From NCBI GenBank assembly GCA_004015825.1, contig SAYS01000004.1, forward strand, positions 180,189-244,188: DNA of 64,000 bases, in the 5' to 3' direction. Position numbers and translations under genes: made by a program. Position 1 is the first letter of the stretch. Each line of letters begins with the position of its first letter. The notes beneath the pieces are model-generated. The model saw only the letters and a list, made by a program, of their open reading frames with translations. It had not been told where the DNA came from and did not search any database. Of this stretch, positions 1 through 64,000 are shown one piece after another. Source of the DNA: Halovenus amylolytica. Its GTDB lineage: Archaea > Halobacteriota > Halobacteria > Halobacteriales > Haloarculaceae.

Positions 1-1
1 A

Positions 2-877
2 GTGGACGCCCGAGTCCGAATCAAGAATTCTGAGGGAGAGTCTCTGTATGATGTGTTTATTGAGGCAAAGGTTCGTGGCTCTGATCTTCAGCGCAGCCAG
101 CTCGATGATTACGTTGACGCCTTCGACATCGATGAGCAAGGTGAAGATAGGCAGCCGTGGGATACCATCCAGTGGTCGGATATTTACCGCCTTTTCGAGG
201 AGGCTCGCGAATCTGTCCCAAGTGGCGAGGTTGCCTCTCGAGACGAGTATCTACTCAGCGAGTTCAACCATCGCCTTCTTCAGAAGGGTATGGTGCGGGG
301 AACGCTCGGAGTGAGCAAGACTGGTGGAAGCGGGGACAAACACCGCAAACGGTTGCTCGTTGGCCCAAAAGACCCAGATAGTGATCCAGTACTTACCTTC
401 TGGGCGTTCTCCCGCCGTGAAGAACAGAACCAATCCTCGTCGATGGAGCTTCCAGAAGATTGTCTTCAGGAACTCTTCGGTGAGATGTCTCTCGAGACTC
501 GACGGAAGGTGTTCCTTGAAGGTAACTTCGAGAAATTACAGCAGTGGGTGGTTGATACAACGGATCTCACTCCATCGGACTTCAAAGACGATGGAAGTAC
601 TTTCGCGAGAGCCGAGCGAGAGGGATACCCTGAGCCAGCTGGCATAATGCTCAGATTCAGCAATTCAAACCTCTTCAAAATCAACTCTTACAACGTCGAG
701 AAATCGAATGGCTGGATCTACTATCCACCGATATTGGCTCCTAACGAGTGGGAAACCGTGTTCACCGAATTAGCAGAAAAACTCTCTGCGAGCCAACGAG
801 ATCGGTTCATCGAGGATTTCGATTTGGACGCCCTCTGGGAGGCATATTTACACGATTCACCAATGAGTACAAGCTGA
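2..877 (+). CDS. C-terminal part of a nuclease-like protein, cut by window edge
   Basis: The reading frame is open to the left edge, so the GTG at base 2 is probably internal. Residues 10-40 contain a beta-strand with an E-x-K (FIEAKVRG) followed by a helix with DDYVDAF, which resembles the end of a PD-(D/E)XK nuclease core; the matching upstream aspartate would lie outside the window. The rest is acidic, without recognisable motifs. It ends 91 bases before pglX on the same strand, so it is probably part of the same BREX/Pgl operon. I do not recognise the family; a BREX accessory nuclease is an inference. Confidence 0.55.
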   Translation: MDARVRIKNSEGESLYDVFIEAKVRGSDLQRSQLDDYVDAFDIDEQGEDRQPWDTIQWSDIYRLFEEARESVPSGEVASRDEYLLSEFNHRLLQKGMVRGTLGVSKTGGSGDKHRKRLLVGPKDPDSDPVLTFWAFSRREEQNQSSSMELPEDCLQELFGEMSLETRRKVFLEGNFEKLQQWVVDTTDLTPSDFKDDGSTFARAEREGYPEPAGIMLRFSNSNLFKINSYNVEKSNGWIYYPPILAPNEWETVFTELAEKLSASQRDRFIEDFDLDALWEAYLHDSPMSTS

Positions 878-968
878 AAGGATGGTTCCATCTCGTTGTA
901 GTGCCTTCCCGGATGGACAATCTTCAAGACACCTCCGTGGTTCTGAACGAAACATCACTAACTCTACT

Positions 969-3900
969 ATGGAAGGGAATTCTGCGGCTCCGCGGAAGGC
1001 TCAGCTCGACAAGGAAGAGCGCGAGCATCTCGAAGACATCGTCACCGAGATGCGGGAGCGCGTCGAAGCGAACGTTCGCTACCAGCTCGAGGAGTATGAT
1101 CTCGAAGAGCGTCCTGACGAAGACGCGCCCCTGAGCGACGAGGAGGAAGATCTCGTCGAGGCCATCGAATTGGAAGCCGTCGACGGTAACGAGTGGGACG
1201 AGGGCTACGAACAGTACATCACCGGCGTCGGCTACACTATCGTCAATCGGCTCGCTGCTCTCCGCTGTATGGAGGTTCGGAACTTCATCGATGACGAGGT
1301 GACGCGATTCCGTGAGGATGGGCTCACGCCGGCGGCCGACCGGCTGGTCACCGAGGAGTTCATGCTTGAGGAGGAAGCCGTCCTCGAAGCCTACCGAAAC
1401 GCGTGCGACGACCTCGCCGAGGAGATCGAGATTCTCTTCGACCGTTCGACTGCCTACAGTCTGATCGATCCCGACGACGACACCTACGAAGACCTCTGTG
1501 AGATGCTTGACAAGGTTTCTGACGAAGTCTGGCGAGCCGATGACGTGCTCGGTTGGGTCTACGAATACTACAATGTCAAACTCCTCGACGATCTTCGACG
1601 GAAGGGCGACCACGAGGGATTAGAGCCCGAAGACGTACCGGCGGCGAACCAGTTCTACACCCCCCACTGGGTCGTGCGGATGCTCACTGACAACTCCCTC
1701 GGCAAACTCTATCTCGAAGATCAAGGGGAGTTACAGGATACCGTCGAAAGGCAGGACTCGATGACATCCAACGAGCGCAAGAACCGCCCTCTCTCCCCTA
1801 ACGAATCTCCGGACATCGCGGACTTCTGTACCTATCTTGTCCCCTCTGAAGAGGAAGGTGAGCCCCCGGAATTTGATGGCCCTGAGGACATCCGCGTCAT
1901 CGATCCAGCTTGTGGTAGCGGACACTTTCTGTTGTATGCGTTCGACGTGCTGGAGCGAATCTATCGGGCCGAGACTGACCTCGACCACGCCGAGATCCCC
2001 CGAGAAATCCTGCGGAACAACCTTTACGGCGTCGACCTTGACATGCGGGCCTGCCAACTCGCTGCATTCAACCTCTATTTGAAGGGGCGTACGCGTGCTG
2101 AAGCGGAGGGTGCCAACGGCTTCGACATGCCAGAAGTCGGTATCGTCTGTGCCGACGCCAAGGTAGCTGATGTCGAGGGTGTTGAGGCGGTTTTCGAGGA
2201 AGTTATTTCGAGCAGCTCGAGTATCGAGGGCGCTCTAAGTGAAGAGGATGTTCGCGAGGCGTTAGAAAATATCCTCGGCGCATTCGAGAACATCCACGGA
2301 CTAGGAAGCCTTCTCGACGTTCGAGGAACTATCGGTGAGATGTTTAGTGATGAAGAGGGTGGCCTTCAGTTAACCTTCGAAGACGATTTCTCTGCTGACT
2401 ACACTTTAAGCAGTTTCCTCCACACCCTACAGAAGGCAATCTCAGAGCATCGTGATGAAGATTCGTTCTTAGCACAGGACTTGCGTAGTTTTGTACGATT
2501 GCTCGATGTGCTTGCACAGGACTACGATGTGGCATTAATGAACCCCCCGTATGGATCAAAGAATCGAATGCCAGACGTTGTTCAGGACTATGTTGAATCA
2601 CATTATTCATACCCCAGTGAATTTTATATCAACTTCTTCGAAGTTTGTAGCAGATTGACAAACCAATATGGCCGTATCGGTATGTTGATTCCAAGCACCT
2701 TCATGTTTAAAGGCCGATACGAGAAATTTCGGAGGGACTTCATAGGGCGTGAAGGTAGTTTTGACTTTTTAGCAGAATTTGGCAATGGTATCCTTGATAA
2801 CGCAACTGTTCGGACAGTCGGTACTGTCGTACGGAATGGTGCAGAGCAAAAACCGACGGGAACGTTCTTTCGGCTTCACGACTTGCCCACTCAAGAGAAA
2901 GAAGAAGCGTTCACAAACATTGCGTCGGGTTTAGACACGAAGGTAAAGAGATACTTCGAGCTTAGTTTGGGCGAGTTTGAATCCATTCCAAGAACTCCAA
3001 TCTGTTATTCTGTTCCGGGTATCGTTAGAGAGTTACAAGATAACGATACAAAAATTGACGCCGTTCAGGCCGGTATTGAAGGGGAGTCAGTGGCTCATGC
3101 TGTTACTGGTATTGTGACTGGGAATAACGACCGATTTACGAGGGAACATTGGGAGTTGTCCGATTTCGACCGGTTCAAACCCATGACAAAAGGCGGATCA
3201 AATGCTTGGGTAGTTCCACATATTCCAAAGACAGTAGAGTGGGGTGAAGGCGGGTCAATTGTGATGAAACGGTCTGGCGATTATGTTCGAACGCCAAATG
3301 AGGATCTGTATGGTCAAGAAGGATTGACGTGGACTTACATTAAGCAAACCGGGAGAAGATTTGGATACTATCCGGGAGGTCTGTTTAGCCATGCTGGCTT
3401 CATGTTAATTCCACGGGGAGATGAATCTCCGTGGACTATGATGGCTGTATTGAACTCGAATCTCTATCATAATATGTTCATATCTCAGACTTTAGATCGA
3501 ATGTGGAATGTTGGTGAAGTCGGAGGATTGCCTTGGCTTGATGAACTTTCTGTAGACGAAGTTTCAGAACTAGCAGTAGAACAGTATCGGACAAGAATTA
3601 AGCAGCATACAAAAAATCCGACAAGTCCGTTTTACAAATCCGCTGCATTAGCACCGGAATCTGGGTTCTTCTACGATCATCCACATACTGAAGAAGTAGA
3701 AGAGTGGATAAAGGAAGACAACTCTGTAGATCCTGCGTTATCAATTAAGAATGCTGCTCTTGAAAACGAGCGGCAGAAGATCCGGCGGCACAATAAGCTG
3801 GAAACTTTATCAGAAGAAATTGACTCGATCATATACGAACTGCTCGATATAGACGAGGACACGCGAGACCTTATTGAACAAGAAGTCTTTCTTAGAACTT

Positions 3901-5297
3901 CTGAAACAGCTGAGGATAGGGAAATTCAAGATGAAGATACTGTCGAAGGCGTTCCAGAGAATATTGATGAACAAGCCAAAGGCCTTGTCCACCACTTCGC
4001 GATGGGGGCCGTCCGCGAGGAAGATGACGGCATCATCCCGCTTGAAGGTACGGACGAACAGGCTGATATGCTCGACCGAATCGTCGAGCGATTCGAGGAT
4101 GCGTATGACGAGTATGCTGAAGACCGCCTCGTCGAGGTCGACGACATCCTCGGGGCCGAATCTGCCGGCGACGTGGCGTACCCCAACCTCCGGTCGTTCA
4201 TCGAAGACGACCTCTTCGCCTACCACGTCGACACGATGGAGAACACGCCGATCATCTGGAAGCTCAGCACGGCGCGGCTCCTCGCCGACGCGAAGGGCGA
4301 GGGCTTCGCGTGCTTCGTCGACTACCATCAACTCGACGCCAGCCTGTTCGACCGCCTGAGCAACCAGTACCTCGAACCACGAAAGGCAGAACTCCGCGAC
4401 CGTCGGTCGGCAGCGAACCAGCGCCGGAACGACGAGTCACTCTCTACGAGCGAACGCGCCGATGCGACCGACGAGTTCGAGTTCTGTTCGAGCGCCCTCG
4501 AACAAATCGCCGAACTCGAAGAGGTGATGCAGGAACTCGGCTCCACCAGCGAGCGGGATTTCGACGATGATGACCGGGAACGCGTCAGCGAGTTGGCCCC
4601 CAAGGTCGCCACGTTCCGCGAGGAAACCGCCGAGCGTATCGAAACGCTCGCCGAACTCCGCGAAATGAACGGCGAGGAGTGGTTCCAAGACACCTTCTCC
4701 GATGGCTTCTGGGACAAGGTCGACGAGTGGCGCGAGGAGTGGCTGGACGCCCTCGAAGAACTCGAACACGCCTGCGAGGAGTACGCCAAACCCGGCGACG
4801 AGCCTGTAGAAGCGCATCTCGCCGACCTCTTCGACTACTTCAACTGGCGGCTCAAGGGCTCGGATCACTACTCCAGCACCGGCATCCTCTTTATGACCTA
4901 CTACTTCGAGCGCGAGGGCGCGGAGTTGCTGAACGAAGATGGAGAGCCCTTCGAGAATTTGACCGATGACGAACGGATGCTAGCCTCGCTGGCGACGGGA
5001 GTAGACGACGCGTCCACCATCGGCGAGGAGTATCTCGAACAGATTGCGGACGATGAAGATGTCGATGACGTTGATGACCTCCCGCCGCTAGCGGAGTTCA
5101 AGGCGCTGGCCGAGGAGATCGACGACCGCTGCCAGACCGTCGATAAGCAGGTTCCCTCTGATTGGTCTGATCGGTCGCTGTCGGAAATCACGACCGCCGG
5201 CTACCAGCCGAACCAGAAGCACGGCGTTGCAATCAATATCACTCCGCTTGTGGAGAAGAACATCGTTCCGGAAGTCGTCGAAGACAAGGTGCTCTAA
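969..5297 (+). CDS. pglX: PglX, BREX adenine-specific DNA methyltransferase
   Basis: A 1442-residue protein when started at ATG 969 (MEGNSAAPRK), which I prefer to the upstream ATG at 882 because the extension is basic and unlike the acidic body. The SAM-binding motif I DPACGSGHFLL lies near residue 310 and the catalytic motif IV NPPYGSK near residue 520, the order expected for N6-adenine methylases of the PglX/type IIG kind. In BREX systems PglX methylates a non-palindromic host site and marks self DNA. The centre (about bases 2,200-3,950) is clearly more AT-rich than both ends, as is common for a recombining target-recognition region. It is followed after 3 bases by pglZ, so the two are probably co-translated. 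Confidence 0.9.
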   Translation: MEGNSAAPRKAQLDKEEREHLEDIVTEMRERVEANVRYQLEEYDLEERPDEDAPLSDEEEDLVEAIELEAVDGNEWDEGYEQYITGVGYTIVNRLAALRCMEVRNFIDDEVTRFREDGLTPAADRLVTEEFMLEEEAVLEAYRNACDDLAEEIEILFDRSTAYSLIDPDDDTYEDLCEMLDKVSDEVWRADDVLGWVYEYYNVKLLDDLRRKGDHEGLEPEDVPAANQFYTPHWVVRMLTDNSLGKLYLEDQGELQDTVERQDSMTSNERKNRPLSPNESPDIADFCTYLVPSEEEGEPPEFDGPEDIRVIDPACGSGHFLLYAFDVLERIYRAETDLDHAEIPREILRNNLYGVDLDMRACQLAAFNLYLKGRTRAEAEGANGFDMPEVGIVCADAKVADVEGVEAVFEEVISSSSSIEGALSEEDVREALENILGAFENIHGLGSLLDVRGTIGEMFSDEEGGLQLTFEDDFSADYTLSSFLHTLQKAISEHRDEDSFLAQDLRSFVRLLDVLAQDYDVALMNPPYGSKNRMPDVVQDYVESHYSYPSEFYINFFEVCSRLTNQYGRIGMLIPSTFMFKGRYEKFRRDFIGREGSFDFLAEFGNGILDNATVRTVGTVVRNGAEQKPTGTFFRLHDLPTQEKEEAFTNIASGLDTKVKRYFELSLGEFESIPRTPICYSVPGIVRELQDNDTKIDAVQAGIEGESVAHAVTGIVTGNNDRFTREHWELSDFDRFKPMTKGGSNAWVVPHIPKTVEWGEGGSIVMKRSGDYVRTPNEDLYGQEGLTWTYIKQTGRRFGYYPGGLFSHAGFMLIPRGDESPWTMMAVLNSNLYHNMFISQTLDRMWNVGEVGGLPWLDELSVDEVSELAVEQYRTRIKQHTKNPTSPFYKSAALAPESGFFYDHPHTEEVEEWIKEDNSVDPALSIKNAALENERQKIRRHNKLETLSEEIDSIIYELLDIDEDTRDLIEQEVFLRTSETAEDREIQDEDTVEGVPENIDEQAKGLVHHFAMGAVREEDDGIIPLEGTDEQADMLDRIVERFEDAYDEYAEDRLVEVDDILGAESAGDVAYPNLRSFIEDDLFAYHVDTMENTPIIWKLSTARLLADAKGEGFACFVDYHQLDASLFDRLSNQYLEPRKAELRDRRSAANQRRNDESLSTSERADATDEFEFCSSALEQIAELEEVMQELGSTSERDFDDDDRERVSELAPKVATFREETAERIETLAELREMNGEEWFQDTFSDGFWDKVDEWREEWLDALEELEHACEEYAKPGDEPVEAHLADLFDYFNWRLKGSDHYSSTGILFMTYYFEREGAELLNEDGEPFENLTDDERMLASLATGVDDASTIGEEYLEQIADDEDVDDVDDLPPLAEFKALAEEIDDRCQTVDKQVPSDWSDRSLSEITTAGYQPNQKHGVAINITPLVEKNIVPEVVEDKVL

Positions 5298-5300
5298 ACT

Positions 5301-7493
5301 ATGCAAGCGACCCAGACCCTCCCCGACGCTGCGAAAGACACCATCCGGCGGAAGTTCGACCGTGCAGAGTCGAACGATCCGATCGTTCTCTGGTGGGACG
5401 ACGGTAACTACCTCGAAGACATCCTCCAGCAGGCGTGCGCCGATCTCGGTATCCCGCTGAAGACCGCCGAGAAGACACCGCTCGAACTCCGTGCTGACCC
5501 AGTCGACGGTGAGCAGGTCTGGTACGTTCCGCATGTCAAAGAACCAGCTGACAAAGAGGGCGACTACGACTGGTTCCGGGACATCCAGCACACGGGGAGC
5601 GAAGTGGAGATGAGCATCGAGGATCTCACCGTCCACGTCTTCGGGAGTGAACAGCTCCAAGCGTGGGAACTGAAGAACGCCACCGAGTCCAACGACCCAC
5701 AACAGCGCCGAGAGATTGCACGGATTCTTCACGACCAGCTCACCGGCGGCCAACTCCCGACGCTCGAACAGCTCCGCACCCAGATCGTCACCGGCGGCTA
5801 CACCGATCCCGTGGCGTTCGTGCTGGAGAACGGCTGGGCTGACATCGACGACGATCCCCAGACCATCGACCAGATGAAGGACTTGCTGACCAGCGAGGGC
5901 GTCGATGCGGTCGCCGACGAGAGCGATCCTACGGCCATCGAAACCCAGACGCGTCGGTGGGCGGTCGCGGAGTGGCTGATTCACGCCGGCGCTGATGCCG
6001 AGCAGTTCCCGAACGAATTCCGTGCCGAAACCGCCGGCGCTCACGACTTGCCCGAACTCAAGTCGCTGCTGAACAATACGACTTCACCTAACCTGATCGC
6101 CGACGACTACCTCGGTGAGACGATTTGGCCCGAGGTTATCGATACCATCGACGATCCGTGGGAACTGTCGAGCTGTATCGTCGACGCTGCGCTCGAACGT
6201 CGTCTCTGGGAGGAGTGGCACGCGTCCTTCGAAGCCGGCGACTACGAGGCGTGCCTCAACCGGGCCGAGGAGCGGCACGAAGCCCTTCTCGGGAGCGAGG
6301 ACATCCACGGAAACTACCGAGGCGCCTACGGCCCTGACAGTCCGTGGACGCAAACGTGGGAGCAGGCCGCCGAGGTGGCCCGACTCGCACATCAGCTCGA
6401 CACGTGGGACGAGAGCGTGAACGACGACGTCGTCTCCCTATACGCGGACGAGGATGACGGCACGTGGCAGATCGACAACGCCGTCCTAAACCTCGTCGTC
6501 TCTGGCGAGCCAGAAACCGCTCTCCCCAGTGACCACTCGGCAACCGAGACGCTGGACGACCTCCGTACGCAGCTCCAGTCGGAGTACGTCGACTACCTCG
6601 AAGACCTCGGCGACCTCGTCACCGAGACCGTCGAAGCTGGTGCCCCCTTCGTCGACGACGATCACGCCTACCAGTTCTTCACCAAGGAATCCAACGGCCT
6701 CGAGAGCGGGCAGACGGTCGCACTGTTCGTCATCGATGCCCTTCGACTCGACTTGGCCCGTCGTCTCGCGGACGAACTCCGCGAGTACGTCGCGACGCTG
6801 CCGGCAGAGGCCCCCGAGTTCGCCGTCGAGGAGAGCGTCTGGCTCGGCACACTCCCCTCGGAGACCGAGTTCGGCAAGGCCGCCCTCACACCCGGCGAGG
6901 TGCAGATGTTCGACATTTCGCTGGTCGATGACGAGCTACAAGTCCTCCGGAACAACCGCGAGGTCACCGTGAATCGACGTAACTCACTGCTGGATGGCGA
7001 CGGTTGGATGGTTACTCGTGAGGAAGATGAAGGTTGGCAGTCGACGCGTGTGGCCTACTTCAAGAACGATCTCGACAACATGGGGGAGAAGGAACTCAGC
7101 GACCTTGAGGAGATGCTCGCCCAGCGCGTCGACTCGCTCGCGGAGTTCATCGGCACGAAGATCGAACAGGGAGAGTGTGATCAGGCCTACGTCCTGACCG
7201 ACCACGGGTTCGTCCTCCTACCTCACGACGTAATCCCCGAGAAAATCTCGCGCCCAGCCGAAGCGTCGGACTCGGGGCGTCGGTGGATCGCCGGCGAGGA
7301 TGTCGACGAGGAGTCGCCCGGTGTGCTGCTTGACGCCAGCACGCGGTTGGGCTATCTCGATGCCAACGTCAGCGCCTTCGCGAGTCCGCTCAAACGGTTC
7401 AGCAAGCAGGGCGTCGGCGACGCCCGCTTCTACCACGGCGGTCTCCTCCCGCAGGAGTTCGTACTCGACTTCATCAGCATCACGCAGGGCTGA
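5301..7493 (+). CDS. pglZ: PglZ, alkaline-phosphatase-superfamily BREX protein
   Basis: A 730-residue protein. The core PglZ region starts near residue 475 with LFVIDALRLDLARRLADEL, where the Asp is the expected metal ligand, and continues to YVLTDHGFVLL near residue 635, the second metal-binding Asp-His pair. The N-terminal 450 residues are helical and acidic with no recognised catalytic motif, as usual for PglZ. PglZ is the hallmark of BREX (with PglX) and is required for phage exclusion, though its substrate is not settled. It starts 3 bases after pglX and ends 15 bases before the next gene, so the operon is tight. Confidence 0.9.
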   Translation: MQATQTLPDAAKDTIRRKFDRAESNDPIVLWWDDGNYLEDILQQACADLGIPLKTAEKTPLELRADPVDGEQVWYVPHVKEPADKEGDYDWFRDIQHTGSEVEMSIEDLTVHVFGSEQLQAWELKNATESNDPQQRREIARILHDQLTGGQLPTLEQLRTQIVTGGYTDPVAFVLENGWADIDDDPQTIDQMKDLLTSEGVDAVADESDPTAIETQTRRWAVAEWLIHAGADAEQFPNEFRAETAGAHDLPELKSLLNNTTSPNLIADDYLGETIWPEVIDTIDDPWELSSCIVDAALERRLWEEWHASFEAGDYEACLNRAEERHEALLGSEDIHGNYRGAYGPDSPWTQTWEQAAEVARLAHQLDTWDESVNDDVVSLYADEDDGTWQIDNAVLNLVVSGEPETALPSDHSATETLDDLRTQLQSEYVDYLEDLGDLVTETVEAGAPFVDDDHAYQFFTKESNGLESGQTVALFVIDALRLDLARRLADELREYVATLPAEAPEFAVEESVWLGTLPSETEFGKAALTPGEVQMFDISLVDDELQVLRNNREVTVNRRNSLLDGDGWMVTREEDEGWQSTRVAYFKNDLDNMGEKELSDLEEMLAQRVDSLAEFIGTKIEQGECDQAYVLTDHGFVLLPHDVIPEKISRPAEASDSGRRWIAGEDVDEESPGVLLDASTRLGYLDANVSAFASPLKRFSKQGVGDARFYHGGLLPQEFVLDFISITQG

Positions 7494-7508
7494 AGACAAC
7501 TATCTACC

Positions 7509-8786
7509 ATGTCATCACGAGAGATTGAGGAAAGCATCTCCGAGATTCGCGGACACATCGTCGACCTACTCGACACGCTCGACGACCGGATGGCCGATCC
7601 CCGCCTCGACGAGGTAGTCGAAAACGGCGGCACCCTTCGGAGTGCCAATCTCGGCCAGCTCCCGGAGCGGTGTGTCGAAGATGCGCTGATCTGGCCGACC
7701 TTGGAGACGCTCGGATTCGAATACACCCCACGACCGTACTATCCCGTTGGTGCTGACGACGAGCAGCCCGACTTCTCTATCGAGAACCTCTCGGAGACAG
7801 TCATCGGGGAAAACAAGTCGGTCAATCGGTTCGGCGCTGCGAGGGACGACATCGAGTTGTATCTCGACACACAGCGGTACGAGTACGGCATCGCGACCGA
7901 CGGCCTCCGCTGGGGGATGTACGCCATTGAGACGCACGGGAACGGGCGGGCAGAACTCGTCGACGTGATCGAGGAACAGGATTTGACACCCGCCGTGCAG
8001 CGCATCGCCCGCGACCGTGGGCTCGTGAGCTACAACAAGGAACTCCAGTCCGAAGGGACAGTCGACGCCGTGCTTGGGCGGTTCTACCAGACATTCAATC
8101 ACTACGGCGTTCGTCGGGCCATCGGCGGACTCACGGAGTTCTACGACCTCTATCTCGAGGTAATCTCGGGGGATGGCGAGTACCAGTCCCTCGAATCGAA
8201 TCTCCACGAGACGATCGAGGCGCCAGCCGGTGCCTCTGAGGATGATCGACTGGCCTTCGCGGCCCTTCTGGTTGATCGGTTGGCGTTCCTCAAACTGCTC
8301 ATCGACAGAGGTGTTCTCGACGGTGTCGCACTCCACGACCAGTGGAGCGAGCATAATAAGGGGCTCAACCGATTCCGGGGGAGCTTCTACTCGCAGTATC
8401 TTCAACCGCTGTTCTACGACGCTCTCGCCACTCGCCCCCGGCAACGCGGCGACGAACTACCCGATTCGTTCCGGGATGTCCCGTTCCTCGCTGGTGGGCT
8501 GTTCGAACCCATCCTCTCCGACGAACGTGACTACGACGTCTCGGACACGGTGATGAAACCCGTTCTCTCTCGATTCGTCGAGAGTGAAGAACGCACGCTG
8601 GTCAACGAGGCGGCAAACGGATCGCTGTTGCAGACGTACACAGAGGGCTTCGAGAGTCGCGACTTGGCCGGACAGATACCTCGCCACTACTCGGCCATCG
8701 TGGACGCGTACGAAGCCGAACTCAATTACGTCGAGTCGGAGATCGAACGGACACTCCGGTCGTTTACCAGCTCGGAGGCGAACTGA
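7509..8786 (+). CDS. Free-standing PD-(D/E)XK protein resembling the N-terminus of a type IIG restriction enzyme
   Basis: A 425-residue protein. Residues about 80-105 show PDFSIEN...VIGENKS, the D and E-x-K of a PD-(D/E)XK nuclease core, followed by a strand typical of this fold (YGIATDGLRWGMY). Residues 240-330 resemble the helical linker that precedes the methylase in Eco57I-like enzymes: RLAFLKLLIDRGVL, then LQPLFYDAL and FLAGGLFEP. No methyltransferase motif follows, so the nuclease and linker halves stand alone while the methylase function is supplied by PglX. It sits between pglZ and the helicase in the same direction. Function as a BREX effector nuclease is inferred. Confidence 0.65.
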   Translation: MSSREIEESISEIRGHIVDLLDTLDDRMADPRLDEVVENGGTLRSANLGQLPERCVEDALIWPTLETLGFEYTPRPYYPVGADDEQPDFSIENLSETVIGENKSVNRFGAARDDIELYLDTQRYEYGIATDGLRWGMYAIETHGNGRAELVDVIEEQDLTPAVQRIARDRGLVSYNKELQSEGTVDAVLGRFYQTFNHYGVRRAIGGLTEFYDLYLEVISGDGEYQSLESNLHETIEAPAGASEDDRLAFAALLVDRLAFLKLLIDRGVLDGVALHDQWSEHNKGLNRFRGSFYSQYLQPLFYDALATRPRQRGDELPDSFRDVPFLAGGLFEPILSDERDYDVSDTVMKPVLSRFVESEERTLVNEAANGSLLQTYTEGFESRDLAGQIPRHYSAIVDAYEAELNYVESEIERTLRSFTSSEAN

Positions 8787-8845
8787 TCGATGGACGAGCC
8801 GACAAGATTCAAGATTCCATGCAATCTTGAAACACATATCACTCG

Positions 8846-11761
8846 ATGACGGACGCTACCTTCTCACCCGGGCAACAGATTGTTCTCAACGGCACGTCCG
8901 CGGAGGTCATTCAGACGCGGACAGTTGGTGACATCGAGTATCTACGAGCCTACATCGACGGGGAAGGCGTCAAGACGGTCTGTCTCGACGACGTCGACGT
9001 CCAACCCCACCAGACGGGCCTTGAGCGACTTCCTATTCAGCGGTTGGCTGACCTTCACCCGGATCACAACGCCGTGTCTGCCCAGTGGTTCGACCTCCAC
9101 ACGCAGGCGACGAAGCTAAAACTCGCCCACGAGCAGGGCCAACTGCTGAGCATTTCGAACTCGCTTGTCCGGCTGGAGCCCTACCAGTTGGCGTGCGTCA
9201 ACTGGGTGATGCAGAAGCTCCGGCAGCGCGCACTCATCGGCGACGACGTCGGCCTCGGGAAGACCATCGAGGCCGGCCTCATTCTCAAGGAACTGTCCGC
9301 TCGCAACCGGGCCGACCGCGTCCTGTTCGTCGTGCCCGCTCACCTCCAGAAGAAGTGGATTCGGGATATGGATCGCTTCTTCGACGTCGATCTCACCGTC
9401 GCCGACCGTGCATGGGTCGAGGGCGAACGCCGGCGGCTGGGGGAGGAGGCCAACATCTGGAATCAAGACCAGCAGCAGCTCGTCACGAGCATGGCCTTCT
9501 TGCGGCAAGACGAGTTCCGGCCGGCACTCCGAGACGCGTTCTGGGACGTCGTCGTGGTGGACGAGGCCCACAAAGCCGCCAAGCGGGGAGACTCCCCAAG
9601 CAAGACGGCGAACATGGTCAAGACCGTCGCCGGAAACTCCGATTCCCTACTGCTCCTCAGTGCGACGCCTCACGACGGGAAGGGGGAGGCATTCCGCTCC
9701 CTCGTTGAGTACATCGATCCGTTCCTCGTCGGGGAGAACCGCGAACTCGGTCAAGAGACCGTCGATCGTGTGATGATCCGGCGCGGCAAGACGGACATCT
9801 ATGACGACGACGGCGAGCGCATCTTCCCCAACCGTGAGGTCAACTCGGTCTCCGTCTCGATGACCCACGACGAACGGCAGTTCTACCGCGCCGTCACCGA
9901 CTACGTCAAGAACGTCTACAATCGCTCTGAGAAGCTGAACGAGCCCGCAGTCGGATTCGCGATGGCGCTCATGCAGAAGCGGCTGGTCAGCAGCGTCGGT
10001 GCGATCCACGCTACGCTCCGCCGCCGACTGACAGACCTGCTCGACGAGCAGACTGCGACAGACGAACTCTCGGAGGCGGCTGAGGCCTACCTCGACGGCG
10101 AGGATCTAGACGAGGACGACAAGCAGCAGGCGGAAGACGAGATTGCCGGGCTGACCGTCGCCAGTAACGACGAGCAACTCCAAGAGGAGATCGACACGCT
10201 CCGCGACCTCGTCTCACTCGCCGAAGATTTGCCGGTCGACTCCAAGGCCCAGAAGGTGCGGCGGTTCATTAGCCAACTGCTCGAAGAGCAACCAGACGAG
10301 AAGCTGCTGCTGTTCACGGAGTATCGGGACACGCTCGACTACCTCCTCGACTTCGTACAGGACGAACCGTGGGCTGACGAGATTCTCGTCATCCACGGCG
10401 ACGTCGACAAGGAGGAGCGGGCGCGCATCGAGGACGAGTTCAACCACGGCCAGTCGCGGCTCCTGTTCGCGACCGACGCAGCGAGCGAGGGGATCGACCT
10501 GCAGCACAGCTGCCACATCATGGCGAACTACGAGTTGCCGTGGAACCCCAACCGGCTCGAACAGCGCATCGGCCGGATCCACCGCTACGGACAGGACAAG
10601 GAGGTCAAGGTCTGGAACTTCCTCTTCGACGACACTCGCGAGAGTGAAATATTCGAAATGCTCCAGACCAAGGTCGAAGAGATTCGCTCGAAGCTCGGAA
10701 ACACCGCGGACGTGCTCGGAATCCTCGACGACATCAACGTGGACTCGCTCATCATGGAGTCCATCCAGAACGACGAGCCGCCGAGCGCAACCAAGGAGGA
10801 ACTCGAAGAGCTGATCGAGGAACGCCAGCGCACGCTCGAAGAGTGGTACGAACGGAGTCTCGTCGACACCAGCACGTTCGACGCAGAGAGTCGCCAACAG
10901 ATACAGGAGGTCGTCGACGAGTCGGAAGACGTCTACGGGAGCGCCGGCGATATTCGGGAGTTCTTCGAGCAAGCAGTCGAGGCCTTCGGTGGCGAGTTCG
11001 AGAAGCGCGGCACCAACCTCTATCAGGCGGAGTTACCCGAGGACATCCGGCCACCGAATGCGGATGCGACCTTCGGGCCGTTCACGTTCGACCGCGATTT
11101 CGCGATGGATCACGAGGACATCACGTTCGTGGCGCCCGATACGGACGTCCTCCAACGCCTCATGGCACGCGTGCTGGAAGACGACCGAGGTGAGGTCGGC
11201 CTCAAGCTCCTCCCGTTCGTCGACACGCCCGGAATCACCTACAATTATCGCGTCGCCTTCGAGGACGGCACTGGAGAGGTAATCCGAGAGGAGACGATTC
11301 CCGTCTTCGTCGACGCCGAACAGCGTGACGCCCAACAGGCGCTCGGGGAACGAGTCGTCGAGGGCGAGACGGTGTCTGCGAAGCCCGATGCAACCGATCT
11401 TCGGAAGGTGATGGACGCCGAAGACAATCTACGGGCGGCTGCCGACCGCTACGTGAGTGTCCGGGTCGATGAGATCAAGGCCGACCTCCGTTCCAAACGC
11501 CACGAGGAGACCGCCCGAGAACTCGAAAACCTCAGCGAGTACGCGGAGGCCGAACGCGATCGCATCGAGTCCTTCATCGAAGAGTACGAGCGCAAGTCCG
11601 AGGCAGGTTCGGACATGGACATTGCGATCAGGGGCCAGCGCGAACGTCTCGAAAAACTCGAAGAGCGAATCGAGACGCGTCGCCAAGAGCTGAAACGGCG
11701 GGAGCAGGTCATCTCTCTGGCGCCTGAAGTCGAGAATTACTGTCTCACCTTGCCGCTGTAA
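8846..11761 (+). CDS. SNF2-family DNA helicase of the BREX operon (BrxHII/DrmD-like)
   Basis: A 971-residue superfamily 2 ATPase. Motif I is GDDVGLGKTIEAGLI (about residues 130-145), motif II VVDEAHKA (about 235), motif III LLSATPH (about 270), and the C-terminal RecA lobe has ATDAASEGIDLQ and the motif VI arginine stretch QRIGRIHRYGQ (about 540-585). This RapA/SNF2-like arrangement is shared by BrxHII of BREX and DrmD of DISARM. The C-terminal 300 residues are acidic and coiled-coil-like. It starts 59 bases after the preceding gene and is the last gene of the cluster. I call it BREX because of the adjacent pglX and pglZ; no DISARM drmA/B/C genes are seen. Confidence 0.85.
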   Translation: MTDATFSPGQQIVLNGTSAEVIQTRTVGDIEYLRAYIDGEGVKTVCLDDVDVQPHQTGLERLPIQRLADLHPDHNAVSAQWFDLHTQATKLKLAHEQGQLLSISNSLVRLEPYQLACVNWVMQKLRQRALIGDDVGLGKTIEAGLILKELSARNRADRVLFVVPAHLQKKWIRDMDRFFDVDLTVADRAWVEGERRRLGEEANIWNQDQQQLVTSMAFLRQDEFRPALRDAFWDVVVVDEAHKAAKRGDSPSKTANMVKTVAGNSDSLLLLSATPHDGKGEAFRSLVEYIDPFLVGENRELGQETVDRVMIRRGKTDIYDDDGERIFPNREVNSVSVSMTHDERQFYRAVTDYVKNVYNRSEKLNEPAVGFAMALMQKRLVSSVGAIHATLRRRLTDLLDEQTATDELSEAAEAYLDGEDLDEDDKQQAEDEIAGLTVASNDEQLQEEIDTLRDLVSLAEDLPVDSKAQKVRRFISQLLEEQPDEKLLLFTEYRDTLDYLLDFVQDEPWADEILVIHGDVDKEERARIEDEFNHGQSRLLFATDAASEGIDLQHSCHIMANYELPWNPNRLEQRIGRIHRYGQDKEVKVWNFLFDDTRESEIFEMLQTKVEEIRSKLGNTADVLGILDDINVDSLIMESIQNDEPPSATKEELEELIEERQRTLEEWYERSLVDTSTFDAESRQQIQEVVDESEDVYGSAGDIREFFEQAVEAFGGEFEKRGTNLYQAELPEDIRPPNADATFGPFTFDRDFAMDHEDITFVAPDTDVLQRLMARVLEDDRGEVGLKLLPFVDTPGITYNYRVAFEDGTGEVIREETIPVFVDAEQRDAQQALGERVVEGETVSAKPDATDLRKVMDAEDNLRAAADRYVSVRVDEIKADLRSKRHEETARELENLSEYAEAERDRIESFIEEYERKSEAGSDMDIAIRGQRERLEKLEERIETRRQELKRREQVISLAPEVENYCLTLPL

Positions 11762-12159
11762 GGTCAGAAGAAAATATAACAGTCCATTGATGTTTTGAGC
11801 CGACTTACCGTAGGTACTTCTATCAACTTGGCGTTAATGACGTCTATATTTCGTCCTCTTTCGGTTGCTGCATTTACAATCACCGTGGGAATTTCGAGAC
11901 GATTGACAGAGGAGCACAAATGCCAGAGATGGGCCGCCTCCGGGTGTAATTCCCAACGGTGAACCTATTGGGATCCTCAACCGGACACGACCTACCTGCT
12001 CTCGAGACAAAGTGCCGATTCATTGTAATCGCGAACAGAGGGAACCGGTCACCATGCCGGACATCGCCGCTATAAGATCCTAAATCTCACATAACTAACC
12101 GCGTGAAAAGTTGGGGGAACTACATTTCTTGACATGACTTATTATCACTTGCGAAGCCG
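11762..12159. other. Gene-free spacer after the BREX operon
   Basis: About 400 bases without a convincing reading frame. A run AAAATATAACAG just after the helicase stop is AT-rich and could contribute to termination. Nothing else is recognisable. Confidence 0.5.
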
Positions 12160-12852
12160 GTGGCTTCAAATGCTGGTACTGGCGCCTCCCCTGCTCCCTC
12201 CACCAACGTTTATACCGATTTGCTGCCGTTAACGGATGTGGCCCGAAACCGAAAAGTGAGTACAGCCGATCTTCTCGTGGTATTCGCGGATCGGAGCGAT
12301 CCGTTTGAGCCACTGACTGCTTCCGAAGTGGCCGAGGAGGTCGATTTGAGTCGCCGTGCCGTCAGTGACAGACTGGAGGAACTGGCGGGAGACACCCCGC
12401 CCGCACTCAGAACGAAAAAGACCGGGGCGAAGGGGCGTGTTTGGTGGGTCAATGCGGACGTCTGGTATCCGAGTCTGTCAGGTGGGACGTGGCGGGATGT
12501 CGCCGTCGAGCGAGTTTTGGAACGCGTCCACGGGCAGACACTCGACGAAAGTGAGTCCGATGACGAGATGGCGCTGGAACGGGCGCTCGCCGACCTCGAC
12601 CTGCCGGGTTCAGGTGAGGTTCTGATCGCTCGTCGAGAGGCGATTCGCGAGATGTACCTGTATCTTCGAGAGGAACGAGAGGCTGCGAAGCGGGAACTTT
12701 GCGAACTGGTCGACCCAGACGAAGTGGGGTATCAGGATCGAGAGTCATTCTGGAGCAACCTGATCATCCGGCATGACGTGATGCGTACGCTGCCCAACGT
12801 CGTGCCGCCGGGAAAGGGTGGCCACTACTACCACTACATCGCCAACGCGTAG
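12160..12852 (+). CDS. Winged-helix DNA-binding regulator
   Basis: A 230-residue protein if started at GTG 12160; a later GTG at 12238 (VARNRKVSTADLL) is a plausible shorter start because the first 25 residues are low-complexity. Residues 45-85 have a helix-turn-helix pattern (LTASEVAEEVDLSRRAVSDRLEEL) followed by a wing (RTKKTGAKGRVWWV). The C-terminal half is predicted helical with charged residues and no known motif. It lies alone between the BREX operon and a converging integrase. A local transcriptional regulator is likely; its target is unknown. Confidence 0.7.
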   Translation: MASNAGTGASPAPSTNVYTDLLPLTDVARNRKVSTADLLVVFADRSDPFEPLTASEVAEEVDLSRRAVSDRLEELAGDTPPALRTKKTGAKGRVWWVNADVWYPSLSGGTWRDVAVERVLERVHGQTLDESESDDEMALERALADLDLPGSGEVLIARREAIREMYLYLREEREAAKRELCELVDPDEVGYQDRESFWSNLIIRHDVMRTLPNVVPPGKGGHYYHYIANA

Positions 12853-12915
12853 TCGCATCGCCTGAATGCAGGATTGCTGACTCGGGGAGTGCCGAGTGTC
12901 GAGGAACAGCACGAT

Positions 12916-14100
12916 CTATACCGAGTTGGTGACGGTTAGTCGAGGCAGCCCAAACTCGTAAACACTCTGTAAATATGGTTCCTTGATATTGAGCCACTCT
13001 GCCTGCGTGTAGTCGCGCTTCGCCTTCCCAGATGAGGCCTTGCTGGGAGAGGCGTTACGCTGTGAACCGATACGGTCGCCACGGATGTAGTCCACCAGCA
13101 GGTCGTCCATCGATAGGCGGTGATGAGTAGTAAAGTAGTGCCGGAAGAAGTGGGGTGTAATATCGTTGCCGTCGCGGTCATTCCAGCCCATCTGCTCAGC
13201 CCGTTGCCGGATTCGGTCGGGGATGTCTGAGAGAGAGTGTCGACGATAGTGGCCCATTTTGTGGCTGTACTCACCGACGAATAGAGGGTGCGTAGGATGA
13301 TTGTGGGTCTCGGGACGAGCGGCCAGCCACCGGACGAGGGCGTGTTTTAGCTCACCATCGATGGGAAGGTAGGTCGGCACCTTTCGCTTATTTCCCCCTT
13401 TTCTCGTGTCGCCACGGACTTGCTTACCAGCCTCAATGTCCGGGTCGATGTAGATGACGTCGTGTCGCCCCTCAAGTTCGTGTCGCGTCTCGATGGACGC
13501 GTAGTACGAATCCCGGTTGAATGGCGCAAAGTCGATGCTGACATCGTGGAGGTCGAGGTTGTGTGCCTCTGATAGCCGGACGCCAAACTTGGTGAAGAGG
13601 AGCGTCTCTGCGCGGTCGCGGGGATGCTTGAGTGATTGCAGGAAGTCACCCATCTCTCTGAGCGACACACGCGGCCACTCACGCTTGGACGGAGAGATAC
13701 CGAGATCCTCTTTTGCGGCTCGAACTGGGTTTGTGACTTCGGGATTACTGCTGCGACGAACGAAGTAGTTGTAAAAGGTGGAGAGCCCATTGAGCATGTT
13801 ACTGACCGTCGTATCCGAGTACTCGCTCGACATGTCTTCCGCGAACTTGACGACATCCGTGCTATCGACTTGCACAGGGTCGTCAAGGAGATCATTCTCT
13901 TGTAGCCACTGGAAGAATGGGGCGAACTTCGCTTCGTAGGTGGTGTAGGAGCTGTCCAGTACGTCGTCTTTCTCCCACCGACTTTCGAGGAAAGTGACGA
14001 GCATCTCGAGGTCGTCGGTGGGCATATTATTCCGCGGCAGATCGACGCCGATGCCGTCTCTGTCGTAGTCAGGCAGGCCATAGGGGTCGCTATCGGTCAT
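12916..14100 (-). CDS. Tyrosine recombinase (integrase)
   Basis: A 394-residue XerC/phage-type integrase. An N-terminal SAM-like core-binding domain (residues 30-130, SYTTYEAKFAPFFQWLQ) is followed by the catalytic domain with the first Arg in TKFGVRLSEA, a beta-hairpin Lys in NKRKVPTYLP, the box II pattern HFFRH, and a candidate nucleophile Tyr in KRDYTQAEW near residue 368. These proteins integrate or excise elements by strand exchange at att sites. It is translationally coupled (ATGA overlap) to the small gene upstream. It marks the left edge of a probable integrated element; no tRNA att site is evident beside it. Confidence 0.88.
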   Translation of the reverse strand: MTDSDPYGLPDYDRDGIGVDLPRNNMPTDDLEMLVTFLESRWEKDDVLDSSYTTYEAKFAPFFQWLQENDLLDDPVQVDSTDVVKFAEDMSSEYSDTTVSNMLNGLSTFYNYFVRRSSNPEVTNPVRAAKEDLGISPSKREWPRVSLREMGDFLQSLKHPRDRAETLLFTKFGVRLSEAHNLDLHDVSIDFAPFNRDSYYASIETRHELEGRHDVIYIDPDIEAGKQVRGDTRKGGNKRKVPTYLPIDGELKHALVRWLAARPETHNHPTHPLFVGEYSHKMGHYRRHSLSDIPDRIRQRAEQMGWNDRDGNDITPHFFRHYFTTHHRLSMDDLLVDYIRGDRIGSQRNASPSKASSGKAKRDYTQAEWLNIKEPYLQSVYEFGLPRLTVTNSV

Positions 14101-14459
14101 TGTGGGTCGAGAACGTATCCTCCGTCTCGGGGTCGGTACGTGGCACGGTCGTCGTCGCGGAGGACTTCGGCGATACGCTCTTTGTAGTGGGTGGTGACAA
14201 CCTCCTCAACAACATCCTCGAAGTTTTTGGGTTCTTCCGCGTCGAGGACATCGATGACGCGCTCTTCAAGCAGTCGATTGGTGGTATCTTCAGCATCCGC
14301 GGCCGCTTCCACGAAAGCGAATTCGCGGCGGCCGGCGTTGATCATCATCCGGTAGTACTCGGAGTATGTCATTCCCATATCGTTGGCCTCTTCTTTCCAT
14401 ATTTCTGACTCTTCGGAACTAGGATAGACTGTTACGGGTTGTATGTCGTCGTCTGTCAT
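14097..14459 (-). CDS. Small protein coupled to the integrase, possible excision/regulatory factor
   Basis: A 120-residue acidic protein started at ATG 14459 (MTDDDIQPVTVY), preferred over the ATG at 14576 because the extra 39 residues are uncharacteristic. Residues 10-45 (EESEIWKEEANDMGMTYSEYYRMMINAGRR) look like a ribbon-helix-helix-type strand-helix-helix, and the C-terminal part has a predicted winged-helix-like end. Its stop overlaps the integrase start by four bases. Small haloarchaeal proteins of this kind often precede integrase genes, so a role in regulating or directing recombination is plausible but unproven. Confidence 0.65.
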   Translation of the reverse strand: MTDDDIQPVTVYPSSEESEIWKEEANDMGMTYSEYYRMMINAGRREFAFVEAAADAEDTTNRLLEERVIDVLDAEEPKNFEDVVEEVVTTHYKERIAEVLRDDDRATYRPRDGGYVLDPQ

Positions 14460-14713
14460 TGCTGCCGGCTGCGTGTTCTTGCAGCCACTTAATGGCTGCG
14501 TGGGGGCCTCTGAAAAGTTGTTTACACTGAAATCGAATCTTGAATTGTATCTATCCGGAGTTCCGGTGTGCCTCACAAACAGTGGCTGTAATAGTTTTAA
14601 AACCGCCGGACGTCAATCGGGTGGATTACTCGAACAGAATCGATCTAAGCATAAAGAGTATTATTCTTGGGCCAGATTCGACTGCGTAGAGGGGCTAAAT
14701 TATCGAAACAAGA

Positions 14714-14775
14714 TACCAATACTAAAATCTCTCGCTCAATATCCGTTAACGGAAGTATCAATTTTAGTATTGTTA
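14714..14775. repeat. 62-bp inverted repeat with a nested palindrome
   Basis: The arms ATAMCAATACTAAAAT at 14714-14728 and ATTTTAGTATTGTTAT at 14761-14776 are inverted with one mismatch over 16 bases. A perfect 12-bp palindrome TCCGTTAACGGA lies between them at 14742-14753. It sits about 260 bases upstream of the integrase-associated gene, inside a 725-bp spacer (14460-15184) that holds no other gene I can support. An operator, a recombinase accessory site or an att-proximal site are possible. Confidence 0.7.
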
Positions 14776-15184
14776 TTGGCGAGATAGTGGTGGTAATGAG
14801 GGGCAGTTTGAGTACCCAACGAGACCGAAGACGCGTGCCCGACTTCTGGCCCCCTATCCCGGCATCGTGCATTCGGATCTGGGTCACTACTGTGCGTTGG
14901 TGGATTGGCCGAGTGCGCTGGCGAGATATTCACCCACGATTTTTTCGCCCGGTATGAATACACCGGCCGGTCGGGGCCAACGGTCACCGGGCCCATCCCA
15001 GTCGATTTCGGTCACCACGCGTCTCACGACAAACGGCGAGATACCCACGAGGAACCCCGGAGAGGGACACAATCAGTTTTTCCAATAGCCATATCATAGG
15101 TGACATCCGCTCGTACGACCCGCTTCGACGGTCTTCGATGGGATGGGACACGTAGACGACGAATCAAGAGGTTCCCGGTCACTG

Positions 15185-15922
15185 CTACTTCGGCGAGTGC
15201 AATCCCTCGACACTCAGAGAGATGCGATTCAACCGTTCGTCAAGTGCCTCGTCGGCTATTTGTATGTCGCTGTGTCGCAGTTCCGAAGCGAGCCAGTAGA
15301 GATCGGTCTCTGCCTCGTCGCCACGCTCGGCTAACTGCTCGTCCATCCACGCCAGTGCCGCGTCCACGTCCGAGAGAAACGTCACTTTCACGTTCGATTC
15401 GTCGAGGACGGTCAGTTCTCTCCAGATCGGGTCGACGTAGTCTCGCCTGCGGTAGTCTTGGCCAATATCGAGTAGTTCGTTGGCTATGGTGTTCACATTA
15501 TATTTTTTCACGACGCTGTATTCGTAGCGGGCGATGGCCTTGATCAGCTCCCGCTTGACCTGCACGCTCTGCGGAAGGGCATCCTCACTGACGTGATCGG
15601 GATTGATCGCGATGGACTCATCAATCGCGGTGAGCTGTTTTAGCGCGTCCTTGGTTAACCGACCTTCGTCCCGAGGGTCGTACTCGTCGAGAAGCGGTAC
15701 GTCCGGCTTGGCCTCGGTCTCGGGATCGGTCAGTACCGGTGCGTCATCCTCGGTTACTCTCGAATGAATCTCCGTAACCTTCGACTCGAGATCTTCACCC
15801 CTGACGTAGTCGAGGAGTAGCCGCTCCAGTACATCCCCGGGATTGTCGCCCCGATCTTTGCACTCTCGCACGAACCGGTTGGCGACGTCCAGCGACAGGT
15901 CATTCAACGCATCATTGGTCAT
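15185..15922 (-). CDS. Hypothetical acidic protein
   Basis: A 245-residue protein I do not recognise. The first 45 residues (LSLDVANRFVRECKDRGDNPGDVLERLLLDYV) resemble the strand-helix-helix of ribbon-helix-helix DNA-binding proteins. A central linker is acidic and the C-terminal 120 residues are helical (VKRELIKAIARYEYSVVKKYNV; ALAWMDEQLAERGDEAETDL). The gene is single and runs towards the integrase. A DNA-binding accessory protein of the element is possible. Confidence 0.6.
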   Translation of the reverse strand: MTNDALNDLSLDVANRFVRECKDRGDNPGDVLERLLLDYVRGEDLESKVTEIHSRVTEDDAPVLTDPETEAKPDVPLLDEYDPRDEGRLTKDALKQLTAIDESIAINPDHVSEDALPQSVQVKRELIKAIARYEYSVVKKYNVNTIANELLDIGQDYRRRDYVDPIWRELTVLDESNVKVTFLSDVDAALAWMDEQLAERGDEAETDLYWLASELRHSDIQIADEALDERLNRISLSVEGLHSPK

Positions 15923-16231
15923 GGGAAGGGAGATCTACCACTGACTACGATTACTGGTGTAAATGGATTCGTGCCCGGCAGTGTGACAGACCCCGTGAGA
16001 TATTTGCTCGATATTTTTCCTCGCTACGGCAAAATGTCGACAATTTTGACGCGAGCCGGAGCACCTGCCAATCGTTCAAAATGATTGGATCCCGAGTGCC
16101 TGATTACGGTTTGAGACGATTTCCGCGAGACGCGTTTGACTGGATAGAGCAAACACTACCTTCGAACGAAGAAAACTCAAGAAGATCCTGATCGGTGGGT
16201 GACGAATAGGAACCGCATGTATCAACTCGTT
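15923..16231. other. Gene-free spacer
   Basis: Roughly 300 bases between two minus-strand genes. I see no open frame or RNA structure worth naming, only the probable promoter region of the downstream minus-strand gene. Confidence 0.4.
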
Positions 16232-16816
16232 CTACTTGAGATTCTCTAGGATCTGGAGGAATCGAAACGCGGGAGAGCCGTAGTCACTCGTGTCTCCCTC
16301 GGCCTCCGCCCGCAGTTCGTCGATATGCGCGGTGTAATCTTGGTTGATGATCAACTCGAGGTGCTCGCCGGTTTCGTCTTCAAATTTGGACTGGAGGGCG
16401 TCGAGACCGTCGATCAGGTCGCCGCCGCGTTGCCACCCCTTGACGACCGGCGCCCAGAGCTGAAAGACGTACTGGCCGTCGCGAGTGAACGTCTCGGTCA
16501 CGTACCGGCGATCGTTGGTGAATTTCGTCCAGAGCTTCTCGAGCGAGAACTGGTAGTCGTCGTTGTCGGCATGTGCGGCCCACTCGTCTCCCTCCGGCGT
16601 GCCCGAGTAGAGGTCGCCGTCCATGTGGGTGACTACTTCGCAGACGTACACCGTCTGCTCGCCGGTCTGTTGATTGGTTTTGATCCCGATGACGTCCGCC
16701 TCCATTTGCTCGCCCTGCTCGTCGGAACGATTGTTGTAACTGACGACCTCGCATCCGGTGACGCATTGATGGTATGCACCGACCAGCAACTCGCCCCAGT
16801 GTGGATTGACTGCCAT
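16232..16816 (-). CDS. Hypothetical protein with PD-(D/E)XK-like core
   Basis: A 194-residue protein started at ATG 16816 (MAVNPHWGEL); the much longer in-frame extension upstream is Arg/Pro-rich and looks non-coding. The segment EADVIGIKT...VYVCEVVTHMDGD at residues 40-70 has the D-x(n)-E-V pattern of a restriction-endonuclease-like fold, with the usual Lys replaced by Thr-His, so catalysis is uncertain. The remainder contains strands and helices consistent with this fold (QYVFQLWAPVVKG). One of four nuclease-fold-like genes in 16-21 kb. Confidence 0.55.
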   Translation of the reverse strand: MAVNPHWGELLVGAYHQCVTGCEVVSYNNRSDEQGEQMEADVIGIKTNQQTGEQTVYVCEVVTHMDGDLYSGTPEGDEWAAHADNDDYQFSLEKLWTKFTNDRRYVTETFTRDGQYVFQLWAPVVKGWQRGGDLIDGLDALQSKFEDETGEHLELIINQDYTAHIDELRAEAEGDTSDYGSPAFRFLQILENLK

Positions 16817-16837
16817 GATCCGTACAAACCCACAGTG

Positions 16838-17140
16838 GCTTGAAAAAATGTGTTCCGAAAATTTCGGCGTGCATCTGGCCTCGACCGTGGGGTGGCAGTC
16901 CACGACGACAGTCGGTTCACACGAGAGCGGCGGTGGTCGTGTACGCGTCCGGCGTGTATCGATGCGTGGGCGTTTTCGTGAAAATCCACCCCGAACGTCC
17001 GGGCCGTACGCCGAGATCGCGGCATCGTGGGGCGGGCTGGGCGCATCTGCGCAGGGACGGTGGTGTGCGGACGCCCGACCGAATCGTGCTGACGTCGGCC
17101 CTGTGGGGTGAAAAAATATCTCCGAAAACTCCTCGTACGG
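16838..17140. repeat. Degenerate direct repeat in a leader region
   Basis: The stretches near 16843-16866 (cttgaaaaaatgtgttccga) and 17107-17129 (gtgaaaaaatatctccgaaa) align over about 22 bases with a few mismatches. The first lies 30-50 bases upstream of the minus-strand start at 16816. They may be a duplicated promoter or remnants of a duplicated gene start. Confidence 0.4.
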
Positions 17141-17162
17141 CCCCGGAGTGTCACCTCCGAGT

Positions 17163-17324
17163 TCAGGGTGGCCGCCTCTCCTCGGGCGGGTACATGAACG
17201 TCGTCTCCTCGACATCCTCGTCGGGATAGTGATCGACAAAATTGTGGCGGATGCCGAACGTGATCTCGTCCAAGGGGACGACCTCCGGCCACGGAACCTT
17301 CCACAGACGCTCACGCCCCATCAT
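17163..17324 (-). CDS. Small hypothetical protein
   Basis: About 53 residues from ATG 17324 or 17321 (MGRERLWKVPWPEVVPLDE...), ending ETTFMYPPEERRPP. The composition (acidic, Trp/Pro-rich, sensible codon use) is more protein-like than that of the overlapping frames. The function is unknown, and it could be a remnant. Confidence 0.4.
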   Translation of the reverse strand: MMGRERLWKVPWPEVVPLDEITFGIRHNFVDHYPDEDVEETTFMYPPEERRPP

Positions 17325-17599
17325 GGGATTTGTCTTTGTGAGTTCTCTGCGTCGACTTGGAACTCGTCGCGGCCGTTCGAGCAATGCCCGCATAGTAGCT
17401 GCTCGGCGGGCTCGTTGCAGGGGGTCGGACGACGCGTCCGGCCGGGTTTTGGCTGGACGACTCCAGATGAACGCTACGAGCGCCCATGCTTTTATTATCT
17501 GCTGCGCGCTGCTGCCGCGGGCATGGTAGTCACAACTGCAGACAGTCGACGAATTGAACGCGAAAGAATAGTGTCACCGATCAATCGGAGAGCAGGAAG

Positions 17600-18133
17600 A
17601 TGACTCGTGCTCGCCGCCAAGGCCGCTATCATGGACAGGGCTGGTTCCTTGAAGACGAGACGCGTGAGTGGCTGATGACGCTTGACCGCAGGGTCACGAC
17701 CCGAAAACTCTTTTGGGGGCACGAGGTCGATGTCGTGGCCCGTCGCGATAGTGATGAGCAGCCAAAGCGACTTCTCGGTTCCTGCAAGGACTGGTATCAG
17801 AAGCAGAAAATAACACCCTGCACGCTCTGGCGGCTGATCGCGCTGTCGATGACCGCCCGTGCCGAACCGGTCTTGATTTACAATCACCGCGCGGAACTGA
17901 CCGACACGGCCCAACAGATCGCTGAAAACTGGCGCGTCCGACTCGTGACCGACGAAGACGTGCTGAGCAACGCACCGCTGCCGGAACCGGAGCGCCCGTC
18001 CAGAGGCACCAACACGCAGTATCCGCCACTACTCAGTTGGGACGTTGACAGACCGCACGAATGGGCGCCGGACTATTACGGTGTACTTGACACCGAGGAG
18101 GCGTGGGACGTACTGGACATCGCTCTCCCATAG
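17600..18133 (+). CDS. Restriction-endonuclease-like (Mrr-fold) protein
   Basis: A 177-residue protein. GHEVDVVARRD (residues 41-51) followed by KRLLGSCKDWYQ (56-67) gives the D...(S/C)xK arrangement of Mrr-type PD-(D/E)XK enzymes, with Ser replacing the usual Glu/Gln before Cys-Lys. A later strand (RAEPVLIYNH) and helix fit the Rossmann-like part of this fold. It is followed after 300 bases by another nuclease-fold gene on the same strand. Nucleic-acid cleavage is likely by fold; the target is unknown. Confidence 0.6.
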   Translation: MTRARRQGRYHGQGWFLEDETREWLMTLDRRVTTRKLFWGHEVDVVARRDSDEQPKRLLGSCKDWYQKQKITPCTLWRLIALSMTARAEPVLIYNHRAELTDTAQQIAENWRVRLVTDEDVLSNAPLPEPERPSRGTNTQYPPLLSWDVDRPHEWAPDYYGVLDTEEAWDVLDIALP

Positions 18134-18164
18134 CGGGCGAGTGTCCCCGCGGCTAATCCAGCCG

Positions 18165-18193
18165 CCACCCACGCACCCCTCGGCTCCAATGAA
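18165..18193 (+). repeat. Repeat element A, copy 1 (origin-recognition-box-like)
   Basis: CCCACGCACCCCTCGGCTCC followed by AATGAA. Copies occur at 19781-19807 in the same direction and at 21027-21053 inverted. Read on the other strand the core is CATYGGARCCGAGGGGTG, similar to the G-rich end of haloarchaeal origin recognition boxes. There is no orc1/cdc6 gene in the window. Confidence 0.6.
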
Positions 18194-18367
18194 CGCGTGA
18201 AGAGTCGACAGTGCCGAGCAACGTCGAGAGACACAGGCCCAGACGTCCAGTTGACGGGGCAAGAGCCTTTGACCGGCCACCCACATTTGACCGCATGTCA
18301 CTGATCGTCTTCTGCCCCACAAACGGCTCCTCACTCCCCGGGACGAGGTCGTCGGTAGTTGGCTGGT

Positions 18368-18405
18368 TCCTGCCAGAAGTGAGAAGACTGATTGGTTCCC
18401 TCAGG
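18368..18405 (+). repeat. 38-bp repeat B, copy 1
   Basis: A 38-bp stretch beginning TCCTGCCAGAAGTGAGAAG, repeated at 26297-26334 with two mismatches. Each copy lies immediately upstream of a + strand gene start (18436 and 26349), so it could be a shared promoter or leader, or mark a common insertion boundary. Confidence 0.75.
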
Positions 18406-18435
18406 TTCGCGAGTTCGTTAAAACCACAGAGCAGA

Positions 18436-19251
18436 ATGATGGCCAAAGACGAGTCCAATACGTCCCAACTGCGCTTCGAGGACGGTCGCCTCGTCGAGGG
18501 ATGCCGCGATGGACGGTTGGATGACGAACCGTCCGCGGATCCGGTCGAGCCGGGCGACGAGACGGGGTTCGTGCTCGAAGTGAAGTCAGGGGCCCTCGAG
18601 GTCAACGACACACTTCGGGAGGCCGTCGATTCCCCCGGACACACACTCGAATTCGGGTCGCGGTCGCAAGCCGAGGACTACGCCCGGCAGTTGTCGGCGT
18701 CGGACGGCGCACTCAGAGTCCAAGCCACGCCAGCGAACGAGCCGAGGGACGTCGACGCGTACCTTCTCGCCGACCACGACCTGTCGATTGCGGAGCCCGC
18801 CGAGATTGATGGCGACGCGTGGACGTTCGATGTCGGCGCGAACCTCTACGGGACGCTCGGCGAGGCGATCCTGCTCCACGCACCGAAACCACACGCGCTC
18901 GTGTATTTCGTCCGACGGGATCTGGACATCGACGAGGAAGACCTCGAGTGGGGTCTGAACGTCGATGTCGAACCCGGAAAGCCGCTCTCTGTCGACCGAG
19001 ACGGCGAGAGACGACGGTGGACGCCCGACTGCGTCGTCGAAGCCACGGACGGCTGGAGCGGTCGGACACTGGAACGCTACTTCTGCGAGATCAAGACCGG
19101 CAACGCGTCGTTCGAGCGATCGCAGGTGGACACGATGCGGGAATTGGCGAGTGAGGAGCGCGTACTGAAGATCAGGGTCGACATCGACTCGCTACCGGAT
19201 CAGTACTCGCTCAGGATTCACGAGGTGGAGCCCCCCGACGAAAATGACTGA
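18436..19251 (+). CDS. PD-(D/E)XK nuclease-like protein
   Basis: A 271-residue protein started at ATG 18436 (or 18439); upstream in-frame sequence contains repeat B and is not protein-like. The C-terminal third has TPDCVVEA...RYFCEIKTGNA, the PD...(D/E)xK motif of the nuclease fold, with a following helix (SFERSQVDTMRELA). The N-terminal 120 residues are mixed alpha/beta without a known motif. It converges with a predicted lipoprotein gene. Likely a DNA-acting enzyme of the island. Confidence 0.65.
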   Translation: MMAKDESNTSQLRFEDGRLVEGCRDGRLDDEPSADPVEPGDETGFVLEVKSGALEVNDTLREAVDSPGHTLEFGSRSQAEDYARQLSASDGALRVQATPANEPRDVDAYLLADHDLSIAEPAEIDGDAWTFDVGANLYGTLGEAILLHAPKPHALVYFVRRDLDIDEEDLEWGLNVDVEPGKPLSVDRDGERRRWTPDCVVEATDGWSGRTLERYFCEIKTGNASFERSQVDTMRELASEERVLKIRVDIDSLPDQYSLRIHEVEPPDEND

Positions 19252-19254
19252 AGC

Positions 19255-19647
19255 CTACGATCGAGAAGGATTTTCGATCGAATCGGAGCCGCCGTCTTCC
19301 ACAGACCACCGCTGCTCGCGATAGTCCACTCTCGCGCCGCCGAGCTGTCGTTGTAGTTCTAACCACCATTTTGGAACGACTTCCTCTGGTTCGAATTCGC
19401 CCTTTGAGACCAACCGCAAGTGGCCAGTTGCCTCTCGCTTCGTTGCACGGCCCAGATTGACCTCGTCCACAATGCGCACAACCTCGGCCCGGGACAGAGA
19501 AAGGCGTCCGCGGGCCACTTTTGCAACGACCGTCCAGTACCCGATGTCCGGAATGTCTGGAAGCGACGATGGCTGCTCGTCGCGCAGCGTTGCACAACTT
19601 CCCGCCCAGAGGGAGGTCACTGCGGAAAGATAGGTGCGACGGTGCAT
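19255..19647 (-). CDS. Predicted Tat-exported lipoprotein, small
   Basis: A 130-residue protein started at ATG 19647. The N-terminus MHRRTYLSAVTSLWAGSC has twin arginines, a short hydrophobic stretch and a lipobox-like AGSC, the pattern of haloarchaeal Tat lipoproteins. The mature part is short with WWLELQRQLGG near the end. The function is unknown. It converges with the nuclease-like gene. Confidence 0.55.
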   Translation of the reverse strand: MHRRTYLSAVTSLWAGSCATLRDEQPSSLPDIPDIGYWTVVAKVARGRLSLSRAEVVRIVDEVNLGRATKREATGHLRLVSKGEFEPEEVVPKWWLELQRQLGGARVDYREQRWSVEDGGSDSIENPSRS

Positions 19648-19780
19648 GCTCTGTCCTACGTGTCTCGATGCCCTCACCCGCGGGGTAGCGGCAACTGATT
19701 ATGTCGGGGGTAGATGCCCGACGCTGTTGTCAAAGCGGGTGGCTCGCTCCGATGTGGGACAGGCAAGCTGCTATCCCCGT

Positions 19781-19807
19781 ACCCACACACCCCTCGGTTC
19801 CGATGAA
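19781..19807 (+). repeat. Repeat element A, copy 2
   Basis: ACCCACACACCCCTCGGTTC then CGATGAA; matches copy 1 in about 23 of 27 positions. It lies about 95 bases upstream of the 19902 gene. Confidence 0.6.
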
Positions 19808-19901
19808 AGCCCAATTTGAAGCGAACGACGAATACTCTGGAGAGTGATTCGGCGACACCACTGGGCAAAAGCCAATGTGTCTCCCTCCGAACGGTGCTTC
19901 T

Positions 19902-20990
19902 ATGTCATTAATTGGATTTCGCCGAGAGGACGGCGAGATCGAGTACCTCGAGGAGGTGGAATACAGCGAGGAACACCTCGAAGACGACCTCCACGAGGTA
20001 ATTCACAGTGACCCACGGCTGGTGATGGGGACGCTCACGACACGGGAGAACGTCGTGCTCGGGAGCAAGATCCAGTTGCCGACCGGGAAGGAGCCAGACC
20101 TGCTCGTGTGCGACAAGCGGGGAACGCTCACGACGATTGAGTTCAAGCGCGATCGATCGCCGCGCTCGGCCGTGACCCAGCTCTTCGACTACGCGTCCTC
20201 GCTGGCCCGACTGGATCAAGACGAGTTTTTCGATCTCACCAAATTCGAGTCGTTGGAGGAACTCTACGAGGCGTTCGACCACGAGGAGGACTCGGAGTTC
20301 GACATCGACGACTTCGAGCGGGAGTTCGTCGAGGGACTGGAGTCACCCCAACTCATGCTGGTCGCGTACACGATCACGGACGACGTCCGGCGGATGACGC
20401 GCTGGCTGCGGGACGCTCACGATCTGAAGATCAACTGCGTCGAGTTCGACTACTACGAGCGAGACGACGCCGAGATGTTTGTGCCGACGATCATCGGCGC
20501 CGACGAGACGCAGGAGATCAAGGAGCGAGAGGCGTCGCCGAAGCAGAAGAAGTACCGGCGGTTCTTCGGCGAAGTACTCGAACGCTTCAAAGAGGAACTC
20601 CCCGGCGTCACGAGCAGGAGCGCCGGCAGCGACAGCTGGCTCACGATTCCGGCCGGCCACTCGGATGTCGAGTTCGTCTGGCACTTCAAGGGCGATCCCG
20701 GAGACAAGGAGTTCCACGTCGTGATGAACTTCCAGTTTGACGACTCCGCACGGAACGAGGAGATGCTCGAGACGATGTTGGCGGCGATCGAAGACCGTCC
20801 GCTGGACATTCCCGAGGAGATTCACTCTGAGGAGTACGGCACCAGTGGGTACACACGGCTCTATGTCAAACGCGAAATCGGCCGACTGGACGATGCTCTA
20901 GAGGACGAGGAACTCAAACAGTGGGCTATCGATCGGCTGGCGGAGTTCCACGAACAACTGACGCCAGTCTTGGACAAAGAACTGCGATAG
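19902..20990 (+). CDS. NucS-like nuclease domain fused to a DUF4268-like domain
   Basis: A 362-residue protein started at ATG 19902 (MSLIGFRRED). Residues 40-90 carry the nuclease signature PDLLVCDKRGTLTTIEFKRD, with PD, E and K in the PD-(D/E)XK order, followed by the helix SAVTQLFDYASSLARL seen in NucS/DUF91-type enzymes. The C-terminal half (residues 215-360) begins KQKKYRRFFGEVLERFKEELP and resembles the DUF4268-type domain often fused to such nucleases. Such proteins are typically DNA-binding or cleaving factors of mobile or defence islands. Monocistronic, between repeat A copies 2 and 3. Confidence 0.7.
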   Translation: MSLIGFRREDGEIEYLEEVEYSEEHLEDDLHEVIHSDPRLVMGTLTTRENVVLGSKIQLPTGKEPDLLVCDKRGTLTTIEFKRDRSPRSAVTQLFDYASSLARLDQDEFFDLTKFESLEELYEAFDHEEDSEFDIDDFEREFVEGLESPQLMLVAYTITDDVRRMTRWLRDAHDLKINCVEFDYYERDDAEMFVPTIIGADETQEIKEREASPKQKKYRRFFGEVLERFKEELPGVTSRSAGSDSWLTIPAGHSDVEFVWHFKGDPGDKEFHVVMNFQFDDSARNEEMLETMLAAIEDRPLDIPEEIHSEEYGTSGYTRLYVKREIGRLDDALEDEELKQWAIDRLAEFHEQLTPVLDKELR

Positions 20991-21026
20991 ACGCATCAGG
21001 GGTGTCCCCCCAATCTGTGTTCTATA

Positions 21027-21053
21027 CATTGGAACCGAGGGGTGGGTGGGTCA
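21027..21053 (-). repeat. Repeat element A, copy 3 (inverted)
   Basis: On the + strand the segment reads CATTGGAACCGAGGGGTGGG; its reverse complement matches copies 1 and 2. Inverted orientation relative to the other copies is usual for origin recognition boxes flanking an unwinding region. Confidence 0.6.
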
Positions 21054-21266
21054 CCGTGCTGAGGGGGACAGCTTAATTGCCGAGTCGATCGTGGGGGGCA
21101 GAGAATCAAGGAATTAGTCAAAACGACGCCACCGATGATTGAGTTGTGTGCTATGCATGAGGATGACGATTTGAGGGGATTGTAGTTATTGAAGTCATTT
21201 CTATACCCTTAATTCTGTCAAAAGCTACAAGCAAATGGAGCGATTACCATTAAACAACGTCCAGCA

Positions 21267-23105
21267 ATGGCGAGTATCAACCAATCCAGCACCCTCGGTT
21301 TCGAACTTGAGATGGACTACGACGAGGGATTTGTAGAGGGGGATTTCGTCCAAGTACCCGGGCCAACGGACGGCGAATATGTCGCCCAAATAACTCATAC
21401 GGAGACCAGCAACGATCACATCGAAGCAAGTGCGTCCGTCATCGGCAGCTACCCAGACCTCCCATTCCGACAGGGAACCGAAGTCGAGAAAGCAGATGAG
21501 AGGTTGGTTCTCGAAACCCTCACACTACCACCCGACGGCATCAATATCGGTACACTTCGTAGTTTTGGGACACCCCTCTACCTCTCTGTCGAGAAGTTCA
21601 TGGAAAAGCAGATGGGTGTATTTGGACGGACGGGGAGCGGGAAGTCATACACTGCCGGAGTACTAATGGAAGAGCTATTTGAATACGAGCAGCCGATGGT
21701 GATCATCGACCCCCACGGAGAGTATGCATCACTAAAGGTGCGACCTGATGGGGAGGCGAGTGACTACCGAGTCGTTGAATATGCTGATATTGAATTCAAT
21801 TCGGATGCAGATCGTGACCTCGACCTCGACAGCATCGATCCACTCGACCTTTCCCGGCCCGGACAGGCGACCGTTCTCAACCTCCGTGGAGTCGATACCG
21901 AGCGTCAAGAAGACATCGTGGCAACCCTTCTAGACGCCCTGTTTTTGGCCCGAAAACGGGATCGCATCCCCGCAACCAAGGTCTTCCTCGAAGAGGCCCA
22001 TATGTTCGCTCCCCAGCGAAAAAACGATCCGCGCTCCATCATCGAAAACATCGCCAAGGAGGGCCGAAAGTTCGGATTTACGTTGGCACTGATCAGCCAA
22101 CGTCCAAGTGAAATCTATCCAAATATCCGCGCCCAATTGCAGGCGTTCACGATCCACAAGCTCACCGACGACACCGACATCAAGAAGATCATCAAGAGTG
22201 CCGAGGGGCTCGATTCATCGTGGGGCACGCAGATCCAGAAGCTCCAGACTGGCGAGGTGCTGTTCGTCGGCGACGTAATCGCCTCGCCGACTTTTGTCAA
22301 TGTTCGTGAGCGCCGGACGAAGCACCACGAAGGAAGCGAGGGCATGTTCCAAACAAGCGACCACGCACGGGATACTGCCGCGGTCGATGACCGACAGACC
22401 GAATTAGACGAGGAGGTGACGGCGGCAACAGTCGCGCGGCTCAAGGAACGCATCGACGAACTCGAAACAGAACGCGACCGGCTTCGCGAGCAACTTGAAC
22501 AGGAAGGGGAAACAAACGAACGGATCTCGGAACTCGAAACTACCGTCGATGCCCAACGGAATGAGATTGAAGAGCTCCAGTCGCAGATACGTGACCGGGA
22601 GGCGTCCATCGAGGAGCTTGAAACGCAGCTTGAGAAACGGGAGCAGCAAATTCAAGAGCAGCGGAACAAGATCCAGCAACTTCGGGCCGAACGTGACGCT
22701 CTCGGCGAGGGGGCCAGCAGTTCGACTTCGTCAGAGGCCGAAGACGGTGAGGGCGATATTCTCGACCATCCGTACGTCGACCGCGTGCTGGCGCGGCTTC
22801 GGGAGGAACTCGCCTCCCTAGACAAGTACGAACGCGGGATGCTCGAGTTCTTCCTGTACAACGAAAGTGGTTCGATCGAGGACGCGTACTTCCACGCCGG
22901 AGGCTCTCCCAACTCCTCGCAGCGGTACGAGAAGGCTGAGACATTGCTCGAGAAAAATTTTATTCGCAAACGTAAGCGGGGCAAGTACGTGTACGCGTTA
23001 GATGACCTCATTGAGGACAAACTTAATGACTTTACCGATCAGGGGAACATCGACGTGGCAATTGACACAATCGAGGACGACTTAACCTCTTCAGCCGGCA
23101 GCTGA
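21267..23105 (+). CDS. HerA-like hexameric ATPase with coiled coil and C-terminal winged helix
   Basis: A 612-residue protein. A HAS-barrel-like N-terminus (residues 10-95) leads into the Walker A loop GRTGSGKSYTAG (about 120-131), IIDPHGEY (about 143), and Walker B VFLEEAHMFAP (about 240-250), then an arginine-finger region (SEIYPNIRAQLQAF). Residues about 385-490 are a heptad-rich Glu/Gln/Arg coiled coil, and the last 90 residues a probable DNA-binding winged helix. HerA pumps DNA, usually with NurA in end resection, and is also used in defence systems with nuclease partners. No nurA is adjacent; the NucS-like gene upstream is a possible partner. Confidence 0.85.
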   Translation: MASINQSSTLGFELEMDYDEGFVEGDFVQVPGPTDGEYVAQITHTETSNDHIEASASVIGSYPDLPFRQGTEVEKADERLVLETLTLPPDGINIGTLRSFGTPLYLSVEKFMEKQMGVFGRTGSGKSYTAGVLMEELFEYEQPMVIIDPHGEYASLKVRPDGEASDYRVVEYADIEFNSDADRDLDLDSIDPLDLSRPGQATVLNLRGVDTERQEDIVATLLDALFLARKRDRIPATKVFLEEAHMFAPQRKNDPRSIIENIAKEGRKFGFTLALISQRPSEIYPNIRAQLQAFTIHKLTDDTDIKKIIKSAEGLDSSWGTQIQKLQTGEVLFVGDVIASPTFVNVRERRTKHHEGSEGMFQTSDHARDTAAVDDRQTELDEEVTAATVARLKERIDELETERDRLREQLEQEGETNERISELETTVDAQRNEIEELQSQIRDREASIEELETQLEKREQQIQEQRNKIQQLRAERDALGEGASSSTSSEAEDGEGDILDHPYVDRVLARLREELASLDKYERGMLEFFLYNESGSIEDAYFHAGGSPNSSQRYEKAETLLEKNFIRKRKRGKYVYALDDLIEDKLNDFTDQGNIDVAIDTIEDDLTSSAGS

Positions 23106-23487
23106 TCCTTCACTCCTGCTAGCTTAGATAGTACTCACTTTTATTTATAAACCGGTTCGTAGTATTCTACTATCTAAGTCTAGTATCTCGGTCTTGGCTT
23201 CTCAAAAGATCTACTCCAAGCCTACTATGGTATTCTGGCCAGTTCTATTTCTCAAAGGCCAAAATCAGGGTCTTTAGGCCCCAAAAAAAGGATCATGTCT
23301 TTGTGGTGACGAGGGCTTGACCCTTACTTCTTTCTGCTCTGCACTCCGCTGGCGCCAGTAGATACTTGGCCTTGAAACTTACCCTCTGAATTTATGCCTA
23401 TTAGGCCCAAATACGACATGATAAGCCAGACACTATCCCAAGTTCCAAAGGTTTTATTGTGGTTGGTCATGTATGGAGGGGCAAGGC
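23106..23487. other. Spacer with likely promoter of the four-gene operon
   Basis: About 380 bases with no gene. It is AT-rich, with TTTATAA near 23,145 and GTTTTATTGTGG near 23,450; the second is placed about 30 bases upstream of the first start and could contain a TATA element. Confidence 0.4.
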
Positions 23488-23889
23488 ATGACAGACGAAG
23501 ATTCGTCACAGTCAACGCTCGAAGATCTCCTCGTCGACGAGGAGCAGATGAACGAAGAGTTGCTGACCAACTTGCTTTCCGACTACGTTGGTATCGGGAG
23601 CAACTCCGGGAGCCTTGTACCCACACCTGCGTTCGAAGAGCTGACCGCGAAACAGCAGATCGCCGTGGTGCTGTTGGCACAAAGAGCACGGCACGAACTC
23701 GAGATGGTGGAGTCGGAACAGCTCACCCCATCAGAAATCAGCGAAGAGAGTGGGATCAAGACGGGTACCATCTACCCGTCCGTCCGGGAATTAGAGAACG
23801 AAGACATCGCTGTGGGTAACGATGGGAGCTACCACATTCCGCCGTACAACTTTACAAAAGCCAAACAGCTAATCCGAGGTGATACGTAA
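23488..23889 (+). CDS. Winged-helix protein, gene 1 of a coupled operon
   Basis: A 133-residue protein started at ATG 23488, because GGAGGGG lies eight bases upstream and overlaps the alternative ATG at 23473. The C-terminal half is a winged helix ([29 protein letters not shown] then a wing). The N-terminal part is acidic and helical. It overlaps the next gene by one base (TAATG), so translation is coupled. The function is unknown; a transcriptional regulator or DNA-binding subunit of a small complex is likely. Confidence 0.65.
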
Positions 23890-24284
23890 TGAACGACGAT
23901 GTTGAGGCTCTCCAAGAGCGGGTCGAACAGCTCGAAGAGCGCGTGGCGACAATCGAGGAGCGATTCGACTCCGGGGAGGTGCCGGACGAGCCTACCGGTC
24001 TCCGCACATTCGTTGAGCAGGTCGACCCATCGACGCACGTCGAGCGCGTGGTTACGATCGGTTACCATCTCGAAATCCAGCAGGGCCGCGAGAACTTCAC
24101 CATCGAGGACATCGAGGAGGGATACCATGCCTGCAAAATCCAAAAGCCCGCGAACCCTAGTGACGCGCTCGCGAACGCGGAGGAGCGTGGCTGGCTGATG
24201 AGAGACGGCAAGGACGAACACTACCAGCTGTGGATGCTGACCCGCGAAGGAGAGCAACACGTCGAGGAGGTGAGCGAGGCATGA
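23889..24284 (+). CDS. Coiled-coil plus winged-helix-like protein, gene 2
   Basis: A 131-residue protein. Residues 3-28 form a short heptad coiled coil ([20 protein letters not shown]). Residues 40-125 form a winged-helix-like domain: [18 protein letters not shown], then a recognition-like helix ([14 protein letters not shown]) and [17 protein letters not shown]. Related small proteins occur in defence islands, but I cannot name the family. It overlaps both neighbours, TAATG upstream and ATGA downstream. Confidence 0.6.
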
Positions 24285-24691
24285 GTCTCGAGGACGAGAT
24301 CCAAGAACGCCTCGTGGCCGACACCGAGTCCATCCTTCAGAACAACCTCGACCGAGTCGAGAAGCTCTTCCAACTCCACGGAGATGGTACTGTCGCCGTC
24401 AGCGACGAGTACCGAGATGCCGGCCCGAAAAATCGGATGTTGATCTACTTCATCGCCCAGCGGTTCGCAGTGGAGGGCAATATTGCCGACGAGGATACGG
24501 TCGAGTCGGAATTCTTCTACGAGCGAATCGATCGGGAAGATAGTACGATCAGGCACTATCTAAAAGATCTCCGAGACGCCGGGTTGGTTACCAAAGAAGG
24601 CAAAAGCCACCATCGGCTGGTCGTAGAGAACCTTCCCGATGCACTCGACCGACTTGAGGACGCGGTCAATTCGGCGGGTGATGATGAATGA
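24281..24691 (+). CDS. Small winged-helix-like protein, gene 3
   Basis: A 136-residue protein started at ATG 24281 within the stop of gene 2. The N-terminal half is helical ([20 protein letters not shown]); residues 85-125 form a helix-turn-helix with wing ([27 protein letters not shown]). The function is unknown. The very tight coupling suggests the four products form one complex in fixed ratio. Confidence 0.6.
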
Positions 24692-25665
24692 CGACTACAT
24701 CGAAATCCCGACTGTACTATCCGCCCAACCATACACTTGACACGCTGAAGGCAGTCATTAGTGGGAGCCAGACGAAAGAACAAATCGCCGACGAACTCGG
24801 GATCAGCCCAAACACCGCCAAGAACAAAATCCACGACCCGCTACATCTTGGCCTCATTGAGAGTGACGGTGAAAAGTACGAAGCCACTGACGAGGCGCGA
24901 CGACTCGTCCAACTCCAAGACGACGACGTACTTGAAGATCGGTTCGTTGACCTCCCCGGCGTGGAGGGTGTACTAGAACAAATCGAGAACGGCGGAGCCA
25001 CGGCCGAAGAAATCGGGCGTGTCATCAGTTTTGAGACGGAATCAGGAGCCGCAGACAAGGAAACCTTCAAGCAATATGGTCGGGTCTATGCTCAGTGGAT
25101 TCACCGTCTCGACCTAGGCGAGGTAGAGGAAAACAACACCCAGTCTCAGCATCCGTTGGAGAATGATCGGGGTGCCAACAATCCCCGTGTCCCTCCGCAG
25201 AAGGTTATCGAGGCTCTGCGTGTTATGGACGAGGTCGGTACTCGCGCGGAGTTAGCCGACCGACTCGATTACTCGGAACGATATACACAGAAAATACTCA
25301 CTACGGCGTATGCACTCAAGATCGCGCAAACTGAGCGTGGAGGCGGGTTCACTACGACGGAAACTGGCCGCACGCTAACGACGACGAGCCAAGGCAAGCA
25401 GCGGGAGTTACTGCGAGATAATTTGCTCGAGGTTCCACTCGTGCAAGCATACTGTAATCGCGTTCCAAGTGGCGAATTCAAGAACAAGGCTGTGATGGAG
25501 CAGGTTTCTGAAGAATACGGCCTCGGTTGGAGCGAGGGAACGGTCAGAACTCGAGCAAAGCGCCTCTACCAATGGTTGATATTTACTAAACTGGCTGAAG
25601 AAAAGAAACAAGGAACCCTCGAAGCGACGGAGAAGATGCCTCGAGGAAATCTACCAGATCCATAG
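24688..25665 (+). CDS. Tandem winged-helix protein, gene 4
   Basis: A 325-residue protein that starts inside the stop codon of gene 3 (ATGA). It has at least two winged-helix units: residues 20-65 (TKEQIADELGISPNTAKNKIHD) and 180-230 (TRAELADRLDYSERYTQKIL), plus a C-terminal region (GWSEGTVRTRAKRLYQWLI) like the third unit of haloarchaeal restriction-associated regulators. There are no catalytic motifs. The operon ends here, and foreign toxin-antitoxin remnants begin within 15 bases of its stop. Confidence 0.6.
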   Translation: MTTTSKSRLYYPPNHTLDTLKAVISGSQTKEQIADELGISPNTAKNKIHDPLHLGLIESDGEKYEATDEARRLVQLQDDDVLEDRFVDLPGVEGVLEQIENGGATAEEIGRVISFETESGAADKETFKQYGRVYAQWIHRLDLGEVEENNTQSQHPLENDRGANNPRVPPQKVIEALRVMDEVGTRAELADRLDYSERYTQKILTTAYALKIAQTERGGGFTTTETGRTLTTTSQGKQRELLRDNLLEVPLVQAYCNRVPSGEFKNKAVMEQVSEEYGLGWSEGTVRTRAKRLYQWLIFTKLAEEKKQGTLEATEKMPRGNLPDP

Positions 25666-25678
25666 ACACCCACTAAGC

Positions 25679-25882
25679 GAGGGCCGGTGTTTCGATGTCG
25701 AGCTGGACAGCGGTATCAAACTGGTGCCGATTCCCGACGATCCACTGGAGGAACTACGCGCAGCGGCTTCCGATGAGCTTCGCGAGGCGTCGCTCGCTGA
25801 TCTCGAAGAAGCGGCTCGCGAAGAGGCACGCGAGCAGGCTGGCGAGCATGGGCTGATCTCCACTTCTGGCTGGTGCTACTGA
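25679..25882 (+). pseudogene. AbrB-type antitoxin remnant, 5' end missing
   Basis: In frame, the translation reads FDVELDSGIKLVPIPDDP and LREASLADLEEAAREEAREQ, the typical C-terminal half of haloarchaeal AbrB/MazE-family antitoxins that pair with PIN toxins. The N-terminal DNA-binding half is absent; the fragment begins directly behind the preceding operon, so a recombination joint lies near 25,675. Confidence 0.65.
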
Positions 25883-26231
25883 AAGACGACGACTGGCTGG
25901 CCGATTGAGCCGAGTCCCTCCTCGACGAACACGAGGATGATCTCGAGGTCTCGCTGGCGACGTTCATCGAGCTGTTCCTCGTCGAAGAGCGGTTCGCCTT
26001 CGACCGCGACCGAGCCGTGACGGCGATTCTCGAACTGGCGACGTACGAGGGCGATCCAGATGTTGTGTATAGGCCTCGGAGAACATCGACGAAGGGTTGA
26101 ACACGTTCGATGCGTTCCACGCGGCGCTGTCCGGTGGTAGCATCATCTCCAGTGACCGGACGTACGACGAACTCACCGGCGTGAATCGCATTCGGCTCGA
26201 ACCTGACGAGAACAAAGATTCTGCGGCCTGA
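25862..26231 (+). pseudogene. VapC-type PIN toxin remnant
   Basis: The translation KDDDWLAD is broken by an in-frame TGA near 25,906, continues AESLLDEHEDDLEVSLATF...LELATYEGDPDVVY, then shifts frame near 26,070 before ASENIDEGLNTFDAFHAAL and IISSDRTYDELTGVNRIRLE. This is a PIN domain with a stop and a frameshift, overlapping the antitoxin remnant in the usual order. Not functional. Confidence 0.7.
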
Positions 26232-26296
26232 GTTCGACGGCGTTCAGTTAGTAGGCACAACAGACCCGGAGAAATAGTTGGAAAACGCGTCTGCCC

Positions 26297-26334
26297 TCCT
26301 GCCAGAAGTGAGAAGATTGATTGGTTCTCTCAGG
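26297..26334 (+). repeat. 38-bp repeat B, copy 2
   Basis: Matches 18368-18405 in 36 of 38 positions, and ends 14 bases before the start codon of the metallophosphoesterase gene. Confidence 0.75.
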
Positions 26335-26348
26335 GTCGTTCCAGAGGA

Positions 26349-27371
26349 ATGGGCGACACAGAGACGACGGACATCACAGTACGGGTGCTTGGGCCACCTA
26401 AATTCGACCGGCACGGCAATCACGAGGTGCCTGTCAAGGACAGGGACGGGCGGCCCGCCGATCTCCGAGTGTGGAACAAGCACTGGGGGCAGCCCGAGTG
26501 GCGAATTGGCTCCACATACGAATTGGAAGGAGTCAAGCAGAATCCGCTCAAGGCGAAGAAAGCACGGTACGAGACCGCGACGAACTCCCGGATTGCGAGG
26601 CTGGGCCGGCCCACCGCTCCGGACGTGAGCCTGCTCCACGTGAGTGACACCCACCTCGGTCGCCCCCTGACCGACAAGGAACGCATGGGCGACGGGAACC
26701 AGCTGGGACGGTACCTCGACGTGGTCAACCTCGCAGTCACGCACCGCGTGGATGCTGTCCTCCACACCGGCGACATCTTCGACGACAACGTCGACGAAGC
26801 GACCGCGGCGACGGTTGAGGAACACGTCAAGCTGTTAGCCGACGCCGGCATCCCGCTCTATTACGTCCGAGGGAATCACGGGTGCGACGCGGGCGACAGG
26901 CTCCTGCGGGAGCAAACGAGGGAGGGACAGATGGCGCATCTCTCCAGCGAACCGGAGTTGCTAGGCGGAGGTGCGCTCGCGCTCTACGGACTGGACGCCA
27001 GCGCATCGACCGAGGGACTTCCGCAGGCGGCCCCCACTGGCGATGCACCTCGGGACGCGTATCGGTTGGTGGCGTGGCACGAGGCCGTAGAGCCGCTCGC
27101 CAGAAATGGAGTTCCAATTCAGCGACTGGTCGACGCGAGCGAGGTCGAATTCGATGGCCTCGCGCTCGGCGACCTGCACAAGGACAAACGGGCCTACATC
27201 GACGACGTCCGTAGGGAGTGCGGGCGACGTCTCCGGGTGTTCTACGCTGGCGCGACCACGCAAATCGCGCGGAACGCCGATGGATATGAGCCTGCTGTAT
27301 GGCTCCTGCAGGTCAGCGACGGCAGGCTCGAACGACGTCGGCTGCCCCTCCGACCCACATCACAGGGGTGA
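26349..27371 (+). CDS. Metallophosphoesterase with N-terminal extension (Mre11/SbcD-like)
   Basis: A 340-residue protein. The first 85 residues are strand-rich and may be an OB-like or other nucleic-acid-binding domain (YELEGVKQNPLKAKKARYE). The phosphoesterase motifs follow: VSDTHLGRP (about 98), HTGDIFDDN (about 140), VRGNHG (about 180), WHEAVE (about 240) and GDLHKDK (about 275), the order found in Mre11/SbcD-type nucleases. The start follows repeat B. No SbcC/Rad50 partner is adjacent. It is probably a nuclease or phosphodiesterase acting on DNA. Confidence 0.75.
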   Translation: MGDTETTDITVRVLGPPKFDRHGNHEVPVKDRDGRPADLRVWNKHWGQPEWRIGSTYELEGVKQNPLKAKKARYETATNSRIARLGRPTAPDVSLLHVSDTHLGRPLTDKERMGDGNQLGRYLDVVNLAVTHRVDAVLHTGDIFDDNVDEATAATVEEHVKLLADAGIPLYYVRGNHGCDAGDRLLREQTREGQMAHLSSEPELLGGGALALYGLDASASTEGLPQAAPTGDAPRDAYRLVAWHEAVEPLARNGVPIQRLVDASEVEFDGLALGDLHKDKRAYIDDVRRECGRRLRVFYAGATTQIARNADGYEPAVWLLQVSDGRLERRRLPLRPTSQG

Positions 27372-27852
27372 TTTCACCGGTCTGCAATCGGGGGCGCACT
27401 ACAGAGCGGTGCTGTGCTCTGTGTTCGTGTCTGGAGGAATTTGATTTGGGTCTGATACGAGGATGGCCCCGAAGGGACGGCCCCAGATCCAGCTATCGCT
27501 CGTTACCGGCGATAAAAAGGTATGCCGCTGAAAGTGGACACGATGGCGGGCTACATCTGGAAATTTGCATGAAAGCTGGCGGCGAGCCGTGCCCGTGGTC
27601 TGCTGTGCGTCATGGTAGACTTCCTGTCGATCGAGGTTTCAGATTGCGAGTGAACAACCACCTCGCCAACGTCGACTACGACTCGATCTCGATGGCGGCA
27701 ATCGGCTCGTTCAATTAGTAGTCACAACAGATCGGGAGGAATAGCAGTAGTTGTCGTCGCGCCGGAGGTGGCACTGAGCGTGACTGCAGGATGGGGACTC
27801 GAATGCGCTTGAGCATTATGGCCACCGAGAGCTGTGACGCGTGGAGTGACTG
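27372..27852. other. Gene-poor stretch with a protein-end remnant
   Basis: No intact gene. In + frame near 27,690-27,745 the translation NRLVQLVVTTDREE-stop matches VQLVGTTDPEK-stop at 26,243-26,275, so both are C-terminal relics of one gene family flanking the metallophosphoesterase gene. Confidence 0.5.
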
Positions 27853-29067
27853 CTACTTGTCGCGGTGAGCGTCGTCGCGCTCCAAGTATTCGCGGCGGAT
27901 TTCGGCGCGTTGGTCGGCGTCTCCGTCGTCGTAGTGCTTGTCGAGTACCGCCTCTGAGGCATCAACCTCGTGACTCACGACTCTGCGGGGCACATCGTTG
28001 TTGCGCATGCGGGTGATGGCCCCCTTTCGGACAGGGTGTGGGGTCGTCGAAGAGGGACACGCGTAGGCCTTGTTCTTCGCCTGCGCCGCCGGACACTTGG
28101 TGGGATCCTTGTCGTGCGGACAGCCTGCGCCGTATGCACAGGGCCGCGTCATGGCGTAGGTGAGCTTGCGGAGGTACTCCTTTCCGCGGCGGCCCGTCCC
28201 GTCCTCGTCGGGGAGGAGAGGGACGCGTCCTCCCTCGGCGACGGGGTCGTCGGCTCGGTCGGGATTGTCGAGCCAGTCCTCTATGACGTCGAGGACTGTC
28301 TGTGGGACGATGACGTTGCGCTCGCCGCCCTCCTTGCCCATACCCGAGCCATTCTTCAGGGTGGTTCCAGTGTCGGGGCGGTGACGGAGCTGGATCTGTC
28401 CCTGTTCCCAGCTGACGTCTGATTCGTCGATGCTGTGCGCGCCCTGAAGACGCATTGCGGTCGTCCAGATGAGTTCCCAGAGTACGTGGCGTTCCGAGCC
28501 CCATTCGTACTTGCGGAGGTACTCGGTGATTTCGCGGGCGCGGTCGATGTCGATGGCATCGTCGCGACGCTCTTCGTTCTCGCTCAGCGTTGGCGACTCG
28601 ACGAAGCGATGGAAACCCTGCGGGAGTGCGTCGTAGTCTTCGAGGCTCCTGAAAAAGACTCTGACCGTGTCACACTCGGTTTTCAGAGTGGCTTTGGCGA
28701 CTTCGGCACCGCGCTCCATCTTCCAGTCTTGGATGATCCTTGGATTCGAGGCGAGTTCGCCGGTGTGGGTGATGTCAGGGCCGGGTTGTGCGGCGTTCTC
28801 TTCCTCGGTGCGGAGAGGATTGGGGCAGAACCAGTCGAGGATGCGCGTGAGACGGCGTTCGTGGCTGTCTATGGTTGCCTCCGCGTAGTCGTCTACTTCC
28901 ATCATGTTGAGATGGATGTCGAGGGCGTCTTTCCCGTCCCCGCGGTCGTGCGGAGTGTCCAGCCGCGAGTCCAAGGGAATGGGCGTGATTTCATGCTGAG
29001 GACGGCGCGGTTGGTTCTGGTTAGCGTACGGTGCCTGTCCGTTTTGAGCCGGGTTGTGTTCGCTCAT
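27853..29067 (-). CDS. Tyrosine recombinase (integrase) with Cys-rich insert
   Basis: A 404-residue integrase of a different subfamily from the one at 12.9 kb. It has a core-binding domain at residues about 50-160, the first catalytic Arg in WTTAMRLQGAHS (about 210), box II HPVRKG (about 345), and the nucleophile Tyr in LDKHYDDGD (about 380). Between them is a CCHC-like stretch CAYGAGCPHDKDPTKCP (about 310-326), probably a zinc knuckle. It lies alone and bounds the right side of region 2. Confidence 0.85.
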   Translation of the reverse strand: MSEHNPAQNGQAPYANQNQPRRPQHEITPIPLDSRLDTPHDRGDGKDALDIHLNMMEVDDYAEATIDSHERRLTRILDWFCPNPLRTEEENAAQPGPDITHTGELASNPRIIQDWKMERGAEVAKATLKTECDTVRVFFRSLEDYDALPQGFHRFVESPTLSENEERRDDAIDIDRAREITEYLRKYEWGSERHVLWELIWTTAMRLQGAHSIDESDVSWEQGQIQLRHRPDTGTTLKNGSGMGKEGGERNVIVPQTVLDVIEDWLDNPDRADDPVAEGGRVPLLPDEDGTGRRGKEYLRKLTYAMTRPCAYGAGCPHDKDPTKCPAAQAKNKAYACPSSTTPHPVRKGAITRMRNNDVPRRVVSHEVDASEAVLDKHYDDGDADQRAEIRREYLERDDAHRDK

Positions 29068-30331
29068 TCTTGGGTGCTCCGCCCCCTCCTACGATTATAC
29101 GCTTATAAGCGTGGGCGTGGTGGCCGCTCAGGGGCTGGGCGGCCGTTCACGGTAGATAGAGACTTCAACGCCGGCAATCCACTGATACTGTCCGGAAGAT
29201 TGCGGTTATTCGCATTCGACTCACCCGTTGCAGGACGGAATCCGAAGATGAGCGGACGGGTGTCTTCATCGAGCGGTCGAACGGGACGGACGCGTGCCGA
29301 TCGATCGGGGGAATGAGCAAGGTTGGATATGTCAGTTTCCCCGAGAGGTATGGGCAAGCTTTTAATACCGATGATGCCGACGAATCACGTGAAAAGATGA
29401 TGGTCTTGTCGCTCTCCGTGGTGCGGTTTTCTCCACCCGGATAAGGCTGGTTGAGCAGACTTTGTTTTTAACCCGAGACGCGGAGTGCCCCTGCAGCGCC
29501 CATCATTCTGCGTGACGGGCAACATTTGGCAGACGGCAGTACGACGTTTATAAAAGGAACCCCTGTTGACCGATTTGATTTCATCACGTTCCGTGATGGG
29601 GGTCGCCGGTGTCATGCGATTCGCCAACATTTGATTGACAGTCTGGATACATAATAGTGGGGGTCTCAAAATCCGTCTCTGGTCAGACCCGTGTCTGGAG
29701 TCATGCATACCATCAAAATCCATCACGTAATTTGGCTAATTCCGCTAGTAGATGGCTTATTACTGATTTGAGACGTATTTTTGATTTTCCGGAGGTTGCG
29801 GTCTTTACGACCCTCTTGTATGAAGCTCCTTCCTGCGACGTTACAGTCCACCGGGCCTAACACATCTAATTCGTCAACAATCCGCATTGCCAGGCGAACA
29901 GTCGGGATAGCGAGGTTCTGTTGGTCAGAACGCCGATTACAGATTCATTCTTCAGTCGAATTATCGTTACCACGTACCCATCGAAGAAATCTCGACACCA
30001 GCTGAGATCCCTTCCCCGATTTTTGACCCTTTTCGTGAGCCATCTCCCTGGCTTCGGAACTCATACTCGGTGGTAGGATAGCAATCGTAAACAAACCAAC
30101 GGGAAATAAATGAACCCACAGTATCCAGATCCATCATGAGCGAGAATCAGAAAGACAGCGAGGTGATGATACAACAGACTTGGATCAGATCCCCAGGAGC
30201 AGTTCAGAAGATGATTACGAAAACACATCGTAGTTGCTGGCCGAGTCCACACGCTTTTGCTAGCCATCCAAACTCGTCAAGTGACTATTGACAAGTGATC
30301 ACGGTACAGGACGACCAATAGGCATATCTGT
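29068..30331. other. 1.26-kb region without supportable genes
   Basis: No frame here looks protein-like and no tRNA-like or repeated RNA element is visible. It contains TTTATAAAAGGAACC near 29,550 and other AT-rich patches. It separates the integrase from the first Ro60 locus and is probably decayed mobile DNA. Confidence 0.45.
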
Positions 30332-30631
30332 TTAATTAGTGGCCCGTGTCATCCGGTCGATTGAGTCGAGACAGACTGTCCCGGCAAATTGTTCGCGCAG
30401 TTTAGCGATCGAGGCTGTGGCCTCAATGGTCACAGTAACTGTCGCCACTGTCGCGGAGAGTCGCGGCTGCATCTCATTGAGTCCGTCGACACTGACCGCA
30501 CGGACGCCCTCGATGGCCGCAATCCGCTGTTCGGCTTCTGTGGCGATGTCGAACTCAGACCCATTTGGAATTCGAACCGCTAGGAGCGCCGTTACAATTG
30601 TCGTTGTCGGTTTGGTTGTTGTTACTGGCAT
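30332..30631 (-). CDS. 99-aa protein of the ro60 locus, copy 1
   Basis: A 99-residue protein preceded by GAGGTGA eight bases before ATG. It is about 55-60 percent identical by eye to the 99-residue protein at 41880, sharing VRIPNG...FD, TEAEQRIAAIEGVRAVSVDGL and LREQFAGTVCLDSID-like bl ocks. A predicted beta-alpha-beta-beta-alpha pattern would suit a ferredoxin-like small domain. It follows the tRNA-Gly-like gene and the ro60 relic on the same strand, exactly as the second copy follows the intact locus. The function is unknown; the linkage suggests a partner of Ro60 or its RNA. Confidence 0.75.
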   Translation of the reverse strand: MPVTTTKPTTTIVTALLAVRIPNGSEFDIATEAEQRIAAIEGVRAVSVDGLNEMQPRLSATVATVTVTIEATASIAKLREQFAGTVCLDSIDRMTRATN

Positions 30632-30647
30632 CTATTTCACCTCGTGA

Positions 30648-30672
30648 GCGCCGCGCGGTCGAACCGCGGCGC
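30648..30672 (-). other. GC hairpin between the tRNA-like gene and the 99-aa gene
   Basis: GCGCCGCG and CGCGGCGC form a perfect 8-bp stem around a 9-nt loop. On the minus strand the loop region reads CGCGGTTCGACCGCG, which looks like a T arm. A partly preserved counterpart is at about 42,196-42,220. Confidence 0.6.
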
Positions 30673-30682
30673 ACGCTCGGAT

Positions 30683-30756
30683 GCGTGAGGAGTGATTCGA
30701 ACACTCGTTTCGGCCGTGGCACGGCCGCGTGATCTGCCAGACTACACTACTCGCGG
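30683..30756 (-). tRNA. tRNA-Gly(GCC)-like gene, copy 1, degenerate acceptor
   Basis: A 74-nt element 10 nt downstream of the ro60 relic. Anticodon arm CGGCC-GTGCCAC-GGCCG (GCC, U33) and T arm GAGTG-TTCGAAT-CACTC are perfect. The acceptor strands CCGCGAG and CTCACGC pair at five of seven positions. A decoding tRNA is doubtful; a tRNA mimic linked to Ro60 is more likely. Confidence 0.65.
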
Positions 30757-30766
30757 AAAAATTGGA

Positions 30767-32248
30767 CTAGAATGGGTCGAAGCCGTCGATCTCGTCGATG
30801 ACCTGCCCGGGTTCCTCGGCGTGCTCGATGAACTCCAGGACGTTCTCCGACCAGCCCGAGATATTGTAGACGTCCTCGTAGCCGTCCGGCGTCACGAGGT
30901 CGCCGTAGGATGCCAGGTCGATCATATACAGTGACGCCTCCGGCGCAACAGCCTCTCGATACTCGACGAACTCCTCACGGATCGTGTTCGCGTCGTCGCT
31001 GAACCGAACCCGTGAATCCCAGATCTGCATGTCGGTGAATACGACGATTCGGTCCACTGCGATTGCTTCCTCTCTGAGGTATCGCAGGACTCTCCAACCG
31101 TTCGTCGAGTGTCCAACCTCCTCGTCGATCCCAAGCAGTGCATCCTGTCGCTGGAGCACTGGCGCGTCGACGTGCATCGGAACGGTCTGGAAGTCGTCAC
31201 CGAGGCCACCGACACGAGCACCTCGCTCGGCCAGAATCGCCCCGAACAGCGACCCGATCTCCTTCCGCGCGAGGGTGCTGTTCTTGGAGAGAGACGAGTC
31301 CATCGATCCCGAGAGGTCGACAGCAACGAACGTTTCGCCGAGCCCGTCGGGAATATTCTCCACAGAGACATCGATAGCCTGCTCCAGCCAGCGCTCGGCG
31401 GCGGGTGCCTAGATCCCAGCCTGCTGGAGGGCCTTGTACGCCTGGTAGTACCGGAATGGGTACAGCGGTGCGTGCCGGACTGCCTCCAGATCGAGATGAT
31501 CGACAATTACCTCCTCATCGACACCGGCCTGGAGCATGTTCCGCAGGTTCCGGATCGACGCGAGGATCGGCAGCGTGTACTCGTCGTCTTCGATGAGCGT
31601 CTCCCAGGCATCCCGGGTGTTACCCCGCTCGGAGATGACCGTTTCCCAGGTGTTCGGCGACGGAAGTGGCTCCACCTCAGGGTAGTCGTCCAGATCACCC
31701 CGCATGAACCGCTCGAACAGTTCCTCCTGTTGTTCATCGACCGGCTCCGGGTGGACCCTGTTGAACACGTCGTATAGTGTTATCTCTCGCCGGGAGAGGG
31801 TGTATTTGCCGAGCGTGTACGCGTCGGCCATCTCGACGAGCGCATCCTCAATCCCGCGGCGGAGCGGCCACGGGGCCGTCCCACCGAAGAGGTCATCGTG
31901 GACCGCCAGTGCTGTCGCTGTCTCGTCCATCCGCTGGATGATCGCCGGTGTCCACTCGCGGATCAGTGACTCATCCGAGTCGTCTTTGAACCGGTCGTCG
32001 TTGGCCGCCAGGACGAGCAGAACCTGTGGGATATCTCGCAGGTAGAGTTCCTGCCGCGCGTACGCGGCGAGTTTGAGGACGAACTCTGGGTCCTCGTTGG
32101 CTGCTGCGTCGAACCGCTGGACGACCGCAGCGAGATGCTCTTCGTCGGACTCGTAATACGAGTCTTCAAGCAGCTGGTTGATCGTTCGTTTGTACAGTGC
32201 TAGTCGCGGGTCGGCGGGCTCGAAGGCCTCACCACCCTCGTGAGAGGG
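30767..32248 (-). pseudogene. Decayed Ro60/TROVE-vWA gene, copy 1
   Basis: Closely similar along its length to the intact ro60 at 43,235-44,764. Three things break it: the first about 20 codons and the start are missing (homology begins near 32,240 with HEGGEAFEPAD), an amber TAG near 31,409 replaces the Gln codon of QAGIQAP, and no alternative start precedes MDETATALA. Apart from this the frame is open, and the MIDAS motif DLSGSMDS is kept, so decay is recent; amber read-through cannot be excluded from sequence. It is flanked by the same tRNA-like gene and 99-aa gene as the intact locus. Confidence 0.85.
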
Positions 32249-32527
32249 TACGTCGACTCAGCGGGCCGGTTCGTGCCGTTCAGGTAAAATCTTTCCCCGT
32301 ATTGCGGTTTGAGCGGTTTGTTCGCTCGTAACAACCGTTGCAAGAAACGCTAGACATATAAAAACCCGGATCATTGCCCCCTGAGCAATCGAAGCTCAGC
32401 GGAATCACGACATGCGATAGTACCCTCGAACAATTTCGCCATCGTTAGGCTGCCCTCAGGCAGCAGTTGACGAAACACACGTACCGCACTAGATTTATTC
32501 ATGTGTAGATCTTACACATCAAATACA

Positions 32528-32926
32528 ATGTCGAAGGAGAAAACCCGCGTCGATTTTAATGCGCCTACATCCCTCGTTGAACGGGCAGATACTATTGCGA
32601 GTCTCCTCGACATCTCCCGGACACAGCTTCTGATCGATGCGTTAGAGGACGAAATTGACGAACTCACGGGCGATGAAAGCTTCCAGCAGCGACTTCGGGA
32701 AGCATACTACACTGATTCCATCGAGTTCGAAGTGGTCGAGTCGATTCTCGGGACCGAAGAAGCGATGCGGATGAAACTCCTCCGATCGTCACTGGACCGC
32801 GATCCACCAGAACCCGAATTAGACGGAACGCTCCCGACAGATGCGGAGTTCTACGATGGCGAGAAACCAGTGTGGGAACCAGCTGATGAGCAAGATGAGG
32901 CAGGGATCGAGCAGACCGATGGGTGA
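32528..32926 (+). CDS. Ribbon-helix-helix antitoxin
   Basis: A 132-residue protein started at ATG 32528. Residues 5-45 form a ribbon-helix-helix (TRVDFNAPTSLVERADTIASL and SRTQLLIDALEDEI). The acidic C-terminal tail likely wraps the toxin. It overlaps the PIN gene by eight bases, the usual antitoxin-first order. A CATATAAAAA box about 170 bases upstream may belong to its promoter region. Confidence 0.75.
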   Translation: MSKEKTRVDFNAPTSLVERADTIASLLDISRTQLLIDALEDEIDELTGDESFQQRLREAYYTDSIEFEVVESILGTEEAMRMKLLRSSLDRDPPEPELDGTLPTDAEFYDGEKPVWEPADEQDEAGIEQTDG

Positions 32927-33479
32927 CGAACCGGTCATCGTCGTGGACACGAATGTCCTACTGAACCTTGCGACTCCGGTTGTCGACAGCCGGGCAGGCG
33001 CGCCAACTGGAGAAGACCCGCTCAAAACAGTACTCTCTGTCTACGATGTCCACATTCCATCGACCGTGCTTGGTGAAGTAAGCGAGGCAGCCCGAGATGA
33101 CGATTTACTCGGCACAGCTGCCGATCTGGTACTCATGGCTGCGCAGTCCCTCACGACACATGACGTGGATGCCAAAATAGACGACGCATTGGCTTATGGA
33201 CTCGACCGTGGCGAGTCACACGCAATCTGGCTGGCAAACGAGCTTGCTGCAGAGATGTTCGTCACTGACGAATTCAACACCACGAATTATCTTATCGTAT
33301 CTATCGCCCTCGACGATCGGAATACACTGTTCACCACACCGCATCTCCTCTGCGTCCTTGCACAGCAAGAAATCCTCTCCAGCCAGTATGTCGACGCTGC
33401 GTTGACATACTACGTTGAAATAAAAGACTGGGACGATCAGTATATTGACCGACTACGAGCTGAATATCTCAGTGTATGA
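32919..33479 (+). CDS. PIN-domain toxin (VapC-like)
   Basis: A 186-residue protein started at ATG 32919. PIN acidic residues are visible in VVDTNVLLN (about 8), PSTVLGEV (about 48), DRGESHAIWLANEL (about 95) and FVTDEFN (about 115). PIN toxins are Mg-dependent RNases, often cutting tRNA or rRNA. It is longer than a typical VapC (about 130-150) with an extra helical C-terminus (YYVEIKDWDDQYIDRL). The placement next to a Ro60 locus is notable. Confidence 0.75.
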   Translation: MGDEPVIVVDTNVLLNLATPVVDSRAGAPTGEDPLKTVLSVYDVHIPSTVLGEVSEAARDDDLLGTAADLVLMAAQSLTTHDVDAKIDDALAYGLDRGESHAIWLANELAAEMFVTDEFNTTNYLIVSIALDDRNTLFTTPHLLCVLAQQEILSSQYVDAALTYYVEIKDWDDQYIDRLRAEYLSV

Positions 33480-33516
33480 GATCCGATATCTATCTGTGAG
33501 CTGTTCAGCTGGGTTT

Positions 33517-33633
33517 TCAAGTCTTTATGAGCACTAATCCCGTCTTCGAACTCCCGTCTCCGAGCATCTCGAAGGCGTCTCGTGCACGTTCGAGTGCTTC
33601 AAGCACAGATTCCGGGTCTGAACTGTCACTCAT
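33517..33633 (-). pseudogene. Truncated HEPN-partner fragment
   Basis: 38 codons from ATG 33633 (SDPESVLEALERARDAFEML) to TGA 33517. Its start overlaps the stop of the nucleotidyltransferase gene by eight bases, as in MNT-HEPN pairs, and the translated helix resembles the beginning of a HEPN-like subunit. The rest of the gene is absent, so the module is probably incomplete. Confidence 0.45.
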
Positions 33634-34321
33634 TGTCGACACCTTCCTCTAGGAGGAGGTTTTCGACGGTTTCGAAGTCACCTGTCTTGTAGACCGGAAT
33701 TCCCGAAACGACGATTTCCCGAATGTCCTCTGTGTATGTCGGAATCGCCTGGACGACCTCGACATCAATATCATACGCGTACCGATCACCATCGAATTTA
33801 CTCTCTTCGAGATCGCGTGCGACGGCGTTCGCTTCTCGTTGGCTTTCGGCTCGCCCGGAGCGAGTCAGTACCCAGAGATCGATATCGCTTCGTCGGTCAG
33901 CATCTCCCCGAGCAACACTTCCGTACAGAACGATGCCGACGACGTCATTAATATTCTCACGAAGCTTCGTGACTGCAGTTTGGATGGGCTGGTGATACTC
34001 CGATTGAGGAATCCGGAGGATCGGATCATCTGAGATAGACAGGCGCTGTCTGTTGATCTGGACGAGTCGCTGGTTACTTTCGGGGGAGTCAATGACCAAG
34101 TCATTTGCACTGAGAACGTTCACTGCCCGTCGGACGGACTGGTGGGAATGGCCAATCTGCGTTGCAAGTCCTCGCAGTGAGAAGTCACTGAATCTATGGT
34201 TGGTTAAAAAGAGCAGGACATCGCTCGTTGCTTTATGTTTGAATAAATTCGGATCCGAAGGAGGTATAGATAGCGAAATAGATGCTCCTGACGAATCCGA
34301 ACGTTCCGCCTCACGAGACAT
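33626..34321 (-). CDS. HTH-fused minimal nucleotidyltransferase (MNT antitoxin-like)
   Basis: A 231-residue protein. Residues 35-85 are a winged helix (FSLRGLATQIGHSHQSVRRAV). The nucleotidyltransferase motif GSVARGDADRRSDIDLWV (about 135-152) has the GS...DxD metal site, with a further acid in IDVEVVQ. MNT proteins AMPylate HEPN toxins. The start at 34321 is preceded by an AT-rich promoter region (34,340-34,390). The partner gene appears truncated. Confidence 0.8.
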   Translation of the reverse strand: MSREAERSDSSGASISLSIPPSDPNLFKHKATSDVLLFLTNHRFSDFSLRGLATQIGHSHQSVRRAVNVLSANDLVIDSPESNQRLVQINRQRLSISDDPILRIPQSEYHQPIQTAVTKLRENINDVVGIVLYGSVARGDADRRSDIDLWVLTRSGRAESQREANAVARDLEESKFDGDRYAYDIDVEVVQAIPTYTEDIREIVVSGIPVYKTGDFETVENLLLEEGVDNE

Positions 34322-34536
34322 ATATCGTCTTACGGACCACTAGTATAAAACCTTCATATACTAATAGGTATCTATTTAAAAATTATTTTGGAATCAACGT
34401 CAGTCCATGATAGAAAAGTGTACTATGCAGGCATCGGGAGATTGGTGAGGGCGTTCGCTGCTGCGAGTGGCGAACAGCGCTGGCGCTACCAGACCCCAAC
34501 CAATGTGACCGACTGATCTTCGGTAAGAGCTCCGTT

Positions 34537-36456
34537 TCAAAATCCAGCTTTTTCGAGTTCGTCGAGAAACGCTGGTCGGTTCGAGTGTTTCTCTTTCAGG
34601 AAGTCGACAAACTCTTCGAACCGCTCACGGGGCACCAGTTCCTGCATTTCATCCAAGTGGCTGGCAATCTCTCGGTAATGACGGCGGCCCGTCTCACCGG
34701 CAGCAAACGGCACAAGTTGGTCGCGGTAGCACTCGAAATATTCCACCGGATCGACACGGACGACGGGATCACGGTATCGCTTGAGTAACGACAGGCTTTC
34801 GCTGTCTTTCAGCTCGGCAAACGCTTTTTCGAGATTCCCGTCGTGGACGTACAGCTTGATGAGTTGCTGTCGGTCCTCCGAAAGACTATTTTCGAACTCC
34901 TGATACATCGACTGCCACTGCTGGTCGTCACAGGCCTCTTTCAGGTCATCGTAGGCCTCCCACTCCCTGTGATCGAGAAACAACTGTTTCAGAATATCAC
35001 GATACTTGTCCGGATTCCGATCGCGATAGCAGTCAGCAGCGAGCCATTCGAGGCCAGTTGTGGACCGGAACGTCTTGATCCCGTCTTCGAGGACATCGAT
35101 TGCACGGTCTTCGTTGCCTTCCTCGCGCAGACGCTCGGCGTACTGTTTGCAAAAGCGGCTACTTTCGAGATAGATCTCTTCGTATAGCATCGAAAGCACC
35201 GCTTCGTTATCGACTTGTTCAAGCAGGTAAATGAACGTCGAGAGGATATTCCGTGTACGCAGTGAGGATGATTTCTCGTCAGAACTCAATGAGTCGATAT
35301 CGACGGTATGTGCCTCAACAGTCGTCGGGTCGTCAACGCGCAGTTCCTCGAAAGCGTCACCGACGAACGATTCCAGTTGCAGCGGTCCGACCGCCAGGTG
35401 TTCGATATCCAGCGCCCCACCGGTGAAATCATCGGTGGTAAGCGGCCCATCAGTAAAATCCGAAGCATAGAGGATATCTTCCGTTCGCTCGCGGGTCTGG
35501 TCCGAGACACTGTCTGTCGTTTGCTCGCTGTCAGATTGCCCGGCAGTCAGTGAGTCGAGCGAGACACCAGAAATCCGCGTCTCTAGCAGTTCCAGCCAGT
35601 ATTCGTGGTCTGTCTGCGTTGTACAGAGCGTTCGCAGTGCGTCGTTGTAGTAATCACTGGAAAAACTGTAGTCGGCGTCGACGAACTCCCCGCAGAGATA
35701 CTCGATGTGCGGTTGCTTTTCGTCGTGGTCGAGATCCTGTTCTGCGACAGTCTCTGCATACGACTGGATGGCGTTCTCTACCTCACGGCCGTAATGGCCA
35801 CCGCTATCGTCGATCCGGTCCAGGTTCTCGCGGATCGCCTCACCAACTGCCCGGTAGATGTCTGTCGCTGTGTCGACGTGACCCTGATCACGGTGTGTCT
35901 CTGCGAGGTCGTAATACTGTGAGACATCGATGTACGTGTCGTGTTCGACCATCCCCCGACGGCTGACTGCGTTATCGAATAGTCGGTCGATCTCTTGTTT
36001 GTAGTCGTAGACGCTCTTACCTGTGTCCGCGCCGGTAAAGGCAACGAGGCGGTCGCGAACGTCACGGTCGTCCTCGATCACCTCCCGCAGAAACGTACGG
36101 AGATCCGCTGCGTCCATCTGTTCGATCAGTGAATCGATGTCGACCGTCTCCGAAACCGATCCATCTGTCCCGGCTGTCGCTCCATCGGGCTCTCGATTCT
36201 CGACAGCAAGGAGGACCGAGACGATATGCTTGCAGTCGCCTGCGTAGTCGTACGGGCAACTGCAGCGAGTGCGGATCGGATCAGTTCCGACATCGATGGT
36301 CACATCATAGTACCGCGAGCCACGAACGGTTGCGCTGATCTCCTCGCCATCGATATCTAACTCCTGAATACGATCCTGATGGTAGTAGTTGCGGCCACGC
36401 TCGAAGGATTGTTCCGTGCAGAGTGACCGTATCTCTTCTTCGGACGGATACGCCAT
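34537..36456 (-). CDS. SWIM zinc-finger protein, long
   Basis: A 639-residue protein. The SWIM motif TRCSCPYDYAGDCKH lies at about residues 60-74 (CxCx8CxH), following FERGRNYYHQDRI, the usual lead-in strand. The remaining 550 residues are helical repeats (YRAVGEAIREN; DRAIDVLEDGIKTF; YRDILKQLFLDHREWEAYDDL), probably TPR-like. SWIM proteins bind nucleic acid or protein and in prokaryotes often neighbour SNF2 ATPases, MoxR or vWA proteins. The N-terminus is clearly paralogous to the 267-aa protein at 37608. Same strand as the two following genes. Confidence 0.8.
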   Translation of the reverse strand: MAYPSEEEIRSLCTEQSFERGRNYYHQDRIQELDIDGEEISATVRGSRYYDVTIDVGTDPIRTRCSCPYDYAGDCKHIVSVLLAVENREPDGATAGTDGSVSETVDIDSLIEQMDAADLRTFLREVIEDDRDVRDRLVAFTGADTGKSVYDYKQEIDRLFDNAVSRRGMVEHDTYIDVSQYYDLAETHRDQGHVDTATDIYRAVGEAIRENLDRIDDSGGHYGREVENAIQSYAETVAEQDLDHDEKQPHIEYLCGEFVDADYSFSSDYYNDALRTLCTTQTDHEYWLELLETRISGVSLDSLTAGQSDSEQTTDSVSDQTRERTEDILYASDFTDGPLTTDDFTGGALDIEHLAVGPLQLESFVGDAFEELRVDDPTTVEAHTVDIDSLSSDEKSSSLRTRNILSTFIYLLEQVDNEAVLSMLYEEIYLESSRFCKQYAERLREEGNEDRAIDVLEDGIKTFRSTTGLEWLAADCYRDRNPDKYRDILKQLFLDHREWEAYDDLKEACDDQQWQSMYQEFENSLSEDRQQLIKLYVHDGNLEKAFAELKDSESLSLLKRYRDPVVRVDPVEYFECYRDQLVPFAAGETGRRHYREIASHLDEMQELVPRERFEEFVDFLKEKHSNRPAFLDELEKAGF

Positions 36457-36518
36457 CTATCCTCTCTCACTACGATGGCCGTGGTCGAAAAACTGTTGGA
36501 GTACAGTGATTATCGGTG

Positions 36519-37550
36519 TTACAGAATGATATCAGTAAACTCCCAGTCATCAGGCAACTGTTGGGCGAGTCCACAGTCGACAACGACAGCGCGAAGTCGG
36601 TCCCGGACGCCAGGGTTCCAGTCGAAGCCGTCTGCGTGGAACTCGGGATACAGTGTCTCCCAGTCCCAGTGGTCGCTCGAATCGGGGTAGTAACCGCGAT
36701 CGATTTTGCCGACGCAGTGGAGCAGTTGTGCAGGGTCCGAGACGAGATCTGCAGCGAACAACTCTTCGAGGATTCTCGTCGCGGCGTGTTGGTCTGCGTG
36801 CATGGCGTGTTCGATGGCTGTCCCGGCCCAGATATCGTACTCGCCATCCACGACCGTCTCGATAGTATCCTCGAACGAGTGGTCTGGATGACCGATCCCC
36901 CAGCCGTAACTCATCGAGTCGATCCAGGGCTGTGTGTCCCCGGGATGGCGATGGAACAACAGCAGATAGTCGAGCGCCTCGGCCGGGACCGCCGCGACAC
37001 CGTCGGCACGGCGGGTCCGAACCAGTTGCTTCCCAGTCACGGCCGCGAGTACGTGGCTGACATGCGGGTACTCCTCGAAATCCCCTCGTTCTGCCTGGCC
37101 AAACGATTCGTGTTCGGAGTAGGTGTCGAAGTCGTACGTGACCGCTGGCCAGTACGCGTCGAGGATATCGAGCAGGAACGACCACCCCTCGCGCTGGACA
37201 ATCAGTTCGACACCCTCGACTGCCGGCCGGAAGAAGACGCGATGGAAGCCCCAGTAGTCTCCGTCCTCTGCCTTCCCCCACTCCTCAGAGAGATGGCGTT
37301 CGTACTGTGCGAGTGTCTGATAGACGCCCATCTCCTCCCCCTGCCGTGCTTTCTCGATCCCGTCTGTCAGGTCGTCGCTGGCTGCTCGTTTCACTCTCCG
37401 CTCTGCCTCGCGCTCTCGTTTCTCGATTTCTGCTCTCCTATCTTCGAATGCATCTTCGTGGGCAGTGGATTCCTCTGCCGGACAGTCGTGCAGGCGAAGC
37501 CGCGTTAGCGTCTCGAATTCTTCACTGCAGTCATCGCAGGTATGAGGCAT
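36519..37550 (-). CDS. Hypothetical protein with N-terminal C2H2-like finger
   Basis: A 343-residue protein. Residues 3-25 (HTCDDCSEEFETLTRLRLHDC) fit a zinc-finger pattern, followed by a charged coiled coil (about 35-75). The body is alpha-rich with Trp/Tyr-rich stretches (SYGWGIGHPDHSFEDTI; HAMHADQHAATRILEELF). No enzyme motif is seen. It sits between two SWIM genes in the same direction, so it may act with them. Confidence 0.6.
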   Translation of the reverse strand: MPHTCDDCSEEFETLTRLRLHDCPAEESTAHEDAFEDRRAEIEKREREAERRVKRAASDDLTDGIEKARQGEEMGVYQTLAQYERHLSEEWGKAEDGDYWGFHRVFFRPAVEGVELIVQREGWSFLLDILDAYWPAVTYDFDTYSEHESFGQAERGDFEEYPHVSHVLAAVTGKQLVRTRRADGVAAVPAEALDYLLLFHRHPGDTQPWIDSMSYGWGIGHPDHSFEDTIETVVDGEYDIWAGTAIEHAMHADQHAATRILEELFAADLVSDPAQLLHCVGKIDRGYYPDSSDHWDWETLYPEFHADGFDWNPGVRDRLRAVVVDCGLAQQLPDDWEFTDIIL

Positions 37551-37607
37551 AGCTGTCTTTTGTTATGGAGCAGCCTTCAAATTCTCTTTCGTAAATACTA
37601 TTTGACA

Positions 37608-38411
37608 TTATTGTTCATACCGCTCTTCGAGGTCATCGAGCGCCCGCCAGAACTGCTCGTTGTTGATCGGTGGTTCCGTCGATGCCCGCACTTCCAGTAC
37701 GCCGGCATACGTATCGAACTCACGGGGAGTTGGATCCGTCGCAAGGACGCAGTCGGCGTAGCCATCGATTGCCCGCTGTATGGTCTGTGCGTAGTGGTCG
37801 TAGGCACCTTCGATCCAGTTCGATTTCTCGTCGACCTCTTCGAACACTGCTCGATAGACGGTCGCAGCGGCTAGATACCGGTCGCGGTCACGGTACTGGT
37901 CTGCAATCTCGAAAAACCGGGAGAAATCGATTGCAGTCATGACACCGTAGTCCTGAGTCTGTTCTTCGAACAACTCTGCAATCTCCTTGCGGTACGCATC
38001 GACTGATTTGCAATCCTCACCAAAGCGTGCGAGAAACTGCTCGCGCAACTCCGCGTGTTCCGCGAGAGCATCACGGACGAATCCACGCAGGTTGTCGGCA
38101 GATACCTCATCAAGCACAGTTTCGATACGCTCGCTCTCGTCATCCGGCGGATCAGCAGCGATATCGAGCAACACTGCAACGACGTGCTTGCAGTCACCGC
38201 TCCCGTCGTACGGACAGGTACACCGTGTATCTATGCCCCGTCCACCAAATTCAACCGTCACATCGTACAGATTCGACCCGCGAACAGTTGCGGTGACGAG
38301 ATCGGCGAACCGGTCGAAACGCTGAATCCGCCCCTCGTCGCGGTAGTTTTGCCCCCGCTCGAACACTGCATCGGTGCTCCGGGACCGAATTGTGTCTTTG
38401 TCTACGTCCAT
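37608..38411 (-). CDS. SWIM zinc-finger protein, short paralogue
   Basis: A 267-residue protein. VFERGQNYRDEGRIQRFD leads to the SWIM motif TRCTCPYDGSGDCKH (about residues 58-72). The C-terminal part has one set of helical repeats (FFEIADQYRDRDRYLAAATVYRAVFE) like the longer SWIM protein, as if a truncated duplicate. It follows the helicase gene by 31 bases and is probably co-transcribed with it. Confidence 0.78.
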   Translation of the reverse strand: MDVDKDTIRSRSTDAVFERGQNYRDEGRIQRFDRFADLVTATVRGSNLYDVTVEFGGRGIDTRCTCPYDGSGDCKHVVAVLLDIAADPPDDESERIETVLDEVSADNLRGFVRDALAEHAELREQFLARFGEDCKSVDAYRKEIAELFEEQTQDYGVMTAIDFSRFFEIADQYRDRDRYLAAATVYRAVFEEVDEKSNWIEGAYDHYAQTIQRAIDGYADCVLATDPTPREFDTYAGVLEVRASTEPPINNEQFWRALDDLEERYEQ

Positions 38412-38442
38412 GTGCTGTTTGTGAGACGTACCTCAAACCTAA

Positions 38443-40794
38443 TTACGATTTGGCAGTATTGGGCCGCCCCTCCGGATCCGCCAAAGCCATCAACAGCGTC
38501 AGTGCTAGCCGTTTGTCCAGTGGCTCGTTCGCTCGGCCACAGTACGGCGACTGGATGCACGCTGGACAGCCCTCGGCACAGCCACAGTCGGCGAGTAACT
38601 CCCAGGTGTGGCGGAGAACTGTCTCGATCTGGTCGTACCCACTTTTTGCCAGTCCGACACCACCCCGGTAGTCGTCGTAGATGAAAAGCGCACTCGTCGC
38701 TGCCTGTGGATGGTCAGTCGTCGAGACGCTCCCGATGTCACGTCGGTCACACAGAATACACAGTGGGAAGGTTGCGACCAGGGCGTGTTGGGCAGCGTGT
38801 AGCCCACCGTCGATCGATCCGGACATCGTCTCCATGAGCTGTTCGAGCCCAGGCGGGAGTGTCAAGTACAGCGCTCGGGTCGAGAGAGTCGTCTCCGGCA
38901 GGTCCAGGGACTGCTCGCTCAGTATCTCCCCTGTCCTGTGGTCGCGTCGCTGGAACCCCGTCACCTGCTTTCGTCGGGTCACGTCCGCGAAATGGACGGT
39001 CACATCCTCGCGGGTCGCCAACTGCTTTGTAGTGATGTCTTCTTCGATGGTGATCGACTCGTCAAACGTGACACGGGTCTGGTGGTCGCTGTCTGTCGGC
39101 GTGAGCCAGGCCGCGTCACGGTCGAGATCCAGTGACTGCACTTCGTAACGCGCCCCCTGGTGGTGGTAGATCGCTCCCGGATGCACGTCCCTGAGGGCAG
39201 CGTCGAGTGGTAGCTCTCCGAGTGTGTCCCGGCTCCCGCCGCGAACGCGCAGTGAGACTGTTCGATCCGCGACAGTCCGGAGCCCGCTTTCGTACGGATT
39301 GACGGTCCGTCCGCTCGCCGATAGTCGCCATTCGAGTCCATCTGCGGTCTGCTGCCGGCTCAGTTCGCCGTCGTCTGTGAGCGTGCTGACGACCGCTGGA
39401 AACGTCGAGCCGAAATACTGCTCGTCGCTTGGTCGAAGCGGCTGTTCGGCGGCTGCGGCGTATGTGTGCAATCGGAGGAGATGAGGATTCGATGGATCGG
39501 CGACGGCGTGTTCGGGTGTGCCATCGAACAGTTCTTGCGGGTTGTTGATGACGTACTGATCGAGTTGATCCTCGCTGGCGATGAGGGCAACGAGACTCGG
39601 CGCAGTGCCGCGCCCCGCACGACCGGCGCGCTGAAAAGTTGCCATCTGGGTCCCTGGATAGCCATCGAGTAAGACGGCGTCGAGACTCCCGATATCGACA
39701 CCGAGCTCCAGTGCACTCGTACTCCAGACGCCTGCACACTCACCAGCGTGGAGCGCCTGTTCGATACTCCCCCGGCGGTCGTCGCGCAGTCCGGCGTGGT
39801 ACGCCGTCACGTTCGATGCGAGATCGTCTTTACCCCGTTCTGCGAGCGTATCGCTACTGATTGTGGCGTATCGTTCCGCAGTCTGTCTGGCTCGGGTAAA
39901 AGCGACGGTCTGGTACCCTCGCTGGACGAGATCGACGAACAGCCGCATCGTTTCGCCATGGTGAGAGCGGCGCTGTCCCGCCCCGGCAGGTGCGTCTCCC
40001 TCCTCGTATTTCGGTGGTTGCCAGAACAGCCAGTGTGTCGGGCCAGTCTCACTGGTATCCTCGTCGACAAGCGCGAACGAATCGGCAGGCTGTCCGGTGA
40101 TGGTCGCCGCGTGCTCTCGGGGATTGCCGATCGTCGCGGAACAGCAGACGAACTGCGGGTCAGTTCCAAACTGGTCACAGAGACGCGCGAGTCGCCGGAA
40201 CACGAGTCCGACATGGCTCCCGAAAACACCACGATACTCGTGTACCTCGTCGACAACGATCAGATCGAGCGACTCGAAAAACGCTCGCCAGAGATCACTC
40301 GCGTGGGTGAGTAATCCACAGTGGAGCATATCCGGCGTCGTCAGCACGATCGACGGGTCGGCGTCACGGGCGTTTTGACGCTCGGTCTGCGAGAGCGCAC
40401 CAGTGTATTGGGTGACAGCAATCTCTTCGAACGGTGCGGAAAAATTCGATAGCGTAGCCTCCTGATCGTTGATCAACGCGACTTGCGGACCAATATACAG
40501 CGTCCGCCCGTCCCGTTCGCGTGCACGTTCGAGTGCTGGAACCGTGTACGTGAGGCTCTTCCCGCTTGCCGTTGGCGTTGCAAGGACGAAGTTGTCGCCG
40601 CGATCGAGTGCGTCGAGGGCCTCGACTTGGTGTGCGTAGAGTTCGTCGATCCCCTGGTCGGCGAGTCGTGCCGCAATCGCGGCGTTCAGTTCATATGGCC
40701 TCGTCTCGGCGCGGCGAGCGGAAACCTCCTGTCGAAAGCGTATCTGGCCCTCGTAGTAGTCGCGGTTCCGGATCCACTCGATGAACTCGTCCAC
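38443..40794 (-). CDS. DEAD/DEAH helicase with DUF1998-type zinc domain (YprA/MrfA-like)
   Basis: A 783-residue SF2 helicase. Motif I is LATPTASGKSLTYTVP (about 72-87), motif II VDEVHEYRG (about 185), motif VI QRAGRAGRG (about 395). The C-terminal 100 residues hold four conserved cysteines (CILCDR; CGCAEGCPACIQSP), the iron or zinc site of the DUF1998/MrfA group, which unwinds 3'-tailed DNA and takes part in repair. Just downstream on the same strand are the SWIM genes. It is divergent from the 40,872 gene across a 77-base spacer. Confidence 0.88.
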   Translation of the reverse strand: MDEFIEWIRNRDYYEGQIRFRQEVSARRAETRPYELNAAIAARLADQGIDELYAHQVEALDALDRGDNFVLATPTASGKSLTYTVPALERARERDGRTLYIGPQVALINDQEATLSNFSAPFEEIAVTQYTGALSQTERQNARDADPSIVLTTPDMLHCGLLTHASDLWRAFFESLDLIVVDEVHEYRGVFGSHVGLVFRRLARLCDQFGTDPQFVCCSATIGNPREHAATITGQPADSFALVDEDTSETGPTHWLFWQPPKYEEGDAPAGAGQRRSHHGETMRLFVDLVQRGYQTVAFTRARQTAERYATISSDTLAERGKDDLASNVTAYHAGLRDDRRGSIEQALHAGECAGVWSTSALELGVDIGSLDAVLLDGYPGTQMATFQRAGRAGRGTAPSLVALIASEDQLDQYVINNPQELFDGTPEHAVADPSNPHLLRLHTYAAAAEQPLRPSDEQYFGSTFPAVVSTLTDDGELSRQQTADGLEWRLSASGRTVNPYESGLRTVADRTVSLRVRGGSRDTLGELPLDAALRDVHPGAIYHHQGARYEVQSLDLDRDAAWLTPTDSDHQTRVTFDESITIEEDITTKQLATREDVTVHFADVTRRKQVTGFQRRDHRTGEILSEQSLDLPETTLSTRALYLTLPPGLEQLMETMSGSIDGGLHAAQHALVATFPLCILCDRRDIGSVSTTDHPQAATSALFIYDDYRGGVGLAKSGYDQIETVLRHTWELLADCGCAEGCPACIQSPYCGRANEPLDKRLALTLLMALADPEGRPNTAKS

Positions 40795-40871
40795 TACTGA
40801 CTACTACTCACGCACTAATATATAGGGATCGTGACCTGAACGTTTTACACGAAGGGGTCGTACTCACTCTC

Positions 40872-41840
40872 ATGCCCTTTAGCGTCAGTTGGCATACGCT
40901 GCTTGACGAACTCGGCGAACTCGCCGACGGTGCCGAACTCATCACGCCACTTTCTCACAATCGATTTCGGATTACCGATGTCCAGGAACACCGCATCGTC
41001 ATCGCGCGCGACGAATCGGGCGACCGACGCCCACTCCAGCGTGACCAGTTCGAAACGCTCTATCAGCGGATTCAGGATTCGACCGGTGGCTTCGACCTCG
41101 ACCGGCTTCCACCGGATGCTGACCCGTATCCAGCAGTACTGAGTCTCCACCCTCGCTTCGAGATCGACGAAGACCGGAGTGTCATCGTCGAACAGGAGAC
41201 GGCCACGGATACGCAGTTGGTGAGCGACGACTCTGGCGACGACACCGACCGTGTCGAACCGGAGAGTCTAGAGGTGTATTCAGACGCACTGCTCCTCGTC
41301 GACGCCCTCGAACGCCACGATGTCTCGGAGCTCTCCGAGTTGGAAACAGACGAACTGGTAAATCTCTACACGCTCTGTTCTGACGTGCAGCGGAACGCGA
41401 ACGAATTCCGTACAGATGTCGCCGACGTATTACTTGACCGCCTTCACCATGACCAGCCGGTTCACGGCCAGTACGGTTCGGTCCAGCGAACATCGCGTCG
41501 CAACCGCTCGCTCAGAGACGAACAGACGGTTCTCGAACAGTTAGAAGCGGCTGGTATCGACAGAGAGCGTGTCACGACTGTAGATTCAAGCAAGGTAGAC
41601 GAGGCACTCGACGTGACAGAACTATCCGAGTCAGCTGTCTACGAGATCGACGAAAGCGAATACGTCCGGAAAGCCGGGGTCGACGAATCAGTCAAGGAAT
41701 CACGCCTCCAGGGACTGAAAGACCGCCTGGCAGCCAGTGAGGAGGAGGAAACCGACGACCTTCGACGGGAAATCGAAGCGTTAGAAGACCGAATCGACGA
41801 CCTGACGAGTTTCAGTACAGGTACGCAACTGCAAAATTAA
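40872..41840 (+). CDS. Hypothetical protein divergent from the helicase
   Basis: A 322-residue acidic protein. The first 100 residues are strand-rich (LSHNRFRITDVQEHRIVIARDE) and could form an SH3-like or OB-like small barrel; the last 60 are a coiled coil (RLAASEEEETDDLRREIEALEDRI). No enzyme motifs. I do not recognise the family. Confidence 0.65.
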   Translation: MPFSVSWHTLLDELGELADGAELITPLSHNRFRITDVQEHRIVIARDESGDRRPLQRDQFETLYQRIQDSTGGFDLDRLPPDADPYPAVLSLHPRFEIDEDRSVIVEQETATDTQLVSDDSGDDTDRVEPESLEVYSDALLLVDALERHDVSELSELETDELVNLYTLCSDVQRNANEFRTDVADVLLDRLHHDQPVHGQYGSVQRTSRRNRSLRDEQTVLEQLEAAGIDRERVTTVDSSKVDEALDVTELSESAVYEIDESEYVRKAGVDESVKESRLQGLKDRLAASEEEETDDLRREIEALEDRIDDLTSFSTGTQLQN

Positions 41841-41879
41841 GACTTAGTTTTATCCGCATCGACCGGGGATCGCCGACTA

Positions 41880-42179
41880 CTACGTGGCATCCGACGTTAG
41901 TTGGTCGATGGCGTTGATACAAACTGTCTCGGCAAGCCGCTCGCGGAGTTCATCGACAGTTACTATCGCCTCGATGGTCACAGCAACCGTCGTGACGGTC
42001 GCGGACAGTCCGGGTTGAATCTCGCGGAGTCCGTCAATATTGACCGCACGAACGCCCTCGATAGCCGCCAGCCGCTGTTCGGCCTCAGTCATGAGATCGA
42101 AGCCAGCGCCATCTGGAATACGAACAGCGACAACCGCTGTGACAGTCGAAACTGTCGGGTCTGTCTGAGTAATTGCCAT
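41880..42179 (-). CDS. 99-aa protein of the ro60 locus, copy 2
   Basis: A 99-residue protein started at ATG 42179 (MAITQTDPT), with AGGTGA eight bases upstream; the ATG at 42188 would put the start inside that Shine-Dalgarno site. It shares VRIPDGAGFD, TEAEQRLAAIEGVRAVNIDGL and LRERLAETVCINAIDQL with copy 1 at 30332. It follows the second tRNA-Gly-like gene on the ro60 strand. The conserved gene order in two loci argues for a role in the Ro60 pathway. Confidence 0.78.
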   Translation of the reverse strand: MAITQTDPTVSTVTAVVAVRIPDGAGFDLMTEAEQRLAAIEGVRAVNIDGLREIQPGLSATVTTVAVTIEAIVTVDELRERLAETVCINAIDQLTSDAT

Positions 42180-42230
42180 TAATATCACCTCATGAGCGCC
42201 GCGCGGTCAGCCCGCGACACACGCTCGGAT

Positions 42231-42304
42231 GCGCGAGGAGTGATTCGAACACTCGTTTCGGCCATGGCGAGGCCGTGTGATCGGCCAGACTACACTACTC
42301 GCGC
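42231..42304 (-). tRNA. tRNA-Gly(GCC)-like gene, copy 2
   Basis: 74 nt. Acceptor GCGCGAG/CTCGCGC is a perfect 7 bp, T arm GAGTG-TTCGAAT-CACTC perfect, anticodon arm CGGCC-TCGCCAT-GGCCG (GCC but C33 instead of U33). The best-paired acceptor of the three copies. 52 nt upstream of the 99-aa start. Confidence 0.75.
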
Positions 42305-42395
42305 AAAAATGAACCGTAGCTCTGCAGGTTCAATATCATCCGCTCCATGCCTTCTTGGTAGAAAGGTTAACTACGTTCCAGATGCAACTTCACGT

Positions 42396-42671
42396 ATGCC
42401 GACTGCAGTAAAGATGGACGAAGACACGAAGTCGAAGCTTGAAGAGCTACAGGCCGAAATCAAGTTGAAAACCGGGAAGAAGGTCACTCAACAGGAAGTA
42501 CTGTCTCGTCTCGTCGAATCCGCTGTTGAATCACGGTCAGAGTTTATCGATTCGTTCAGGGACACCGCAGTAAGTCTTTCTGACAACGAACTCGCGCAGT
42601 TCAACGAGGGAATGATCGCTTCAGGCGTCGAGACGGATGAGGAGGACATTGACGACATCCTGTACGGATGA
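42396..42671 (+). CDS. Small antitoxin of a PIN pair
   Basis: A 91-residue protein started at ATG 42396 (MPTAVKMDEDTKSKLEEL), a ribbon-helix-helix-like N-terminus (TQQEVLSRLVESAVESR) with an acidic tail (DEEDIDDILYG). Its stop overlaps the toxin start by four bases. The module lies between two copies of the tRNA-Gly-like gene and is opposite in strand to the ro60 locus. Confidence 0.72.
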   Translation: MPTAVKMDEDTKSKLEELQAEIKLKTGKKVTQQEVLSRLVESAVESRSEFIDSFRDTAVSLSDNELAQFNEGMIASGVETDEEDIDDILYG

Positions 42672-43111
42672 GTGTGTTCGTGGATACAGGGGTTTTCTAT
42701 GCCCATCACGATACTGATGCCAGCCGTCACGAGACAGCCGTCGGTGCCCTCAATCGTGTCCTCCAGGCAGCGGAATACGGTCGAGTGATAACAAGCGACT
42801 ACGTGTATGATGAAGTAGTTACGCTCACGCAGCGACGAACTGGATCTGTTGCTGACGGTATTGAGGTCGGAAAGCGAATCCGCGGAGAGGGATATCCCGA
42901 CGCAATCGACATGGTGTACGCGTCGCCCGCGCTTTTTGACACCGCTGTCGAGACGTACGAGACGTACGCGGATCAGGATCTCAGCTTCACCGACGCAATG
43001 ACCGTCGTCATGATCGAACATCACGATATCGATGCCGTGCTGAGTTTTGACGATGACTTCGATGGGGTAATCGATCGACTTGCTCCCGAATCTGTTACTG
43101 ATCAAACCTAA
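42668..43111 (+). CDS. PIN-domain toxin (VapC)
   Basis: A 147-residue protein. PIN acids appear in VFVDTGVFYAHHD (about 3-15), VYDEVVTL (about 53), DLSFTDAMTVV (about 105) and VLSFDDDFDGV (about 127), the full VapC set. Such toxins cleave structured RNA, commonly tRNA anticodon loops. ATGA-coupled to its antitoxin. Confidence 0.82.
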   Translation: MSVFVDTGVFYAHHDTDASRHETAVGALNRVLQAAEYGRVITSDYVYDEVVTLTQRRTGSVADGIEVGKRIRGEGYPDAIDMVYASPALFDTAVETYETYADQDLSFTDAMTVVMIEHHDIDAVLSFDDDFDGVIDRLAPESVTDQT

Positions 43112-43149
43112 CGCGCTCTCAGAGTAGTGGATCTCCGAGTTATGCCGAT

Positions 43150-43223
43150 GCGTGAGGAGTGATTCGAACACTCGTTTCGGCCCTGGCACGGCCGTGTGAT
43201 CGGCCGGACTACACTACTCGTGC
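43150..43223 (-). tRNA. tRNA-Gly(GCC)-like gene, copy 3, directly after ro60
   Basis: 74 nt beginning 11 nt after the ro60 stop. Anticodon arm CGGCC-GTGCCAG-GGCCG (GCC, U33), T arm GAGTG-TTCGAAT-CACTC. Acceptor GCACGAG/CTCACGC pairs at five of seven. Same strand as ro60, so it must be in its 3' transcript unless separately transcribed. Confidence 0.68.
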
Positions 43224-43234
43224 AAAAAATTGGT

Positions 43235-44764
43235 CTAGAATGGGTCGAACGAATCGATCTCGTCGATGACCTGCCCTGGCTCTTCGGCGTGCTCGATGAA
43301 CTCCAACACGTTCTCCGACCAGCCCGAGATGTTGTAGACATCTTCGTAGCCCTCGGGGGTAACGAGGTCGCCGTAGGATGCCAGGTCGATCATGTACAGT
43401 GACGCCTCCGGCGCGACAGCCGCTCGATAGTTGTCGAACTTCTCACGGATCGTGTTCGCGTCGTCGCTGAACCGAATCCGTGAATCCCAGATCTGCATGT
43501 CGGTGAAGACAACGATTCGGTCCACTGCGATTGCTTCCTCTCGGAGATGTCGCAGGGCTTTCCAGCCGTTGGTCGAGTGTCCAACCTGCTCGTCGATCCC
43601 GAGCAGTGCGTCCTGTCGCTGGAGCACTGGGGCGTCGACGTGCATCGGAACGGTCTGGAAGTCGTCACCGAAGCCGCCGACACGAGCACCTCGCTCTGCC
43701 AGGATCGCCCCGAACAGCGACCCGATCTCCTTTCGCGTGAGGGTGCTGTTGTCGGAGAGATGGCTGTCCATCGATCCTGAAAGGTCGACAGCGACGAACG
43801 TTTCACCCAGACCGTTGGGCACGTGCTCCACGGAGACATCGATTGCCTGCTCCAGCCAGCTCTCGACGGCGGGGGCCTGGATACCAGCCTGCTGGAGGGT
43901 CTTGTACGCCTGGTAGTACCGGAACGGGTACAACGGCGCGTGTCGGACCGCTTCCAGGTCCAGGTGGTCGACAATCACCTCCTCGTCGACGCCAGCCTGA
44001 AGCATGTTCCGCAGATTCCGGATTGACGCGAAGATTGGCAGCGTGTACTCGTCGTTTTCGATGAGCGTTTCCCAGGCGTCCTGGGTGTTGCCCCAATCCG
44101 AGATGACTGTCTCCCAAGTGTTCGGCGACGGAAGTGGATCTACGTTGGGGTAGTCGTCCAGATCACCCCGCATGAACCGCTCGAACAGTTCCTCCTGTTG
44201 TTCATCGACCGGCTCCGGGTGGACCCTGTTGAACACGTCGTACAGCGTCACCTCTCGCCGTGAGAGGGTGTACTTCCCGAGTGTGTATGCATCAGCCATC
44301 TCGACAAGCGCATCCTCAATCCCGCGGCGGAGCGGCCACGGGGCCGTCCCACCGAAGAGGTCGTCGTGCACTGCCAGTGCCGTCGCCGTCTCGTCCATCC
44401 GCTGGATGATCGCTGGTGCCCACTCCCGGATCAGCGACTCGTCTAAGTCGTCTTTGAACCGGTCGTCGTTGGCCGCCAGAACGAGCAGGACCTGCGGGAT
44501 ATCTCGAAGGTAGAGTTCCTGCCGCGCGTACGCGGCGAGCTTGAGGACGAACTCGGGATCTTCATCTGCCGCGGCGTCGAATCGCTGGACGACCGCAGCG
44601 AGATGCTCCTCATCCGACTCGTAGTACGAGTCTTCGAGCAATTGGTTGATCGTTCGCTTGTACAGTGCGAGTCGCGGGTCAGCGGGCTCGAACGCCTCGC
44701 CACCCTCGTGATTGGTCGTTCGCGTTGCGTCTGCGAGTGTCTGTTTGGTCTCGTTGAATTCCAT
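43235..44764 (-). CDS. rsr: Ro60/TROVE-vWA RNA-binding protein
   Basis: A 509-residue protein started at ATG 44764 (MEFNETKQTL), with GGTGAT just upstream; the track-length extension to 44839 runs through a strong hairpin and is unlikely. Residues about 20-310 match the HEAT-like TROVE ring (LALYKRTINQLLEDSYYESDE; AYARQELYLRDIPQVLLVLAA; PLYPFRYYQAY). The vWA-like domain begins near 315, with the metal-ion site DLSGSMDS near 327-334, conserved T and D later (VVFTDMQIWD). Ro60 rings bind misfolded RNA ends and Y RNAs; in Deinococcus the orthologue Rsr works with PNPase. Here it ends 11 nt before a tRNA-like gene and begins about 90 nt after an RNA array on the same strand. Confidence 0.93.
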   Translation of the reverse strand: MEFNETKQTLADATRTTNHEGGEAFEPADPRLALYKRTINQLLEDSYYESDEEHLAAVVQRFDAAADEDPEFVLKLAAYARQELYLRDIPQVLLVLAANDDRFKDDLDESLIREWAPAIIQRMDETATALAVHDDLFGGTAPWPLRRGIEDALVEMADAYTLGKYTLSRREVTLYDVFNRVHPEPVDEQQEELFERFMRGDLDDYPNVDPLPSPNTWETVISDWGNTQDAWETLIENDEYTLPIFASIRNLRNMLQAGVDEEVIVDHLDLEAVRHAPLYPFRYYQAYKTLQQAGIQAPAVESWLEQAIDVSVEHVPNGLGETFVAVDLSGSMDSHLSDNSTLTRKEIGSLFGAILAERGARVGGFGDDFQTVPMHVDAPVLQRQDALLGIDEQVGHSTNGWKALRHLREEAIAVDRIVVFTDMQIWDSRIRFSDDANTIREKFDNYRAAVAPEASLYMIDLASYGDLVTPEGYEDVYNISGWSENVLEFIEHAEEPGQVIDEIDSFDPF

Positions 44765-44802
44765 GGTATCACCGGAACCGAAACAGGCGGTTCCAATCGG
44801 GT

Positions 44803-44827
44803 GCTGTCCACGGTGTCGGTGGACAGC
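44803..44827 (-). other. Perfect 9-bp hairpin in the ro60 leader
   Basis: GCTGTCCAC and GTGGACAGC with a 7-nt loop, 39 nt before the ro60 start, between it and the tRNA-Arg gene. Could be a processing signal or a control element for ro60 translation. Confidence 0.7.
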
Positions 44828-44852
44828 GGCCAGCCTCATTCGGTCAGCCGGA

Positions 44853-44985
44853 TGCCCTCGGCACGATTCGAACGTGCGACTCCCGGCTTCGAAGGCCGGT
44901 GTCCTCGTGAGGCCAGCGGCCGAACGAGGGCTCGTCAGAGCTCGTCTCTGACGGTGCTCTAAATCCTGACTGAGCTACGAGGGCA
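44853..44985 (-). tRNA. tRNA-Arg(TCG) with insert between D and anticodon arms
   Basis: Acceptor TGCCCTC/GAGGGCA, D arm GCTC..GAGC, anticodon arm CCGGC-CTTCGAA-GCCGG and T arm GCACG-TTCGAAT-CGTGC are all perfect. About 55 extra nt (44900-44954) sit after position 26 and fold as two hairpins, GTCAGAG/CTCTGAC and CCTCGT/ACGAGG. Confidence 0.85.
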
Positions 44986-44986
44986 C

Positions 44987-45123
44987 GATGGCCGGAAAAC
45001 TGCTGGAGCCAGAACAGCGTGCTACCAGGTTACACTACGGTGGATCAATACATTCCACCGCCGGGATTCGAACCCAGACCTCCGGCTCCTGAGGCGAAGG
45101 AAGGCTCCAGCTCGACGGCCATC
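44987..45123 (-). ncRNA. Y RNA-like RNA 1 with permuted tRNA mimic
   Basis: Stem I GATGGCCG/CGGCCATC; 5' loop TCGA (45112-45115) opposite 3' loop AGTTTTC (44995-45001); stem II GCTGGAGCC/GGCTCCAGC, 9 bp; then TTCCTTC. Inside, a T arm CTGGG-TTCGAAT-CCCGG (45061-45077) is followed by a capped acceptor stem CGGTGGA, a 9-nt loop and TCCACCG, then a D-arm-like TAGTGTAACCTGGTAGCAC. This is the order of a circularly permuted tRNA, as in bacterial YrlA RNAs. No protein frame fits. Confidence 0.82.
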
Positions 45124-45132
45124 TGATGAGTG

Positions 45133-45279
45133 CGGTGACCGAAAAACTATCAAGGCGGGAGCCGGTGTCGAGAGGAACATATCCTCTCTTTGTCCAGGGT
45201 GTTCTCGATGGAAGCGCCACCGACAGGATTTGAACCTGCGAGTTCCTGGCGAAGTAACACCTCGATTCGCCGGTCACCG
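45133..45279 (-). ncRNA. Y RNA-like RNA 2
   Basis: Stem I CGGTGACCG/CGGTCACCG; loops GCGA and AGTTTTT; 9-bp stem II ATCGAGGTG/CGCCTTGAT (two wobbles); then TTACTTC. Interior: T arm GCAGG-TTCAAAT-CCTGT, capped stem TCGGTGG-CGCTT-CCATCGA, and a hairpin GAGAGGA-TATGT-TCCTCTC in place of a D arm. The core matches RNA 1 with different stem sequences. Confidence 0.8.
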
Positions 45280-45286
45280 AATGAGT

Positions 45287-45428
45287 CGTGGCGACCGAAA
45301 AACTGCCAGAGCGGGCCCAGTCTCGGGGTGCCCCAAGACTCGACATCATGACAGGCCCCGTGGCCTGCCACTGGGATTTGAACCCAGAGTACCATTCGAA
45401 GGAACGCTCTGACTGAGCGGTCGCCACG
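45287..45428 (-). ncRNA. Y RNA-like RNA 3
   Basis: Stem I CGTGGCGACCG/CGGTCGCCACG, 11 bp perfect; loops CTCA and AGTTTTT; 9-bp stem II GTCAGAGCG/CGCTCTGGC; then TTCCTTC. Interior: T arm CTGGG-TTCAAAT-CCCAG, capped stem GGCAGGCC-ACGG-GGCCTGTC, then a 10-bp hairpin AGTCTTGGGG/CCCCGAGACT. Confidence 0.82.
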
Positions 45429-45436
45429 ATAACTGC

Positions 45437-45518
45437 GTGGCCGGGAAACAGACAGAGCGATCTGTGGGATTTGAACCCACCTAATGCCGGTGAAGGAACA
45501 CTCTGTCTCGCCGGCCAC
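45437..45518 (-). ncRNA. Y RNA-like RNA 4, minimal
   Basis: Stem I GTGGCCG/CGGCCAC; loops GCGA and TGTTTCC; 9-bp stem II GACAGAGTG/CGCTCTGTC; then TTCCTTC. The interior is reduced to a T arm GTGGG-TTCAAAT-CCCAC with no D-like arm, the shortest tRNA mimic of the set (82 nt). Confidence 0.78.
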
Positions 45519-45524
45519 AGTGAT

Positions 45525-45605
45525 GGAATCGACGCCGGAAAACTGGTGCCGAGTGCTGCTTGCTGTGGAGTTGAAGTATCTCGGCTCCTCGACGGCATCG
45601 ATTCC
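45525..45605 (-). ncRNA. Y RNA-like RNA 5, no tRNA mimic inside
   Basis: Stem I GGAATCGATGCCG/CGGCGTCGATTCC, 13 bp; loops TCGA and AGTTTTC; stem II GGAGCCGAG/CTCGGCACC with one A-A mismatch; then ATACTTC. The interior is a short single-stranded or weakly paired 20-nt loop. Spaced six nt from RNA 4. Confidence 0.82.
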
Positions 45606-45607
45606 GG

Positions 45608-45645
45608 AGTGCTCCCGAGGGGAATCGAACCCCCTGTCAACTCAA
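45608..45645 (-). other. tRNA 3' fragment or capped T-arm remnant
   Basis: T arm GGGGG-TTCGATT-CCCCT followed by CGGGAGCACTCCGG, which pairs back on itself. It starts right after the HNH gene stop. No matching 5' half is found upstream of the HNH gene, so it is a relic, or the tRNA-mimic part of RNA 5 placed outside its stem. Confidence 0.5.
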
Positions 45646-45647
45646 TC

Positions 45648-46250
45648 TTAATCGGAAGCAATCTCCAGATCTCCCACCTCCACTTTTCGATGACATCTCC
45701 GACAAAGACAGATCACGTTGTCCAGCCTGTGTGCTCGCTCGGGGTCGTCATACTTTCTAACAGGAACGATGTGGTGGACATCCGGTTCTTGTCCGATTTC
45801 GGGGCGAGTTGTACCACAAGACTGGCACGTATGATTGTCACGTTCGAGGGCTCGCCGTCTTACTTTGGCCCAAGAGCCAGTGTACTCAACTTCGACTCCA
45901 CCACTCCACATGGGGTTCCCATCGTTTCGCGTCCTCTCCGACCACCATATCTTGAAGCAATCCCGGGAACAGAACCGGTTATCACGATACGTTCGATACG
46001 TCTCGCCGCAATAATCGCACGATTTCTTGGGTTTCCCGCCTTTCCAGTTCGGATTGTCTTTTCCGGATGGTGTTGTCGGCGGATCACACTCTTTGCAGTA
46101 CGTTTGCTTCGAATCTTCGTCGTAGAACTGTATGCCACATGACTGGCAGGTGCGGTTAGGGAGCTGTTCATCGTGAGCACCGTAGTGATGAATTCGCATC
46201 CCGTGTTTAGTATCGAACTCGTCTTCACACGTTGGACATTCTGCCGTCAT
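45648..46250 (-). CDS. HNH endonuclease with zinc fingers, inside the RNA array
   Basis: A 200-residue protein started at ATG 46250 (MTAECPTCEDEF). Three C2-type finger pairs (CPTC..; CQSCGIQFYDED..CKEC; CDYCGETY..CSRDC) precede a C-terminal HNH domain: CQSCG, HHIVPVRKYDD, NVICLCRRCH. HNH proteins of this make-up are often homing endonucleases. It lies within the minus-strand RNA array, its stop abutting a tRNA-like T arm, so it may have entered by targeting a tRNA-like sequence. No intron or intein boundaries are evident. Confidence 0.85.
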   Translation of the reverse strand: MTAECPTCEDEFDTKHGMRIHHYGAHDEQLPNRTCQSCGIQFYDEDSKQTYCKECDPPTTPSGKDNPNWKGGKPKKSCDYCGETYRTYRDNRFCSRDCFKIWWSERTRNDGNPMWSGGVEVEYTGSWAKVRRRALERDNHTCQSCGTTRPEIGQEPDVHHIVPVRKYDDPERAHRLDNVICLCRRCHRKVEVGDLEIASD

Positions 46251-46774
46251 TAATCCTCTTAGTGAGGTTTGATTCCCGATTCCCGAATAAACTTTCGTGC
46301 TGACCCTTCCTCTGTTCCGAGAGTGCTGTAAGGAACAATTCAAGCACCCAATTACGCTGGACACGCATAGGTCAACGCAGCCGTTCGAAGCCCTTGATCT
46401 GCCCGTGTGTGAACATCACATGGTGGGGCCTCGAAAGAGTGTTTGAGTCCGAAACCGGTTGGTAGTCATCACGTTCAATCTTGCCGTCGTGGATTCGGTT
46501 CCGACAGCCGGCCACTTAGAGGAGATATTCTCGTTGACGTCATTAAGACTCGTTTATGATTGGTCTCCGGCAGGACCACTTCGGTGACCCACTCCTCTTT
46601 GAGAGGCCGACCGTCAGCCGTAATCCGAAATGTTGTCATGCTTGATCAATCAATACCTTTCGTCTACCAGTCTACATCCTCTGCTAGAACCACTGCATCG
46701 GGATACTCCAGGAGCAAGCCAGTATATGCCGGGACCAAAGGGTCCCGAGGCCGGCCTCATCTCGGTCGGCCGGA
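46251..46774. other. Spacer without supportable gene or tRNA
   Basis: About 520 bases between the HNH gene and tRNA-Asn. No complete tRNA or Y-type core is seen. AGTGCTGTAAGGAACAATTC near 46,324 faintly recalls the RNA motif TTCCTTM on the minus strand but lacks the stems. Confidence 0.4.
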
Positions 46775-46775
46775 C

Positions 46776-46848
46776 GCCTGGAGAAGGAGTCGAACCTCCC
46801 ACGATCACGGTAACAGCGCGACTCCCCCACCACGGGGGACTTCCAGGC
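46776..46848 (-). tRNA. tRNA-Asn(GTT)
   Basis: Full cloverleaf: GCCTGGA/TCCAGGC, D TCCC/GGGA, anticodon TCGCG-CTGTTAC-CGTGA, T GGAGG-TTCGACT-CCTTC; discriminator G. Canonical lengths. Confidence 0.9.
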
Positions 46849-46905
46849 AAAGGAGGGCCGACGGGAGTTAGCAAACACTCTGTTGTTGCTATCTACATCA
46901 GGGGA

Positions 46906-46925
46906 CGGATCGCGTAGCGATCCAA
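46906..46925. other. Short hairpin between tRNAs
   Basis: GGATCGC-GTA-GCGATCC, perfect 7 bp, between tRNA-Asn and tRNA-Lys. Possibly a processing or termination hairpin. Confidence 0.5.
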
Positions 46926-46926
46926 A

Positions 46927-46998
46927 GGGCCCGACGGGATTCGAACCCGCTATCCTTGGATTAAAAGTCCAGTGCCTGTCCTCATAGGCTCCGGGCCC
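46927..46998 (-). tRNA. tRNA-Lys(TTT)
   Basis: GGGCCCG/CGGGCCC, D GCCT/AGGC, anticodon CTGGA-CTTTTAA-TCCAA (one C-A pair at the base), T GCGGG-TTCGAAT-CCCGT. Confidence 0.9.
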
Positions 46999-47002
46999 GC
47001 AT

Positions 47003-47075
47003 GCGCCGACCCAGATTCGAACTGGGGCTTCTGGCTTGGAAGGCCAGCGTCCTGACCAGACTGGACTACCGGCGC
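47003..47075 (-). tRNA. tRNA-Gly(TCC)
   Basis: GCGCCGG/TCGGCGC, D GTCC/GGAC, anticodon CTGGC-CTTCCAA-GCCAG, T CCCAG-TTCGAAT-CTGGG. Confidence 0.9.
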
Positions 47076-47089
47076 TATTACGAAGAGTG

Positions 47090-47164
47090 GACGCTGGAAA
47101 ACTAGCGATGAGAGGCAGTCGTACTGCAAGTGCAGTCGAAGTATCTCATCACTTGGACGGCGTC
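47090..47164 (-). ncRNA. Y RNA-like RNA 6
   Basis: Stem I GACGCCG/CAGCGTC (one C-A mismatch); loops TCCA and AGTTTTC; 9-bp stem II AGTGATGAG/CTCATCGCT; then ATACTTC and an inner hairpin ACTGCA-CT-TGCAGT. It lies in the gap between tRNA-Thr and tRNA-Gly. Confidence 0.8.
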
Positions 47165-47222
47165 ATCGAGATTGCGGGCGATTTCGGCGCCATACCAGAT
47201 TGAAATCTGATGACACCTTGGC
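47165..47222 (-). other. tRNA-like remnant upstream of Y RNA-like RNA 6
   Basis: GCGGG..CCCGC closes a segment with a T-arm-like ATCAG-ATTTCAAT-CTGGT and a capped GGCG/CGCC stem. The following AATCTCGATGACGCCGTC aligns with the bases before RNA 5, so RNAs 5 and 6 share this upstream module. Confidence 0.5.
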
Positions 47223-47233
47223 TATACCCGCAG

Positions 47234-47304
47234 GCCAGCAGGGCGATTCGAACGCCCACTACCGCCTTACAAGAGCGGCGCTCTACCAGTTGAGCTATGC
47301 CGGC
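47234..47304 (-). tRNA. tRNA-Thr(TGT)
   Basis: GCCGGCA/TGCTGGC, D GCTC/GAGC, anticodon CCGCT-CTTGTAA-GGCGG, T GGGCG-TTCGAAT-CGCCC. Confidence 0.9.
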
Positions 47305-47308
47305 GAGG

Positions 47309-47380
47309 GCCGGGTCCGAGTCTCGAACTCGGAGCTCGTCCGTCACAGGGCCGAAGGTTGCCAGTTACCCCAACCCGGCC
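47309..47380 (-). tRNA. tRNA-His(GTG)
   Basis: GCCGGGT/ACCCGGC with encoded G at -1 and discriminator C, the His identity pair. Anticodon CGGCC-CTGTGAC-GGACG, T CCGAG-TTCGAGA-CTCGG. Confidence 0.92.
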
Positions 47381-47437
47381 ACAGCTGATTCGTCTATTCG
47401 AGTAATCAGAGAAACCATCTCACTCGACACCACAGAA

Positions 47438-47576
47438 GCCGCGGGTCGGATTCGAACCCCGCCCAGACATGCTCACTTCGTTGCGCGTGTCTGGTCTGCT
47501 CTGGAAATCGCGGATTTCCAGACCGACGCGATCCTGCTCTGCAGGCAGGTGCGTTCGACCACTCTGCCACCGCGGC
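47438..47576 (-). tRNA. tRNA-Cys(GCA) with insert in the T arm
   Basis: GCCGCGG/CCGCGGC; anticodon CCTGC-CTGCAGA-GCAGG. The T stem GTCGG/CCGAC is perfect only if 66 nt (47457-47522) between its 5' strand and the TTCGAAT loop are removed. The insert forms TCTGGAAATC/GATTTCCAGA and CCAGACA/TGTCTGG. Confidence 0.87.
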
Positions 47577-47581
47577 CAATG

Positions 47582-47702
47582 GACACCCCCGGGAATCACG
47601 CGAGCACAGCGAGCGTGATATCGTCGGACCGAGTCCGACGGAAGTCGAACCCGGAGCCTCCCGCTTGCAAAGCGAGCGCTCTGCCAGTTGAGCTAGGGGC
47701 CC
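47582..47702 (-). tRNA. tRNA-Ala(TGC) with insert after the T loop, weak acceptor
   Basis: D GCTC/GAGC, anticodon CTCGC-TTTGCAA-GCGGG, T CCGGG-TTCGACT..CCCGG split by 49 nt (47594-47642) that fold as CGTCGGAC/GTCCGACG and ATCACGC/GCGTGAT. Acceptor GGGCCCC pairs poorly with GGGTGTC. Confidence 0.75.
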
Positions 47703-47723
47703 ACAGTCGGGGCTCTGCCAGAT

Positions 47724-47793
47724 GGACACACGAGGATTCGAACCTCGATTGCCGCCATGTAAGGGCGGTGTCGTGCCATTGGACCATGCGTCC
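47724..47793 (-). tRNA. tRNA-Val(TAC)
   Basis: GGACGCA/TGTGTCC, anticodon CCGCC-CTTACAT-GGCGG, T CGAGG-TTCGAAT-CCTCG. D stem three pairs. Confidence 0.88.
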
Positions 47794-47798
47794 ATGAT

Positions 47799-47941
47799 GG
47801 GCACGGGAGGACTCGAACCAGAGCCAGACGTGCTCGCTTCGCTGTGCACGTCTGGCAGGACTCGGAAATCGTTAAGCGATTTCCGAACCACCGAACTGCC
47901 CCGTTATCAGCGGGGCCCTCTGCCGTCTGAGGTACGCGCCC
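47799..47941 (-). tRNA. tRNA-Ile(GAT) with insert in the T arm
   Basis: GGGCGCG/CGTGCCC, D CCTC/GAGG, anticodon CCCCG-CTGATAA-CGGGG. 70 nt (47818-47887) lie between GGTGG and the loop TTCGAGT; they form TCGGAAATCG/CGATTTCCGA and an 11-bp GCCAGACGTGC/GCACGTCTGGC. Confidence 0.85.
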
Positions 47942-47946
47942 GTGAT

Positions 47947-48018
47947 TGGCAGGGAAGGATTCGAACCTCCGATCTCGCCGATGTCAGCAGCGCGTCCACT
48001 CCACTGGACTGCCCGCCA
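47947..48018 (-). tRNA. tRNA-Val(GAC)
   Basis: TGGCGGG/CCTGCCA, D GTCC/GGAC, anticodon CGCTG-CTGACAT-CGGCG, T GGAGG-TTCGAAT-CCTTC. Confidence 0.88.
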
Positions 48019-48019
48019 T

Positions 48020-48091
48020 ACTCCCGCAGGGATTCGAACCCTGGACCAGTCGGTTAGAAGCCGACTGCTCTGTCCCCTGAGCTACCTGTGT
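48020..48091 (-). tRNA. tRNA-Arg(TCT), acceptor mismatched
   Basis: D GCTC/GAGC, anticodon GTCGG-CTTCTAA-CCGAC and T CAGGG-TTCGAAT-CCCTG are perfect, but ACACAGG and CGGGAGT hardly pair. The mobile element next to it may have altered the 5' end. Confidence 0.7.
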
Positions 48092-48103
48092 CAGCGAGAG
48101 AGT

Positions 48104-48169
48104 CCCGCCCTTCCCGTGAGGAACGAGCGTTCCGACACGCTGTCGGAACTGAATAGCGAACAGGGCGGG
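48104..48169. repeat. Long imperfect hairpin at the left side of the TnpB element
   Basis: CCCGCCCT/AGGGCGGG outer arms and a perfect inner GTTCCGACA-CGC-TGTCGGAAC. Subterminal hairpins are usual for IS200/IS605-type ends. Confidence 0.6.
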
Positions 48170-48304
48170 CGTGAATCGTGTACGGTCCGGTGAGATACCG
48201 CCGCGTTACTGCCTGTCTTGCGTCTCAACCAGCCAGCGTCAGTTCCACTTTCACTGTGGGTGGCTACCTTTCAATATGTCCCTGTTCGAACACCTACTCA
48301 GGCG

Positions 48305-49645
48305 ATGAAGCGAACCAACACGTTCACCGTGCGACCGCTCTCCGATGACGGGGAGCAACTGCTACGGGACCTGTTGGACGCTTCTGCCGCTCTCTGGAAC
48401 GAAGTCAACTATCAGCGCCTCATGCGGTACAACGACGAGGACGAGGACGTTTGGGACGCCGATACAGGCCAACTGGAAGGCCGATACAAAGGCGCTCTCG
48501 GTGCGTCCACCGCCCAACAGGTCATATGGACAAACACCGAAGCCTGGCGCGGGTTCTTCCAGAACAAACAAAAGTACCACGACGAGTCGAACACGTCGGT
48601 AACGGACCACCCAGAGCCACCGGGCTTCCGTGGCAACGAGGACAAGGGACGCCAACTCAAGACAGTCATTCGAAACACATCGTACACCGTCGAATGGGGC
48701 GAGCGGTCCCGGCTTGAGATACTCGTCGGGAGCGAGTTGAAGGACCGATACAACCACACCGGGCGGCTCCGGTTGGAAATCGCTGGCGACCCAAATTGGC
48801 CCGACTACGAGAAACAGGGCCGCCTTGATCTGTGGTACGACGAGACAGACAGCACCTTCCGAGCTTCGCAGCCTGTGACTGTTTCTGACGATGCACAGGC
48901 AACTCCATTGGCCGACGAGACGGCCGCTCTGGACATTGGTGCAAACAATCTTGTCGCTTGTACCACGACGACCGACGAGCAATACCTGTACGAAGGCCGC
49001 GAGTTGTTCCAGCGATTCCGTGACAAGACGCGAGAAATCGCCCGGTTACAGTCGAAACTCGAAGAAGGCTGCTACAGTAGTAAGCGCATCCGGCGACTGT
49101 ACCGCAAGCGAACCCGTCGCCGGGACCACGCGCAAGAGGCACTGTGTCGTGACTTGCTGGAGCGACTGTACACCGAGGGCGTGGACACGGTGTATATCGG
49201 CGGGTTGACCGACGTACTAGATACACACTGGTCGATCGAAGCAAACGCGAAGACGCACAACTTCTGGGCGTTCAAGCAGTTCACTGAACGACTCGCCTGT
49301 ACCGCCGAGGAGTACGGGATTTCCGTCGAAGTGCGGTCGGAAGCGTGGACCAGTCAAGAGTGTCCCCAGTGTGGTTCGACAGACCGAACGACACGGCAGC
49401 AGGACACGCTCACCTGTCCGTGTGGCTTCGAGGGGCACGCTGACCTTACAGCGTCAGAAACGTTCCTGAGACGGCACACCGAGAAGGCAGTCAGGCCGAT
49501 GGCACGGCCCGTGCGGTTCGAGTGGGACGACCACGACTGGTCGGGGATCTCACACCCTCACGAACGTCCCAAAGAACAGCGCACAGATCTGAGTACCGTC
49601 CACCGTGACGGGAATGTTGCCTCCGGGGAGTCGTCGACCGGCTGA
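48305..49645 (+). CDS. tnpB: TnpB, RNA-guided nuclease of the transposon
   Basis: A 446-residue protein started at ATG 48305 (MKRTNTFTV). The RuvC-like core has the first Asp in [10 protein letters not shown] (about 215), a zinc ribbon CPQCGS...CPCG (about 365-388) and the last Asp in GHADLTASE (about 394). The middle catalytic Glu expected in a (V/I)xxExL strand is replaced: [10 protein letters not shown] has Gly there. It may be cleavage-defective, or use a shifted residue. TnpB promotes element retention by cutting donor joints under guide-RNA control. It lies antisense to the tRNA cluster. Confidence 0.88.
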
Positions 49646-49700
49646 GATTCCCACGGAGGAAACCGCGCCGTGAACGGTGCGGAGGATGTCATGGGAGTAT

Positions 49701-49843
49701 GCTCCAGCCCATATTTGAACCACAGCCAGACGGTCGCTCACATTCGTTCGCGCTGCGAATGGCAGGGCTCGAAAACCGCTGGTTTTCGAACCAGGTGCTC
49801 GGCCTCGAGAGGGCCGTGAGTTTGGCCACTACTCCACTGGAGC
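49701..49843 (-). tRNA. tRNA-Glu(CTC) with insert in the T arm
   Basis: GCTCCAG/CTGGAGC, D GAGT/ACTC, anticodon CGGCC-CTCTCGA-GGCCG. T arm CCTGG...TTCAAAT-ATGGG is mostly wobble, split by 71 nt (49720-49790) forming a 12-bp GGTTCGAAAACC/GGTTTTCGAGCC hairpin and a second, CATTCG/CGAATG. Confidence 0.8.
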
Positions 49844-49880
49844 TGAACCATGGCAGGTGACGCACTCGCGTGCGTCGAGT

Positions 49881-49951
49881 CTCCCCGGCACGATTCGAAC
49901 GTGCGTCTCCTCCTCTACAGGGAGGTGTCGTAGCCGCTGGACCACGGGGAG
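49881..49951 (-). tRNA. tRNA-Tyr(GTA)
   Basis: CTCCCCG/CGGGGAG with the archaeal Tyr C1:G72 pair; anticodon CCTCC-CTGTAGA-GGAGG; T GCACG-TTCGAAT-CGTGC. No intron. Confidence 0.92.
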
Positions 49952-49972
49952 TCAGGCTGCAGCACTCGGGAT

Positions 49973-50112
49973 ACCGGGGAAAACTGTGGAAGAACTGGTC
50001 ACGGCCGGAGTCTCCGACCGTTGACGCCGAGGTTTTCCATCCCTGGCGGCGGCCCAGCACCCGTCGTCCCGTCCGCGTGGTGGAACGAAGTATTTCTTCC
50101 ACTCGACCCGGT
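49973..50112 (-). ncRNA. Y RNA-like RNA 7
   Basis: Stem I ACCGGG (50107-50112)/CCCGGT (49973-49978); 5' loop TCGA (50103-50106); 3' loop AGTTTTT plus one C; perfect 9-bp stem II GTGGAAGAA (50094-50102)/TTCTTCCAC (49987-49995); then ATACTTC. The interior of about 85 nt is GC-rich with GCC repeats and no tRNA-like loop. It lies alone between tRNA-Tyr and tRNA-Ala, far from the other six. Confidence 0.82.
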
Positions 50113-50216
50113 TTCAGCGCCACAGAGAGTGCAGCAGTGAGAGCGCCGACCGCTACCATCGTTTTGACAGCAGCAACAGTGGCGACTGTGAGAACAGTCC
50201 ACCGGTCGGCGCGAGT

Positions 50217-50289
50217 GGACCCGGCGAGACTCGAACTCGCAGCTTCCGTCTTGCGAGGACGGCGCTCTGCCGAATTGAGCTACGGCCCC
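50217..50289 (-). tRNA. tRNA-Ala(CGC)
   Basis: GGGGCCG/CGGGTCC (one G-G), D GCTC/GAGC, anticodon CCGTC-CTCGCAA-GACGG, T GCGAG-TTCGAGT-CTCGC. Confidence 0.87.
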
Positions 50290-50318
50290 AGACGCGATGG
50301 GTACAGGTCTTATCTGAT

Positions 50319-50392
50319 CGCGGGACCAGGATTTGAACCTGGATCTGCTGGTCATGAGCCAGCCGGGATCGGCCAAGCTACCCAATCCCGCG
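50319..50392 (-). tRNA. tRNA-Met(CAT)
   Basis: CGCGGGA/TCCCGCG, anticodon GCTGG-CTCATGA-CCAGC, T CCAGG-TTCAAAT-CCTGG. The D region recalls an initiator, but the C1:G72 pair does not; no intron, unlike many haloarchaeal elongator Met genes. Confidence 0.82.
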
Positions 50393-50397
50393 TCGAT

Positions 50398-50479
50398 GTC
50401 GCCGCGAGGATTCGAACCTCGGCAGGACCTACGCCGGTGGTCCTGAGCCACGCCCCTTTGGCCGCTTGGGTACGGCGAC
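50398..50479 (-). tRNA. tRNA-Leu(CAG)
   Basis: GTCGCCG/CGGCGAC, anticodon CGTGG-CTCAGGA-CCACC, long variable arm, T CGAGG-TTCGAAT-CCTCG. Confidence 0.9.
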
Positions 50480-50527
50480 ACGCAAAAGCGAAGACAGGGA
50501 ATCGATTGCCAGCACAGTGGCTGGCAT

Positions 50528-50609
50528 GCCGCCACGAGGATTCGAACCTCGGTAGGACCTGTGCCAACGGCCCTCAACCGTCTCCCTTTGGCCACTTGGG
50601 TATGGCGGC
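50528..50609 (-). tRNA. tRNA-Leu(GAG)
   Basis: GCCGCCA/TGGCGGC, anticodon GACGG-TTGAGGG-CCGTT, long variable arm, T CGAGG-TTCGAAT-CCTCG. Near-duplicate of the Leu(CAG) gene. Confidence 0.9.
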
Positions 50610-50614
50610 ACAGT

Positions 50615-50743
50615 ACCGCGGGCAGGATTCGAACCTGCGAAAACCTACGTAGCGGGTCTTAAGCCCACCGACGGACCAGTCCGTCGAGCCCTGCCTCGCT
50701 CCACTCGGCAGGACGCAGCCTTTGACCACTTGGCTACCGCGGT
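50615..50743 (-). tRNA. tRNA-Leu(TAA) with insert between D and anticodon arms
   Basis: ACCGCGG/CCGCGGT, anticodon GTGGG-CTTAAGA-CCCGC, long variable arm, T GCAGG-TTCGAAT-CCTGC. About 47 nt (50670-50716) follow the D stem and fold as CCTGCC/GGCAGG and CGACGGAC-TG-GTCCGTCG. Confidence 0.87.
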
Positions 50744-50746
50744 AAT

Positions 50747-50816
50747 GAGTACGGACCGAATTGAACAGCCATCTCCTGCTTTGGAGGCAGGTGTCTTGCC
50801 GTTGGACCACGCACCC
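50747..50816 (-). tRNA. tRNA-Trp(CCA), intronless
   Basis: GGGTGCG/CGTACTC (wobbles), anticodon CCTGC-CTCCAAA-GCAGG, T GGCTG-TTCAATT-CGGTC. Haloarchaeal chromosomal tRNA-Trp genes normally carry a large guide-RNA intron in the anticodon loop; this one has none. Confidence 0.85.
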
Positions 50817-50820
50817 ATGC

Positions 50821-50906
50821 GGCGGGAGAGTGATTCGAACACTCGTGTCCGTCGTGGACACCGCGGTTCCAGTGCGGTCCCTTGGCCAGACTAGGGGAAT
50901 CCCGCC
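50821..50906 (-). tRNA. tRNA-Ser(GGA)
   Basis: GGCGGGA/TCCCGCC, anticodon CCGC..CTGGAAC..GCGG, variable arm GTGTCC/GGACAC, T GAGTG-TTCGAAT-CACTC (identical to the Gly-like genes). Confidence 0.88.
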
Positions 50907-50909
50907 GAC

Positions 50910-50990
50910 GGTGAGACGGAGAGTCGAACTCCGAAACCTCGCGGCTCTCGATTTCAAATCGAGCGCGGTCACCTGTCCGCATGTCTCACC
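50910..50990 (-). tRNA. tRNA-Ser(TGA)
   Basis: GGTGAGA/TCTCACC, D GCGG/CCGC, anticodon CTCGA-TTTGAAA-TCGAG, T CGGAG-TTCGACT-CTCCG. Confidence 0.9.
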
Positions 50991-51031
50991 AGTCTGTTCT
51001 GTAGATTTCTCGCACCTGCCGAAGGCAGGAC

Positions 51032-51113
51032 GCCGTGTCTCGGAGTCGAACCGAGAACCCGTCACCGGGGCTGACGTAGCAGGTCAGTGAGGTCACCGAT
51101 CCTCAGACACGGC
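51032..51113 (-). tRNA. tRNA-Ser(GCT)
   Basis: GCCGTGT/ACACGGC, D GAGG/CCTC, anticodon CTGAC-CTGCTAC-GTCAG, variable arm CCC/GGG, T CTCGG-TTCGACT-CCGAG. Confidence 0.9.
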
Positions 51114-51117
51114 AAGT

Positions 51118-51258
51118 GGGCCGATGAGGATTCGAACCAGAACCAGACGGTCTCTCACTACGTTCGCGCTGCGTCTGGTAGAGCCCAGATTCGCTTGCGA
51201 ATCTGGACCTCAGTCTCGTGCACCCAAGGCACGGATCGTGCCACTGGACCATCGGCCC
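51118..51258 (-). tRNA. tRNA-Pro(TGG) with insert in the T arm
   Basis: GGGCCGA/TCGGCCC, anticodon CGTGC-CTTGGGT-GCACG. Removing 71 nt (51137-51207) restores a perfect T arm TGAGG-TTCGAAT-CCTCA. The insert forms CCAGATTCGC-AA-GCGAATCTGG and CCAGACG/CGTCTGG. Confidence 0.9.
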
Positions 51259-51488
51259 GCAAGGGCTGCCGTCGCTCGGCAGCTAGTTGTCGATCTATGC
51301 GTCTGCGTGTGCAATGGGAATCATGCGCCCATCGCACACAGGAAGGCGTACTTCGGATGTCCCGGGAATACCACATCGGACCATGTCGGTTGTAGACCCT
51401 GCCGGGCCCAGCAGTCAGTCGATGGCGGACATCGACCGGCTGCTGCCGACCTCGATGGGTATCCCCAGCGTGTCTTCCACGCCAATAC

Positions 51489-51560
51489 GCCGACGTCGGG
51501 ATTTGAACCCGAGTCACGGCCGTGACAGGGCCGCATGCTGCCGGACTACACCACGTCGGC
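51489..51560 (-). tRNA. tRNA-Asp(GTC)
   Basis: GCCGACG/CGTCGGC, anticodon CGGCC-CTGTCAC-GGCCG, T CTCGGG-region with loop TTCAAAT and CCCGA. Confidence 0.9.
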
Positions 51561-51568
51561 TGGCTGAT

Positions 51569-51643
51569 CGCCCCGGCCGGAATCGAACCGGCGACCTCTG
51601 GATTCAAAGTCCAGCGTCCCTCGCCAGCGGAGACTCCGGGGCT
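51569..51643 (-). tRNA. tRNA-Gln(TTG), first gene of the array
   Basis: Acceptor GCCCCG/CGGGGC (six pairs; first position unpaired), anticodon CTGGA-CTTTGAA-TCCAG, T GCCGG-TTCGATT-CCGGC. The 5'-most tRNA of the minus-strand array. Confidence 0.85.
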
Positions 51644-52320
51644 GGTGAGCGGATCGGCGATCCGCGACTCTCGGTGGAGAGAGCTGCAGCTATCTCTGCG
51701 GGAAGTGATGAGTACCGACTCCGAGGACGCTCAGCGCGTCTGGAGCTGGCCGCTCCTTGATGGATCGACCACGAACCAAAATGCCGCGAGCACCATCCTC
51801 ACGACTGTCCCACTACTGGGCAGCAATCGTGTTCGAAGATGGATGCAGGCGGTCATCCCGTCTTCCCCAGCTCCGGACGGGTACTCCGTGTGGGAGCCAG
51901 GTTATGCGGGGTGTGGTGTCCGGCTACCGCCGGCGGACGTCTGGCGTTCGCCTTTGGCTTGGAGCCAGCGGTTACCTTCCAATATATCCACACGCTGATC
52001 GCGTAGATATTCGCCGACGACGCGACCCGCGGCTAAAAGGGGGCTGACAGGTCGCGGTGTGTGGCGAATGTCGATCATTGTGTGGGAAACCTCGTTGTTG
52101 CGGGTTGTCTTTGACTTCAGTTACACATCAATATGGCAGGTGTATTAACTCTAGCCATGGTGTGTTACCAATACACACGAAGTGAATAGCATCCAGAAGC
52201 CCTTGAGCTCCGCTTATAATCTACCATGTGATATCCAAGAGCGGTATTAGTAGTTATTCTGACTATTTGTTTCATTTTCACCCATGAGTTTAAATACATT
52301 CTGGGGCATTATGAGACAAT
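51644..52320. other. Spacer upstream of the RNA array, with a possible IS end relic
   Basis: No gene. It should hold the array promoter (minus strand), but no clear TATA box is seen. GCGGTTACCTTCCAATATAT near 51,969 resembles the left end of the TnpB element (GTGGCTACCTTTCAATATGT), suggesting a lost insertion. The last 250 bases are AT-rich and contain the promoter for 52321. Confidence 0.5.
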
Positions 52321-53247
52321 ATGATCGGTGAACGAGAATTGCGGGTTCTTTCAGATCTTGACTCACCGAAATACCTCCGAGAATTGGCGGCGGATCTAGA
52401 TTACCGTGAGGACACGGTATCAGAGACGCTTGGTATCTTGGAAAAAGTAGGTCTTGTAAGAAAGAAACGAACAGCCCAAGGGACAATTGCTGAGCCAAGT
52501 GATGCACGGTGTATCGAAATTTTCCAGTCACTAACAGGAGCGAATCCACACATTGATCTTCCGGATCTGCTCACAAAATCGATGTTGAACGTTCTGTATT
52601 ATCTGAGCAGCGAGAATCCGTGGACTGCAACTGAACTCGCAGAGCGCACAGGTCACGCTCGCGCGACAATTTACCGTAATCTACGGACACTTACGAATCG
52701 AGCAATGGTACTCAAGGACCGAAGCCAGTACAGGCTAAGCGAAAAATTCGAAGACCTTCATCGCTTTGCGTACGAACTCCGACATCATCTTCACCGCGTC
52801 AAAATTAAACGACACGTAGGAAATGGGGCTCTCGTTTGGGAGTCTCACAAAGAGTTCCTCCTTCGTACCGAATCAGAGGTAGATCATTCAGCATACCATC
52901 GAACGGGACTTGATGCCTTCGCAGAGTACGAACTCCAATTTTTTACAACATCTGAACACTATTACTTCTATTCCGAAGAGCGCAATTCACTCACTCCGGC
53001 TGATCTGGTTTGTCACCTACTGCTTATAGAAAACGACTCACGACATCGAAAATATGCCCTGTTGCTTATCGTTGAGGCAGGATTATCACAGGAGCGTGTA
53101 GAGGAAGCCGCGAACTATTACGGAACTGAGGACATTGTGTTACCGTTGCTGAGATTTCTCAGTACCGAAGGAGAGGGTAACTCAGATGAGACACCAAGAT
53201 GGAAGGAATTCAAAGAATTAGCTTCTGAGTATGAGGTTGAACTATGA
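52321..53247 (+). CDS. Winged-helix regulator paired with a nucleotidyltransferase-like gene
   Basis: A 308-residue protein with two winged helices: residues 14-55 (YLRELAADLDYREDTVSETLGIL) and 95-135 (TATELAERTGHARATIYRNLRTL). The C-terminal half is alpha/beta with no known motif. The next gene starts inside its last codons (ATGA). The pair resembles two-gene AbiE-like or type IV-like toxin-antitoxin modules. It is more AT-rich than the flanks, suggesting separate acquisition. Confidence 0.75.
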   Translation: MIGERELRVLSDLDSPKYLRELAADLDYREDTVSETLGILEKVGLVRKKRTAQGTIAEPSDARCIEIFQSLTGANPHIDLPDLLTKSMLNVLYYLSSENPWTATELAERTGHARATIYRNLRTLTNRAMVLKDRSQYRLSEKFEDLHRFAYELRHHLHRVKIKRHVGNGALVWESHKEFLLRTESEVDHSAYHRTGLDAFAEYELQFFTTSEHYYFYSEERNSLTPADLVCHLLLIENDSRHRKYALLLIVEAGLSQERVEEAANYYGTEDIVLPLLRFLSTEGEGNSDETPRWKEFKELASEYEVEL

Positions 53248-54080
53248 GCCGGGAGCCGACATTTGGATCAACCGGAATCCGTGACCAATTTAGTGAACTT
53301 GCCGGCCTCATCAACAGGGAGTTGACCGTATACCTGATCGGCGGTGGTGCGCTAACTCTAATGGAACTCAAGAATGCCACAAAAGATATTGATTTGATTG
53401 TCCGAGACCAGTCTGAACTGAAATGGTTGTGGGATGTTCTCATTTCGGCTGGCTACGAGCCAGAGGATGATCTCTCAGAGGCGTATGAGAAACTCGATGC
53501 CGCCTTCATTCTTGAAAAGGATCGTCGTCGTTTTGATGTGTTTCATGAACAGGTAGCAGGTGTTATCTATCTCAGCGACGCGATGGTGTCTCGAAGTCAT
53601 CATCTATTCGATGAGGGCGAACTCTCGGTCAGAAGAGTATCGTTAAACGACATTTTCCTATTCAAAGCGGTCGCCAATCGGGATGATGATGTTGACGATA
53701 TGATTCGGATCGCCGAAGCCGGAATTGACTCAATAGTAATCGTCGAAGAAATCGAGACACAGCTCGATTTTATTGAAGGGGATGCGTTCATCGGGTCGAT
53801 GAAACATAAACTGGATCGACTGAAGGACGAGGGATATATCTTCGATATCCACGAGGAAATTGAAACGCTATATGCCAGCTCCCAAGACGGAGTAGCAGTC
53901 AGCAATGCTATGACTTCACTTTTGGAGCATGAATATGACGACAATCTCTACGCTGGCGTTCCCGAATCCAGAATTGAGCAGCAGGTTGGTGAAGAGACAG
54001 CTTCGTCTGGGATAGAATGGCTGGTACAGATTGGAAAAATCCAGCGTGCTTCAGACGGATCACTTATTTTTTCTGACTGA
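53244..54080 (+). CDS. DUF6036-like nucleotidyltransferase-fold protein
   Basis: A 278-residue protein. VYLIGGGALTLMELKNATKDIDLIV (residues 29-53) has the GG and DxD of nucleotidyltransferase-fold proteins, with a further acid in RRRFDVFHE. The C-terminal part (residues 165-275) is helical. It is probably the toxin or effector of the pair with 52321. Overlaps it by four bases. Confidence 0.75.
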   Translation: MSREPTFGSTGIRDQFSELAGLINRELTVYLIGGGALTLMELKNATKDIDLIVRDQSELKWLWDVLISAGYEPEDDLSEAYEKLDAAFILEKDRRRFDVFHEQVAGVIYLSDAMVSRSHHLFDEGELSVRRVSLNDIFLFKAVANRDDDVDDMIRIAEAGIDSIVIVEEIETQLDFIEGDAFIGSMKHKLDRLKDEGYIFDIHEEIETLYASSQDGVAVSNAMTSLLEHEYDDNLYAGVPESRIEQQVGEETASSGIEWLVQIGKIQRASDGSLIFSD

Positions 54081-54272
54081 TGTCTCCACCGACTGAATTT
54101 TTATAAGAGAAATAGATAAACGGAAAGACTGGGATATTTCACGACGAACGTATTTTAAGCCTCTTTTTTAAATAATGTTTGAAAAACATCGATTGAACAG
54201 GGAGTAGATAGACTTTCCAAGATGGAGTAATTTTCGGCCTATCAGGTTCACAGTCCAGCACGTTGCTGGGCA

Positions 54273-55838
54273 TCAGCACAGCAATAGATACAACCAGTAC
54301 GGCAGTCGGATAACACCATCATCCACCTCTTCAACGGGCTGGCCACTACGAACAGTATCTCCTGTAATGAGGAAGCCAAGTGGCGTCTCGTAGGTTTGTC
54401 TGAATTCTTGCACGGCAGCGAGCGACGCTTCCTGGTCGCGTGACTGATAGGCCAACCCAACGGGAACTGGGTTTTCATCCACTTCGAAGACGAAATCTAC
54501 CTCGCCGTTGCGGCCGCGCCAAAACTCGACAGCTGGCGTCGAGTCACTGCCCTGCGCTGCGTTGATGCCGTATGTAAATCGCATGGTGTGGTCGAATGCT
54601 GCGATGCGTGCGAGGTCAGCCTCCCGATCGAAATCGTTGCGAACTGTCGAAGCGTCTCCATCGGCGAGCGCCGTCACGAGGCCTGTATCACGCAGGAATA
54701 GTCGAACTCCGCGGGGCCTGCTGTTGTCGTATTCCGTGACGCCTGACAACAGATACAGTTGGTCCAGTGCAGGGAGATAACTGTCGGCGATCGTCCGCCG
54801 ATCGACATCGAACAGTTCGACGAGCTCCTGATACCGGAACGATTCGGCTGCTCGGTTCCGAGCTGCGAGCGCACACAGTCGCTCGAGATCTGCGACCGTC
54901 TGGATGGATTCGAAGCCCGGTACTTCCTGATACAGTGCGTTGCGCACGTCGTCGCGCAGGCGTGCGTAATCTGACGATGTTAATTCGGACGCTGACGCGA
55001 CGGCACCGCCCTGTTCGTAGCTGATGATCCCGCCCATTGCGAGGTACTCGACAACCTGTGACTGGATGCGGCGTTCGACAGCCGCCACCTTGTCGTACTT
55101 TCGCTGCAGTTCCGCAACGAGCGGTTCGATCTCGCCACTCTGGAGAGCGGTCGGTAGACTGTGTTCTCCACTCCGCAGCGATGTCGGGCTCACGCGCGTG
55201 TCCTCTACCTCGAAGTCTGGATACAGTGTGAAAATATAGTCGCGGAATTTTTCGGGCAGAATTGGTTGAATATCGTACGTTGGCGGTGACATTGGGCTAT
55301 TCTGGAGTTCCCGATCGATCTGGACGCCAGCACTCGCAGTCACCGCGACGTGTCGGCCCGCCATATCCTCAAGGAGTTCTGTCACTGGAACGCCCCAGCC
55401 GTCGATTGTCGGTTTGTTCGGATGCTCGATCAGATGGATGTCGTCGATAAAAATGAAGTGGGGGTAGTCGGTATCGACTCGACCCAGAATGCGACTTTCG
55501 TAGTACCGAACTGCGCGCTGGAGTTGTTCGTCCGACTGTAACTGATAGAGTGGGTCTGCGTCGAAGGGGAGATAGAGAAATCGTTCCGGGGCTTGGCCGG
55601 CATCGATCCGGTTGCGGATGAACTGATGCAACAGTGTCGTCTTTCCGACGCCCTGTCGACCGACCAGTCCTAGGAGGGGTTGATCTTCGAACTGGCTGCC
55701 GGATTCATCGGGACGCGCGAGATGATAGAAGTCACTCTTCTGGCGATCAGGGAGGGAAAAGGCCGCTGTGCCGTCTTCCCACCACGGATTGTGTTCGTGC
55801 AACGACCGGACGAGCGCATCCCCAGCGTCGAAAGCCAT
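54273..55838 (-). CDS. AAA ATPase with DUF4143-like C-terminal nuclease fold
   Basis: A 521-residue protein started at ATG 55838 (MAFDAGDALVRSL); the ATG at 55895 adds a basic 19-residue stretch. Walker A GRQGVGKTTLLHQF (about 65), Walker B FIFIDDIHLI (about 125), sensor-like VAVTASAG (about 160). The C-terminal part has FRYQELVELFDVDRRTIADSYL (winged helix) and VEFWRGRNGEVDFVFEVDE...PVGLAYQ, the PD-(D/E)XK-like DUF4143 end. Such ATPases are common and poorly defined, often linked to mobile DNA. Confidence 0.82.
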   Translation of the reverse strand: MAFDAGDALVRSLHEHNPWWEDGTAAFSLPDRQKSDFYHLARPDESGSQFEDQPLLGLVGRQGVGKTTLLHQFIRNRIDAGQAPERFLYLPFDADPLYQLQSDEQLQRAVRYYESRILGRVDTDYPHFIFIDDIHLIEHPNKPTIDGWGVPVTELLEDMAGRHVAVTASAGVQIDRELQNSPMSPPTYDIQPILPEKFRDYIFTLYPDFEVEDTRVSPTSLRSGEHSLPTALQSGEIEPLVAELQRKYDKVAAVERRIQSQVVEYLAMGGIISYEQGGAVASASELTSSDYARLRDDVRNALYQEVPGFESIQTVADLERLCALAARNRAAESFRYQELVELFDVDRRTIADSYLPALDQLYLLSGVTEYDNSRPRGVRLFLRDTGLVTALADGDASTVRNDFDREADLARIAAFDHTMRFTYGINAAQGSDSTPAVEFWRGRNGEVDFVFEVDENPVPVGLAYQSRDQEASLAAVQEFRQTYETPLGFLITGDTVRSGQPVEEVDDGVIRLPYWLYLLLC

Positions 55839-56176
55839 TATTTCGTTGCTGGACAGTTGGGTGCCCTCGAAATGATTGTTTCGTCTTGATACCACACAGT
55901 ACAGCGGAGGTTATTCACATCCAAGCCGGGTTCTGTCGTATCTACTCCGTCTCGATCCGGATTAATACGCATCGGAGTGTGTCTTTTCCCGAGTCTACTC
56001 TCCATACAGTGCATTATAGCGAAGACTTTATAACAATTTGGTTCATAGAAGTGAGTAGGATGGGAGCAAAAGAGACATTGTAGTGGTGATTTCCGCTCTT
56101 CGATTCCAGCGAGAAATGAGACACGATCGGAGACCACCCGCTGGCTGTCCGGGGCACGGCAGCTACCATCGACAAT
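55839..56176. other. Divergent spacer
   Basis: About 340 bases between divergent genes, containing both promoters; ATTATAGCG and TTTATAACAATTTGG near 56,012-56,040 are TATA-like. No RNA structure noticed. Confidence 0.45.
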
Positions 56177-58267
56177 ATGAACACGACGTACACTGACATC
56201 GGGGAAGGGAACCGCCGCACCATCACAGTCGAACTACTCAGCCGCCAGAATATTGCGACCGAGGGCGACCACGTCGAGCAGCTGATCGTCGCTGACCGAA
56301 CGAGAGCCGAGTTCACCATACTCGTCCAGTCTGGTGAGATCGATGCAGATCTGGAAACAGGAGCGAGGTACAACATCTACGGATTGCTGGGAGCAAATCC
56401 CATCGACGGAGCAGCGGATCTACAAGCCGAGTGTCCGCACTGTGGCGGGCAGATTCGCTCGGGACAGGCTGTTGACACAGTCAACCATGCGATCGTCGCA
56501 GCCGCAGCAAAACTCGATCTCACCGATTCATTCGGAATTATTGACCGTCAGGCATCTCTGCATGGAGTTTCGTCGGATGACGCGCTCGTTGACGACTGGA
56601 ATCCGATGGCAGCGGACAGTCAAGCTACGACGCCAGAATACGTCTGCGAGTCCTGCAACCGAGAAGTAGCACCGCACGAACTTCAAACTGGACAGAATCA
56701 GGAGTATGGTGCAGGACTGCTCAAGTCACCCGAGCCAGTGTCCAACGCAGCCGCCCCTAAGATGTCGAATCAAGAAACGGTCGGGCTCGCCACGGGCGGG
56801 GCGAAAGACGTGACCAATTTCCGGGAGAACATCGCAGAAGAGTACACGCCCCAGCCCGAAGCGATCAGTGACGAAGGGCTGTTTTACGACTACTATTTCG
56901 AGACCGGTGAAAGAACTGCATCAGATGCGCTGTTCGCCCCACGCTACGCAGCTGCCAGGAGCGAGCACCCGATCAGCGGGGATACCGAGCAGTATCTCTC
57001 GGTCGGACTCGATTCAACGCTCTCTGTCGACGAGTTCGACCGCCCACGGCTGGATCTCGTTGCTGTCCTCGATGTCTCGGGCTCCATGGAGAGTCCATTT
57101 GATGCCTACTACTACGACGAGCACGGGACCAGACACGATGTCGAAGACGGCGCAGAAACGAAACTTGACGCCGCGACACAATCACTCTGTGCGCTGACCG
57201 AGCAACTCCGGCCAGAGGACCGCCTCGGGGTCGTCCTCTACAACCACCGCGCTCACGTGGCAAAACCGCTGCGTGATGTCGGGACAACTGATATGCCCGC
57301 GATCCGCCGCCACATCCGTGAGATCGCAGCCGGTGGGAGCACCAACCTCGCGGATGGATTCGAGGCGGCCGTCGATATGCTCGTCCGTGACGAACCCGAC
57401 CCGCGCGTCGAACGCCGTGTCGTCTTCATGACCGACATGATGCCGAACACCGGGACGACGGGAGAGAGTGAACTCACCAGACTGTTCGGGGATGCAGCCA
57501 CCGACGGGATCCACACGACGTTCATCGGGATGGGACTCGACGCGAATGCGGAGTTGGCAGACACCCTGTCGGGCATCCGCGGTGCAAACCACTACTTCAT
57601 CCACTCGGCAACGGAGTTCGAACGCCGACTCGGTGAGGAGTTCGACTACATGGTCACGCCGCTGGTGTACGACCTCACCCTCGAACTGGACGCTGATGGA
57701 TACGAGATAGAAACAGTCCATGGCTCCCCGTCGGCGGACGCGGAACGTGACCAACTCATGCACGTCGGAACCCTGTTCCCTTCGGCCAAAGAAGACGGCG
57801 AGGCGCGGGGCGGCGTCGTGCTCGTCCGATTGGCAGAGACAGACAGTGGTGGAAATCTGGATCTGGTCGCTTCGTGGACGGAGCGCGACGGTGGCGAGCA
57901 CACCGAGCGTGTGCAGGTTGAGCTCCCAGCGGAGACTGAGACATACGCACACAGTGGGATTCGAAAAGCAATCGCGCTCGCCCGGTACGCCGACGAACTT
58001 CGAACGTGGGCCGCTGATCTCCACGAGCGGGCAGATGCAGCGACTGGCGTGGATGACTGGCTGCTCACGGACCAGCCCGGTCAGCACGAACGGGAGTCCG
58101 TGCCGCTGGTTGTTCCCGACCGGTATGTCGATCGGTTCCACGATCTCCGCGACTATCTCGAAGCGGAGATGGACGCAGTTGGCGATAAGACGCTCCAGCA
58201 GGAAATCGAACTGCTCGGAACGCTCTGTGACACCGGTGAGCAGCGACGGACGGAGGTGCGTGAGTGA
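56177..58267 (+). CDS. Zinc-binding and vWA-domain protein, first gene of the right operon
   Basis: A 696-residue protein. The N-terminal 90 residues are strand-rich, OB-like (ITVELLSRQNIATEG...FTILVQSGEI). CPHCGGQI (about 96) and CESCNREV (about 157) form a zinc site. The vWA domain begins near 290 with the metal-ion site DVSGSMES, followed by GGSTNLADGF and FMTDMMPN. It may sense nucleic acid through the OB/zinc part and use vWA as a scaffold. Ro60 also ends in a vWA domain, and vWA proteins recur near Ro60 genes. It overlaps the next gene. Confidence 0.8.
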   Translation: MNTTYTDIGEGNRRTITVELLSRQNIATEGDHVEQLIVADRTRAEFTILVQSGEIDADLETGARYNIYGLLGANPIDGAADLQAECPHCGGQIRSGQAVDTVNHAIVAAAAKLDLTDSFGIIDRQASLHGVSSDDALVDDWNPMAADSQATTPEYVCESCNREVAPHELQTGQNQEYGAGLLKSPEPVSNAAAPKMSNQETVGLATGGAKDVTNFRENIAEEYTPQPEAISDEGLFYDYYFETGERTASDALFAPRYAAARSEHPISGDTEQYLSVGLDSTLSVDEFDRPRLDLVAVLDVSGSMESPFDAYYYDEHGTRHDVEDGAETKLDAATQSLCALTEQLRPEDRLGVVLYNHRAHVAKPLRDVGTTDMPAIRRHIREIAAGGSTNLADGFEAAVDMLVRDEPDPRVERRVVFMTDMMPNTGTTGESELTRLFGDAATDGIHTTFIGMGLDANAELADTLSGIRGANHYFIHSATEFERRLGEEFDYMVTPLVYDLTLELDADGYEIETVHGSPSADAERDQLMHVGTLFPSAKEDGEARGGVVLVRLAETDSGGNLDLVASWTERDGGEHTERVQVELPAETETYAHSGIRKAIALARYADELRTWAADLHERADAATGVDDWLLTDQPGQHERESVPLVVPDRYVDRFHDLRDYLEAEMDAVGDKTLQQEIELLGTLCDTGEQRRTEVRE

Positions 58268-59175
58268 TGCTGGTGTTCGCGTTCGACCGTGACTGGACGG
58301 TGGACGTGAACCCGCGTCCAGACCACGAGGCCGTCCCGCTGGAGTGGGTCCGCCATCTCGCTCACGAAACCGAGCACGCAGTTTACGCGATTGGGAATCA
58401 GGAACTGGTCGAGGAAGCTGCAATTCCGGGTGTTGTCGATATCGTCGGGCGCCATCCGGACGACTGGGACCAGTGGCTCGGCGAGAAAGGGCCAGACGGC
58501 TACTACGAACGGTTTCCGAGCCGCCGCGAACGACTGGCGCTCATCGCCGATCTGCATCCAGCGGCAGATGACTACGTCGTCGTTGATGATATTGATCTCG
58601 ATGATGTCGATGGCTGGCATCACTACTATGCCTGGGACTTCGTACCAGCCGTCAAGCAGGGAGACATTGACAGCGATCTCCCCTGGGTCGAGGCACCCGG
58701 TACTGGCAGTGATCTCACCACAGCGGCAGAGACTGCTTCCTCGGAGAGACAATCATCCTCCCTCGATAGCGACAGAACCGATCCAAACACTGAAGAATCG
58801 TCGAATAGGACGAAACGTGGGCCAGCAAACCCCTTGATAGATCGTTCGATGAGTGCCCTGTTCCAACCCGAACTGGACGGGGCATTCGAGATGCTGGATT
58901 CCCGCCACCGGCGCCTGATTCTCCTGGGATTGAACCGTGGTATCGTCGAGACGATGGATGATGTACTGTCGCAGGACGTATTCGATGGAGAGGCAGACGA
59001 GGTGATATTGATCCACAACCATCTCCCAAAATTAGCGAAGGGAGGCTACGTCAGATGGGACCGTTCAACAGGAGAGATATCGAGAGGACCCAACTTTGGC
59101 GAAATCGAACCGCTTCTCGATCTCATCGACACCCATGCTGATGAACTGTCACCGAAACTGCTTCAAGGTGATTAG
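58264..59175 (+). CDS. HAD-like protein with C-terminal winged helix
   Basis: A 303-residue protein from GTG 58264 (ATG 58267 possible). FAFDRDWTVDVNP at residues 4-16 resembles a HAD motif I (DxDxT) and VVDDIDLDDV (about 105) the acidic motif IV. The last 120 residues after a Ser/Thr-rich linker form a winged helix of a type frequent in haloarchaea (FEMLDSRHRRLILLGLNRG; LIHNHLPKLAKGGYV). The enzymatic substrate is unknown; phosphate transfer on nucleotide or RNA ends is possible. Confidence 0.7.
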   Translation: MMLVFAFDRDWTVDVNPRPDHEAVPLEWVRHLAHETEHAVYAIGNQELVEEAAIPGVVDIVGRHPDDWDQWLGEKGPDGYYERFPSRRERLALIADLHPAADDYVVVDDIDLDDVDGWHHYYAWDFVPAVKQGDIDSDLPWVEAPGTGSDLTTAAETASSERQSSSLDSDRTDPNTEESSNRTKRGPANPLIDRSMSALFQPELDGAFEMLDSRHRRLILLGLNRGIVETMDDVLSQDVFDGEADEVILIHNHLPKLAKGGYVRWDRSTGEISRGPNFGEIEPLLDLIDTHADELSPKLLQGD

Positions 59176-59176
59176 C

Positions 59177-59341
59177 ATGAGAGATGTGAAACCGGATCTG
59201 GAACGTGGAACCGAGAGTTGGGAGAACAGTGAACAGCTTCGTCCGGAATCAGCACTCAGAGAGGGCGGTACCCCGTATAACGGTCCTCGTCTGATAGGTC
59301 CATCGGCTGAATTACGCACGCCAGTGGGTGAGCGACGATGA
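59177..59341 (+). CDS. Small 54-aa protein coupled to the phosphoesterase
   Basis: From ATG 59177 (MRDVKPDLERGTESWE) to a stop that overlaps the next start (ATGA). It begins one base after the preceding stop codon. Both junctions suggest a real coupled gene. The function is unknown; it is hydrophilic with no motif. Confidence 0.55.
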   Translation: MRDVKPDLERGTESWENSEQLRPESALREGGTPYNGPRLIGPSAELRTPVGERR

Positions 59342-59994
59342 CCGATGAATCCACGCGAGTGGGACTCATCTCAGATGTCCACGGCAACGCTGTCGCATTA
59401 GAGGCAGTGCTCGACGACATGGGGGCCGTGGACACCGTTGTTTGCGCTGGCGACATCGTTGGCTATGGACCGTCTCCAGAGGAATGTCTCGACACAGTGC
59501 GTGGCCGGGATATTCCGACCGTCGAAGGAAATCACGAGCGGGCAGTCGTCGCGGGACGCCCCTACGAGTCAGGTGATCGATATGCCTGGAAAACGCTTTC
59601 CGAGTCTGACCTGCAATGGCTGGAGGCACGTCCCCGAGAACGCCTGCTCTTCGACGGTCGTCTCAAAGTTGTCCACGATCATCCAGACGAACGGAACCGA
59701 TACACCATCCCGGAAGCGTTCGATCCAGCACTGCTTGACGGGGAAGATGTCCTCGTGCTCGGGCATACCCACATCCAGCATGCGGAGGTGTTCGACGAGG
59801 GAATCGTCGTGAATCCCGGCAGCGTCGGCCAGCCACGCGACGGAGATCCGGATGCTGCCTACGCTATCGTCGATTTGGACGAATTGACAGTTGATCTCCG
59901 GCGTGTCTCGTACGATATCGAACGTGTCCAGCAGCGTATCAGAGACGCCGGAATTGCCGAACACAACGCTGAGCGACTCGCACAGGATCGATAA
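59338..59994 (+). CDS. Calcineurin-like metallophosphoesterase (YfcE/MJ0936 type)
   Basis: A 218-residue protein with the complete set: ISDVHGN (residues 10-16), AGDIVGYGPSP (about 39), VEGNHE (about 63), and GHTHIQH (about 142) plus NPGSVGQPRDG (about 157). This short class hydrolyses phosphodiesters or phosphomonoesters of nucleotides, with 2',3'-cyclic phosphodiesterase activity in some members, which would suit RNA-end repair. That link is an inference from the neighbourhood. Confidence 0.87.
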   Translation: MTDESTRVGLISDVHGNAVALEAVLDDMGAVDTVVCAGDIVGYGPSPEECLDTVRGRDIPTVEGNHERAVVAGRPYESGDRYAWKTLSESDLQWLEARPRERLLFDGRLKVVHDHPDERNRYTIPEAFDPALLDGEDVLVLGHTHIQHAEVFDEGIVVNPGSVGQPRDGDPDAAYAIVDLDELTVDLRRVSYDIERVQQRIRDAGIAEHNAERLAQDR

Positions 59995-60023
59995 CGCAGT
60001 AGAAACAGTAAAGCTACCCCACT

Positions 60024-61517
60024 ATGCCACTATACAACCTCACGTACCAGTTTGAATCGGACGGCGGGAATATCGAGTACAAGACCGCCCAGCAGGTTCA
60101 GAAGGAAGCGGAAACCCACGGTATGGAGATAAAGCCAGTTACGACCGGCCTCGATATTGACGGAGATACCGTAGGCGGGACTGTCGTCGTTGATATCGCA
60201 GACGATGTCGTTCCAGCAGATGTCTTCGAATCCGCAGATGCGATTTCTTCGATCCCAGTAGATAGAGAATCCGAGGGCGACAACGGTGAAAACTCAATTG
60301 AAGCACCACCGGCAGATCCAGAGCCTGCGATGGACGTACACCGGTTCGAGTCGAACAGTGAAGTGGCGGCTGTTCTTGCTGACGTAAGTGAGACGCCCGG
60401 GCGGGGCGCACTCTTCCATGCGGATCTCACCCACTGTCAACCATTCAAGCGGGATCTATGGCTCGTCACAATTCGTAGCGAGACAGTTGAGAGATCTGAA
60501 CTTACGAAAGCTGATCTGCTTGCGTTCTACTTCGAGCATCTCGACTTGTTTGAGGATACGCCCTCGCTCAAGATTGGTGTCTATCATGGCACTGCTGAGG
60601 CGCCGATCCAACTCTCCCTCGTGGCTTCACTGACTGATCCAGCGGATGCCCAAAAACTCGCACAACAGATCAAGAGTCAGAGTCCGACGAACTTCTACCG
60701 GTTTGAGCTGACGAAAAAGTCACTGGTCGTCGGTGAAGCGACACACGGACCGGGCCAGATCGAGGCGATCTTCCAGAATGCTGCAGGCGACGAACTCTCC
60801 AGTCGGGAGATAGCGTACCGACGCTGGCACGAGGAACTCGCTGCGAGCTATCACCCACTCGGGATCATTGTAGAGGGTGAACTGTATCGGCCTGTGCCCG
60901 GAGACAATTCGACGGATGCCGATGTTGGAGAACCTCTCGTCCTTGCGTCGTACCGTGATGGGAACGGCAAGCCGTGGCAGTTCGGGCTGACTCGCTACGA
61001 TAATCAGTTACTCATGACGCAGGCGAGGGCCTCGCCAGCCAAGTTCGATCCCGTCCTGAAGCGGTTCCCGATCGAGACACAGGAACTCGGTGACGAACCG
61101 CTTGTGTTCAGCCACACGGTCAGTCGACGTGTCTGGTCGGAGGATCCACAGAATCTGCATATCCAGTCACAGCGAAGTGAGGGACTCATCACACAGTTCG
61201 TGTACAAGAATTCTGCAGGGTGGCATCTGATCCAGCCGAAGGCAAACCGCGATCCGGATGAACCAGCGGACGCGGCGTTCGAACAGACCAGACTTGACGG
61301 CGTCTCGGTCCGGTCGTCAAAACTCTCTGCTAACACTGACGGCGAGACGAAGGCAACGGTGGAACACGAATATCAGATTGCAAATGATGTGTTCGATGCG
61401 TGCGAGTGCCTATACGCTCTCTCGTATTACGAAGCAAACGAGGAATCGTTCGACCGGCTTCAGTGGGAGATCGCTGATGCCACGGCGTACGAAATCGTGA
61501 ACGACAACCCAGAGTGA
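60024..61517 (+). CDS. Hypothetical 497-aa protein
   Basis: I do not recognise the family. It begins MPLYNLTYQFESDGG and is rich in strands, with an acidic linker near residues 80-100. The core (about 230-420) contains FRFELTKKSLVVGEATHG-like strands and WHEELAASYHPLGIIVEGELY. No catalytic signature is apparent. It lies 29 bases after the phosphoesterase and four before the ADP-ribosylglycohydrolase gene in one direction, so it is likely co-expressed. Confidence 0.65.
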   Translation: MPLYNLTYQFESDGGNIEYKTAQQVQKEAETHGMEIKPVTTGLDIDGDTVGGTVVVDIADDVVPADVFESADAISSIPVDRESEGDNGENSIEAPPADPEPAMDVHRFESNSEVAAVLADVSETPGRGALFHADLTHCQPFKRDLWLVTIRSETVERSELTKADLLAFYFEHLDLFEDTPSLKIGVYHGTAEAPIQLSLVASLTDPADAQKLAQQIKSQSPTNFYRFELTKKSLVVGEATHGPGQIEAIFQNAAGDELSSREIAYRRWHEELAASYHPLGIIVEGELYRPVPGDNSTDADVGEPLVLASYRDGNGKPWQFGLTRYDNQLLMTQARASPAKFDPVLKRFPIETQELGDEPLVFSHTVSRRVWSEDPQNLHIQSQRSEGLITQFVYKNSAGWHLIQPKANRDPDEPADAAFEQTRLDGVSVRSSKLSANTDGETKATVEHEYQIANDVFDACECLYALSYYEANEESFDRLQWEIADATAYEIVNDNPE

Positions 61518-61521
61518 TACG

Positions 61522-62445
61522 ATGAGTCTCGAAACAAACGCCAGAGGCTGTCTGCTCGGGCTGGCCTGTGGTGATGCACTCGGACGACCAGTCGAGTTCA
61601 AGAGTGCTGCTCAGATCAAATCACAGCACGGCACCGTAACGGAGATGCTCGGCCACGGGACGCACGGACAACCCGCTGGGACCGTCACGGACGATACCGA
61701 CCTAGCGCTGTGCATCGCGCGTAGTCTCGTCGAACAGGGAACGTTTGACGGACAGGATATCGCTGATCGATTCTACGAGTGGTACGACAGCGACCCGTTC
61801 GATATCGGTCTCATGACGGCCGATGCCATCCGGGAGTACGGCGATGGAACGGCGTGGCGTGACGCCGGACGGGAAGTCTGGCACCGCCGCTCCGAAGGGT
61901 CAAATGCCGGGAACGGCAGCCTGATGCGGTGTGCACCACACGCGATTGCCTTTGCTGACGACTTCGACACGCTCACTCAGGTGAGTCGGCAGTCCTCGAA
62001 AATCACGCACTACGATCCGCGATGTGCGTACGGGTGTGCAGTGCTGAACTACACGATCGCTGGCTACCTCCAGGGCGAGGACAGCCCCTTCGAAAATGCA
62101 CTCGCACATGTTGAACCCGATGCCCCGACTGAACTTGTCGAAACGCTGCGACTCGTCCCCGATCAGATCGATGACTCGCAGTTGCAAACCAGCGGCTACG
62201 TTATCCATACACTGCAAACAGCGTTGTACGACGCGCTAACGGCAGACAGCGCCGAGGAGGCCATCGTAAGTGCAGTCAACCGTGGTGGTGACACCGACAC
62301 GATCGGTGCCGTCACAGGGGCGCTTGCTGGTGCACGCTTCGGGAGCAAGTCACTCCCCGATCGGTGGCTCTCCACCATTGAGTATCAGGAGGATATCGAC
62401 CTCCTCGCGCAAGCACTGGCTACGACAGATATCGACCCACCGTGA
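61522..62445 (+). CDS. ADP-ribosylglycohydrolase (DraG family)
   Basis: A 307-residue protein. GLACGDALGRPVEF (residues 12-25), the first metal site TVTDDTDLALCIA (about 54-66), NGSLMRCAPHAI (about 133), and the second metal site NRGGDTDTIGAVTGALAGARFG (about 254-275) give the complete DraG di-Mg signature. These enzymes remove ADP-ribose from proteins or nucleic acid ends, including RNA-end phosphates for some members. DraG-like genes are known in Ro60-linked RNA repair neighbourhoods of bacteria. Confidence 0.9.
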   Translation: MSLETNARGCLLGLACGDALGRPVEFKSAAQIKSQHGTVTEMLGHGTHGQPAGTVTDDTDLALCIARSLVEQGTFDGQDIADRFYEWYDSDPFDIGLMTADAIREYGDGTAWRDAGREVWHRRSEGSNAGNGSLMRCAPHAIAFADDFDTLTQVSRQSSKITHYDPRCAYGCAVLNYTIAGYLQGEDSPFENALAHVEPDAPTELVETLRLVPDQIDDSQLQTSGYVIHTLQTALYDALTADSAEEAIVSAVNRGGDTDTIGAVTGALAGARFGSKSLPDRWLSTIEYQEDIDLLAQALATTDIDPP

Positions 62446-62573
62446 TTGCTGACGAGATACATGACCATTATAGGCGTGTGAGCCACTCTCATTCAGAGCA
62501 AGATTGACTGACACAAGTATTATGCTTGCACCTTTGCTTGATGTAAAGAGAGAGGGGCCTGCGGCGAGTTATT

Positions 62574-63920
62574 ATGGACTTTCTGAACTCTGACTCCGAA
62601 GCTTCGGGAGGAATCCTCCCAGAAGGAGCGTGGACAGTCGACCGGTTCAACCACGAAATCGAGCGTGTGTTGAACGATTCACACGACCGGTTTCCGACTC
62701 ACGTTATCGGTGAGATTGCTGAAGTTGACCATTACCACTTTGGGACGTTTTTCGAACTTCGGGACCTCGACGAGGAGCCGGTCATTTCCTGTCTGGCGTG
62801 GGCAGATCAGGTCTCTGGATTCGACCACGAACTTGCGGAGGGAACGAAAGCAGTCGTCGAAGCCACCGTGGATTTCTATCCCAACCGCGGTGATTGTCAA
62901 CTATTGGTGTTCGATTACTGGCCCCTCGGCGAGAGCGCCCGGCAAGAGCAACTTCAGGCACTACGCAACCAACTCGAACAGGAGGGACTGTTCGACGAGG
63001 AACGGAAACAGTCAATCCCGGCATACCCGGCGTGTGTTGGCCTCGTTACGTCTCCGAGTGGGTCGGCACGCGAGGATACCTGGGCAGCGATTTCTGATCG
63101 GTCGCCCCGTACGACTGTCAAACTCCACGGCGCAACCGTCCAAGGCGAGGATGCTGTCCGGTCGGTAATTACGGCCATTCAATCGCTCGATCACGACTCA
63201 GCCGTCGAAACGATCATCGTGACTAGGGGTGGTGGCTCGGACACTGATCTCTGGTGTTTCAACGCCGAACCCCTGGTGCGGTGTCTGGCCGCCTGTGCGA
63301 CGCCAGTGGTCGTCGCCATTGGCCACGAAGATGACGAGACGCTCGTCGAGTACGTCGCTGATGCCCGGGCGATGACACCGACCGAGGCAGGGGTCACAGC
63401 CACGACGCCCGTCGAAACGGTTCTTGAGCGACTTGCGACGACGGAGCAGGGCATTGACACTGCGTATCAGACGCTGGCCGAGGAGCACTTAGAACAAGTC
63501 GACCGCCGGATCGAGACCGCTGTCGACAGCCTGCGTCAACAGCATCTGCAGACACAGTCAGTGCGACAGCGAGCGAGCGATCTCGAACAGCGCATCGGTA
63601 CTGCGTACCGGACACTCGTTGAGACACGTCTCGAAGCGATCGACTCTCGGCTCGACCAGCATCTACAAGAGCGTGAACTGGTGGCGGAATCCGAGGCAGC
63701 GTCAGCGCGAGCAGCGCGGAGACGGTTGTCGGATCTCGAAGCCAGAATCGATGGTGCGTATCAGACACATGTTGAGCGGATACTCCAGCAGAGCGAACAA
63801 CGAATTACTGATGCGTATCGGGAACTCGAAACCCAGGCTCGCATCACAACGAGTACGGCTGAAGCCAGAAAGCTTTGCTCAGTAGAATCGCTAGCCGGCG
63901 GAGCGGCTAGGCTATCTTGA
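62574..63920 (+). CDS. xseA: Exodeoxyribonuclease VII large subunit-like protein
   Basis: A 448-residue protein. The N-terminal OB fold (residues 20-115) has TVDRFNHEIERVL and VIGEIAEVDHYHFGTFFEL. The catalytic domain follows with VGLVTSPSGSAREDTWAAI (about 150), TIIVTRGGGSDTDLWCFN (about 215) and PVVVAIGHEDDETLVEYVAD (about 244), typical of XseA. The C-terminal 160 residues are a long coiled coil. Degrades single-stranded DNA, normally with XseB; no xseB is visible before the window ends. It is 128 bases behind draG, so a separate promoter is possible. Confidence 0.88.
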   Translation: MDFLNSDSEASGGILPEGAWTVDRFNHEIERVLNDSHDRFPTHVIGEIAEVDHYHFGTFFELRDLDEEPVISCLAWADQVSGFDHELAEGTKAVVEATVDFYPNRGDCQLLVFDYWPLGESARQEQLQALRNQLEQEGLFDEERKQSIPAYPACVGLVTSPSGSAREDTWAAISDRSPRTTVKLHGATVQGEDAVRSVITAIQSLDHDSAVETIIVTRGGGSDTDLWCFNAEPLVRCLAACATPVVVAIGHEDDETLVEYVADARAMTPTEAGVTATTPVETVLERLATTEQGIDTAYQTLAEEHLEQVDRRIETAVDSLRQQHLQTQSVRQRASDLEQRIGTAYRTLVETRLEAIDSRLDQHLQERELVAESEAASARAARRRLSDLEARIDGAYQTHVERILQQSEQRITDAYRELETQARITTSTAEARKLCSVESLAGGAARLS

Positions 63921-63928
63921 CTGGGAGC

Positions 63929-63967
63929 GAAGCGACGGACGAAATGAAATCGGAAATCCGTCGCTTC
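63929..63967 (+). terminator. Inverted repeat after xseA
   Basis: GAAGCGACGGA and TCCGTCGCTTC, a perfect 11-bp inverted repeat with a 17-nt loop starting 9 bases after the stop. May terminate or stabilise the transcript; similar palindromes occur inside the tRNA inserts. Confidence 0.6.
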
Positions 63968-64000
63968 ACTAGAGAGTGCGTGAGGCTAGCTCAAATGATT

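Follow-up and report, generated by a model that had tools for sequence, protein, structure and literature searches.

The sequence analysed, referred to below as the window, is a 64,000-nt stretch of the Halovenus amylolytica genome (GCA_004015825.1, contig SAYS01000004.1, positions 180,189-244,188; window numbering starts from 1). A ro60 gene, a tRNA-Arg(TCG)-like gene, five closely spaced structured elements (M1-M5) and a tRNA gene array were found on its minus strand, with two further elements of the same kind (M6 and M7) lying between tRNA genes of the array (Table 1). Haloarchaeal tRNA clusters with a TROVE gene are already known from the accessible portion of PMC6333295, which describes the same setting, with TROVE in 20 of 29 archaeal clusters and links to mobile elements, but in which a non-coding RNA beside the TROVE gene is not described. 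Borg elements likewise encode TROVE proteins, according to the available parts of PMC9605863 and PMC11208441. An HNH endonuclease gene (45651-46250, minus strand) is located between the tRNA array and M1.

Table 1. Coordinates of the features discussed, in window numbering unless a locus of a relative is named
Feature	Position	Strand	5' / 3' loop	R1 score (bits)	Remarks
ro60 (TROVE + vWA)	43235..44764	-			predicted partner; Pfam, profile and fold match
tRNA-Arg(TCG)-like gene	44853..44984	-			between Y array and ro60; 57-nt insert before anticodon stem
M5	44987..45123	-	TCGA /	163.4 (M5 itself among the model's sequences)	full YrlA-like RNA; member nearest ro60
M4	45133..45279	-	GCGA / AGTTTTT	47.5	~147 nt
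M3	45286..45429	-	CTCA / AGTTTTT	56.1	~144 nt
M2	45435..45520	-	GCGA / TGTTTCC	44.1	~83 nt
M1	45525..45605	-	TCGA / AGTTTTC	31.8	short Y-RNA-like element; stem I ~13 bp
tRNA gene array	46772..51643	-			holds M6 and M7
M6	47090..47164	-	TCCA / AGTTTTC		short element between tRNA genes
M7	49972..50113	-	TCGA / AGTTTTC		142 nt; between tRNA genes, adjoins tRNA-Tyr
tRNA-Thr-like with Y-stem insert, beside TROVE	L101:2215-2339(-), L102:614-735(+), L103:2517-2639(-), L104:2628-2753(-)
Y-armed tRNA-shaped RNAs, among others	L043:10916-11041(+), L045:11019-11144(+), L078:4716-4845(-), L080:4728-4821(-)

All seven elements follow one plan, consisting of stem I, a 4-nt 5' loop, stem II, the linker WTMCTTC (ATACTTC, TTCCTTC or TTACTTC in M1-M5), a variable interior of 19-93 nt, the second strand of stem II, a 7-nt 3' loop and the second strand of stem I. 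At least six of the seven loop-adjacent positions of stem I are paired in every member, and the nine positions of stem II are fully paired in six members, including M7, and in eight of nine positions in M1. The earlier note on this DNA, made from the letters alone, had described five consecutive minus-strand elements with a shared stem, loop and linker plan and perfect or near-perfect pairing. This description holds, with stem II paired 9/9 in four of M1-M5 and 8/9 in M1, except that the spacing, given there as 5-9 nt, comes to 4-9 nt once stem I is extended to its full length by eye. A strict descriptor scan of the 64-kb window, in which the 3' loop was required, returned exactly seven matches, M1-M7, which fits the seven members mentioned in the earlier note, compared with 12 in total, and at most one per shuffle, when the window was shuffled 100 times under a first-order Markov model; as the descriptor was written after the members had been seen, such shuffle controls gauge chance pairing only. 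A looser scan without the 3' loop returned the seven and five others, which show no excess over shuffles (2-8 matches in each of 10).

The protein adjoining the array is Ro60, as the earlier note had assumed, with both TROVE (2.8e-19, 70 bits, cut-off 23) and vWA_Ro60 (7.9e-7, 29.6 bits, cut-off 27.7) above the Pfam cut-offs. A profile of eight Ro60 homologues reaches human RO60, and the nearest solved relatives by sequence are 9l5y and 9kop, the former titled as the Ro60 dimer from Thermus phage phiLo. When a model predicted from eight sequences (mean pLDDT 74) was used in a fold search, the best matches were a TROVE domain structure, phage phiLo Ro60, Deinococcus Rsr (2nvo) and vertebrate Ro. 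The fold is similar to those of phiLo Ro60 and D. radiodurans Rsr, at ~24% and ~17% identity, respectively, in the fold alignment, with 9l5y and 9kop closest and 2nvo next.

A second ro60 copy is present at 32251-30770 (minus strand) with 93% identity, lacking the first 15 residues and containing an in-frame TAG; no Y element was found beside it in the descriptor scan. The stretches 30679-32251 and 42227-44764 (minus strand) each contain ro60, a small ORF that is similar in the two, and tRNA-Gly(GCC). Near the ro60 copies there are three tRNA-Gly(GCC) genes that resemble one another (42227-42305, 43147-43224 and 30679-30757, minus strand), and in 34 of 43 loci of relatives a tRNA-Gly(GCC) gene follows downstream of ro60. 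A PIN-domain gene (42405-43111, plus strand) and the small ORF preceding it, possibly a toxin-antitoxin pair, are situated between ro60 and one tRNA-Gly gene.

The strict descriptor was also applied to 47 ro60 stretches and the window (48 sources), which gave 97 matches compared with two in one shuffle of each; five of the 97, with interiors longer than 150 nt (overlapping calls or chance), were excluded from the classes. Strand and distance were counted over 44 ro60 loci, comprising 43 fetched stretches and the window, with the short or partial L081-L084 among the 47 left out. All 95 matches in these loci are on the same strand as ro60 and none is on the opposite strand, a count that includes four overlapping second calls and one chance-looking match ~2 kb downstream of a ro60. 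A Y element is located no more than 1.5 kb upstream of ro60 in 42 of the 44. Of the two exceptions, L077 has an element whose 3' loop is a variant that the strict pattern does not match and that other searches caught, and L080 has no element in the free-Y topology. A generic structure-only scan of six non-haloarchaeal loci gave 0, 2, 0, 0, 2 and 0 matches, with shuffle means of 0.9, 0.35, 0.7, 0.2, 0.6 and 1.25, and no clear excess.

Searches across genomes were carried out with model R1, a covariance model of 16 M5-type elements, exclusively from haloarchaea, that was built with the D-arm helix as shifted by RNAalifold and not in the tRNA register. Alignment A1 comprised 16 of 17 class-B matches (M3 was excluded), and alignment A2 excluded L048 and L049, each near-identical to another row, and L083, in which the element is truncated by the contig end. 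Using the window Ro60 as query, Ro60 matches were obtained in 48 of the 391 genomes of the class, of which 43 have a near-full-length ro60 and five have fragments or weak matches (G061, G100, G156, G380 and G387). R1 at E<=0.01 also gave matches in 48 of the 391 haloarchaeal genomes. At E<1e-3 there were 40 (all 4.3e-9 or better), every one in a genome with a near-full-length ro60, equating to 40 of 43 full ro60 genomes versus 0 of 348 others (Fisher p ~1.6e-51, a value that ignores shared ancestry and a single travelling cassette). The remaining eight R1 matches (E 0.0036-0.0099) are all in genomes without a ro60 match, and six of them span model positions 27-65 only, the T-arm part. Among named records, 39 haloarchaeal ro60 loci (four on three plasmid records) and one from a Dependentiae bacterium were found; hosts of the cassette in this set include Halorussus marinus LYG-36, Haloarcula amylolytica JCM 13557 and Halorubrum ezzemoulense DSM 17463. 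R1 matched upstream of ro60 at E<=1e-9 in 39/39 of the haloarchaeal loci; these overlap the R1 training set, and several are the same contigs as in the 391-genome set, so the two counts are not independent. Within the H. amylolytica genome R1 matches were confined to this locus (M5, M3 and M4), with M6 and M7 not recovered in the R1 search. Close spacing in a mobile cassette means that physical linkage could account for part of the co-occurrence. At L077, where Ro60 is 71% identical, 33 nt separate the element from the ro60 downstream of it, and the 16-kb stretch yielded no tRNA gene; this speaks for a link to ro60 more than for one to the tRNA array. Three loci on viral contigs encode distant Ro60 proteins (30-31% identity) and gave no R1 match at E<=0.01 and no YrlA match at E<=0.1.

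Covariation was assessed in 21 sequence-aligned M5 orthologues. Placing the D-arm in the tRNA register gave pairing in 97.4% of cells and two-sided changes in 63 cells, compared with 23.6 +/- 3.4 in shuffles and no more than seven when partners are slid. In RNAalifold's own register, the values are 96.3% and 62 two-sided changes; its D-arm helix is shifted off the tRNA register, which pairs better (98.8% vs 94.4%). The two-sided changes are located in stem I, stem II, the T-arm and the acceptor, and at one pair in the D-arm. A pairing-blind test of stem II was also performed, in which 86 of 102 5' motifs had a reachable 3' loop motif, 76 of them distinct. The 9-mer before the 3' loop pairs at 9/9 positions in 52 of the 76 and at 8/9 in nine (61/76), versus 16.5% and 25.6%, respectively (42% together), when stems were swapped between elements. 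Across paralogues, stem sequences diverge while the loops and the pairing are kept. The earlier note had named a lack of covariation in homologues as evidence that would count against it and had proposed a covariance-model search of haloarchaeal genomes; the two-sided changes in the M5 orthologues and the results of that search, run with an M5-type model, support its view of the elements as Y-RNA-like, probable partners of Ro60, as does the whole-model YrlA alignment described below.

A feature unnoticed in the first reading is a tRNA-like module, present fully in M5 and in part in M2-M4. Following the Y stem, M5 has a T-arm (5 bp, 7-nt loop), a 7-bp acceptor hairpin, two bases and a D-arm. 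Judged from its sequence and predicted fold, M5 is a circularly permuted tRNA mimic, opened between the D and anticodon arms and with a loop linking the two ends of its acceptor. Bases of the tRNA elbow, namely TTCGA in the T-loop, GG in the D-loop and a T, an A and an A at what we take to be the places of tRNA 8, 14 and 15, are invariant or nearly so across M5 orthologues. A 4-bp hairpin that is a candidate anticodon-like arm has all of its pairs in just 7 of the 21. In M3 and M4 the T-arm and acceptor-like hairpin are kept and the D-arm is replaced, by a third hairpin in M3 and by an arm with an ACAAAG / CGACA internal loop in M4. M2-type elements contain a T-arm at most (GTGGGTTCAAATCCCAC in the interior of M2), and no tRNA-like part was seen in M1, M6 or M7, including any T-arm in M7. 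Throughout the M4 class (e.g. L057:4279-4428(-)), the D-arm replacement keeps this asymmetric internal loop strongly conserved, with changes in the flanking stems.

The closest known RNA is bacterial YrlA, described in the accessible part of a review (PMC8394870) as an RNA of 90-150 nt whose large 5'/3' stem serves as the tether for Rsr and whose tRNA-like domain is the binding site of PNPase. The Rfam YrlA model (RF02553) aligns to M5 over positions 1-114 of 114 with 40.6 bits (E 7.3e-7 in 2.8 kb), below the gathering cut-off of 69 bits; among relatives, YrlA falls on the element in 4 of 13 loci with 28.6-32.4 bits (E<=0.5), also under the cut-off, while the other nine have no Rfam YrlA entry there at the same threshold (E<=0.5). 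As in YrlA, the 5' and 3' ends of M5 pair into a terminal stem that contains an internal loop, followed by a T-arm, closed acceptor and D-arm in permuted order, and the gene adjoins ro60/rsr (42/44 loci and 39/39 named haloarchaeal loci). The terminal stem is found in all seven members, whereas the D/T/acceptor domain is found in M5 and its orthologues, is partial in M2-M4 and is absent from M1, M6 and M7. The haloarchaeal RNAs differ from the Rfam layout in having a stem II of 9 bp and 4/7 loops with UCGA / AGUUUUC, and M5 has 15 nt more between stem II and the T-arm than the Rfam consensus. They also differ in forming an array with up to five adjacent paralogues, several without a tRNA head, and in that the PNPase partner was not found in the haloarchaeal host genome. 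In structure and setting M5 is YrlA-like; with its score below the cut-off, it is not a formal member of RF02553. In the Dependentiae locus (L156), R1 gave 47.0 bits at 5515-5652 and 36.8 bits at 5657-5795, ~2.2-2.5 kb upstream of Ro60, and Rfam YrlA gave 36.7 and 34.8 bits at 5664-5792 and 5825-5930, below cut-off. Eukaryotic Y RNAs (RF00019) also have a terminal stem that binds Ro60, according to the available portion of PMC11277228, but the archaeal array region yields no match to that model, as RF00019 was not found in 44800-47600 at E up to 10. Over the array, Rfam at E up to 10 returned tRNA and tRNA-Sec matches, a YrlA match on M5, a single weak YrlA match on tRNA genes, and further low scores.

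Taken on structure and setting, the elements are likely to be Y RNAs that form a divergent, YrlA-like archaeal family. Several other readings of the tRNA-like heads and of the array were weighed. The heads could be decoys that shield the tRNAs of the cassette from tRNA-cleaving toxins or anticodon nucleases, with Ro60 merely stabilising them, and this would suit a cassette that is patchy and that some relatives have on plasmid records; the authors of PMC7790460, in the part of that paper available, bring up the possibility that YrlA acts as a competitive inhibitor. We regard this reading as unlikely, since the heads range from a full mimic to none and conservation is poor in the anticodon arm, where such cleavage usually occurs. 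Much less probable still is that the elements belong to a mobile element as structural repeats and simply accompany ro60, a reading to which the patchy distribution (48/391 genomes), the plasmid copies and the ~80% identity of Ro60 across families lend themselves. The strand is, however, fixed, as is the place upstream of ro60 in 42/44 loci; the stems of paralogues diverge while loops and pairing persist, and H. amylolytica itself has R1 matches at this locus only.

The T-arms of M2-M5 might alternatively mark the elements as decayed tRNA genes of the array, and in the accessible text of PMC6333295 tRNA genes annotated as pseudogenes are reported in almost all archaeal tRNA clusters. Decay of this kind is very hard to reconcile with stems I and II and both loops being conserved and covarying across genomes, with elbow bases in the D-loop and T-loop that would not survive it, with M1, M6 and M7 keeping the plan without any tRNA part, or with the L077 element, which sits beside ro60 where no tRNA array was found. 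The archaeal splicing motif is the bulge-helix-bulge. We give equally little credence to the elements being circularly permuted tRNA genes that are spliced to normal tRNA, for although the order in M5 (T-arm, closed acceptor, D-arm) is that of a tRNA permutation, the 4/7 internal loop, flanked by helices of 8 and 9 bp, appears unlike that motif, an anticodon arm is not clearly retained and the stem is common to members without tRNA parts.

The preferred reading, to which we assign a high probability, is that the seven elements encode Y RNAs that would bind the neighbouring Ro60 through stem I, the 4-by-7 loop and stem II and whose variable heads would recruit other RNA-handling factors. The Y stem would lie on the outer side of the Ro60 ring and gate it, and the tRNA-like head may act as a tether for a second factor, as in bacterial YrlA, with members lacking such a tRNA-like head serving as plain gates. 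A tethered partner would steer Ro60 to defective (pre-)tRNAs from the array. No RNase_PH domain was found in the H. amylolytica genome (one draft, 57 contigs, 99.98% complete; control genomes were positive in 12/14), so PNPase, the partner of YrlA in bacteria, appears to be absent, as does an exosome core, and the head would need another partner. One RNB-domain (RNase R-type) exonuclease is encoded, which makes RNase R or tRNA processing or modification enzymes the likeliest candidates, the choice of partner being a guess. If haloarchaea do lack PNPase, the one tether partner of bacterial Y RNA that is well studied, they allow the purpose of the tRNA-like head to be addressed in isolation.

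The opposite arrangement, in which a Y stem is carried as an arm of a tRNA-shaped molecule, was encountered outside the window. In another family of the phylum, TROVE is present in 5 of 51 genomes, and four of these five (L101-L104) have a tRNA-Thr-like gene directly upstream of TROVE in which an insert separates the D-arm from the anticodon arm. Folding gives this insert the form of a Y stem with a short closing loop, and its loops (UCUAUU or CCAUU, and UGCA/UGCU) resemble CUUAUU and UGUG of the free Y-like RNA that follows. A 24-base pattern taken from the insert has exact matches only in those four of the 51 genomes; a match with three mismatches in G651 lies inside a 273-aa open frame and lacks the fold. 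In the fifth genome (L093), reading by eye and folding gave the YrlA order, an anticodon-like loop TTGTAA and another two Y-like hairpins; Rfam YrlA scores 33 bits there over positions 27-81.

In the haloarchaea, an inverse-order scan revealed a conserved Y-armed tRNA-shaped RNA in 20 of 44 loci. Its acceptor (GGGACGG/CCGTCCC) has open ends and is followed by a D-arm, the Y arm, TTCCTTC, an anticodon-like arm and a T-arm. The Y arm, a closed hairpin at tRNA position 26, reads CTCTCGCCG - AGTTTTC - ACCGG - tip - CCGGT - GCGA - CGGAGAGAG, and the loops (AGUUUUC / GCGA) and the linker (UUCCUUC) are the same as those of free Y RNAs. In the alignment, 97.6% of cells are paired, with seven two-sided changes versus 1.0 +/- 0.9 in shuffles; the D-arm is the weakest helix (88.4%), and the fold is not always reproduced by ViennaRNA from single sequences. 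The count of inverse-topology sites is by itself weak (76 versus 47 in shuffles for haloarchaea and 7 versus 2 for the other family), and the case for Y-armed RNAs therefore rests on the conserved subset.

A model of the haloarchaeal Y-armed RNA, R2, gave matches of at least 50 bits, a threshold set after the list had been viewed and the only matches counted, in 27 of the 391 genomes, all 27 with a full ro60. These include G055, G255 and G348, which have a diverged Ro60 (53-54% identity) and were all missed by R1, such that a Y-stem RNA is found by R1 and R2 together in 43/43 genomes with near-full-length ro60. At E<=0.01, R2 matched 122 of the 391, mostly in stretches of ~70-85 nt, as ordinary tRNAs would give, and a 125-nt match of 42.9 bits in the ro60-negative G199 proved to be a plain tRNA-Thr. 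The window holds the free Y form only, with no Y-armed tRNA found in it; R2 matches there, 34.3 bits at best, fall on tRNA genes.

On these observations, we lean slightly towards the Y stem being an extra arm that archaea grafted onto tRNA, with YrlA-type RNAs as a circular permutation (Y open, acceptor closed) of the same five-armed fold. Ro60 would then hold real tRNA-shaped molecules as well as mimics, and tRNA surveillance would be the ancestral job of Y RNAs, with a route of origin from tRNA. The occurrence of one tRNA-plus-Y-stem fold in two permutations allows hypotheses on how Y RNAs arose to be put to the test. In the portions of the literature available, Y RNAs are treated for eukaryotes and bacteria, and an archaeal family would extend Ro60-Y RNA particles to the third domain of life. 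Open-access PMC text yielded neither an archaeal Y RNA nor a Y-armed tRNA, and an earlier description elsewhere is possible; within this scope the result agrees with the earlier note, to which no described haloarchaeal Y RNA family of this form was known.

Unusual inserts were also seen in tRNA-like genes of the window. The insert of the tRNA-Arg(TCG)-like gene is absent from five relatives aligned there, and a similar ~57-nt insert, possibly an unusual intron, occurs in a tRNA-Arg(TCG)-like gene at L061:11881-12011(+). Long G+C-rich hairpin inserts are present in the tRNA-like genes at 47437-47576, 47798-47941 and 50614-50743 (minus strand). These three inserts and that of 44853-44984 were folded and, by eye, rejected as Y stems. 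An OrfB_IS605 / Cas12f1-like transposase gene (48302-49642, plus strand) lies within the tRNA array on the opposite strand, on that side of tRNA-Tyr where relatives have the Y-armed tRNA.
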